Origin: Terebella lapidaria
Lineage: Eukaryota; Annelida; Polychaeta; Terebellida; Terebellidae
Assembly: GCA_949152475.1 (NCBI GenBank)
Contig: OX424570.1
Span: 23,928,694-23,992,693 of the forward strand
Length of the DNA: 64,000 nt
Reading direction: 5' to 3'
In this document: one piece after another, positions 1-64,000 of the stretch
Layout of the letters: each line of letters begins with the position of its first letter
Numbering within the stretch: position 1 is the first letter of the stretch
Made by a program: the position numbers and the translations under genes
The notes under the pieces: generated by a model
Database searches by the model: none
What the model was told of the DNA's origin: nothing
The model's input: only the letters and a program-made list of their open reading frames with translations

Positions 1-2839
1 GTGTACTGTCTACCCACCATGTTCACACACTGTGTACTGTCTACCCACCATGTTCACACACTGCGTACTGTCCACCCTGTGATCACACACTGCGTACTGT
101 CTACTCACTGTGTCCACACACTGTGTACTGTCTACCCACTGTGTTCGCACACTGCGTACTGTCTACCCACTGTGTTCGCACACTGTGAACTGTCTACCCA
201 CCGTGTTCGCACACTATGTACTGTCTACCCACCATGTTTCCACACTATGTACTGTCTACCCACCATGTTTCCACACTGTGTACTGTCTACCCACCATATT
301 TGCACACTGTGTACTGTCTACCCACCGTGTTCGAACACTGCGTACTGTCTACCCACTGTATTCGCACACTGCGTACTGTCTACCCACTGTGTCCACACAC
401 TGTGTGCCGTGTACCCACCATGTTCGTACACTGTGAACTGATTACCCACCGTGTTCGTACACTGCTTACTGTCTACCCACTGTGTTCACACACTGTGTAC
501 TGTCTACCCACTGAGTTTGCACAATGTGTACTGTCTACCCACCGTGTTCGCACACTGCGTACTGTCTACTCACTGTTCTCGCACACTGCGTACTGTCTAC
601 CCACTGTGTCCTGTGTACCCACCATGTTCGCACACTGCTTACTGTCTACACACCGTGTTCGCACACTGCTTACTGTCCACATACTGTGTTCGCACACTGA
701 TTACTGTTAACCCACCGTGTTCGTAGACTGCGTACTGTCTACCCACTGTGTTCACACACTGTACTGTTTACCCACCGTGTTCGCACACTGAGTACTGTCT
801 ACCCACTGTGTTCCCACACTGTGTACTGTCTACCCACCGAGTTCGCACACTGCGTACTGTCTACCCACTGTGTTCACACACTGTGTACTGTCTACCCACT
901 GTGTTCGCACAATGTGTACTGTCTACCCACTGTGTTCGCACACTGTGTACTGTCTACCCACCATGTTTCCACAGTATGTACTGTCTACCCACCATGTTTC
1001 CACACTGTGTACTGTCTATCCACCATGTTCACACACTGTGTACTGTCTACCCATCATGTTCGCATACCCACTGTGTATTGTCTACCCACTGTGTTCACAC
1101 ACTGTGTACTGTCTACCCACTGTGTTCGCACACTGTGTACTGTCTACCCACCGTGTTCGCACACTGCGTACTGTCTACCCACTGTGTTCACACACTGCAT
1201 TCTGTCCACCCACCATGTTTGCACACTGTGTACTGTCTACCCACTGTGTTCGCACACTGTGTACTGTCTACCCACCGTGTTCGCACACTGTGTACTGTCT
1301 ACCCACTGTGTTCACACACTGCATTCTGTCCACCCACCATGTTCGCACACTGTGTACTGTCTACCCACCGAGTTCACCCACTGCGTACTGTATACCCACC
1401 GTGTTCGCACACTGCGTACTGTCTACCCACTGTGTTCACACATTGTGTACTATCTACCCACCGTGTTCGCACACTGCGAACTGCCTATACACCGTGTTCG
1501 TACACTGCGTACTGTCTACCCATCGTGTTCGCACACTGCGTACTGTCTACCCATCGTGTTCGCATACACACTGTGTATTGTCTACTCACTGTGTTCACAC
1601 ACTGTGAACTGTGTACCCACCATGTTTGCACACTGCGTACTCTCTACCCACTGTGTTCGTACAGTGGGTACTGTCTACCCACTGTGTTCGCACACTGTGT
1701 ACTGTCTACCCACCGTGTTCGCACACTGCGTACTGTCTACCCACTGTGTTCACACACTGCATTCTGTCCACCCACCATGTTTCCACACTGTGTACTGTCT
1801 ACCCACTGTGTTCACACACTGTGAACTGTGTACTGTCTACCCACCGAGTTCGCCCACTGCGTACTGTATACCCACTGTGTTCGCACACTGCGTACTGTCT
1901 ACCCACTGTGTTCACACATTGTGTACTGTCTACCCACTGTGTTCACACATTGTGTACTGTCTACCCACTGTGTTCGCACACTGTGTACTGTCTACCCACC
2001 GAGTTCGCCACTGCGTACTGTATACCCACTGTGTTCGCACACTGCATACTGTCTACCCACTGTGTTCACACATTGTGTACTGTCTACCCACTGTGTTCAC
2101 ACATTGTGTACTGTCTACCCACTGTGTTCGCACACTGTGTACTGTCTACCCACCGAGTTTGCCCACTGCGTACTGTATACCCACTGTGTTCGCACACTGC
2201 GTACTGTCTACCCACTGTGTTCACACATTGTGTACTGTCTACCCACTGTGTTCGCACACTGTGTACTGTCTACCCACCGAGTTCGTAGACTGCGAACTGT
2301 GTATACCCACTGTGTTCGCACACTGCGTACTGTCTACCCACCGTGTTCGCACACTGTGTACTGTCTACCCACTGTGTTCGCACACTGCGTACTGTCTACC
2401 CACCGTGTTCGCACACTGCGTACTGTCTACCCTATGTTCACACACTGTGTACTGTCTACCCACCGTGTCCGCACACTGCGTACTGTCTACCCACCGTGTT
2501 CGCACACGCGTACTGTCTACCCTGTGTTCACAGACTGTGTACTGTCTACCCATCATGTTCGCACACTGCGTACTGTCTACCCTGTGTTCACGCACTGTGT
2601 ACTGTCTACCCACCGTGTTCGCACACAGTGTACTGTCTACCCATCATGTTCGCACACTGCGTACTGTCTACCCTGTGTTCACACACTGTGTACTGTCTAC
2701 CCATCATGTTCGCACACTGTGTACTGTCTACCCACCGTGTTCGCACACTGCGTACTGTCTACCCACCGTGTTCGCACACTGTGTACTGTCTACCCGCCGT
2801 GTTCGCACACTGTGTACTGTCTACCCACCGTGTTTGCAC
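1..2839. repeat. 31-bp minisatellite, about 90 units, directly at the donor of exon e60
   Basis: The unit on the plus strand is close to 'ctgtgtactgtctaccc' plus 'accgtgttcgcaca', 31 bp in all, repeated head to tail from the window edge up to the last bases of e60. Units differ at a few positions (Cs and Ts, 'ttcgcac' versus 'ttcacac'), with occasional shortened units. All three plus frames stay open for long distances because the unit has no stop and 31 is not a multiple of three, so the apparent ORFs are not genes. On the transcript strand every unit carries 'CAGTGTGCGAACACGG', almost the same as the e60 exon end and donor. The array continues past base 1. Confidence 0.95.
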
Positions 2840-3004
2840 ACTGGAACTTGTTGGCAGGACAGTGTCGTCCGCCTGGATACCGCGTGGGACAGCTGGCCTC
2901 GTCAGAGAAGTCCTGGCAATCTTTGTCACCGTCGCATACGAACGCAGCATCGATACAGTGACTGCTGTTACAGCGGAATTGGTCTGACAAACATGGCCGA
3001 TCAA
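2840..3004 (-). CDS. LRP2: LRP2 exon e60: LA8 of cluster IV and start of LA9
   Basis: The exon encodes a full LA module with calcium motif '[13 protein letters not shown]', then '[17 protein letters not shown]', which resembles human LRP2 'CPTRFPDGAYC'. The acceptor is 'tttccag'. The donor is either GTGCAA (exon end 2840, phase 1) or GTGTGC (2842), and both lie at the very edge of the 31-bp minisatellite. The next exons are outside the window. Confidence 0.88.
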
Positions 3005-6000
3005 CTGGAAATATCAAACAACAAAATCATATAATTCTTCTGTCTTCGTTGAGTGCATTTCAAAAGTTTTCCTCAGTACTATATTTTTCCACAAGCCTTT
3101 AAACTTGAAAACTATTTTTTCTGTTTCATATCATGGAAATGAATTTCACAATAGTTTTCGAACTTTACTCATGCAAAGTATTCTCATACTCATGAGAGTT
3201 ACTTTCATTGCATGCACAGGGACTGGAGATATTGTAGACTTCGCATCCGAATGAATACATTGAACACACTTCCCAGTGTTATTCAGTATGTATATAAGTT
3301 GTTCACCAAATTTATAATAAAAATGTTCTATTCACAATACCTTTCCCCCACCCCGACATACCACAGCCCTGTTCGTCGCTGCTATCCCCGCAGTCATTGT
3401 CATGGTCACATCGCCACCTTCCCATAATGCACTGATGATTGTCGCAGCGGAACTCCGACTCGGAACATTCACGGTACATCGACACTGCAATACACAGCAA
3501 TTCCATAATTCATCAAGTACCGTTCGCTTGATTTATCTCAAGAAATTTGACAAAAAAAATGCTTCAGAAATTGCTTATGATTGTATTACATACAGTAAAT
3601 ACAATGTCATGTCAAACATTCGACAAACCACTCATACATAAATAGCAAATGCTAAGCAAAGAAGTTGACCAACTCACTGCACATGACGACATTTTCATCA
3701 GAGTTGTCTCCGCAATCGTTGTCAAAGTCACATTTCCAGCGAAGAGGAATACAGCGACCATTGGTGCACTGAAAGTCTCCTGTTCATGAAAGTTGTTATC
3801 ACAAATACTAATGAGATTACGAGTAGTATATGTACTACATTTTCTTTCAAAAAAATTTCAATTTTTTTAGAGTATGGAATCGATAGATGTCATGATTCAA
3901 ACCCAACAATATATGCCTAAGAAAAGATTATGATAAACTGTACAAAATATATAACTGTAATTCATATTCTCGAAAACGTATGGCTTATTTTCTTTGACAA
4001 CCTATCCAAAAGCTCATTTCAAAATCGCTGAGAATTCAGATCACACACTGAACCACGACAAAGTTGCCACAAACTTCTGTACCCCCTGACCTGTGGGATG
4101 ACACGTTGGACAGTTCTCGGGTTTCTCGTCGGAACCATCCCGGCAGTCGTCACGGTGATTACATAGCGCCCAGTTAGGGACACAACGGTAGTTTGTGTCA
4201 CATTTCGTCCAGCCAACTGGGCAAGTTTGGTTCTCTGGAATATTCAAAAGATTATGAGTACAATGATCAGGATTTCTCAAACATTTTTAGACACATAAAC
4301 ATGAAGTAGATTCGCATGGACTCAGTGACTTGCACGAGAATGAAACTGATGTTGGAAATTATTCAGGAGAAAGATGGTCAGCCAAATAGTTTATGATAAT
4401 TGTGTCATGATGGAATTTTGTGAGGAGATCGAACGTACCTAATTGGCATGCATAATTTTGGATATATCTATGTCTTATGTCTTTTTAATAAACCAATTTT
4501 GTGAGATTAACACTTACGACAGTTCTGTCTTGGAGCCTCATCAGAGTTGTCACCGCAGTCATCGTCAACGTCACATCGCCATGACAACGGGATACAGCGA
4601 CCATTGTCACATGAAAAACGTGAACTCGCATCACAGGTCGTGTGTGCTGAAATAGATATTAGGAGCAATAAAATTTTGTGTTCATACATCGTCAGTCTTT
4701 GTTTTCCAATTGTGGAAATATTACATGCAAGAACTTTCTGATTTAGATTTGATTTTTACAATACTTGAATTCTATTGATTTCAAGCTGGTTATTTGACAT
4801 CGAATGGTAGCTATTACAAACACAGACGTCCAAAGATTCGACCACTCACCACAAGCCTCATTTAGCGGTAATTCGTCGCTTTTATCCCCGCAGTCGTTGT
4901 CTTGGTCACACGCCCACGTCTGTGGTATACACTTGCCATTGCCACACTACAGACAAATATAAACATTGATCTTCATTCATCAGTTGCAGTTTCTAAGTAC
5001 AGTGGTCTCTGTAAGATAAGACCTCACTTTTTGCAGGAAAAATGATGTCTTATCTTACAGGAAGTCTTATTTCACAGGTTCATTTACCATGTTTACATGT
5101 CAAACTGATCTTTGGAGAATATAAAAAGGTCTTCACAGACAGGGAAGTCTTATTTCGGAGGGGTCTTATCTTACAAGGACCACTGTACAAAATTGTGCTT
5201 TTTTTGTGGTTGTGGTTCTTTGCGAATTAGATGTTAAATATTTTACTGACAATATTCATGAATAACAAATATTCTTCCTGAAAAATGTGCAATGGGTTGT
5301 CATTTATTATATGATATCTTTATACACACCCGGTAAATAATGTGGACTGTATTCTACATGTCCATCTTTTTTCCATTATCAAAAGTATTCAAGGTTTCAG
5401 AAATTATTCCACACAATTTACTATAGAGATATTCATATAATCTCTGTCTAGAGCATGGACCAAATACAATATACATATATATATAACAACTAATATAATT
5501 CTTATATACAAACATTAAACATTGATCACAATGATGTTAACCAATTTGCACAAAAACCAAGATGACAATTGACGTACACAGTGACATACATGCATAGGCC
5601 CAAACAACCACAAATGAATATCGAAGTGAGATCACCCATGTCAAAGTGTCTGTTATAGAGGTAAGTATGGCAACAAGACTGGGTCACAGACCTGGAACTG
5701 CCAGCTCTCACACTGATGATTCTCGCACTTCTCGTCGGAATTATCCCCGCAGTCATCGACACCGTCGCAGATCTTGAACGGGAACGTGCAGTTGAGATTG
5801 TCGCACTGAAACTGTCCTGGCTTGCAGTGACGCACGGCTATCGGGGGAATAACAGATAGAAATAGCAATTCAGCAAAATAGCAGACAGCAAGAGAAATAG
5901 CAAATTAACAAGTATTTATCAGAAATTCCAGCTAGAATGAGAATTTCGGATATTTTGATGAAGGTTTCAATCACTGTTATATTCTCAGATTTCATAGCCA

Positions 6001-9000
6001 CTTTTTCATTTTACCAGCGGCGACATCTCAAATCAAGACGATCAATAATATGCAATTCTCTCATAAAATTTATGGCGAAATTGGGAGCCCATCAATCACC
6101 CCTGAAAACTGCCCAGTTTATTGAAATATGCGACACAATACAAAGTTTACCCCCAAGAATTCTCACAGTCTGCGGAACATTCATCCAAATTTGTGATGAG
6201 AAACAATATTAAAACATCCAACAAAAGTATCGCCACGGCACTCACGACAGTCGGCCGGTTCGTCAGACCCATCTTTACAGTCCGGCTCCCCGTCACACTT
6301 CCACAGGCCCGGGATACAGCGGTCGTCCACCGCGCCACAGCGGAACTGGCTCGTCGTGCAGTTAGCGATGCAAGTTTTCCCATCTGCGGCCATTAGGAAG
6401 TAAGTCGGACAGTCACAGACGAAACTCTCACCACCCGGCTTGATCAGGCAGAGATGGGAGCAACCACCATTGTTCTCTCCGCATGGGTTGTCAGCTGTAG
6501 AGTATACTCATAGTAATGATAAGGTATTCTTGTCAAATTGCCTCAATTATATAATATCTATCATAACATACATACGTGGCTGTTGAGCAGTGCTTTAATA
6601 TAATATATACAGGCAGATAGTGGTCGGAATCGTTTGAAAATCAAAGCTCGATTAATCGTTGTAAAAAACGAGCGATCATCGAGCCGGCTCGAGCTTTACA
6701 ACTACAGATGCCAGTGTGAAACTAGACGTCAAGGCCTAAAGATGCCTTGGAGGCATTTCGGTGTGATGATTAATTTATAATATATACTAGATATCGACGA
6801 AAATGAAAAATGTCGACTCCGCAAAAAAACTTACCGTTAAAATAATACCCCTTAGACATGTTTGTCTAGGGCGACGAGTCCGAAAAAAAAGTCTGTTTCG
6901 CTCTACGACTCAGTGTTTCCGAGATATCGACGAAAACGAAAAATGCCGACTTGGCAAAAAAATTTCGGGTCAAGGTCAAAGTTCATCCATAATACCCCTT
7001 AGACATGTTTGTTCATCCATAATACATATAATACATATAATACATATAAGACAACTGTTGTCTAGAGCGACAAGTCCGAAAATAACGTCCGTTTCGCTCT
7101 ACGACACACCGTTCCCGAGATATCAACGAAAACGAGAAATGCCGACTCGGCAAAAAAATTTCGGGTCAAGGTCAAAGTTCATCCATAATACCCCTTAGAC
7201 ATGTTTGTCTAGGGCGACGAGTAAGAAAATAACGTCCGTTTCGCTCTACGACACGCCGTTCCCGAGATATCGCCGAAAACGAAAAATGCCGACTCGGCAA
7301 AAAAATTTCGGGTCAAGGTCAAAGTTCATCCATAATACCCTTCAGACATGTTTGTCTAGGGTGACGAATCCGAAAATAATGTCCGTTTCGCTCTACGACA
7401 CACCGTTTCCGAGATATCGACGAAAACGAAAAATGCCGACTCGGCAAAAAAATTTCGTGTCAAGGTGAAAGTTCATCAATAATACCCTTAAGACATGTTT
7501 GTCTACGGCGACGAGTCCGAAAATAACGTCCGTTTCGCTCTACGACGCACCGTTTCCGAGATATCGACGAAAACGAAAAATGCCGACTCGGCAAAAAAAA
7601 TTTTGGGTCAAGGTCAAAGTTCATCAATAATACCCCTCTACGACACCCTCTTTCACTCGACACCCAATACCCTCTTTCGCTCTACGACACGCCGTTCCCG
7701 AGATATCGCCGAAAACGAAAAATGCCGACTCGGCAAAAAAATTTCGGGTCAAGGTCAAAGTTCATCCATAATACCCTTCAGACATGTTTGTCTAGGGTGA
7801 CGAATCCGAAAATAATGTCCGTTTCGCTCTACGACACACCGTTTCCGAGATATCGACGAAAACGAAAAATGCCGACTCGGCAAAAAAATTTCGTGTCAAG
7901 GTGAAAGTTCATCAATAATACCCTTAAGACATGTTTGTCTACGGCGACGAGTCCGAAAATAACGTCCGTTTCGCTCTACGACGCACCGTTTCCGAGATAT
8001 CGACGAAAACGAAAAATGCCGACTCGGCAAAAAAAATTTTGGGTCAAGGTCAAAGTTCATCAATAATACCCCTTAGACATGTTTGTCTAGGGCGACGAGT
8101 CCGAAAATAACGTCCGTTTTGCTCTACGACGCACCGTTTCCGAGATTCGACGAAAACGAAAAATGCCGACTCGGCAAAAAAATTTTGGGTCAAGGTCAAA
8201 GTTCATCAATAATACCCCTTAGACATGTTTGTCTAGGGCGACGAGTCCGAAAATAACGTCCGTTTCGCTCTACGACGCACCGTTCCCGAGATATCGACGA
8301 AAACGAAAAATGCCGACTCGGCAAAAAAATTTCGGGTCAAGGTCAAAGTTCATTCATAATACCCCTTAGACATGTTTGTCTAGGGCGACGAGTCCGAAAA
8401 TAACGTCCGTTTCGCTCTACGACACACCGTTTCCGAGATATCGACGAAAACGATCCGCAAAAAAATTTCGTGTCAAGGTGAAAGTTCATCCATAATACCT
8501 TTAAGACATGTTTGTCTAGGGCGACGAGTCCGAAAATAACGTCCGTTTCGCTCTACGACGCACCGTTTCCGAGATTCGACGAAAACGAAAAATGCCGACT
8601 CGGCAAAATAATTTTGGGTCAAGGTCAAAGTTCATCCGTAATACCCTTTAGACATGTTTGTCTAGGGCGACGAGTCCGAAAATAACGTCCGTTTCGCTCT
8701 ACGAAGCACCGTTTCCGAGATATCGACGAAAACGAAAAATGCCGACTCGGCAAAAAAATTTCGGGTCAAGGTCAAAGTTCATCCATAATACCCCTCAGAC
8801 ATGTTTGTCTAGGGCGACGAGTCCGAAAATAACGTCCGTTTCACTCTACGAAGCACCGTTTCCGAGATATCGACGAAAACGAAAAATGCCGACTCGGCAA
8901 AAAAAATTCGGGTCAAGGTCAAAGTTCATCAATAATACCCCTTAGACATGTTTGTCTAGGGCGACGAGTAAGAAAATAACGTCCGTTTCGCTCTACGACA

Positions 9001-12000
9001 CACCGTTCCCGAGATATCGACGAAAACGACTCGGCAAAAAAATTTGGGGTCAAGGTCAAAGTTCATCCATAATACCCCTTAGACATGTTTGTCTAGGGCG
9101 ACGAGTCCGAAAATAACGTCCGTTTCGCTCTACGACGCACCGTTTCCGAGATATGCAGGATGCCTCAACAAAAAATTATTTCGACCTCTAGGTCAAAGGT
9201 CGTTTGACGTATCGATCCCAAAATCAATAGGGTTCTTCCCTGTTGATATATAAACCTCTGTGCAAAATTCTGCAACTATTGCCTGAATATTTTTCGAGTT
9301 ATCGTCCGGAAACCAAGTTTCAAGATCAGCCTCGATTTCATCCTCAAGGACCTCACGGACCTCGGAGCCGGATCAAAAAAAATAATACACCCTAGAGATG
9401 TTTGTCTAGGGCGACGAGTCAGAAAATAACGTCCGTTTCGCTCTACGATGCACGGTTTCTGAGATATGCAGGAAGCCTCAAGGATGAATCAGCAAAAAAT
9501 TATTTCGACCTCTAGGTCAAAGGTCGTTTGACGCATCGATCCCAAAATCAATAGGGTTCTTCCCTGGTGGCATATGAACCTCCATGCAGAGTTCTGCAAC
9601 TATTGCGTAAATATTATTCCAGTTATCGTCCGGAAACCAAGTCTCAAAATTAGCCTTGATTTCATCCTCACGGACCTCGGATCCGGCTCAAAAACAATAG
9701 GGTTCTTCCACATATCATTTCTGACTTGTGGTGAAAATTTGACGAGGATCCGTCAAGGCAATCTAAAGTTATCGTCCGGAAACCAAAAGTGGCGGAAGAA
9801 GATAAAAAAAAAAAATTCTGCTAAAACCATAAAGGCATTTCTGCCGAAATGCCTTAATTAAACGATCCCTGGGTGATTTTAACCTGCTGGGTCCCACCAC
9901 ACCGTCCAAGATTCTAACCGGAAGTGTGATGTCGCAAAGTTGGAGGGAAAATAAAGTGTGTTTGTGTCTTTTTGGTGCGAAATATCGTGTAAAATTCGTG
10001 ATTGCTATCAAAATTCAGGCACAATGAATGAGTTGAAAAAATCGATCATTCAAACTCAGGCTCGAGGGCTCGTTTTCAACTGAAAAACGATCGATTAATC
10101 GATTTTTCGATTAATCGTCCGAACACTACAGGCAGACTACCAGTAACAAGTATAGTCACTACTGGTTATCTTGTGGTTAACATTCAGTGGATCCTGTGTT
10201 TTAAGACCACCCAAGGGACCCAAAAGAGGTGGTCTTAAACTAGACGTCAAGGCCTGAAGATGCCTTGGGGCATTTCGTGTGAGTTCTATTCCTACCTAAC
10301 ATTTACCTAAGAGACCGCGTAGAACCATAATGACTCTGAATCTGTCCGTGGTTAAAGTTTAAGTGACATACCCCGTCCTTAGGCATTTTTGCGTTTCGCT
10401 CTACGACGGACCGTTTCTGAGATATGGCAAACAGGAAGTGCTGAGTCGGCAAAAAAAAATTCGACACCAGAAGTCGTCTCGACGCAAGATACCCTCTAGA
10501 CTAGTTAGTCTAGTGCCAGGAGGCCGGAATTGAGCTCCGTTTCGCTCTACGTCGCACCATTTCCGAGATACGGCCAAACAGGAAGTGCCAAGTCGGCGAA
10601 AAAAAAATTCGACACCAGGGGTCGTCTCGACCCAAGATACACACTAGACTAGTTTGTCTAGTGCCAAAAGGCCGAAATTGAGCTCCGTTTCACTCTACGA
10701 CACACCGTTTCCGAGATACGGCCAAACAGGAAGTGCCGAGTCGGCGAAAAAAAAAATCGACACCAGGGGTCGTTTCGACCCAAGATACACACTAGACTAG
10801 TTTGTCTAGTGCCAAAAGGCCGAAATTGAGCTCCGTTTCGCTCTACGACGCACCGTTTCCGAGATACGGCCAAACAGGAAGTGCCGAGTCGGCGAAAAAA
10901 AAATTTGACATCAGGGAACGTCTCGACCGAAGATACACACTAGACTAGTTTGTCTAGTGCCAGGAGGCCGAAATTGAGCTCCGTTTCGCTCTACGACATA
11001 CCGTTTCCGAGATACGGCCAAACAGGAAGTGCCGAGTCGGCGAAAAAAAAAATCGACACCAGGGGTCGTTTCGACCCAAGATACACACTAGACTAGTTTG
11101 TCTAGTGCCAGGAGGCCGAAATTGAGCTCCGTTTCGCTCTACGACATACCGTTTCCGAGATACGGCCAAACAGGAAGTGCCGAGTAGGCGAAAAAAAAAA
11201 TCGACACCAGGGGTCGTTTTGACCCAAGATACACACTAGACTAGTTTGTCTAGTGCCAGGAGGCCGAAATTGAGCTCCGTTTCGCTCTACGACATACCGT
11301 TTCCGAGATACGGCCAAACAGGAAGTGCCGAGTCGGCGAAAAAAAAAGTCGACACCAGGGGTCGTTTCGACCCAAGATACCCCCTAGACTAGTTTGTCTA
11401 GTGCCAGTAGGCCGAAATTGAGCTCCGTTTCGCTCTACGACACACCGTTTCCGAGATATGCAAGAAAGCCTCAAGGATGAATCAGCAAAAATTCTTCCGA
11501 GCTCTAGGTCAAAGGTCGTTCGACGGAGTGATCCCAAAATCAATAGGGTTCTTCCTTGGTGGTATATGAACTCCCATGCAGAGAATACTTGCCATTGCAT
11601 GAATAGTTTTTGAGTTATCGATCGGAAACCAAGTCTCAAAATCAACCTTGATTTCATCCTCATGGACCTCACGGACCCCGGAGCCGCCTCCAAAACAATA
11701 GGGGTCTTCCATGTAATATTTCTGACCAGTGGTGTAAATTTGGACAAGATCCGTTCAGGCGTTCCCGAGTTATTGATCGGAAACCAAAACGACGGAAAGT
11801 AAAAAAAAAAGAAGAAAAAAAAAAAAAGAAAAAAAGGCAAAACCATAAGGGCATTTCGGGCCGAAATGCCCTAATGACAGGTGGTCTCTCATGGCAGGTT
11901 CATTTATGGCCATTTGCGACCAAGGAGAGAGGCCCTCAAACCATGGTGGTCTCTCACAACAGGTGGTCTTTAACACAGGATCAACTGTGATATATATTCC

Positions 12001-15000
12001 TTTTATCAGGCGACCACCAATCAAATAATGGCTGTTGGTGTTATAATTCAATGAATCCATCACATTTGTTCAAAATACATTGTAGTTTATTAAATAAGGT
12101 AAAGTTAAAGTTATCAGATTTGATATAGCGCTCTTTTCAGCCGAACTAAATCCGCTTTCAAAGGCGCTTTACACTTTAACCCCAGTCTGAGTGATTGTAC
12201 TTGGAGCTGCCACACTCAAAGCGCTCTATACAACACCCATTATCAACCGGTACCCATTTAATCCTGGGTGAAGATAGACACATTAGTGGTAAATGCCTTG
12301 CCTAAGGACACTAGTGAAATGGCACAGCAGTCCAGCTCGAGACTCGAACCCATGATCTTTGGATTACGAGTCCGACGCCTTACCCACTGCGCCACTCACT
12401 CCACAATAACACTGTACGCCAGATCAGCAAAATGTCTGTAGTTGTAGGCCTACATTGATGTTGTACCCGGCTGATACCGACCTTTTATCTGCCTTCGCGG
12501 GTGTACAAGGTGTATATCCATGGGTCTATGTGTGACATTTCTGAGGATCGTGTGGTTAGCGCTTGTGAATCTATTGGCTTTCTCGATGGCCAAGTGGTTC
12601 CAGTCCGACCAAAACATCCATTCTTCGAATATCGTGATGGCAAAAACATGAGCCAAAGTACCGCTCATCACAACTTTTATGTTGGAACCATCAAGATCGG
12701 AATACCTGATTTGCAGAAAAAAATGATACTTGTGAGGAATTAATCAATTGAAAACAAAAGCTGAGTTTAGGAAATTGACAAATTGTTCAAATGTAAGATA
12801 TCAAATCTTTCAATAAGATATGTCACTCTTAGATGCTGTGAAGGAAGATGTTGATTTTATTTAGAAATGTATTCACATGACAAAAAATTAGCCCAATGGG
12901 CTAGAAAGGTTACCGGAGAAATATACAGAGTTAAGCCGAGAAAGTTGAAGGTCAAATTCAAGGTGACCACTGAAATCGCCATATCTCTAACCTTGAAAAT
13001 GGGATCAAAGGTTAAATTCTAGATCACCAAACTATTCAGCATACATCATTTCCTATATGTTCACTATGGACCCCTAAGCTGTAAATTTGATAATAAGCGA
13101 GATATAAGCCATTTTGTAATCTGACTTTGAAAATAAAATGACTGACCTTGAAATTTAGGTCAAAGGTCAAATTCAATATCATTAAAATATTCAGAATATA
13201 TCATTTCCTATATGTTCACAATTGATTCCTAAGCTGTAAAGTCGATAATGAGCGAGATGATAGCCATTTTGTCCTGTTGACCTTGAAAATGAGGTCAAAA
13301 GTCAAATTCAAGGTCACTAGAATATTCAGCATATATCATTTCCTATATGTTCACAATCAATTCCTAAGCTGTAAAGTCGCTAATAAGCAAGATATTGGCC
13401 ATTTTGTCCTGTGACCTTGAAAATGAGTTCAAAGCTCAAATTCAAGGCCACGAGAATATTCAGAATATATCATTTCCTATATGTTCACAATTGATTCCTA
13501 AGCTGTAAAGTCGATAATAAGCGAGATATTAGCAATTTTGTCCTGCGACCTTGGAAATGAGGTCAAAGGTCAAATTCAAGGTTAGAAAATATTCAGCATA
13601 TATCATTTCCTATATGTTCACAATTGATTCCTAAACTGTAAAGTCGATAATAAGCGAGATATTAGCCATTTTGTCATGTGACCTTGAAAATGAGGTCAAA
13701 GGTCAAATTCAAGGTCACAAGAATATTCAGCATATATCATTTCCTATATGTTCACAACTGATTCCTAAGCTGTAAAGTCGATAATAAGCGAGATATTAGC
13801 CATTTTGTCCTGTGACCTTGAAAATGAGGTCAAAAGTCAAATTCAAGGTCACGAGAATATTCAGCATATATCATTTCCTATATGTCCACAATTCATTCCT
13901 AGTCTCTAATTTCAATATTAAGTGAGATATTAGGCTTAATGTGTCCCATTATAAAGCATAGGAAAATTTAACATGGGAAAGTCACATTTGGGCCGAGTTT
14001 GGGCCCAAAATGGCCCACTTCAAGCGATTCAAACGCAACGAAATTTATACATGTCACAGGGGTACATATGTGGAGTGTTTTTCATCAATAAGAAAAAAAA
14101 GTTACTGAACAGATTTTTAGAAAACGACCGTCGAAGTCCAAAATTGGCCATTTTTCGACGAAAACGGCCGCTCTGACCTTGAAACCAAGGTCAGAGGTCA
14201 AATTCAAGGTCACGACAATATTCAGCATATATCATTTCCTATATGTCCACAATTGATTCCTAGTCTCTAATTTCAATATTAAGTGAGATATTAGGCTTTA
14301 ATGTGTCCCATTATAAAGCATAGGAGAATTTAACATGGGAAAGTCCCATTTGGGCCGAGTTTGGGCCCAAAATGGCCCACTTCGAGCGATTCAAGCGCAA
14401 CGAAATTTATACATGTCACAGGGGTACATATGAGGAGTGTTATGCATCAATAAAAAAAATGTTACTGAACAGATTTTGAGAAAATGGCCGCCAAAGTCCA
14501 AAATCAGGCATTTTTCGTCGAAAACGGCCGCCATTTTGAAAAAAATGCGAAAATCAAAAAACTTAAAAATACCTCCCTCTCGAAATATTTTTAGGCATTT
14601 TTGTGCAAAATTTCAGAAAAATTTGATCGTAAACTTTAAAGATAAAATTGTTGACGGACGACGACGGACGACGACGGACGACGACGCCGGACGCATCGCC
14701 GTGCCAATAGGTTACGGACCATAGGTCCGGTAACCTAAAAAGGTAATATTTTCATCTCCTATCCTCATAGTTTCTGTTATATTTGTTCAAACTTTCAAGC
14801 ACTTACGCAATGTAATCTAAGTGAGCATCTGCCCACCAGACCTTATCAATAACGTAGTCGATCGTTAAAGCGTTAGGCCAGGAGAGTTTCTCGGTTTGTA
14901 TTTTTGTGACCTGTGACCCGTCGAGTCCACATCGACCGATGTATGGGGAAGGTAGACCCCAGTCCGTCCAAAACAGGTACCTGTAGACAGAATCGGCTGG

Positions 15001-18000
15001 AATTACTGGAAGTTCTAAAGCAGATACACAAGAAAGTAATTAAGGGATACACAATACATGTGCAAGCCAATAAATCAAATAATTTGGAACAAAAGCAACT
15101 GTGCATTGTCAATTCCACTGAGGAAAACACTCGCCTTTGTATCAATGATAAGAATTTGATAGATTTCACTTCACTGTCATGTGAAAATTGCTTTATTATT
15201 TGAAGCAATCCAATATGATTTGTTTGATTTGCAAATTTTTCTAACAAGATTTGAAAGCTGTCATATCAGCATCCATGCTATATTTTTTTAGAAGAAAGTG
15301 AACCTTATAAACAGTGTCTTACCCCTTCGCTGGGTGGGCAGCCAAAGCTCTAGGCTTGCTGAGTCCGTCAGAGATGAGAGTCTTGCGAGACGTTCCATTC
15401 ATCTCCGAAACGTAAATCTCATTGTTTCGGTCATCAGCCCAATACAGTTTCCTGTTGATGAAATTATAAATGCCATACTGATATGGGTTATTGGGTCGCA
15501 TCACCCATGCATTTTACTCCCACAAGAACTTGACCTAAACCTTGCCCCACCCCCTCCCCCCCCCCCCCCCCCCACCTCCCCTTCATACCGAGCGATCCAA
15601 TCCACAGCGAGCCCCTCGCCTGCGGGCATGTTGTGCCAAATTAGAGTCTCAAGCTCTGTCCCATTGAAATACATCCGCTGCAGTTTGCGGCTCCCGACGT
15701 CTATCAGATAAATCCGCTCCTCCTGCAAGTCCACGTCCAGAGCCACGACATTTTGGAAGCCTTGTCGGACCAGTTCATAGTACTGGCCGTCCACTGACAG
15801 CTTGCGGATGTAGTAGTTGTTGGTGAAGAGCAGCCATGGCTCGTTGCCTGCAAGAGTTATTTGTATTGTAGATATAAATATATATTACTAATTGAATGCT
15901 GCGTATATTGATATTTACCTAGCTGTATAAATTTGAAATAATGGTCTTAATTTCATTTATTTTACCAACACAATCAAACGATATAAAGGCTGATTTTTGC
16001 TTTGCCAATTAATTATCTATAGCGTTTACAGTATTATGAAGTAAAGATACCACATTCAACATATGTTGCTCTGCTGAGCTTCTCACATCTAAAACAACAC
16101 ATACATTGAAATCATTTTTTCCCAACCGATATATTGTGCCTAAGCAACATCAAAACAGCCATGCTAAAATTGGGTGATTTTAAAGTTGGTTCCAACTTCA
16201 AATACCAAAATAGCCACGGGTCAATTTATCAGTGGTGACTCATTATTGAACTTTGGCATCACTGCTAGGCCCCATTGCATTGGCTACTCCTTCACAAGAT
16301 ATTCTGATTTGTTTTACAATAGACTTGAGATGATCAGTCCTCCTCTGTCTATTCAAGGTTTTTCCGTGCGGGAAACTCACTATCGGTTGATCGACAGACA
16401 TTGCTTCCCTGCGAAAAACTCACTATCGGTTGATCGACAGACATTGCTCCCCGCGGATCGCTGATATCCGTCAGCACACTTGCAGATGTAGCTCCCTTGT
16501 GTGTTCTCACAAAACTGAGAACACGCACCTGTCTGCTCCGTACACTCGTCTATATCTGTTGCCATGGAAACCAGGAAATGGTTTTGAATTATCATGCTTT
16601 CAGATACGTGAGATCAGCTTCAGAAACGTTATAAAGTGTAATATTTAATATTTCTCGCTATAATCATCAAAATATAATATATAGCAAATTTTACGATTAT
16701 ATTTTTTTTCCACATCATCTCAAAATCATAAATTTAATATATGATTTTAGATGACTGAGAGTGACCCGTTCGGTGATCACACTGTTTCAACTTACCCCTG
16801 CACCAATGTCTGTTAGAAGTGAGCGTGTAGCCTTCGTTACAAGTACAGTAATAACTGTCTATAGTGTCCACACAGTTGTGTTCGCAGAAATTGTACGCTT
16901 GCGAATATGAATATGAATATGAGGAGGGTGATGTGTCGCACTCGTTCACGTCTGCAACACAAATAGCAACTAGACGTCAAGGCCTGAAGATGCCTTGGGG
17001 CATTCCGTGTGAGTTCTATTCCTAGCTAACATATACCTAAGAGACCGTGTCTAGAACCATGATGACTCTGAAACTGTCCGTGGTCAAAGTTTAAGTGACA
17101 TACCCCGCCCTTAGGCATCTTTGCGTTTCGCTCTACGATGCACCGTTTCCCGAGATACGGCAAGCAGGAAGTGCTGAGTCGATGAAAAAAAATTCGACAC
17201 CAGAAGTCTTCTCGACCCAAGATACCCTCTAGACTAGTTAGTCTAGTGCCAGGAGGCCGAAATTAAGCTCCGTTTCGCTCCACGACGCACCGTTTCCGAG
17301 ATACGGTCAAACAGGAAGTGCCGAGTCGGCAAAAAAAAATTCGACACCAGCGGTCGTTTCGACCCAAAATACCCCCTAGACTATTTGTCTAGTGCCAGGA
17401 GGCCGAAATTGAGCTCCGTTTCGCTCTACGACGCACCGTTTCCAAGATACGGCCAAACAGGAAGTGCCGAGTCGGCAAAAAAAAATTCGACACCAGGGGT
17501 CGTTTCAACCCAAGATACCCTCTAGACTAGTTTGTCTAGTGCCAGGAGGCCGAAATTGAGCTCCGTTTCGCTCTACGACGCACCGTTTCCGAGATATGCA
17601 TGAAAGCCTCAAGGATGAATCAGCAAAAATTCTTTCGAGCTCTAGGTCAGAGGTCGTTCGACGGACTGATCCCAAAATCAATAGGGTTCTTCCCTGGTGG
17701 TATATGAACTCCCATGCATAGAATACTTGCCATTGCATGAATACTTTTTGAGTTATCGATCGGAAACCAAGTCTCAAAATAAACCTTGATTTCATCCTCA
17801 CTGACCCCGGAGCCGCCTCCGAAACAATAGGGGTCTTCCATGTAATATTTCTGACCAGTGGTGTAAATTTGGACAAGATCCGTTCAGGCGTTCCCGAGTT
17901 ATTGATCAGAAACCAAAATGGCGGAAAGTAAAAAAAAAAGAAGAAAAAGAAAAAAACCAAAAAAAAAAAAACCAGACAAAACCATAAGGGCATTTCGGGC

Positions 18001-21000
18001 CGAAATGCCCTAATTATAAACAATATTAGTATTTGAAAAGTACGGGTGGAGTTCACAATATTGTAACATGATAGATTCAAAGTTAGTGTTCGCACAGTGC
18101 TTTGCAACTGTAAGTTGAAAGTGAAATCAAAGGCTATAACATCAAACAGTATAAAGAGTAAGCCCCGATTACCGTGTGATTATGTTAATATCTGCTTAAT
18201 TGTACACTGCTCGAGTCACAGATGATTCCCAAATACGTCATAAAACTGAGGTATTGTCCCCATTTGTGGATGTCAGGTATATTCTACATTCAACCCCCTA
18301 CTTTTACCAAACTGATAGATTTGAATTAAATACCCGTTCACCATAGGCACCATAGGGAGCTCTGAATCACCTATAGTCCCCCTCTGCAAAAATTTCGTCA
18401 TTTTTATATAAAATGTTTCTGAGTATTCAGATATTCATGATATTACTTAATACAATCTCCCACTATTATTTCAGGTAAATTTATGCCAAATTTTGGATTC
18501 TTCATTACTGTATAAGTTTCTCAATAATGTAAATAAGTTCTGCGGAGGATCCTGAAAATGGTAGTTAAAGGATAAGTTGTGCGGATTTTATATTCACTCA
18601 CTACAGTGTGGGGGTTCGTCCGACCCGTCTCCACAATCGTCCTGTCGGTTACACACAAATCGGTAGCTGATGCACTGTCCGTTGTCGCAGCGAAACTGGT
18701 CACCAGGGCAGGTGGGGCCGGGGGTTACTGTACGCCACGCCGCATTGACAGGAAATAAACGTCAGTAGAGTTATGTCATGTACTGGGGCAGATTACTCTG
18801 ATTAATTTGATCTTCTATCGATTTCAAACCCACCTACAGTAGTCTCTGCAAGATACTTCGGAAATACTTATTTGCCATAGATCATGTTGTACTTCACAGG
18901 AACCACTATATTTTTAATCAGTTATCAACCAATACATTGAGAAAATTTTGATTTGAATCTCCCAAAAACAATCTCAGAATAATCTACCCAAAACATATCT
19001 GGATCGCAATAAACAAAGCTAAGAATTTCATCGAAAGAAGGAAGGAGAGGAAATAAACTTACGACACATTTGTTCATCTTCGTCTTCCCCGCCCGGAGTG
19101 GAACAGTCACTGAATCCGTCACAAACATTGGACTGATCAAGACATCGCCCGTTGTTACATTGGAACTGTCCGGCAGAGCAGGCCGGATAAGCTGTAACGC
19201 AAAATATATGATTAATATGGAATACATGCACAGGTGTAACAGGTCTGGGACGGTGATCTTTGACGAGTCGCTCTTTTTTTCATGGAAAAAACATCAAACA
19301 CTTATAATATTACAAGAATGTGTATTTAATTATAAACATTTTTGCATGTAATTAAGACGATAAAATGAAATCAAGGCATAGATATCATGGATTTTAGATA
19401 AGATATCATTGGGATAGCACATTATGTACATTGATAGCACATTATGTACGATGTTACAAATTCCAACAAATTCTTTCATACATACATTCTAAAAATACAC
19501 GACAGAAAATGCTCTTTCACTTTTATCAATATATATATATATATATACATATATCAGAAGCAATAATCAAGTAATGTGTGGAATACATACTGCAGTTCTG
19601 TTCGTCGCTATGATCCCCACAATCGTTGTCATGGTCACACATGAATCTCCGTGGGATACAGTAGCCGTAGGTACACCTGCCAACAACACAGTCTCCAAAG
19701 TGTATCCAGACAAATATTAAAATTCGAAATTCTTGATGGAAGTCTTTTAAAAAAATGATTAATGAAATGTAGTAGCAGTGAAAATTTCAGAACTCTCAGT
19801 GGATAGGGACCAGGCACTGAGAAACCTACAGTTATTGAATTTTCCATACCATCAAATAAGAAACTTATTTTCCCCATCAACATTATCGACATGAAAATAT
19901 TTAATACTCCAGTAAAAGATGTACATGAGTGTCAGAAGATCTTTCAATGCTTTCATAAGCTTCGTTAGTGTTTAGCTGTATAAAACACATGGTGCAGTAG
20001 CTGAACTTTGAGAGAGGGAAATTTTCAATTGCTGCTGTATGCTTTTGAAGTCAATGTAGCATTTCGAGATCGTCTTTCCAGTTTCCGAAATTTCACTTTT
20101 CTCTGCTTACCTGAACTCAGTGGAAGCACAGTCCTGTATCGTGCAGTTCTGTTGTTCGTCGTCCCCGTCCGGACATTGCGCGCGGCCATCGCAGACGTTG
20201 CTTCGGGAGATACAATGGACAGTCTGGTCGCCATGAGCCGATGTTCTACATTGGTAGGCAGTTTCTGGACACTGGTGGGTACCTGGTCAGACGAGAACAT
20301 ATCGAAGTTCTGACTAGGAATATCTAAACTAGATGCTTCCGGTCGCCTACGACCGCTTGGGTGTATCCCCCATAGCCCTATCATCCCTGTTGCCCCAAAT
20401 ATATCGCTGATGTACATTGTGAGTGTGAAACCTTTCAGACTTATTGAAGGTCGAATTCAAGATCACCACTAAAATCACTGCATTCGAATTTCCATTTCGA
20501 CATGTTCGAAAAAAATAACGAAATTACAGCCAGATAAAAGTTTTCACCTAAAGCTATATTTCAACTCAGAATATTTGACAAACTTGGTTCGCAACTAAGT
20601 TGCGAGATGACTAAATTGGAGCCAGATCGAACTTTTCACTGTAAGTTATATTTCAACTCATACTATGTGCCAAACAACTCATACTATGTTCCAAGTTGAA
20701 ATTCAAAGTAAAAGTTGACCAAAACTACATTTCAAGATGACGAAATTGGAGCCAGATCAACTTTTCACCATAATTTAAATTTTAATTCATAATATGTGCC
20801 AAACTTGGTTTCAAGCTGAAATTCAAGTAAAAGTTTACCAAAACTGCATTTCAAGATGACGAAATTGGAGCCAGATCGATCTTTTCACCATAAATTATAT
20901 TTTAATTCATAATATGTGCCAAACTTGGTTCCAAGTTGAAATTCGAAGTAAAAATTGACTTTACTGGTAAAAATAATGTTAACTTATCCGGTTACACCCA

Positions 21001-24000
21001 TGAAATCTCTACTGGACAAAACTTTTAAATTGTTGAGTTCAATAATAAATGTTTCTTGTCTTAACTATTTTTCTTGAGGTCTATAATAGACTTAACTAGT
21101 AAAACTGATGTTAACTTATTCGGCTACAGCCATGAAATCTCTACTGCACAGAAGCTTTACTTTGTTGAGCCCAATAATAAATGTTTCTTGTCTTAACTAT
21201 TTTTATTGTGGCCAATAATACACTTAACTAGTAAAAATAATGTTAACTTATTCGGTTACACCTGTGAAGTCTCTACTGGACAAAACCTTTACCTTGTTGA
21301 GCTCAATAATAAATGTTTCTCGTCTTAACTATTTTTATTGTGGTCAATAATAGACTTAACTAGTAAAACCAATGTTAACTTATTCAGCAATATTGTTCTT
21401 TTTTCACCAAAAACATCAGTTCTGTATTCTGAACAAGAATCCAGTGCAATTTGCTTTCATAGTACAGGTTATTGGAGTGATCACACATGTCAAAGTAGGT
21501 ATTTTAATTGTCGTAATAAGTTAACCTCTCAAACTTATTAATATTTATTCGATCATTCTGAAAAACAATAGGTTTCGTGTGATGGTCTTTCTCATTGAGC
21601 CTGTGCGATTTCATCATCATTCATTGAAAACTCCCACCCGTAGAGCGTTCACAACCCATGTGTGTTAAACAGGCTAATTTGAGCACAAAATGTTACGCCA
21701 ATCGGCTATTTTGGTTGCTATGGCAACCAAAATCGATAGGTGTCCAGATCTCACCATAAGACATGTCCATATAAAATATTATCAAAATCGGTTCATATTT
21801 GCAACCTGCAGCGCGTTCACAAGAAAGTGTCTGCGGACGCGGACGCGGCACGACGATCGTAAATCCATAGTATCCGCCGAACTTTGTTCGGGGGATACAA
21901 TAATTTATTTTGATACAGACTCGTGATGGTCTGGCTGGGTAAGAATTATCAGCAAAACACTGTGTTTCAAGAACACTCAGGGGATTCCAAAAATGTGGTC
22001 TTATATGACAGAAGGTCTCTTAGGCCAGGTTCATTTAAATGACAAGTGGCGATTTGAGACACCAGGAGCCTATTCACGAAAAATTTAAGTCAACGTTACC
22101 CGACTAAGTTGGGCATTTAGCATGGCAGCTAGAAGGCATAATCCTAACTCAGTCAGCCAAAGTAGGTTTAGATTCTTTGTGAAACAGGCCCCAGAGTGGT
22201 CTCTTACAACAGGTGGTCTTTAACACAGGATCCACTGTACAAACCACTTACTACAGTCAATATTTGGAGATTCATCAGATAAATCGCCGCAGTCATCGTC
22301 AGAGTCACATACGAAGGCGGGCGTGATACAGTTTCCGTTATCGCACGTGAACTGTAGTCCGTAGCAAGTGCGATTGGGATGAGCTGTAAGTTTCGAAAGT
22401 ACATGTTTTAAATGAGTATGATATAACATGTAGTTGTAAAGGTTATCTCCAATTTGGCAATGTTTCTAAGTTCATTCTCAACTCCGGATAAGACAAGTTT
22501 CCATGCAATTACAGTTACATCAATATAGCTGTTCAACAAGAAAAAGAATGTATATGCGAGCTTTCTCACAGCAAGAAAATCTAGGACTGGTATGTCATGA
22601 AGTCACGTTTTTTTTTTTTTTTTCACGAGGTCTTTAATTTAGTACCTATGTTTATTCTGTCTACTCACAGCAGTCGAAGTCTCGTTCGTCTGAGCCATCA
22701 TCGCAATCCTCGTACCCATCACAGACCCAGGAGCCGGGGACACAGCGGTGCGACGACCGACACCGAAAATCCCCTGTCGGGAAAAACCCGCGAAAGTGGG
22801 CGGCCGTGAACAACGATGGAAAGGTATGAACAGTGATATATCTATCTTCCCATGCCATCTCTATTCTAGTCAGATGCTCTTAAGTCAGGGGTTGCTCATG
22901 ATGGGTTCGAGAAAGAATCAAAAAGTGTTCGTGAACAACAAGGCAATCTTCCCTGACAAATCTTTGATAATACAAGCTTTTACAGAACGACTGACCTGCG
23001 GCACAAGGCGTTATTGCACAGAAGGTGGGACTTTCGTCGGAGTTGTCGGCGCAGTCTTGGTCGCCGTCACAGAGCCAGCGTCTGTCCACACACAGGTTGT
23101 TCCCGGCGCACTTCACCTGAGTCGGACTTGGGCAGGGGCTCGGGGCTGTCACCATGGAGACAGAGCACAACAGCGGTAACTATACCAGACATCATAGGGT
23201 GATTATTGTGTAGTTTAATTTCTATGTATTGGGAGCAACTCAGTAGTCCATTAATTTTTATCCCAATGATTCCACGTGTTCTGAATGGAATGAAAACTGC
23301 TCGCAGGGCCAGAATCTTATTCTGAGAAATGATTTCTAATAACCGGTTTCCAATTACCGGTATACATCTCTGATAAAGCACTTACGACAGCCGATCTCGT
23401 CCGTCATATTCCCATCATGACAGTTAGCATAGTGGTTACACACTAGTCTGCGAGGTATGCACATTTCGTTGGCACATCGAAACTCATCCGGGCCACAAGT
23501 TGGGTGATCTAAGGGTGGGGGAAGGGACGATTTGAGAACAAATGTATAATTACAAACACACTAGCGCTTATTTGTGGTACAAGTCAGCGTTCACAACACA
23601 CAACTTGCAACTCACAAGTCGTAACCCCTCAGGGATTCCATACAATAGATTCCCCGCCATCACTTACTACAATCTTCCTCATCAGAATGATCGCCACAAT
23701 CGTTGTCATAGTCACAGCGATACCGCGGGTTGATACATCGGCCGTTACGACAGACGTACATGTGTGGCGGGCATGTCCTATACTCTGTCCAATGAAAACA
23801 GCATATTGAGTACATTTTGTAAGATCAATTTTGTAATTGAAAATGTTGGAATATAGGTATGTTCGACCAGTGAGACCTACAATGAGTGATAAGTAATTCT
23901 TGATACTTCTCGAGACTTTTTACCCACAGAAGAAAAAGAATTATTATCATTGGTCAAAACCGATTTGGGATATAAAATGTACAAGTAACAATGACTTCAA

Positions 24001-27000
24001 AGCAACATCGATCGGATTACAGGTAGCACTGTCAAGGCAACACACCGCAAATTCTCGGGTCTTCATCGCTGTTGTCCCCACAATCATCATCTAAGTCACA
24101 CAGGTAATTCTCGTAAACACACGCTGCGTTTTGGCAGACGAAGTACGACGAGTGGCAGTCGTTCGGTGGCACGCATGTTTTGTTGTCTTTCCAAAGTGAG
24201 AAATCCCCCAGATCAACAGGGCAGGAGCATTCCGCGGCACCGTTCGGACCGCGTGTACAGGTGTGCGAACAGCTACCGTTGTTGATTGAGCAGGGGTTGT
24301 CACCTTTAGACATAAGTGAGAGATGAACATTTGTACATGTAATTTGAAACATGTAGAAGCATGTCCAAGGTGTTCAGTCATATACATATACATGTATATA
24401 CAATGCATGGATCAGTATGACCCATGGGATATCATTCCAGGGAATTTCTTTTCCTATGAGCACATTACATGTATCAAAACATTGTGATCGATTCAGTAAA
24501 CATGCAAGATGTGTCTGCCCATAAAATTTTTATTTTTACAATGTTTAAGCTTGTCCCAACTTTCACACTGTTTTGGTTTAAATTTCATGCAAATTTGTCC
24601 CAATTCATCTCTCAATATACTGATTGCTTTCTCTTCAATTTTGTTAAACACAAATAACTCATACTCATACTCACACTGTTGCTGTGTTTCTTCAGACCAG
24701 ATCAATAAATTCTGGATCCTGGATGGTTTGTTGAGAGGAATTCTGCGTTGGTTCTCGCCAGTGTGTTTTAAGGCTTGATACAAACGCCCTGGAACAGCAA
24801 CAGAGTCAAAACAGTAGTTCTTAACATGTGATTTCATCATGTTGAAATTTGAAATCCATTGATCAGTCCAACTTTGCCAAAAATGAATTGCCAACATTTA
24901 CCCAATACAGGTACAGTGGATCCTGTGTTTTGAGACCATCCAAGGGATCCTAAAATTGTGGTATTAAATGACAGGTGGTCTCTCATGACAGGTTCATTTA
25001 CATGATAACTGGTTATTTGGGACCAATGGTATTCCACACCAGGGTGGTCTCTCAGGACAGGTGGGCTTTAACACAGGATCCACTGTACAAAAAGCAAATG
25101 GAATAAACAATATTTTTCTGAGAATTTTTGCATGTTTTCTTCACCTGGGAATGATCCCACTGTGTAAAAGACGAAATGACTGAAGACCGCAACATTTTTT
25201 GGTGTGGACAGATCATTCAAAATCACCTCCCTGTACATCCCGTCCAGAGCGCATCGCTCCAAGGTACCCCTAAAAATAGGTATCCCAAAAATATATCGAG
25301 TCATTTGATGTTCCAATCACTTTTGTTTTATTTTTTTGATGAAAAAACTCAAAATTTCAAATTTTAAAGGAGGACTTCCTATCAAATTCAAACACAATTC
25401 GGTAACATATGAGTTTCACGCACATGGAATATTCATTCAGATGACTTCAAAATCGAAGAGATCATATTTTTAAAACTACTATCGAATGTAAAATCGAAAA
25501 GAAACTAAACTAGCGGGCCACGCCCTCCAACTGGGCAGAATGAATGAGTCAAAACGATGACGTCATTGTTTTGATGATGCCTCGGGCAACGAATCACTTC
25601 CAGCATCTTTGGTTCCAGTCAAATGAGCCGCCTGTCGAGGCTTTTATCAAAACAATGACGTCACAGAAATTTACGTCATGTATGACGTTCTGTCAGCCGT
25701 GCACTGCCGAGTGGAAAAAACTTGCAGATTTTTGGTGTTTTTGATGCTATATCCTCAGTACGATTTGTCTGTACTGAACAAATATATACATATTCCATAT
25801 GTGAACGAAGCTTAAAGTTTTCTCCGTTCAAATGCATTGAGATATATTTGCTATATAGAAGTTTTAACCGTAAAATCATTGGTCGAAGCCAATACACATT
25901 GATAGGAAGTCCTCCTTTAAGATTCAAGAACTACCCAGTAACAAAATTAACACGTACCCGCATGACTGTTAATTGGCAATTACATACAATATTCCTGCAC
26001 TTCTGGTAGCAAGAGCTGAACACTGTAGTACTTACAGAGAATAGTCAACCCAGTAAAGTCGCTGATCCTGAAGGTCGATTGCTAGATCCATGGGTCTCCG
26101 AATATCAGTGTCTACGAGCGTCAGCTGTCCTCGGCCCGCCATCGTTGTACGAACTATTGACCCTTGACCTAGGACAGCTAGGTACATGTATCTGCAACCA
26201 AATTCATAAGCCTATAAACATGATAAATATACCCATCCTCAGTAATATTGTACATGTTTCAGTGTGAGATTTAGTCCGGTAATTGACTCATTTTATGTCT
26301 ATTTTCAAATTCACTATTCATGATTATTGTACATGTTTCCGTGTGAGATTTAGTCCGGTAATTGACTCATTTTATGTCTATTTTCATGACTAAGGTAGTC
26401 AGATTTAGTCTAGTAATTGACTCATTTTATGTTTGATGGAATAACATACCAACATCTGTCATTATTATAATTAATATTATTTATTGTTATTATTTACATT
26501 GATGAATGTCTGCAAAAATCGGCAGCGGGTATCAAATATCTCACTGAATAACCAACACATAGATTCTCCCTCCATGTTTCTGCATATGAAGTGCTTTAAA
26601 CTTATGTACTTATATAATGTAACAAGTTTCTTTCCAGACTCATGTAAATACACTTCATCTTATCTTGACAACTCCCTGTCGAGCTGATTGGAAATACTGT
26701 ACTGTATCCTCACCCCCTGCAGGGATCCAATACGAAGGCAGCAATTCTCTGAAGTCGGTTGACGGTCGACACATCACCACTTTTCAAATCCCAGGCAACA
26801 ATTCCTTCAATCATTTGCATCATGTACAACTTTTTATCAACCCAGTTGTAGGCAATCTGCTGAACCCTCGAAATAGCTAGAAGAACAAAATAAAGTGCGA
26901 GAACCAGTAATTGCTATTTATATTTTGTTATTGAACCAGCAATAGTTACTGTGTCTGTAGTTTTAAAACCATTTTAAGAGGCAAAAATTATGTTGTTGTA

Positions 27001-30000
27001 AATGTTACGTGATATGTTTAATCGGTCGAAAGACTGTTTATTTGCTGAACTACTTTGTGGTCAGGGTGGTTTCTCCGTTTTCATCAAAAAGCTACCAAAA
27101 CGATCATAACTATTAAAATGTCAAATTAATTTAAATCAAAATTTCCGAAGCGAAAACAAGCATCTACCGGAATACTTACATATGGAAGTCGGTCCTGGTA
27201 TATCTCTCGAGGTTTTCGTGTTCAAGTTGTAGATGGATATGTTGTTTCGGATGTGAAAATACACAAGTTTATTTGCATAGTCTGCCGTCATGCTGCTCAC
27301 TTCACCTCGTGGGAAGAACGTCTGGCTGGACGAAAGGTTCTGTCCTATACCGACACTGTCCACCTTATTACCAATATTGACGAGCAACTGATCTGGTAAA
27401 TCTACAAAGTGAATGACAAGGAAGGATTTTTTTTCAAAATTCCTCCAGCAAAACAATAGTTGTAATCAATTTGACTTTCAACTTTCAAATTTAAACCATC
27501 TAAAAAACAGCAATGAGTTTCTACTATGTCAACTGAGTTGTAGATCCAGATTTTAGCTAATTTTAACTAGAATTAACTTGAATTTCCATACCAGTAATTT
27601 TTCTTCAAAATTTAGAAAAAAAATTCCATTTTCATCAAGCATTATTATTATTAAGCCTTACCTTGGCACATGTATCCAGTGCTGTCCAGTACGCCGTAGG
27701 TACACACACAGACAGGCGTGTTCCTGGCAGGGTACGCGACGCAGATATCACTGCAGCCACCGTTTGCCGTGACACATGGGTTGTGCAAAACTGTGAGATG
27801 TATAACAACAAAATATCATTCACAGTACCTCAAACTAAGCTGATTCCAGTGACTTTCTGCTAATTTCTTGTTTAGCGAATATTTCAGAATAAGTGAATCA
27901 AATGTAGGACTTACATGTTTGCTCAATGTAAGTGTTGATTTTTGAAAGGATAAATTTAAAAAATTAGCCCAATGGGCTAGTAAGGTTACCGGAGAAATAT
28001 ACAGAGTTAAGCCGAGAAAGTTGAAAGTCAAATTCAAGGTGACCACTGAAATCGCCATATCTCTAACCGTGAAAATGGGATCAAAGGTTAAATTCTAGAT
28101 CACCAAACTATTCAGCATACATCATTTCCTATATGTTCACTATGGACCCCTAAGCTGTAAATTTGATAATAAGCGAGATATAAGCCATTTTGCAATCTGA
28201 CTTTGAAAATAAAATGACTGACCTTGAAATTTAGGTCAAAGGTCAAATTCAATATCATTAAAATATTCAGAATATATCATTTCCTATATGTTCACAATTG
28301 ATTCCTAAGCTGTAAAGCCGATAATAAGCAAGATATTAGCCATTTTGTCCTGTTGACCTTGAAAATGAGGTCAAAGGTCAAATTCAAGGTCATGAGAATT
28401 TTCAGCATATATCATTTCCTATATGTTCACAATTAATTCCTAAGCTGTAAAGTCGCTAATAAGCAAGATATTGGCCATTTTGTCCTGTGACCTTGAAAAT
28501 AGGTCAAAGGTCAAATTCAAGGTCACGAGCATTTTCAGCATATATCATTTCCTATATGTTCACAATTGATTCCTAAGCTGTAAAGTCGCTAATAAGCAAG
28601 ATATTGGCCATTTTGTCCTGTGACCTTGAAAATAGGTCAAAGGTCAAATTCAAGGTCATGAGCATTTTCAGCATATATCATTTCCTAAATGTTCACAATT
28701 GATTCCTAAGCTGTAAAGTCGCTAATAAGCAAGATATTGGCCATTTTGTCCTCTGACCTTGAAAATAGGTCAAAGGTCAAATTCAAGGTCATGAGCATTT
28801 TCAGCATATATCATTTCCTATATGTTCACAATTGATTCCTAAGCTGTAAAATCGCTAATAAGCAAGATATTGGCCATTTTGTCCTGTGACCTTGAAAATG
28901 AGGTCAAAGGTCAAATTCAAGGTCACGAGAATATTCAGCATATATGATTTCCCATATGTTCACAATTGATTCCTAAGCTGTAAAGTCGATAATAAGCGAG
29001 ATATCAGCAATTTTGTCCTGTGACCTTGGAAATGAGGTCAAAGGTCAAATTCAAGGTCATGAGAATATTCTGCGTATATCATTTCCTATATGTTCACAAT
29101 TGATTCCTAAGCTGTAAAGTCGATAATAAGCGAGATCTTAGCCATTTTGTCATGTGACCTTCAAAATGAGGTCAAAGGTCAAATTCAAGGTCATGAGAAT
29201 TTTCAGCATATATCATTTCCTATATGTTCACAATTGATTTCTAAGCTGTTAAGTCGCTGATAAGCAAGATATTGGCCATTTTGTCCTGTGACCTTGAAAA
29301 TGAGGTCAAAGGTCAAATTCAAGGTCACGAGAATTCTCAGCATATATCATTTCCTATATGTTCACAATTGATTCCTAAGCTGTAAAGTCGCTAATAAGCA
29401 AGATATTGGCCAATTTGTCCTGTAACCTTGAAAATGAGGTCAAAGGTCAAATTCAAGGTCATGAGAATATTCAGCATATATCATTTCCTATATGTTCACA
29501 ATTGATTCCTAAGCTGTAAAGTCGATAATAAGCGAGATATTAGCAATTTTGTCCTGTGACCTTGGAAATGAGGTCAGGGTCAAATTCAAGGTCATGAAAA
29601 TATTCAGCATATATCATTTCCTATATGTTCACAAGTGATTCCTAAACTGTAAAGTCGATAATAAGTGAGATATTAGCCATTTTGTCCTGTGACCTTGAAA
29701 ATGAGGTCAAAGGTCAAATTCAAGGTCATGACAATAATCTGCATATATCATTTCCTATATGTTCATAATTGATTGCTAAGCTGTAAAGTCGATAACAAGC
29801 GAGATATTAGCCATTTTGTCCTGTGACCTTGAAAATGAGGTCGAAGGTCAAATTCAAGGTCATCAGAATATTCAGCATATATCATTTCCTATATGTCCAC
29901 AATTGATTCCTAAGCTGTAGAGTCGATAATAAGTGAGATATAAGCCATTTTGTGCTCTGACCTTGAAACTGAGGTCAGAGGTCAAATTCAAGGTCACGAG

Positions 30001-33000
30001 AATATTCAGAATATATCATTTCCTATATGTCCACAATTGATTCCTAAGCTGTAGAGTCGATAATAAGCGAGATATAAGCCATTTTGTGCTCTGACCTTGA
30101 AAGTGAGGTCAGAGGTCAAATTCAAGGTCACGAGAATATTCAGCATATATCATTTCCTATAGGTCCACAATTGATTCCTAGTCTCTAATCTCAATATCAA
30201 GTGAGATATTAGGCATAATGTGTCCCATTATAAAGCATAGGAGAATTTAACATGGGAAAGTCCCATTTGAGCCGAGTTTGGGCCAAAATGGCCCACTTCG
30301 AGCGATTCAAGCGCAACGAAATTTATGGACATCATAGGAGTACATATAAGGAGTGTTATTTATCAAAAAGAAAAATTAGGCCAAGGGCCAAAGATAGGTT
30401 ACCGGACAATGTTTAATATTTTAGATGTTAGCCAGGTCACTGGTTAAAGTCAAGGTCAAAAGAATATTCAGCATATATATAATATTAAGCATGTATCATG
30501 TCCACAGTTGATTGCTAAGCTGTAAATTCAAAACAGAGAGATATTAGCAATTTTGTGCTATGGCCTTGAAAATGAAGGCAAAAGGTCAAATTCAAGGTCA
30601 TCGAAATATTCAGTGTATATCACTTTCTATATGTCCACAATTGATTCCCAAGCCATACAGTCAATAGAGGAGCAAGATATGAGCCAGTTTGTACTTGGAC
30701 CTTGAAAATGAGGTCAGAGGTCAAATTCAAGGTCACGAGAATATTCAGCATATATCATTTCCTATATGTCCACAATTGATTCCTAAGCTGTAAAATCTAT
30801 AAGTGAGATATTAGCCACTTTGTCCTGTGACCTTGAAAATGAGGTCAAAGGTCAAATTCAAGGTCACGACAATAATTTGCATATATCATTTCCTATATGT
30901 TCAGAACTGATTCGTAAGCCGTAAAGTCGATGACAAGCGAGATATTAGCTATTTTGTCCTATGACCTTGAAAATGGGGTCAAAGGTCAAATTTAAGGTTA
31001 TCAGAATAATCAGCATATATCATTTCCTATATGTCCACAATTGATACCTAAGATGTAGAGTCGATAATAAGCGAGATATAAGCCATTTTGTCCTATGACC
31101 TTGAAAATGGGGTCAAAGGTCAAATTCATGGTCATCAGAATATTTAGCATATATCATTTCCTATATGTCCACAATTGATTCCTAAGCTGTAGAGTCAATA
31201 ATAAGCAAGATATAAGCCAATTTGTGCTCTGACCTTGAAACTGAGGTCAGAGGTCAAATTCAAGGTCACGAGAATATTCAGGATATATCATTTCCTATAT
31301 GTCCACAAATGATTCCTAGTCTCTAATCTCAATATTAAGTGAGATATTAGGCATAATGTGTCCCATTATGAGGCATAGGAGAATTTAACATGGGAAAGTC
31401 CCATTTGGGCCGAGTTTGGGCCAAAATGGCCCACTTCGAGCGATTCAAGCGCAACGAAATTTATAGACATCATAGAAGTACATATGAAGAGTGTTATGTA
31501 TCAAAAAGAAAAAAAGTTACTGAACAGATTTTGAGAATATGGCCGCCAAAGTCCAAAATCAGGCATTTTTCGTCGAAAACGGCCGCCATTTTGAAAAAAA
31601 TGCGAAAATCAAAAAACTAAAAAATACCTCCTTCTTGAATTATTTTTAAGTATTTTTGTGCAAAATTTCAGAAAAATTTGCCCATAAACAAAAAAGATAA
31701 AAATGTGGACGACGACGACGACGACGGACGCAACGCCATGCCAATAGGTTATCGGACCATAGGTCCGGTAACCTAAAAAAGTTACTGAACAGATTTTGAG
31801 AAAGTGGCCGCCAAAGTCCAAAATCAGGCATTTTTCGTCGAAAATGGCCGCCATTTTGAAAAAAATGCGAAAATAAAAAAACTAAAAAATACCCCCTTCT
31901 TGAATTATTTTTAAGTATTTTTGTGCAAAATTTCAGAAAAATTCGCACGGACGACGGACGCAACGCCATGCCAATAGGTTATCGGACCATAGGTCCGGTA
32001 ACCTAAAAATAATCAAGTATATCGGGTTAAAGATAATATTCTGCACTACAATGTAGTTGATATCATTCAGTTGTGTTGGATGATTCCTTTTGACTTCGAA
32101 TTGATTATAAACCATGCTCTGTTATCTACCTCAAAATTGAATAAATAAAATGGGATACTAGTCAGGATGCTCAATAGCAAAAAAATTACATGCAATATTT
32201 CCAAACATTTGTGCATTTTCGATATAATGACCTGAAGGTTGTATAGAGATGTCGAACACCGCCATGTCTCCAACGTTGTCTAAGTTCTGTCGGAACACTT
32301 CGGGAGCGCCGTTTGACTGTAAGTTTAGTTTCAGGATCTGTTGGAATGAAGAAATATTTCCTCAACATCAGGAGTTTAGCGTCAGAAACTCATAAGAAAA
32401 TAACCTGAATCAGACACCGATTTTTTATTATCTATTTGATAATTCATATCATATCTATTTTATATGAATGTATAATGGAATTAAATTTCATATATGAGGA
32501 TACTGTTATAAAGAAAACTTTCCTAAACAGGAAGGTATAGAATCATAAGTTTTGTAAATGATTATCAATTGGTGTGCAACACTGACCTGTTTTAGACTTC
32601 TATCGCCCCAGTACAATGTGCTGCCGAAAATTGCGAGACCCGTCACCATCGGCAGATTGCTGCGTATGACCTGCCGATTCCCTCCAGTGTACGAGATTTT
32701 CTGTATGGAACAAAAACTTCAATTTATCGTGAAACCATGAAATTAGGACATTTGTATGTTCACTGCATCCAACATTATTGTATAGAAAGTGAGTATACAT
32801 GTACATATGTTCAAATTTGGACAAATTACCAAAAATCATAATTTTTTCGAACACACATCTATCTATCTATACTATTAACACGGTGGGTAAACAAATCATA
32901 ACGTTCGGGCATATTTAATGGATTATCTGGCTGAAACATAAATATATATAATTCCTGCATGGTTCATCCAGACCACACTATTATTCCACAAATTATCAAA

Positions 33001-36000
33001 TGGACAATATTGATTCTAATTGAAAACGTTGCGAACAACAAATGAAATAGCTCTGTTCTCAGTATTTTGTCTTTATCTTTCAATATGTCTATTATCACAT
33101 CAATTTTTGTCCCACCTCTGGGAGATATATCCTAATCAACAAATCAGCATGTTCTACAATTTATCAACTAGAATATGCCCGAACTTTATGATTCGCTTAC
33201 CCAGCGTGCACATATTTTCGATTATTTTCAAAACTTGCACATAAATCGTAATCATTTGATGGAAAGAAGTTCATGAAAGGAATAAATCCACAGATTATGA
33301 ATCCTTGAAAATACAGGTAATTTCAGCAATTTTTTTTGTTTATTAGCTTTGAAATATTTTATTGATCTCAGATTATTTGTTTTTGTTAGTCACAGGAAAA
33401 ACCAAACTGCTCAAAGTGATAATTGAGACATTCCTATTCCAATACATTCATGGGATATGTATGATATTTTTACCAATAACGATAACATCTCCAACCTGTA
33501 TGGAGTCGACGAGGGTGTCCGCCCAGTAGACATCACCAGTTGCGTGATCGACGACCATTGCTGACACACGACTTACACCCGAGCTCACCACAAGCGTCTG
33601 GTTTGTTCCGTCCGGTAACGCCTTGACAATACCTCTCTGCTCGATCGCCCAGTACACGTATCTGCAAGCATTGAAATATGGTTGTGCTTCTTTATGACAT
33701 GACTTCATAGATATAATAATACTACTACTTATAATAATGATATAATTTAGTTTATATCCAAGTTTTCCAGAACTGAACTGTAAGTTCAATCACAGTGACA
33801 AAGATGTTATGAACATGCAAAAATTAAACGAATTCAATTCACATGATATACAGGGCGTGCATATATCAAGCCATGGAACAACTCTACTTTATAGCAAAAA
33901 TTAGATGATCCTTCAAAATTTAACCTGTGACTTAAATTATTAAATACATGTGCACATAAACAAAACAACACAGACTGGATCCTGTGAATTTTATCATTCA
34001 ATTAACTGAACAATGACAGTGCACAATACCAGAGGAAATTCAAAAATAGCTCATCATAATCCTTCTAAAGATTTCAAGTACCAAGTCACGTGAACAGGTA
34101 ACACCGAGTAAAATACATACCTGCGTAAAGGACTGACCACGATTAATTTGATAGCAGAGTGTGGGAATAGCTCTGGCGAAACAATGATTTTCTTTTCATA
34201 TTGATCACCGCCGCATATCTCGATATAATTGTTCGTACTCATTGAAGTTATAATGGTATAGAGGAGTCCTAAACAAAAACAAAACAAGACAAATCAGGAT
34301 TATTTATGTTTTCGTGGATTATAGGCTTGAAACAGAATCATTCGAAAATTCACATGTACTGTTAGAAACTGTTATCTAAATACCTAATGACATGAATGTT
34401 ATATGCTGAGACAATGACTGTACACACTATAAAACAGATAAGTAATACCGAATTTACAAAACACAAGGCATGACTACCCATACACTATATATATGATATA
34501 CTGATACATGTATGCAAACTCATAACTGAATTAAATCCAGTGCAAAATCCACCATAAATGGATGAGTAAACACTACATTTAAGAGGGTCAGGACGTGAAA
34601 AATGACCACAACAAACCTGTGATCCAGTCCAAGCTTATTGCCACGGTCCAGTGCATGGAATTGTCAGCGACTAAACTTTCCGGGTGCTGACCATGCTGCT
34701 CCACACTGAAAACTCCGAAGTTGCCGAGGCTTGTTGGGCCGGCTCGTGTCTGCGCCCAGTAGATCTTCTGGCTGCTCAAGTGCACCTCGACGTCTGTGAT
34801 AGCGGCGCCTAGGGACCATAAAATCACATTTAGTCGATCTTTGATTGAGTGAAATCAAGGGAAGGCACGCTGAGATTTTGTCCACTTCACCTGTCAACAA
34901 ACCCTACTAGACTTGAAATGTATCAATGCCCAGTGAAGGTAATCTGTTGTATATTGAAATGACTTGTGCAGCTTAACAGGGTTCGGGGTTCAGAAATATG
35001 TAATGGCAGGGAGGTATAACAATTATGCATAACACTAATTCCCCTTCAAAATAAATTTCTGTAGATTCAGGTTTGATAAGATTGATATTTAAACCTCATG
35101 TATTTAAAAGTTGTTATATCAAAGATTATTTCCCAGTATTTCATGATTCTTGAAGACCATGTGTTGCATATGATATGATTGGTGGTTAAGTTTGATGTCT
35201 TTGGTTATGATCAATGTTACCATGGATACATTAACCTCCAGTAGAGATCGGGGCCATAGCCTCATCCTGAGAGCTGTTACCATGGTTACACTTACCTCCA
35301 GTAGAGACCGGGGCCATAGCCTCATCCTGAGAGCTGTTACCATGGTTACACTTACCTCCAGTAGAGAACGGGGCCATAGCCTCATCCTGAGAGCCGTTAC
35401 CATGGTTACACTTACCTCCAGTAGAGACCGGGGCCATAGCCTCATCCTGAGAGCCGTTACCATGGTTACACTTACCTCCAGTAGAGACCGGAGCCATAGC
35501 CTCATCCTGAGAGCTGTTACCATGGTTACACTTACCTCCAGTAGAGACCGGGGCCATAGCCTCATCCTGAGAGCTGTTACCATGGTTACACTTACCTCCA
35601 GTAGAGACCGGGGCCATAGCCTCATCCTGAGAGCTGTTACCATGGTTACACTTACCTCCAGTAGAGACCGGGGCCATAGCCTCATCCTGAGAGCTGTTAC
35701 CATGGTTACACTTACCTCCAGTAGAGACCGGGGCCATAGCCTCATCCTGAGAGCTGTTACCATGGTTACACTTACCTCCAGTAGAGACCGGGGCCATAGC
35801 CTCATCCTGAGAGCCGTCCAGAGCGAATGCTCGCAGAACTGTGTCCTGGCTTACAGTCAGCATCGTAGTCACCGCTGAAAAACAAGTTCTTCACAAGGTT
35901 AATCCAAAATACACAAACTTTTTTCGGACAGAATGGATTTATTATTCATCACACATAAGTGCATTTTTTAAGTTTTCAAATTTAACTTGAAGTAGATATA

Positions 36001-39000
36001 TTTCAAATCTGATCTGACTTCTATATTTACTAACATCATACCTTATGAATTTATAATACATGTATATACATATGCAAAATTCTCGTATAAAACAATCACG
36101 GTTTTATCATTAAGTGACGAAAAAAAATATATTATAGAGATTGGGACCATGACAGACAGATGTACACACGTGAACACGTAGTCTGGTCGGTGTTTAGCTT
36201 GTAGCCGGTGGAGCACGCACATGCCCTTCGTCCTGGTCCCTGTGTCAAACACAGCTGCTGGCAACCGCCGTTGACCGACTGGCACAGATTCGGAGCACCT
36301 AGGAATGACACTGATGTGCATTTCAACGATTCTGCATGTCGCTTATTCTTTTTGCACAATATGCTATAATTATTTAGACTGTACATGTACAATTGTACAT
36401 TGGGAATTGTGGAGATCGATTGAATAAATTACACTGAAGTCCATTTGTTGGCAACAGCGGCAAACAGCCTACCAAAATTTTAATAATATTCAAAAGTATA
36501 GAAAGAATATTTATTCAGTGAAAGTGATGCATCATTTTTGAAGGAGAAAGATTGATACCCTTCAGATACCTCCCCCCCCCCCCCCCTCTAGAAAGACATT
36601 TTCAGTTTACCATGTAAATGAACCCCTCTAATAAGACTCCTCTCAGGCAAAACCTTAATTTTGTGGCAGAAAGGTAGGCGTTATTTGAAAGGGACCACTG
36701 TATATCGTAAAATACAGAACACAGCCACTCAGATTGCATACCTCCTACGTGTCTGTTGGTGAATACTCTCAGGATTTCAACCCTAGGAGCATTCGTCAAT
36801 ATGGCGGTGGAATTCCCCGTGGCGAGATCATAGCGATATACTGCCTGGTAACCGCGATCAGAGTAGTATAGCGTACCGTTGCCAGCGGCAACACCAAACG
36901 GAGTAAATGACGTGATACTGATGGTAGATTTCGTCCCTGTACGTATGTCAAATTTCATGATCTGAAAAAAAGAAATGTACTAATTGAAACTATCTTGAAC
37001 ATTTTTGTGTGTATGTATGTGTCTATTGTAGACACAAATTACTAAGAAATATTGGAAAAAAATTTATAAGAAAGTATAAATATAAGAAAGCTCATACTAT
37101 GAACATAATGATGACATACATGTAATAGTGTTTCTTTTTTCCTATTAGTTCCATTCCTTAAATCAACTATCAATTAACAATTCACCTGCCGAGCAATTTG
37201 ATTTTGAAACTTCCAAATTCCCTCATTTAATACATCTCTCCCCATATAACAACGGACCTGCTGCACGTATTCTTCAGTCCAATACAATATCTGCGCTTGC
37301 TCGTCACACGTGATCTGAACGAGACGGCTGAGGTTGTCTTGCACGAGTATCTGAGGATTTGTGCCATCCAGATCAATCGAGGCCAGTTTCCTTGGGATAC
37401 TGCTTTTTCCATTGTCCAGCCAGAATAATTTTCTGGAAAATTGATAAATGTTGCCACTTTAGGACTAGGCCAATTAAGTTAAAATGTGCCAATTTCTGCA
37501 CTGGATTTTCTTTTACTTTTTTATTTTCGAGCAGATCAATGCTCTGGTTGAAAACCCATGATTGATATAATTACAAAATTCCACTACTACGTCACACAGT
37601 ATTATCCACGAACATACCCAATTGAAGGCATTAAACAAGCAGATATTGGTGATCCCACTGCCTGCGCTGCACCCGAATCCGTCAGCCACGTTTTCCGGTG
37701 AAAGTTCGTGCCCGTAACTTGCATCACGCCAACAGTCGAAGGCTTCTCACTCAGCCAATACAGGTTTTTTGCCGTCCAATCAAAAGCAATGGCTTTTATC
37801 GTTCCGAAGTAAGCATTTGGCGCGACTTCAGATTGGTTTTGGGAAGTCAAGCTTATTTGGTGTATCGACGTCTGCAAGTGAAAACAAAAAGAACGAATTG
37901 GGTATATGGAAACATGTCTAATTGTAGGTGAACTACACAATTATCAGTGTTATTTGTCACCATATGCCTAGTTCCAAATCAACATGAGACTTGAAAATTA
38001 TCAGCATCTAGTTTGTCAGTAAATATAAACATTTATAGTAATGAACATAATTGAAATAAAAATGTTTTATCAAGATGCTTAATCCACCCAGTAAAGGTCT
38101 CGAAATTCATGGTAGCCTAAATCTGATACGATTCCAACTGCGCAAGTTTAATTCAGCTTCTTGACAATGGTCACCTTAGTCTCGAAACTCTCCAATGGTG
38201 ATCTCGCAGCAATCTGAAATAAAAATAACACATTGTCTCAATATACAACTTATTGAGTATAGGCCAGGTATATTACATAACCAGTGCAGTTTGCTTCCAT
38301 GTAAAGGTGGTCTCAGACTTTTTGTCACCAAACAAGATAAGATTGTCGACCCTATACCTATCACACGAATACAGCTACAAACCCTTTGAGTTTGGACGGA
38401 AAAGATCGTTTTTGCATCACTGTCGTAATCAAAATCTTGTAGAGTTGTGCTCAGCCCGATATTCGGCCCAACGTTATCCACGACTTTCGAACTCTGTGCA
38501 CCAGAAAACGGCATGGCCCCTATCATCAACCTCGTCTTTAGCAACAAGTAACCAGCGGTGTCTGAAAGTTGTTGAGAAAGGATTAACACAAAATGCATGT
38601 CTCAAGAACTATGCAGAAAAGATGATCAATTTCCCTGCTATGAATTCGGATAACCTGTTAGATGAATGATTCATACATTTATAATGTACATAATACATAC
38701 AACACATCAAATAGAATTTGGTGTTGTGAATTGAACAGACGATTTCAGACTTGTGGGATATTATAGTGAACAATATCAAACATTTCTACGAGTACCAAAG
38801 CTGGATTTCACCAAGATTGATATGTTCGTTCAGAAATGCTGATAATTCTGGGAGTTACTTCAAACTGGTTTAACATTGGCCACAAATTTCAGAATGCTTG
38901 GGGGTTGCTGTTTTTTCTAACTTTTGGATGATAGAAACACAAACCTGTTGAGATACAGTTGTGCCGGGATGCATCTAGAACCATGCGCGGCGGGCAGATA

Positions 39001-42000
39001 CAGAGGTATTGCGCAGGCTGGGGGGACAGGACACACGCGTGGCTACACATCTGGTGAAAACAGGGGTTAGACGCTGGAAAAAACACAAAATGAACGGCAT
39101 TTATGTTTTTGGTGATATGGCCAGGATTTATGAAGATGCACGTATCTTCATAAATCACGTATGCACGGAAAGATAGCATATTATTCACAGTCAAACACCA
39201 ACAACAGTCATATTTATTGAACATATCGGTAAAGTGATGGTCTGAGAAGTATTTTGGCAGATTGAAATACATGTACAGTGGTCCCCCTCAGATAAGACAT
39301 CCCTCTATAACGACATCCCCCTCTGTAAAGACATTTTCCTATGGTGCTGGGATGAATTTAACATGTAATTGAACCCCTCTAATAAGACTCCCCTTAGATA
39401 AGACCGTAATTATGTGGCAGAAGGCTATGTCTTATCTGAGGGGGACCACTGTATATAACATCGCAAGGTGCAGAGTTTTGGGACCAGTACTGTACCTGTA
39501 GGCTGTATAACAGAGTGTACAATCCGCGACCCATACTCTAAACGATTGGAACCGCTACTCGTCATATTGGTACACTGAATCTTGTTGCACCAACGTATGG
39601 TCGAACCAATTTGCATGTAAAGGTGATTCTCGAAGACCAGTAGCTGATGGTGGCCAAAGTTCTGTAACGTAGAAACAAATCAAAAGGGAACTGTTATCAG
39701 GCAACTCACACACATATTAAAACTTGACACACAACAAATATAATCAAATCAGTGATAATATCATTATTAAGCCAATTGCCTGCCGATGAAGGTAAAATTT
39801 TCCCAATATTTGACTCACATTGAAAGAAAGGTGACTTGCTACTCGATGTCTCCCAGTACCGTCATAAAGACAAAAGTCTACACTCTCTGAGAGTATGTCT
39901 AAAAAGTAGAGCCGTTTAGTAGGTAGATCCAAAGTTATTGAAACAGCTTTCCCCAGTTGTTCGTAGACGATTCTCTCAGGGGAGCTGCCATCTAAACCCG
40001 CGGTCCAGATACTAGATATTGCACTACTTGTCAGGGAAATCCAAAACATCCTCCGATCACTAGAAATAGGACAAAAATCTGCATCGATGGAAGTCTTATT
40101 GCAAATGTGTAGTTGTGTGATCCACAACAATTCAGTTGCTTCACCGCTTGCTTCCCTCGCAAGAGAAAAATACTGAATACCTTCAATTTGTTAAGACGTT
40201 TGTTTTGTGAATTCAATTCACTTACAAATACAATGAACTTTGAGAAATGGAGATCTACAATTGCTAAGACCCAAATTACTCAGGACAATTAGCATTATTC
40301 ATCAAATTTATTGTGAATTTTTCTATACAGCGAAAAACATAGATGTCCAAAAAAAACATAAGTGTTTACAGCAAATATCAAAAGAATTTTACAAAGCATG
40401 AAAACATACTCATTCGAAACATCAATCTCTTTGGTTACTATGGTTACCTGTCTCTGGGGTCGAGAGCCAGAGCAATGATTTGGTCCGTGGCATTACCCGA
40501 GTAAACAACGCACGCATACTGTCTGTCCAGTGGTGTTACGAATATGTTCAACAGGTTTCTTGTCCAATAAACATTCCGCCCAGCCCATTCATAGGCTAGA
40601 GTATACAGCCCCTGCTGGTTATCTTGGTACATCTGGAATATATATATAATTCATTTATTATACAATGATACAAGACTTGATCTCTCTTAAAGAGAATCAG
40701 ACGTATACTTTTTTCAATGCGAATGAAATTGATGACTTGATCACCAATATTTATACATCATAATTCATTCACTGACATGTATTTTTTTTTTTTTTTTCAT
40801 ATTACATCCACTTTTCTACATCCTGTTGAACAATGATGAATAAAAGGAAGTTTTAACCTGTTAAAACCAGTATTTATTACACACTTACCTCTATAATAAA
40901 CACTCTTGGGTAATCTTACCTGGCTTTCAAAAAAGAGGGTAATAATGCCATTAAATTTTTTAATGGCAAACTCTCTTAAACTGGTCGTTCTATGCCCCTC
41001 AGACAGCAGTCATTCATAAAGGTTTCTTGACGAAACCTGACTGCCGCAGTGGTCTCTGAGAAATGTTTCTTGACGAAACTGTTCCCCCGGAACCGCCATT
41101 ACTTTGTCCCCCAGAAGTTAGGCTGGGGAGGCGAGAGGGAAAATAATCGTGTTTATTATAGAGGTAAGTGTGTAATAAATACTGGTTTTAACAGGTTAAA
41201 ACTTCCTATTTATGTCCACACTTTGACCTCTATAGTAAACACTCTTGGGTTATCTCAGAATAACCACAGGAGGAGGGCTAACCCAAACCCCCAAGGAAAC
41301 ATCATTGAGGCATAGAACGAAGTATTTCTGAGTTTAGAGAATTTATGGTTTTTTATTTAATAGAAAGAAGCCCCCACGCGCCAGTATTTACAAGTTAGGT
41401 GTTTTAACCCGGACGAGTAATTAGCCCGGAGGTTTATTAGCGCGTGCGAGTAAATTCATAAACTACCACAGAATATTACCTGGGTAAGAGAGTGGAGTCG
41501 TCGAGAAGGTTCCCCCGCAGTTGTCTTGCTGGCGGCGGGACAACGTAAAATTTTCCTCCACCAAAAAAGAGGGACAAATCGACCTTCGAGACGACCTGTC
41601 CGACCGTCGAAGTGTGTATGTACAAGTGCTGCATATTTACAGACGGACCGTACTCTGCGCGGCCACCACGGGTCCTAGGTGGTAGCCGTCCTCATCCTGC
41701 CACGTCAGTTCCCTGCAGTAGAAGGAAACAAAGGTATTGTTAGAGGCCCACGAACAGGCCTGCATGACATCGGACAATGCAACATTATTCATGAAAGCGA
41801 GTGACGACGCTAAAGCCCGCACATCATGCGCTTTCACACGGAAGGAGCCCGACGTTTGTGTTTGAGATTTCTCGTAGCAGAAAAGAACACACTTTTTGAC
41901 CCAGGAAGAGATCGTTGCTGCTCGAATATCTTTCGGGAAATTCTTCTTAAAGGCAACGAACAAGAGACGTTTCCCCACATGAAGCTCCTTCGTGCGACGC

Positions 42001-45000
42001 ACGTAGATGCGAAGGGCTCCAACGGGACACAATTTCGCGTCTTCCTCCAAGCCCGGCCCCAACGAAGAGGTAAGGGACGGGATGCTAAAGGACATAGACG
42101 GGGTCTGAGCTAACTGAGTCTTAGCCAAAAAGGAGGGGATGACTCGAAGCCTAACAGCAGAGCCATCCTCCTTCCACTGCACTTTGGAAAAGTCGAGAGC
42201 ATGGAGCTCACTACGTCTCTTCCCCGAAGCGAGGGCCAAGAGGAAGACAGTCTTTAACGTTAAGAACTTCAAAGACGCTCGCTCCAACGGCTCAAAGGGT
42301 TCTGAGAGTAAACAATTTAGAACGAGCGATAGATCCCAAGACGGTACGGGATTCCTCGTTTTAGGTCTCTCGATAGCAAAGCTATTCAACAATGCAGAAA
42401 GACTGGGATCTTGACCAAAATCCACTCCCGATTTAGGCTTAATGGTTTTAGCAATGGCAGTCCTGTAACCTGCGAGAGTCGAAGGGGCCAAACCCTCATT
42501 GAACTTCTCGAGCAGGAACTCGGAAATCAAAGAAGCAGTGACCCTGAACGGACTAATCTTCCGGCCACGACACCAAGCACAGAATCTAGTCCATTCTGAT
42601 TCATACACTGCCAAAGAAGATCGTCGATTTGTTCGGGCGATCCTCGCTGACACCTCCCTAGAAAAGCCCTTCTTTCGGAAACATCGCTCGACAAGAGCCA
42701 CGCGTGAAGTCTCAGCGTGGCTGGAGCTTGATGAAAGACGTCGGACCGGGGCTGCTTGAGCAGATCGTGACGGTCCGGCAACGGCACCGGGCTGTCCGCT
42801 AATAGTTCCAGAAGGTCCGGAAACCAAGGCTTCTGAGGGAGCAGCGGAGCGATGAGAACCATCCTGGCTTGATGTGACTTGAACTTGGCCAGAACCTTCT
42901 CCATCAACACCGCTGGAGGATAAGCATATAGGAACATCTCCCCCCAGTCCGCTGACAAGGCATCGACCTCCAAGGCCTGCTCGTCCGGGATCGGGGAGAT
43001 GAACAAGGGCAACTTGGCGTTCCACCTCGTGGCAAACAGATCGATCATGGGCGTGCCCCAAAGGTCGCAGATTGCACGAAAAACCCCTGGGGATAGAGAC
43101 CACTCCGTGGGCTGGATCTGACCCCGACGCGACAACCGATCGGCTAGCACATTCATGTGCCCCGGAATGTGACGTGCACGGAGAAGGATCTGACGCTCGT
43201 GACACCAGAGCAACAGATCCACGGTCAACTGGCAAAGAGTAACAGACTTCGTACCGCCTTGCTTGTTGACATACGCCACGACGGTGGAATTGTCCGTCGC
43301 CAACAACACGACGTGCCCGCAAAAGTGGCGTTCCCAGTGCTGTAAGGCGAGGAAGACGGCCCTCATCTCCAAAACATTGATATGGTCGTCCCGCTGAGAC
43401 GGAGACCACAGACCCGAGACCTCGTTCGAATCCCAATGGGCTCCCCAACCCTCCAAACTGGCGTCCGTAAACAGATGCCTGGAGGGAGGCGGCTGCCGGA
43501 ACGGAGACCCGTGGTAGAAATTTACCGGGTCCAACCACCAGCGCAAGTCCCGAACCACCTGGTCGGACACCGGCACTAACTGTGCCATGTCCCCAGTTGC
43601 TTGCGACCAATTCGCATGAAGCTGATGCTGAAGAGAGCGCATGTGCAGGCGACCCATCGGAACCATTTTTTCCGTAGCGGCTAGGGAACCGATGAGAGAC
43701 TGCCACCTGGAGGCTGGTTGCGGAACATGATCCAGAAACCCTCGGGATTGCTCGGATAACTTTAAGTGACGCTCCTCGGTTGGGATAACAGATCCGGAGA
43801 TAGTCCGAAATCGATAGCCCAGAAAGACAAAGTCTTGCCGAGGAGATAAGTCTGACTTTTTGGGCATCGACCTCCAAGGCCTGCTCGTCCGGGATCGGGG
43901 AGATGAACAAGGGCAACTTGGCGTTCCACCTCGTGGCAAACAGATCGATCATGGGCGTGCCCCAAAGGTCGCAGATTGCACGAAAAACCCCTGGGGATAG
44001 AGACCACTCCGTGGGCTGGATCTGACCCCGACGCGACAACCGATCGGCTAGCACATTCATGTGCCCCGGAATGTGACGTGCACGGAGAAGGATCTGACGC
44101 TCGTGACACCAGAGCAACAGATCCACGGTCAACTGGCAAAGAGTAACAGACTTCGTACCGCCTTGCTTGTTGACATACGCCACGACGGTGGAATTGTCCG
44201 TCGCCAACAACACGACGTGCCCGCAAAAGTGGCGTTCCCAGTGCTGTAAGGCGAGGAAGACGGCCCTCATCTCCAAAACATTGATATGGTCGTCCCGCTG
44301 AGACGGAGACCACAGACCCGAGACCTCGTTCGAATCCCAATGGGCTCCCCAACCCTCCAAACTGGCGTCCGTAAACAGATGCCTGGAGGGAGGCGGCTGC
44401 CGGAACGGAGACCCGTGGTAGAAATTTACCGGGTCCAACCACCAGCGCAAGTCCCGAACCACCTGGTCGGACACCGGCACTAACTGTGCCATGTCCCCAG
44501 TTGCTTGCGACCAATTCGCATGAAGCTGATGCTGAAGAGAGCGCATGTGCAGGCGACCCATCGGAACCATTTTTTCCGTAGCGGCTAGGGAACCGATGAG
44601 AGACTGCCACCTGGAGGCTGGTTGCGGAACATGATCCAGAAACCCTCGGGATTGCTCGGATAACTTTAAGTGACGCTCCTCGGTTGGGATAACAGATCCG
44701 GAGATAGTCCGAAATCGATAGCCCAGAAAGACGAAGTCTTGCCGAGGAGATAAGTCTGACTTTTTGGGGTTGATCTTGAAGCCCATGGAATGGCACAGAT
44801 CCACCACCCACTGAGCCTGTCGCACCAGAGTCCGCGGACACTGGTGACGGATCAGCCAATCGTCCAAGTACTGAAACAGGACGATGCCATTGCGATGGGC
44901 CAGGACCTGCAGTTCCCGGACGCACATGGTGAAAATCCACGGGGCGGTTGACAGGCCGAAAGGCAAAGCGCGAAACTGCCAAACCTGCCCGCGAAAGAAA

Positions 45001-48000
45001 AACCTGAGATACTTCCGGATGGACCGCCTCATGGGCACGTGGAAGTACGCATCCTTGAGATCGATGGTAACCACCCACGCATTGAGAGGCATGGCCGCCC
45101 TCACCACTTCGGGAGTCTCCATGGTGAAGGTCGGGATGTGAAGGAAGCGATTGAGAGCCGACAAATCGATCACCGGCCTCCAACCCCCTGACGCTTTGGG
45201 GACGACGAAAAGAATGCTGTAAAACCCGGGGGAATGATCCGAAACCAGTTCTACCGCTCGTTTTTCGATCATGGCCGAAATTTCGTCTAACAACGCCTGA
45301 CGCCTTTCGGCATCGTGCGGAAGAGAAAAAATTAGCCCAAAGGCTAAGATAGGTTACCGGACAATTTTGGTTTGGCCATGGCAGCATTGGCAGGTACAGA
45401 CCTTATACCAATCAAGGTTAGCAGTGTAAACATATGACCTTGGGATTTACCAATCAAGGTCATCCGTATGAACTTCGATGTTACCATTACAAGTATGTGT
45501 GCGGCATTTGATATTCTATATGTTGGGTGGAATCGTTTAGGCCGCTCAGGTCAATTTACACATTCCAAATCAGACATTTGGCACTCAAGGTCATCTGACG
45601 TCAAGTTCAAGGCCATCATTAGTTGTGCCATATATGTCTTCCTATATGTTCATAATGCAAACATGAGCTCTATCTGCAAGCATTTCATCTATAGAGGCAA
45701 ATCTGGGCATTTTTTGACCCCAAAATGGCTGTTTTGACCTTTCAAGGTCATCGAAGGTCAAATTCAAAGTCACCACACAAGTCGCCATATATGACTTCCC
45801 ATTTGAAAATGCCAATTTCTAAGCTCTATCTTCAAGCGTTCTATGATTACAGTCATGACAGCTCCCATTATGAAGGAAAAAAGTGCCGAAAATTTTCTAA
45901 GTCCAAACTTTTTTTCAAAGGGTGAAAATTTTTTTTTGCCTAAAAATGGCCCAAAATGGATAGTAATGCGATTCGGGGCAAAAAAAAATTTTTTCGCCGA
46001 CCCGCCAAAAATTCAAAATGGCCGCCACACGGAAACCGGCAGATTTAGGGCAACCAAACTTATACATATCACAGAGGTATATGAGGGGAATCTTTTGAAA
46101 CCAAAAACTCAAAACTGATCAGACAGTTTTTGAGAAAATGGCCGTCAAAGTCCAAAATTGAGCGTTTTTCGACAAAAACGGCCGCCATTTTGAAAAAAAA
46201 TGCGAAAATCAAAAAACAAAAAAATACCTTCTTCTCAAAATATTTTTAGGCATTTTTGTGCAAAATTTCAGAAAGATTCGATCGTTAACTTTAAAGATAA
46301 AAATGTTAACGCCGGACGGACGGACGGACGGACGGACGGACGGACGGACGGACGGACGGACGACGGACGCAACGCCATGCCAATAGGTTATCGGACCAAA
46401 GGTCCGGTAACCTAAAAACCCTTGGAGCGAGCGTCAAAGGTGGAAACTTCACAAACTTGAGCCCGAACCCCCGACGCAGCGTCGAGACTATCCAGGGACT
46501 GGCTCCTAGTTCCTGCCAACGAGGCCAGAAACCACTTAGTCGCGCGCCGACAGGTTCGTCTGTAGTTATAATACTGACGGAGCCTAGCTGACCTGGACAC
46601 TCGACCCCGCGTTGAGGGGCCGGAAGAGAGAGCGAGGAACATACCTGTTTTCTTCGCCCCTGCGGACTTGGATGGGCTTGACGACTTGCCGCGGCCGCGG
46701 GCTCCTCGTCCAGAACGCCCTCCTCGCTGGGTGCCGGCAGGGGCCTTACGAAAGGGCAGGTCAACGGCCTTGCCCCTGCCCTTACCAGACGTACCAGCCA
46801 CCGGTTGCTGAGGCTGCTGGGGCTGAGAGCGCTTCCGCTGCTGCTGCTGGGCCAGCATCTTTGTCCAGCGCTCAAAGCTTGGGACTGGGCCACAGATGCC
46901 TCCGAGGTAGCCTTGGCCCTCTCGCGCTCCTCCTGGCGTGACCTTAGGGACTCGAGTTCCTCGTGAATACCCTCCGGGAACAGGAAAGGCGACGCTGGAC
47001 CCTCCTCGGGCAAAACTGGGTGAAGCCTCAGACGAGAGGTCATCTGGTCCGAAACCTTGAACGGGAGCTTACTTAAAACGGCATCCCGCCTCCACAACTC
47101 AGAGTTCCACCACAGGTGTGAGTCCACGGCCACCTTATCCGCAACTGCCTTCCCGACGGACTGAACTAAGCCTATAGTTCCGTGCAGAGCCTGAGCCAAA
47201 TCCGCCCGATCGAGACGTTCGTTGTTCAGGACCTGATCATGACAGGCCTCCAACGACTTGGAGATTGCCAGAGTCAGCCAATCCATGGCAGAATCCACGG
47301 CGACGCCCAGACGTACAGCAGACTGCAGATCCACAATCTGCGACCAGGGCAAAGTCACTGACTTCGGGGCCGAAAGGATATCCTGCTCCTGTAACTTGGC
47401 CGGATCCAACTCCAAGACGGAGGACGAGTAGAAGTCCTGGACCTTAGGACGCGGCAGGTAGGATCCCACAGGGAAGCGACCACGCTTGGCGCACTCGGCC
47501 GGTTTCCCAGAAAGAGTGTTCCTTACACCCGGAGCCAAAGGAAAACGTAGCGCATCTCGGGGCACACGAGGCTGTTGAAGCTCCCGCTCCGTGAACGATC
47601 GAGCCCTCTTCGCTGGCGGCGGAGAAGTAGAAGCCTGATCGTGAGGCCAATCGTCACCTGCCAGGCGCCTGACAAAATCCAACTTCTCCGGCCACGTGCG
47701 CTTAAACGGATTGTTGGACTCGTCATCCTCTGCCACCGACGAAACGTCATCATCCCTAGGCCTCTTAGGCACAACCAGACCGGAAGAGCCAGGAATAGGA
47801 TCTGACAGTGGAACGATCCCATCCTGCTCCGCAACGAAAGGTACATCCTCTGAGGCAGAGACAGATGGCGCAGGAGAAGGCTGCGACGGCTGAGACACCG
47901 GGAGACGCTGGACAGCCGGGACCTTAGGGCCTTGCTGAGCGAAGAGTGCTTCCAGCCTACCCAAAAAATCCTGGCGCATCGAGTTCATCTCCACCCTGAA

Positions 48001-51000
48001 CTCATCCTTCGACAGGAAGTTGTTCACGACAGGAGCTGGAGAGTCCTCTACCACTGAATGGTAAACGGTGGACGCAACCGACGCCCTAGAACCCGGAGAC
48101 TTAACGGCCGCTGGCACCGAGGACGGACCCTGGGAAGGAGCCGAAGCTGAGCTCTGGGTAGGAGCTGAGGTGGACGCCAAAGGAAGAACGCGGTTGGGAG
48201 AAATGGACACCCCGCCCTGCTCAAAATCCTCCGCCACCTGCGGAAAGAAAGAAGGTTTAAGCACAAAGGAAACTGATTTCTTCGACAAAGATGAAGAAGC
48301 AGTACCCCGAGCTTTAAACCCGGGCCGGAGCACCGCCAAACGCTCTTGCTGTACCGCACGAAGTCCGCGAAGATAATCTGACCAGTCGTCAACGGACCAC
48401 GTAGCACACATCCCACAAACAGCTGTAGGCCTAGGAGACAGTGGGTACGGTCGTGTGCCAAAGGGTTTGGGGGCACGGCTTACGGGAACCAGTACCTGGG
48501 CCCTGGCAGCCCCACAAGGGCTCCCGGAAACCGGGACCCGGGACCCGGGAACCGGTAGCCGGTTCCCGGGAACCCACACATGGTTCCCAGGCTTAGCAGG
48601 GCGACCTGAGCCTGAAGCACAGGCGACAGGAGCCGAGCCCCGTGGTCCGGAATCCCACCCCGGAGCCCTGGAAGCCGAAGCAACCAAGGACGGAGAAGGC
48701 AAACCAGAGCCACAACCCCAGGCAGTAACACGGACCCCGGAAACCGCAGTAACCGGTACACCGCCCACTAGCCGTTCACAAACCGAGACGCCAGAGTTGA
48801 TCTACCGGTTATTGGCCCCCGGAGACAACAACTGAACGGAGCTCAGAGGAACAGGGTGAGAGTTAGACACCGTGCCCGTAGGCCTGGGTGAAAAACTCGA
48901 CGTACTACTGGAGTAGTAACGGTTCCCGGGAACCGACGAATCGGGCCCCGGGAAGCTGAAAGGCAAAGACAAATCATAACTTACAGCAGAAATAAAGCGA
49001 AGCAAACGAAGATCCTGATCTTCCCGCTTCTGTAACGCCTGCTTGTAACGGGACTTTGCACTAGAACTAGCTGAAGGGGTAGGGGGAGCAGGAGAGTTCT
49101 CTACACAACCAGCAGTTGTGGTGCTGCTCCCACCTTGGGAGAAATTGCTTACAGCCCGCGCACTTCATCTGCAAATACAACATGCAATACAGACGAAGCG
49201 ATGGGCAATAATAGGGGAAAGTACAGTAACCGTGGAGGTTTTACCAATTCCCCCAAGAAAAACTCTACAAAACTAGACTAAACTACTGTAGCAGCACACA
49301 GTACGCTAAAGTAGACTGAAAAACTCCAAGAAAATCCAAGGAAATCCGTGGAGCAAGAATAAACTCCAAAAAGAAAGCCTGAAGTAAGATCCTCTGTCTG
49401 CTGAGAAAACCAGGGACAAAGGTAATGGCGGTTCCGGGGGAACAGTTTCGTCAAGAAACATTTCTCAGAGACCACTGCGGCAGTCAGGTTTCGTCAAGAA
49501 ACCTTTATGAATGACTGCTGTCTGAGGGGCATAGAACGACCAGTTTAAGAGAGTTTGCCATTAAAAAATTTAATGGCATTATTACCCTCTTTTTTGAAAG
49601 CCAGGTAAGATTATCCAAGAGTGTTTATTATAGAGGTCAAAGTGTGGACATAAATCGATATATTGTAAATTTCGAAATCTTATTCAACAATGATGATCAA
49701 TAGATTATCAATGTACCGACAGTATTGAGGTACTATAATTGTGAGATGTAAATTGACATCAGGAATCATGAGGGCCAGGGGGAGCTGTTTACTATTCATA
49801 TAACATAGTCTTTGTCAGAAGCAACTAGATTTCATGTTTGAAATCAAGCTTCAACGAAACCAAAATGACGCATTGGATTCTCATCCGGTGGAGCAGGCTG
49901 CAGGATTGTTCACATGATAAATGTTCATTGGGAACAAAATTCAGCGCCATCTCATGATTATTTCACTCACCAGTGTTATATTTTCACCACTGTAAGTCAT
50001 CTTATTCAAAGCATACTCTGAGTTGAATGCGAAGATCATTTTCTGCTCGAATGAATAATCAAAGAACATTGACGACAATATTGATGGTAATCGCGTTGAA
50101 GTTTGCTCACTTCGGTCCAGTGAGGAATTGACGATATGTCTGTAGTTCGTGTACAACAGCCTTGCTTGGTCCCCTGTGAAAAACAATGAAATGTTTTGGG
50201 GTTTTTCTTGCATTACCTAACGAACGCTGCTCTGTTCAGCTGAATACATCATGATTTTTATTATATATGTATCAGTTTCGAAAGGTGACGTGTCATACTT
50301 TTGCAATTCTAACTTATGCTAAAGTATTTTTGTTCACAATACTCCAGATACCGGTGGTATCGAACTTGATATCAATGTGATTTCAGAATGCAATGATTGA
50401 TCAAGTTTTTTTTTTCAATTTCCTTGACCTTTACCTGTAGCAAGACAAGTTGAGCGATCTGTTCCAAGCGTATAGCCATCGACACACTCGCATTTATACC
50501 CGAACTTCTCGTTGATGCATTGCTGACTACAAGTTCCAAGCTCTAAACACTCATTCTTGTCTGTAAATATACGTAAAGAAAAGATTATTGCCTCAGATAT
50601 ACAAAATATACCCCATACTTCACAGAAGACCCATAACAGAACAAAGTCAAAGTTATTTCGGACAGCTATTATAATACAGAGTTTGTGTTGATGATGACAA
50701 TGATAAATCTTAGCGCTGTCAATTCACAATTGCAATCTCACAACTGACTTGTCAACTGACTATTTAACATTAGAATAGAATAGATATTGCAGAGGAATAA
50801 CACCATCAAAATCTGACTGTATTTGTGGTAATAGATCGGTGCTTACATCCATCTTTTGTCCTGCAGTTGCAAATTCTACAACAGGCTGTTATAAATCCAG
50901 AGTGCTTGCATATCATGAAACGACACAATGTGGACACGTCAATAATATCTACCGACCTTCGTTCGAGAGTGTACAAATTACTTACCAACACAACTTTTTG

Positions 51001-54000
51001 TCCCATTGAGTTCCATGTGTGGCGGGCAGAAGCATGTCGCTCCGAAGGCTGTATCGAGGCAATAATGACTGCAGCCGTAGCTGCCTGCACCGCAAAAATC
51101 CGTGTCTGAAAACAGCGGTTTTCATAGAATCAATGGGTCACTTGGGTAGAAATTAAACAGAAATATATTTTTTCATGGGTACAAAAAAGTTACACTAGCT
51201 CTCCCAAGTTTTTTTTATCAGTTCAATTCATTACTTGATAACACTAGACGTCAAGGCCTAAAGATGCCTTGGAGGCATTTCGGTGTGATGATTAATTTAT
51301 AATATATACTAGATATCGACGAAAATGAAAAATGTCGACTCCGCAAAAAAATTTACCGTTAAAATAATACCCCTTAGACATGTTTGTCTAGGCCGACGAG
51401 TCCGAAAAAAAAGTCCGTTTCGCTCTACGACTCACCGTTTCCGAGATATCGACGAAAACGAGAAATGCCGACTCGGCAAAAAAATTTCGGGTCAAGGTCA
51501 AAGTTCATCCATAATACCCCTTAGACATGTTTGTCTAGGGCGACGAGTCCGAAAATAACGTCCGTTTCGCTCTACGACACACCGTTCCCGAGATATCGAC
51601 GAAAACGAGAAATGCCGACTCGGAAAAAAAATTTGGGGTCAAGGTCAAAGTCCATTCATAATACCCCTTAGACATGTTTGTCTAGGGCACCGAGTCCGAA
51701 AATAACGTCCGTTTCGCTCTACGACACACCGTTCCCGAGATATCGACGAAAACGAAAAATGCCGATTCGGCAAAAAAATTTCGGGTCAAGGTCAAAGTCC
51801 ATCCATAATACCCCTTAGACATGTTTGTCTAGGGCGACGAGTCCGAAAATAACGTCCGTTTCGCTCTACGACACACCGTTTCCGAGATATCGACGAAAAC
51901 GAAAAATGCCGACTCGGCCAAAAAAATTCGTGTCAAGGTCAAAGTTCATCCATAATACCCTTAAGACATGTTTGTCTAGGGCGACGAGTCCGAAAATAAC
52001 GTCCGTTTCGCTCTACGAAGCACCGTTTCCGAGATATCGACGAAAACGAAAAATGCCGACTCGGCAAAAAAATTTCGGGTCAAGGTCAAAAAGTTCATCA
52101 ATAATACCCCTTAGACATGTTTGTCTAGGGCGACGAGTCCGAAAATAACGTCCGTTTCACTCTACGACGCACCGTTTCCGATATATCGACGAAAACGAAA
52201 AATACCGACTCGGCAAAAAAATTTCGGGTCAAGGTCAAAGTTCATTCATAATACCCCTTAGGCATGTTTGTCTAGGGCGACGAGTCCGAAAATAACGTCC
52301 GTTTCGCTCTACGAAGCACCGTTTCCGAGATATCGACGAAAACGAAAAATGCCGACTCGGCAAAAAAATTTCGGGTCAAGGTCAAAGTTCATCCATAATA
52401 CCCCTTAGGCATGTTTGTCTAGGGCGACGAGTCCGAAAATAACGTCCGTTTCGCTCTACGACACACCGTTCCCGAGATATCGACGAAAACGAAAAATGCC
52501 GACTCGGCAAAAAAATTTGGGGTCAAGGTCAAAGTTCATCCATAATACCCCTTAGACATGTTTGTCTAGGGCGACGAGTCCGAAAATAACGTCCGTTTCG
52601 CTCTACGACGCACCGTTTCCGATATATCGACGAAAACGAAAAATGCCGACTTGGCAAAAAAATTTCGGGTCAAGGTCAAAGTTCATCCATAATACCCCTT
52701 AGGCACCTATTCTGAGATATCGATGAAAACGAAAAATGCCGACTCGGCAAAAAAATTTCGGGTCAAGGTCAAAGTTCATCCATAATACCCCTTACGCATG
52801 TTTGTCTAGGGCGACGAGTCCGAAAATAACGTCCGTTTCGCTCTACGACACACCGTTCCCGAGATATCGACGAAAACGAAAAATGCCGACTCAGCAAAAA
52901 ATTATTTCGACCTCTAAGTCAAAGGTCATTTGACGTATCGATCCCAAAATCAATAGGGTTCTTCCCTGTTGATATATAAACCTCCGTGCAAAATTCTGCA
53001 ACTATTGCCTGAATATTTTTCGAGTTATCGTCCGGAAACCAAGTTTCAAGATCAGCCTCGATTTCATCCTCAAGGACCTCACGGACCTCGGAGCCGGATC
53101 AAAAAAAATAATACACCCTAGAGATGTTTGTCTAGGGCGACGAGTCCGAAAATAACGTCCGTTTCGCTCTACGATGCACGGTTTCTGAGATATGCAGGAA
53201 GCCTCAAGGATGAATCAGCAAAAAATTATTTCGACCTCTAGGTCAAAGGTCGTTTGACGGATCGATCCCAAAATCAATAGGGTTCTTCCCTAGTGGAATA
53301 TGAACCTCCATGCAGAGTTCTGCAACTATTGCGTAAATATTTTTCCAGTTATCGTCCGGAAACCAAGTCTCAAAATTAGCCTTGATTTCATCCTCACGGA
53401 CCTCACGGACCTCGGATCCGGCTCAAAAAGAATAGGGTTCTTCCACATATCATTTCTGACTTGTGGTGAAAATTTGACTAGAATCATTCAAGGCAATCTA
53501 AAGTTATCGTCCGGAAACCAAAAGTGGCGGAAGAAGAAAAAAAAAAAAAAAAAAAAAAAATTCTGCTAAAACCATAAAGGCATTTCTGCCGAAATGCCTT
53601 AATAATGTGGATAATACATATTATGCTGAATATAGAAAGTAGAAATACTTAGACCACTGGAAATGAGACGACTCAAGTAACTATTTCTCAAATCAACCAG
53701 TTCAGAATTAGAATTGATTATTTTACAATGACACCAATTTTGTACAACCACCCAATCATATAATGGAGCAATGGCCACCTCATATCCTCGCGTGAATCAC
53801 TGAATGTTCTCCAGAAATGAAGGCATACTAACTACAAAGAGGCCCCTCGTCATCCCCCGACGGGCAGTCAGAGCGCCCATCGCAAACCATCGTGTTGTTG
53901 ATGCAAACTTGATACGATCCCGAGCATTTATACTGGTTCCACGCGCAGCTGAATGGAATCGGAGCTGCAAGAAATAGATAAACAATCATAACATCATTTG

Positions 54001-57000
54001 AAAGAATCCTTGAGACAAGATTTCCTACATTAGATAAAGTTTCGTTTTCTTTCAGCAGGTGATGTCATATTTCATATATCTTTCTCATATCATCTCATAT
54101 TCACAAGGAACTTTTGTTTTGTACATATTGTTGTGACAGTTTTGTTTTTCATACATACAACATTTGTGACAATTTTGTTTTGTACGTAGAACAGCTGTGA
54201 CAGTTTTGTTTGTCTGACAGTTGTGACAGTTTTATATTGTACCTATGACAGTTTTGTTTTGTACGTATGACAGTAGGAACAGTTTTGTTCTGTATGTACC
54301 GCAGCTGTGAGTTTTGTTTTGTACATGTATGTACCCGGTACGACAGCTGTGAGTTTTGTTTCATACATACGACAGTTGTGTCGTCTGTCCTCGTCACTAT
54401 TATCTCCACAGTCGTCCTCGTGGTCACAAACCCAGCGCGAGTACACACATCGCTGATTGTCGCACTGAAACATCTCCGCACCGCATGTCACAGGGGCTGT
54501 CGGGGCAATGATTTTATGTTATCATTATTGAGAAGTTTCTACATTGATTGCCTGATCGATCTAGATACGTGAGTCAGGCATATAAGTTACTCCACTATTT
54601 CAACAGACATCAATTTATCACACACCAGTTTCAGTGTTAAATACTGATATACTATAACATAAAAGCAACTGTCTGCCATATTATATATATCTTACACTGG
54701 AAAGGCATCATCTGAAACTTATATCCGATCTCAAAAAATTTTCGTTTAGCACATACTTTCGTCCTTTTTGGCAAATGAAATGATGTACAGTATAGGCCTA
54801 TTTACTCATCAACGAATGTATATACCGGTAGCCAAACTATAACAAGATTTAGAAATTGAGCCTCAAAATGGGGGTGCGGATCATCTATGGTAGTGGATCA
54901 TCTTCGGTGAAATATGGTACCAATAATTTCCACCAAACCACTTTATTTTGATGCGCATCTCTCAAAAGGATCAGCTTAATACTTACGACAACCGACTTCG
55001 TCCGAGGAGTCCTCGCAGTCCGCCTGACCATCACAGTGCCAGCTACGCTTTATACACGTGTCACCCTGAAAACACTGGAACTCGTTCTCTCGACAACGGC
55101 CGGGTGCACGGGTCGCTGAAATGAGGCCAAACTTACTGTTTTTATTATTTGTTTAACATCATACAAGTTTTTCATTTCATTTATAATATAAATTGATCTT
55201 TCCCAAATCCAGAGTCTTTTTACTTCATTTTTGATAAATTTATTCTGCAAAATGTTATTATCTGCCAAAGCGAAGTTTGATGATGTGATTTGTGAAACTC
55301 AGACAACTTTTGAAACCAACAGAAAAGTGAAACCAACAGAATAGAACATAAAAGGTTTGCGAAGAGTAAATATGAAAAACATATCAGGCTAATGAAATAG
55401 CAGTGAATGAATGGTTATTATAGAGGCAAAGGTATAACATTGATTAGCTATTCAATATACAGGTGAAGGCCTTACAATTGATAACTGTTTATTATAGAGG
55501 TAATGTGCCATTGATGGTGTTCATTATAGAGGCAATGGTATGACATTGGGTAACTTTATTATTTAGAAGTAGAAGTTATTTTAGAAGTAAAGACAGGGCC
55601 ATAAGGCAAGTAAACAGTCTTACTGCAGTTTTGTTCATCCGAGCCGTCAGCACAGTCAAAGACGCCGTTACACCTCCCACGACGACTGATACAGCCGCGA
55701 TTGTGAGCGCACGTAAACTGTGTACTATTAGAGGGTGGGGAGGAGAAAAAATATGTCTGTTGTAAGTGGACCAAGTTAAAGAAGCCGGTACTGATGTACG
55801 ATCGAGGATGTTATTGTGTGATTATTTATTTATAAGTTTGAGTTGTTATTCAATACTGACATTTAGGTATCGAGAATATTAGAGGAGCCTATGCTTCAAA
55901 CTGTATCAGGAAAAATATGAATAGACATCACGTGAAACAAGACCATGGTGATCGTCTTGAAAAAATACAGTATTTTTGTTCTGCATGAGTAAAACTGACC
56001 CAGAACATCGGATGACGGCACAGTCCTGTTCATCTGAGTGGTCGAGACAGTCGTTGTCCCCGTCGCACTGCCAGATTGGCGGGATACACCGACCGCTCGC
56101 ACACTGGAAATACCGCGGCCCGCACGTGTGGTTACCTGGCAAACGTGGTATAATCAGGTGGTCAGGTCACTGTTATTTCATTCCATGGCATTACCAGTTA
56201 TTCTGTCAGAAACTTAGGACAGATTATCCTAGATCGGTTTTTGGTTCTACCGAGTCTCGATTATCTAAATGTTCATCAGTAGATCTAGTAGATTTGTATG
56301 ATCATTAATTAGTGAATAAGACTCCACAATAACGAGGAGATGGAAATGACAAGGCTGTATTCGAATTTCTGCCATACATTGACCCCACACTATAGCACCA
56401 ACTAATCCACTCCCCCCACCCCCCCCCCCCCCCCCTCCCCTTAAATTTTGCGGCTCCACTGACCACAAACGGTGGCTGTTTCGTCCGACCCATCACCACA
56501 ATCATTCTCTGTGTTACAGAGACGGTTGTTTGGGACACAATCGCCGTTATCACACTGGAACTGCAGGGGCGGACAGCTCCTCGGACCTTCAACAGCGGGA
56601 AAAATGTACAATGCTCAGTTGTGAAGTTTATCTCTATGTTTTATGTGTTGTTGAATTGTCCACATGTGCATGGTGGATCTTCAGTCATGATGCTCATGCA
56701 AAAAAATCCAGATCATTAACTCATTAACAGACAGATACTATATACCAAATAGACAAGCACTAAAAATATCTCAATATTACTTTCGACTTGATTGATGAAT
56801 CTTGATTGATAATAACTTCACGCTTTTCAATACACAGTTTGACTGGATAAAACTTGTGGCGAGCTTTCCCACTTCTCACCACAGTCCGTCTCATCCGACC
56901 TATCGTTGCAGTCATTGTCTCCGTCGCATACCCACGCGCTGCTGACACATCGGCCGTTGTCACAGCGAAACATGCCTTGAGCACAGGTGGTAACTGTTTG

Positions 57001-60000
57001 TGGAGGGAGGGGATTGGAGATAAAACCATGTCAACTAATGGTATAGTTACGTCTGTTTGTTGGTAAATTTAACAAATATACTTTGAAATTGAAAATCTCA
57101 AATTCGTGTGTATGGATCCAACATTTTTTATTACCAGATAAGTGTTGGTAACTTCACATTTGACTCATTGAACATCAGTGTGAATTCAATCTTGAATTTG
57201 TGTATAATACTACATGTATATCTAATTTTTTGCACATCTTTGGTCTCTACAGTATAGAATAATGCCGTTATATAACACTGCTCAAATTCTAGGCATACAT
57301 GTCACACACAGGTAAACATATAGTTGAGATGTTACATTCACATATCACATAGTCAGCGACAAACCTCCGCAATTTTGCTCATCGGACATATCCCCGCAAT
57401 CGTTGTCTCCATCGCAAACGAATCCGTCGTTTATACAGCGCTCATTCGCGCACTGGAAATCGCCAGCGGGGCAGCCACTGACGACCGGCTCGTCAGGGTT
57501 TGGAATGCACGAGATCTGGTCGGACGTGTTGATCTTGAGTCCAAACGGACAGTGGCAGTGACGCAGGTCAGGGTGGACGGGGAAACAGAAGTGACTGCAG
57601 TGTCCGTTGTTACTGACACAGAGATGGTGTGGGGCTGGAAATTACAATATTCATGAAGAGTAAATTTAGGAGATTGAATCTGTTTTGCTCGATGACAAAT
57701 TAACAATTTTAAATGGATTCATGAGACTTGCATGTATTTGGTTGGTCAAGGTTCAACTTTCTCTCTAAGATTTATGAAGATTGGTCCTTGCATTTTTGAA
57801 AGTCAAGTTTCAACATGTTCAAAAGAACTAGTGTCGAATGACAACAAATAAACCATTACATAGATAATGATTCGGAAACTTCTGAACAAGTTGGCACTTC
57901 CCAGACAATGTCACAAAATGTCTTGGACAATCATTCAATGAGTCCTGAAAACACCCATTATACTATTGGACATTCGGTATCATCCATTGTTTTCCCCTGA
58001 CATGGCCTTGACATTGCTCAAATTGCTGATTGTTCAGACAGCTCAAATAAGGTGTGTAGCTCATCAATCCTACTGATCTAACGAAACTCTGTGCATCGTT
58101 TGTACTCTCGCATTTCAGGCATTGTTAGAAATGGAGTCAGATAATGAAGGTTTTCGGAATGTGAGCTATGTTTTTGTTAAGTCAATTTTGCTGAGTTGCT
58201 GAGATGACGCACGGCACTTTGCGAAATGTCAAGGCCAAGTTAGGGGAAAAACAATGCCAGGGCGAAAATACCAAATAATACAATGCGTGTATATATCCAA
58301 TCAGTATCACATACCTGGCTCCTGGGACCTTGTGGTGAACACTCGAAGTCCGTTGAGTCGTGTGGATCGGCTTTTCCAGAGCAGGTGAGTGTCCCGAGTG
58401 GTCGTGTTGAGTCGGATGACACCTTCTGCCTTCCAGTCGGAGTAGTAGAGATTATGTCCAAAAATGTCCAGACCGTACGGGTGAATTTCCCTCTGCATAT
58501 TCAGTGTTTGCACGTCAGTTCCATCGAAACTAGAGTGCTGGAACCTGACAGAAAATTGTGCTATGTATTGGAATTATGTGTTCATAATTCAAAATATGGC
58601 TTGCATGGACATATAAGTTTGTCATATGTCATAAGTTTGTCATAACAGATTGTCACATTTTCATATACAACAACCATTATTTATTATGATTAATTTTATA
58701 ATATACCTTTTATAACATACCGTGAAACTAAATCTTCAAACTAAACTTTTCAAATGACATTGATTACAAATAAATGATAAGATATCACAAATTTGTTTCA
58801 TCTAGACACTCTGACAGACCTGTTATGATAGGCATCACACCACCACAACCGCTCCCTGCGCAAGTCTATGGTCAGCCCATTGGGCCAGCCTAGTCCACTG
58901 CTCCTGATGTAAACTACGTTTCCCCCGTCGCCATCAGCTCGGCCAATCCTGGGAACCTGCTCAGTGCTTTTTAGCCACTCCGTCCAGAATATCCATCTAT
59001 TTATGAACGAATCGAAATTTTCTTATTGGCCCCAGCTACTAGTATTTTGTTATTACAATGTATCAGAATATTTGTGACTCCATGACCACAAAACAATAGT
59101 ATTCTCATACCTAGTATATTAACTAGACGTCAAGGCCTAAAGATGCCTTGGAGGCATTTCGGTGTTAGGACTATTTCGTAATATTCAAAACATGTTTGCC
59201 ACGGGCTCTATGACACACCGTTTGCTAGATATTGACGAAAATGAAAAATGTCGACTCAGCGAAAAAAATTTCGACTCAAGGTCAAAGTTCATCCATCATA
59301 CCCCCCCCCCCCCCCCCAGGCATGTTTGTCTAGGTCGACGAGTCCAAAAATAACGTCCGTTTCCCTCTACGACGCACCGTTTCTGAGATATCGACGATAA
59401 CGAAAAATGCCTACTCGGCAAAAAAATTTCGGGTCAAAACCAAAGTTCATCCAAAATACATTTAAGACATGTTTGTCTAGGGCGACGAGTCCGAAAATAA
59501 CGTCCGCTTCGCTCTACGACACCCCGTTTCCAAGATATCGACGAAAACGAAAAATGCCGACTCGGCAAAAAAATTTCAGGTCAAGGTCAAAGTTCATCCA
59601 TAATAACTTTAAGACTGTTTGTCTAGGGCGAGGAGTCCGAAAATAACGTCCGTTTCGCTCTACGACTCACCGTTTCCGAGATATTGACGATAACGAAAAA
59701 TGCCTACTCGGCAAAAAAATTTCGGGTCAAGGTCAAAGTTCATCCTTAATACCTTTAAGACATGTTTGTCTAGGACAACGAGTCCGAAAATAACGTCCCT
59801 TTCGCTCTACGACCCACCGTTTCCGAGATATCGACGAAACAAGAAAATGCCGACTCGGCAAAAAAATTTCGGGTCAAGGTCAAAGTTCATCCATAATAAC
59901 TTTAAGACTGTTTGTCTAGGGCGAGGAGTCCGAAAATAACGTCCGTTTCGCTCTACGACTCACCGTTTCCAAGATATCGACGAAAACGAAAAAAGCCGAC

Positions 60001-63000
60001 TCGGCAACAAAATTTCGGGTCAAGGTCAAAGTTCATCCATAATACCTTTAAGACATGTTTGTCTAGGACAACGAGTCCGAAAATAACGTCCGTTTCGCTC
60101 TACGACGTACCGTTTCCGAGATATGCAGGAAGCCTCAAGGATGAGTCAGCAAAAAGTTATTTCGACCTCTAGGTCAAAGGTCGTTTGACGGATCAATCCC
60201 AAAATCGATAGGGTTCTTCCCTGGTGATATATAAACCTCCATGCAAAGTTCTGCAACTATCCAAGTCTCATAATCGGCCTTGATTTCATCCTCACGGACC
60301 TCGGAGTCGAATCAAAAAAAAAAATACCCCATAGACATGTTTGTCTAGGGCGACGAGTCCGAAAATAACGTCCGTTTCGCTCTACGACGCACCGTTTCTG
60401 AGATATGCAGGAAGCCTCAAGGATGAATCATCAAAAAATTATTTTGACCTCTAGGTCAAAGGTCATTTGATGGATTGATCCCAAAATCAATAGGGTTCTT
60501 CCCTATATATGGTATATGAACCTCCATGCAGAGTTCTGCATCTATTGCCTAAATATTTTTCGAGTTATCGTCCGGAAACCAAAAACCTTGATTTCATCCT
60601 CACGGACCTCACGGACCTCGGAGCCGGCTCAAAAATAATAGGGTTCTTCCACATATCATTTCTGACTAGTGGTGAAAATTTGATAAGGATCCATCAAGGC
60701 AATCTAAAGTTATCGTCCGGAAACCAATACGGCGGAAGAAAAAAAAAATAAAATAAAAAAAAAAAATAAATAAATAAAATTCTGCTAAAACCATAAAAAT
60801 AAAATAAAAAATAAAAATAAATAAATAAAATTCTGCTAAAACCATAAAGGCATTTCTGCCGAATGCCTTAATTAGTGATTTTTACAGTGAATTCATCACA
60901 ATTGAGTACCGTCACAGTATGTCAACAAAATTTGATTTCAATAATGTATGCCTTCAAAACAACAACTACCGGTACTTTTAAATCAAATTTCAACCAACAA
61001 TTCCATGACATTACACACAAATGAAGAATGAATAGTCGTTAATAACTAAAGGTGGGGTCCTTTAATCTTAGACCACTCTGAAAATATCACCTTTTCTAAA
61101 ATCTGTCATTAAAATATAATTTAAAAATAAACAAATAACTAGACGCTTCCGGTCGCCTACGACCGCTTGGGTGTATCCCCCGTAGCCCTATCATCTCTGT
61201 TGCCCCAAATATATCACTGTCAAGTGTGAAAAACTAGAGCAAGGGCTAAAAAAGATTACCAGAGAAATGTTAAATCCCAAGTCACAACTGTTTTCTTTTC
61301 CCCACCAAAACTGCTGCACTGATTTTCCGAGGTTATTGAAGGTCGAATTCAAAATCACCACTGAAATCTCTTTATATGAATTTCCATTTCGACATGTTTG
61401 ATAAAATAACGAAAATACAGATAGATCAATCTTTTCACCTATTTATATTTTAACTCAGAATATTTTACTTACTTGGTTCCAAGTTGAAATTCAATGTAAA
61501 AGTTGACCAAAACTGCATTTCAAGATGACGAAATTGGAGCCAGATAGAACTTTTTGTCATAAGTTATATTTCGACTTATAATATGTGCCAAACATGCTTT
61601 CAAGTTGAAATTCAAAGTAAAAGTTGACCAAAACTGCATTTCAAGATGACGAAATTGGAGCCAGATCGAATTTTTCACCATAAGTTATATTTTAACTCAT
61701 AATTAGTGCCAAACATGGTCTCAAGTTGAAATTCAAAGTAAAAGTTGATCAATGTTTTCATAAAAAGCTATTGTGATCAATAATAGACTTAACTAGCAAA
61801 AAAAATAATGTTAACTTATTTGGTCACAAACATAAAATCTCTACTGGACAAAGCCTTCACCTTGTTGAGCCCAATAATAAATATTTCTTGTCTTAACTAT
61901 TTTCATTGTGGTCAATAATAGACTTAACTAGTAAAAATAATGTTAACTTATTCAGTACACCCATGAAATCTGTACTGGACATACTTTCACCTTGTTGAGC
62001 TTAATAATAAATATTTCTCATCTTAACTATTTTTATTGTGGTCAATAATAGACTTAACTATTTTTATTGTGGTCAATAATAGACTTAACTAGTGAAAATA
62101 ATGTTAACTTATTCGGTTACACCAATGAAATTTGTACTGGACAAATCTTTAACCTTGTTGAGCTCAATAATAATTGTTTCTCATCTTAACTATTTTTATT
62201 GAGGTCAATAATAGACTTAACTAGCAAAAAAAATGTTAACTTATTTGGTTACAGACATAAAATGTCTACTAGACAGAATCTTTACCTTGATGAGCCCAAT
62301 AATAAATATTTCTTGTCTTAACTATTTTTATTGTGGTCAAAAATAGACTAAACTAGTAAAAATAATGTTAACTTATTCAGTACACCCATGAAATCTGTAC
62401 TGGACATACTTTCACCTTGTTGAGCTTAATAATAAATATTTCTCATCTTAACTATTTTTATTGTGGTCAATAATAGACTTAACTATTTTTATTGTGGTCA
62501 ATAATAGACTTAACTAGTGAAAATAATGTTAACTTATTCGGTTACACCAATGAAATTTGTACTGGACAAAACATTTACCTTGTTGAGGTTAATAATAAAT
62601 ATTTCTTGTCTTAACTATTTTTATTGTGGTCAATAATAGACTTAACTATTAAAAATAATGTTAACTTATTCAGTTACACCCATGAAATTTGTACTGGACA
62701 AAACCTTTACCTTGTTGAGCTTAATAATAAACGTTTCTCGTCTTAACTATTTTTATTGTGGACAATAATAGACTTAACTAATAAAACTAATGTTAACTTA
62801 TTCAGTAATATTGTCCTGTTTTCACTGAAAACTTCAGTTCTCCATTCTGAACAAGAAACCAGTGTCATTACCTTCAACTGTACAGGCTATTGGAATGATC
62901 GTACATGTCAAAATGGATATTTCAAAATTCTGTAATAAGTTAGGCTGTTAACATATTAATATTTATATGATCATTCTAAAAAACGATTGGTTTCGTGTGA

Positions 63001-63740: not shown

Positions 63741-64000
63741 CTGAAATAAAAAACAACATGGCAAAATGGTTATTGTTGGCCAAAGAGTGATAATTCGGTC
63801 ATCGATCAAGAACACACAGTAGTCTGCTCATTAAAACAGCTAAGAAGAACAAGATTTTGTTCCCATGTGAAATTTAGCTTAGAAAATTCAGCTACGTACA
63901 CATTTGATTATCCCTGTTTTCAGTGTTGAACAATTTTACAATAAAATTCACTGAATTAGAGAGTGAATGGAAGCGAATACCGGTAAATATCTGATTAGTT
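63741..64000. other. Intron, nothing recognised
   Basis: The last 260 bases are AT-rich intron upstream of e1. The preceding exons are outside the window. Confidence 0.6.

Follow-up and report, generated by a model that had tools for sequence, protein, structure and literature searches.

Nine identical candidate splice donors in one open frame: a probable minisatellite across a predicted exon-intron boundary of an LRP2-like annelid gene

An LRP2-like gene of an annelid carries a tandem array of ten 60-bp units that begins in one of its exons and continues into the following intron. The same splice donor is present in nine of these units, and all nine copies are in frame with the next exon. 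The array is probably a boundary minisatellite that the gene tolerates through exon definition, with the donor proximal to the exon being chosen and minor in-frame isoforms possible. Below, we describe the array, its host gene and related arrays elsewhere in the genome, and weigh other explanations of the repeated donors.

Anatomy of the 60-bp array

The window analyzed is a stretch of 64,000 nucleotides (C17:23928694-23992693 of the assembly). TRF detected a single array at the locus (period 60, 10.0 copies, 98% matches and 0% indels), located at the boundary between predicted exon e25 and intron 25 (Table 1). On the minus strand, each unit consists of 39 nt of exon and 21 nt of intron, the latter starting with GTAAGTG. 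This agrees with the initial annotation, which had described a unit of about 40 exon bases, a donor and about 20 intron bases repeated tenfold. The tandem unit crosses the predicted exon-intron boundary, and the junction formed by the first donor agrees with LRP2.

Several good donors are present in the array, the sequence GAG/GTAAGTG (the slash marks the splice junction) being identical in nine units. The minus strand of the window contains the word AGGTAAGT ten times, compared with about 1.4 occurrences expected from base composition, and nine of the ten are in the array at a spacing of exactly 60 bp; the earlier claim of nine equally strong donors 60 bp apart was thus correct. In a simple donor matrix, the donors of units 1-9 score 7.77, CAGGTAAGT scores 8.7 and unit 10 scores -0.33. 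As had also been noted, only the distal unit has lost its donor. In unit 10 (35236) it is replaced by GGTTAATG, and the changes at unit positions 42 and 44 both abolish the donor and create an in-frame TAA.

Table 1. Positions of the arrays, donors and exons discussed in the text (window coordinates unless a locus is named)
Feature	Position	Strand	Basis or remark
Ten-unit 60-bp array across the e25/intron-25 boundary	35215..35814	-	TRF and unit-by-unit reading
Donor 1, GAG/GTAAGTG, last exon base 35776	35769..35778	-	Presumed default site
Donors 2-9, GAG/GTAAGTG, last exon bases 35716, 35656, 35596, 35536, 35476, 35416, 35356, 35296 (60-nt steps)	35289..35718	-	
Decayed unit-10 donor, GAG/GTTAATG; in-frame TAA at 35233-35231	35229..35238	-	
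Exon e24 (predicted ends), EGF-like module upstream of propeller 5	36170..36298	-	FXa_inhibition, E 2.5e-11
Exon e25, 99 nt with donor 1, propeller 5 start	35776..35874	-	LRP2 matches
Exon e26, acceptor CCCTAG/GCGCC, predicted donor CAG/GTTTGT, more of propeller 5	34617..34808	-	
Second LRP2 donor-spanning array, 31-bp units (L002)	1..2843, on to about -275	-	TRF and exon match
44-bp myosin-I array	L065 (C6:376250-383250); also L043, L028		
43-bp donor-spanning array and 26-bp acceptor repeat	L025 and L018		

Units 1-5 and 9 are identical, unit 6 differs by C23T and A60G, unit 7 by A60G, and unit 8 by G27T. Unit 10, which forms the far edge of the array, is the most diverged, with four changes (G27A, A42T, G44A and A49T). 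With this edge unit excluded, the inner units are homogenized. As reported for amphioxus, a far-edge unit that is the most changed is the usual sign of an internally homogenized array (PMC3087553). Unit 1 is preceded by GGACG, and AACG forms the end of units 6 and 7; these few bases would be compatible with an initial duplication that used the shared AC as its joint, followed by a spreading A/G change. The 654-bp stretch had one matching place in the 761.6-Mb assembly when searched by a method that ignores very frequent words.

An LRP2-like host gene

By its sequence matches, the host gene is LRP2-like. LDLa and EGF segments are found along the minus strand of the window, and Ldl_recept_b has five minus-strand matches in C17 23925278-23995050, three of which are inside the window. 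The peptide encoded by e25 (spliced at donor 1) and e26 matched four LRP2 sequences in PDB with E values of 1.8e-4 to 5.7e-4, followed by one unrelated chain (0.47). These LRP2 scores are modest alone, as they sum several weak stretches, the best of which (LRP2 2064-2157) has 12.8 bits and an E value of its own of 1.2; its alignment crosses the donor-1 e25/e26 junction without a gap. When the EGF exon was added, LRP2 sequences were the four best of 61 PDB matches (E 5.1e-45 to 3.4e-38), with LRP2 2020-2114 as the best stretch and LRP4 next (3e-26). Pfam identified FXa_inhibition in this longer peptide (2.5e-11), with EGF_LRP2 below the cut-off, and no family in the e25+e26 peptide alone. Among PDB sequences, LRP2 is the best match at corresponding domain positions, 2020-2157 and 3796-3917, in gene order.

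Since the alignment of the donor-1/e26 join to vertebrate LRP2 is uninterrupted at the junction, donor 1 is likely the ancestral site. The LRP2 matches of the donor-1 product further indicate that e25 encodes the start of propeller 5 (numbered by our own count along LRP2) and that conservation is on the side of the shortest isoform; the assignment of the array to propeller 5 of LRP2, made in the initial annotation, is supported by the matches to 2020-2157. The predicted exon coordinates give lengths of 295 nt for intron 24 and 967 nt for intron 25, and the donor of e24 (CAC/GTGTGT) is weak. A crude exon finder applied to about 24-54.5 kb yielded two low-scoring candidates only and missed known exons. 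The LRP2 gene also contains 147-bp and 134-bp satellite arrays (7058-9154, 10392-11458, 13143-13933, 17124-17596, 28219-31354, 51364-52702 and 59321-60124), and the 147-bp kind is present in myosin loci L020 and L032 as well.

Reading frame through the array

The frame of e25 is open across units 1-9, and splicing from donor k to e26 preserves the frame and adds 20(k-1) residues. As the nine intact donors precede the TAA of unit 10, each is still able to join e26 in frame, as had been proposed. The accompanying statement that no unit has a stop holds for units 1-9; it fails for unit 10, where the change in the donor makes the TAA. Each 20-residue read-through block contributes one additional Cys and one N-x-S sequon, nine Cys and nine sequons in all, in agreement with the earlier description of the blocks.

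Does such a frame imply selection? One of the four donor arrays that we found has a period divisible by three; by chance, exactly one such array would be seen with a probability of 0.40, and one or more with a probability of 0.80. When the intron part was shuffled at the 60-bp period, 59% of the shuffles were free of stops, and the exon-like part of units 2-10 shows one silent and two residue-changing differences. Given these values, the open frame requires no selection, and the in-frame property of the LRP2 60-bp array fits with chance.

AlphaFold was run without an alignment on the read-through peptide (35234-35872, minus strand). The best of five models had a mean pLDDT of 73.3, a pTM of 0.71 and regular short strands, and the other four had pLDDT values from 65.7 to 52.5. 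Perfect repeats are known to give spurious solenoids in structure prediction; the model may be such an artefact and therefore carries no inference. Folding of the array RNA predicted donor 1 to be slightly less unpaired (0.33) than donors 2-9 (0.41-0.47), which is no clear difference by which RNA structure would explain donor choice.

Mitochondrial and apparently foreign contigs in the assembly

Contig C438 (15,973 bp) carries on one strand the order cox1-cox2-cox3-nad6-cob-atp6-(AT repeats)-nad5-nad4L-nad4-(rRNA region)-nad1-nad3-nad2, in which cox1 was identified by Pfam, the other genes were named from translations and the rRNA region was placed by the gap. No atp8 was seen in the translations of C438, and no tRNAs were detected with a bacterial search setting, an uninformative result. 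In the reported annelid pattern, nad6 and cob follow cox3, atp6 is located between cob and nad5, nad5 and nad4L/nad4 are interchanged, and nad3 lies between nad1 and nad2 (PMC2639372). Judged by this description, the gene order of C438 is the annelid one. This speaks against amphioxus, which the mirage minisatellites discussed below had suggested as a source; the GFP family also had no match in the assembly, a weak indication given that the control queries matched nothing either. A long TA-rich repeat is present at about 13170-13600 of C438 (L014), between atp6 and nad5, in the position of a control region. On several small contigs, among them C150, C186, C363, C235 and C369, the myosin, kinase and ABC genes contain TAA/TAG codons in frame and few TGA codons, a genetic code by which these contigs look ciliate. 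Another contig, C417 (61 kb), has a second, split COX1 with an internal TGA.

Donor-spanning arrays elsewhere in the genome

A second array in LRP2 consists of about 100 31-bp units (81-86% matches) that occupy most of a 3,265-nt intron. Its first 13 nt are the end of an LDLa exon (ACG/GTGGGTAG, with 2829 as the final exon position), and its donors are partly lost, with 16 exact copies of ACACGGTGGGTAG and 69 of GGGTAGACAGTAC. Joining its donor 1 to the next exon (VCIPREW...) gives 122 residues that match 122 of LRP2 3796-3917, the top scorer among 21 stretches. Repeats related to this array were observed at C11:7119732-7120537 (69-78%) and C14:36203441-36204262 (65-66%).

The other arrays belong, in part only apparently, to a gene on C6 that, with its exons joined, gave matches to myosin-Ib, -Ic and -IE (best E 9.4e-48). 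A 44-bp unit with GGCAGCAT/GTGAGT is present there in 156.9 copies (97%) and covers nearly all of a myosin-I intron of approximately 6.9 kb, with 157 GTGAGT in a 7-kb stretch. The junction formed by its donor 1, EGIEWQH/VDYFNNK, aligns to myosin-Ib without gaps. Apparently in the same myosin-I gene, a 43-bp array (82% matches) starts at ...VIS G/ with TCAG/GTCAGAG, a core of which the locus has 20 exact copies; a near-copy of this donor 16 nt further on is likewise out of frame. This gene apparently also has a 26-bp three-copy repeat over an acceptor. As a possible further case, a 32-bp array of 14.5 copies occurs in the same C6 gene (L028 764-1212, L040 1914-2362); its unit contains a donor-like AAG/GTCAGT on the minus strand.

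Translation continued beyond donor 1 runs into a stop within unit 2 of both the 31-bp (TAG) and the 44-bp (TGA) arrays, and about two units on in frame 0 of the 43-bp array. Because periods of 31, 43 and 44 shift the frame and the read-through stops come early, sound LRP2 and myosin-I would need donor 1, assuming that the genes with these sister arrays are functional.

How common are such arrays? We surveyed 50 loci, excluded 11 that had TAA/TAG in their frames and were on small, foreign-looking contigs (L015, L016, L030 and L045-L052), and tested the remaining 39, counting separately L056 and L057, which look like mutual copies. Each match was inspected together with the 80 nt preceding it and the 120 nt following it, a range that misses arrays at remoter exon ends. 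An array over a splice site was present in 3 of these 39 loci taken as annelid, and all three apparently belong to one myosin-I gene; no boundary array was found in eight small LDL-receptor-b loci. The count leaves out L028, in which the 44-bp array is represented by its far end alone, and the two-copy repeats close to exons of L026 and L035. With 3 of 47 other loci positive, apparently all in one gene, recurrence refers to two genes only. Thus, donor-spanning arrays recur in this genome, in two genes so far, and are not general.

Which donor is used

We propose the following history for the LRP2 array. A short segment across the e25/intron-25 junction would first have been duplicated in tandem. 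Slippage or unequal exchange would then have expanded it to the present ten 60-bp units, which are nearly identical and include nine with a good donor. Unit 1 would be fixed by its coding sequence, and the remaining units would behave as intron. With e25 defined across the exon, the donor closest to its 3' splice site (35776) would most likely be used, the array would be spliced out and normal LRP2 protein made, and donors 2-9 would serve as backup or leak sites. Since 60 is a multiple of three and units 1-9 are free of stops, leakage to donors 2-9 would stay in frame and be retained as protein, in receptors with 20-160 extra residues at 20 residues per step, rather than lead to truncations.

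We think that donor 1 is the working site, based on the LRP2 and myosin matches, the frames of the sister arrays and reported minigenes. In these minigenes, when two identical CAG/guaagu sites were placed under exon definition, the upstream site was exclusively used (PMC9225289). The same report states that the upstream donor is favored in 60% of events involving human sites of near-equal strength, and that the downstream donor is favored, in about 60%, among unfiltered human events of all four intron classes; it cites an intron length of about 200-250 nt as the point at which intron definition gives way to exon definition (PMC9225289). A 99-nt e25 between introns of 295 and 967 nt has the layout for which upstream preference among equally strong sites was reported (PMC9225289). 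These donor-proximity rules derive from vertebrate minigenes and human data, and annelids may differ.

The initial annotation raised the possibility of a series of receptor isoforms. In one form of this reading, graded splicing from donors 1-9 yields LRP2 with 0-8 extra 20-residue blocks and the array is kept for these isoforms. The nine donors are indeed intact, identical and in frame, the frame is open into unit 10, and in human IFI6 two downstream units are reported to act as donors, with three mRNA species formed (PMC4526556). However, we consider this reading unlikely: the sister arrays, at 31, 43 and 44 bp, indicate that an in-frame period is not typical of this kind of array, most shuffles of the intron part are stop-free as well, and the exon-like part, although the numbers are tiny, shows no sign of constraint. 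In addition, an extra Cys in every block would be risky in a disulphide-rich receptor. Minor in-frame isoforms may occur, as may differences in array length between individuals, which the initial annotation also suggested; an isoform series as the likely main function is disfavored by the LRP2 match of the donor-1 product, the sister-array frames and the minigene and amphioxus precedents. It is more doubtful still that the gene encodes a length-tunable receptor. In that case, competition among the nine donors would provide LRP2 with 0-8 glycosylated blocks of 20 residues close to where propeller 5 begins, in a number that depends on the state of splicing and on how long the array is in a given animal, and minisatellites that multiply donors would repeatedly supply this genome with redundant splice sites and new protein sequence.

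An assembly or sequencing artefact, with a real copy number that is lower or one, appears very unlikely. Such an error might be suspected from the identity of six of ten units, and one amphioxus array was seemingly misassembled in a draft genome (PMC3087553), but units 6, 8 and 10 have private differences and units 6 and 7 have one in common, which simple stuttering is not expected to produce, and there are three further donor arrays of this sort. We give even less credence to a preference for 35296, the intact donor proximal to the intron, which would leave most receptors with about 160 extra residues. The classic intron-centered proximity rule and the downstream majority in unfiltered human events would predict it, but this rule is tied to intron definition, and both introns exceed the length at which the shift is placed (PMC9225289). 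The same behavior would also truncate the proteins of the sister arrays. Finally, units 1-9 each contain GTAACCATGGTAAC on the minus strand (35276-35769), close to an RFX X-box and one base off the symmetric consensus of that motif. GTNRCC-N0-3-RGYAAC matches the minus strand of the window 14 times and the plus strand three times, and nine of the minus-strand matches are in the array, but copying of one unit accounts for this count, and retention of the array for a DNA role as clustered candidate RFX binding sites is the least credible explanation.

Arrays of identical donors amount to experiments of nature in which the spliceosome has to select one of several equal sites. A single genome offers nine in-frame donors and an out-of-frame array of about 100 units in LRP2, together with 157 GTGAGT in a myosin intron of about 6.9 kb. 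Should donor 1 always win, this would be a striking case of exon definition outside vertebrates; should it not always be used, the LRP2 array would generate a graded isoform series.

Comparison with known systems

A minisatellite in human IFI6 was reportedly described by Turri in 1995, and Zhuo in 2007 is said to have described introns derived from internal tandem repeats in human genes. The IFI6 unit is 12 nt and adds 4 residues, versus 60 nt and 20 residues here. In IFI6 (also 6-16 or G1P3), a minisatellite likewise supplies several donors and two downstream units give rise to isoforms (PMC4526556); the genes are unrelated, and usage is known in IFI6, whereas the donors described here are predicted from sequence. 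Repeats at exon-intron boundaries are reported to be able to alter splicing, and boundary repeats derived from internal tandem duplication are described as giving rise to introns in duplicated human genes (PMC2812944). In those cases new introns formed inside repeats, whereas here the donor of an old intron was multiplied.

An earthworm metallothionein gene also has large minisatellite arrays in an annelid intron (intron 1), but exon sequence or donors within the repeats are not among the features described in the available text (PMC12783039). In a thin literature search we found no annelid donor-spanning array, and none is described there for the metallothionein repeats (PMC12783039).

The closest parallel is provided by the amphioxus "mirage" minisatellites, which cross exon-intron boundaries in Adh3 and in the globin genes BflGb6 and BflGb9 and for which RT-PCR is said to suggest that regular splicing is not interfered with (PMC3087553). 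They share with the array described here the boundary-spanning position and an edge unit that is the most diverged (PMC3087553). They differ in their cephalochordate host, the present one being an annelid by its mitochondrial gene order, and the annelid arrays have ten units, 157 in a sister array, and nine donors in one open frame. Boundary minisatellites, known from amphioxus, are extended to annelids. Their kind is already known; what is unusual here is the copy number, the recurrence in one genome and the presence of nine donors in one frame.
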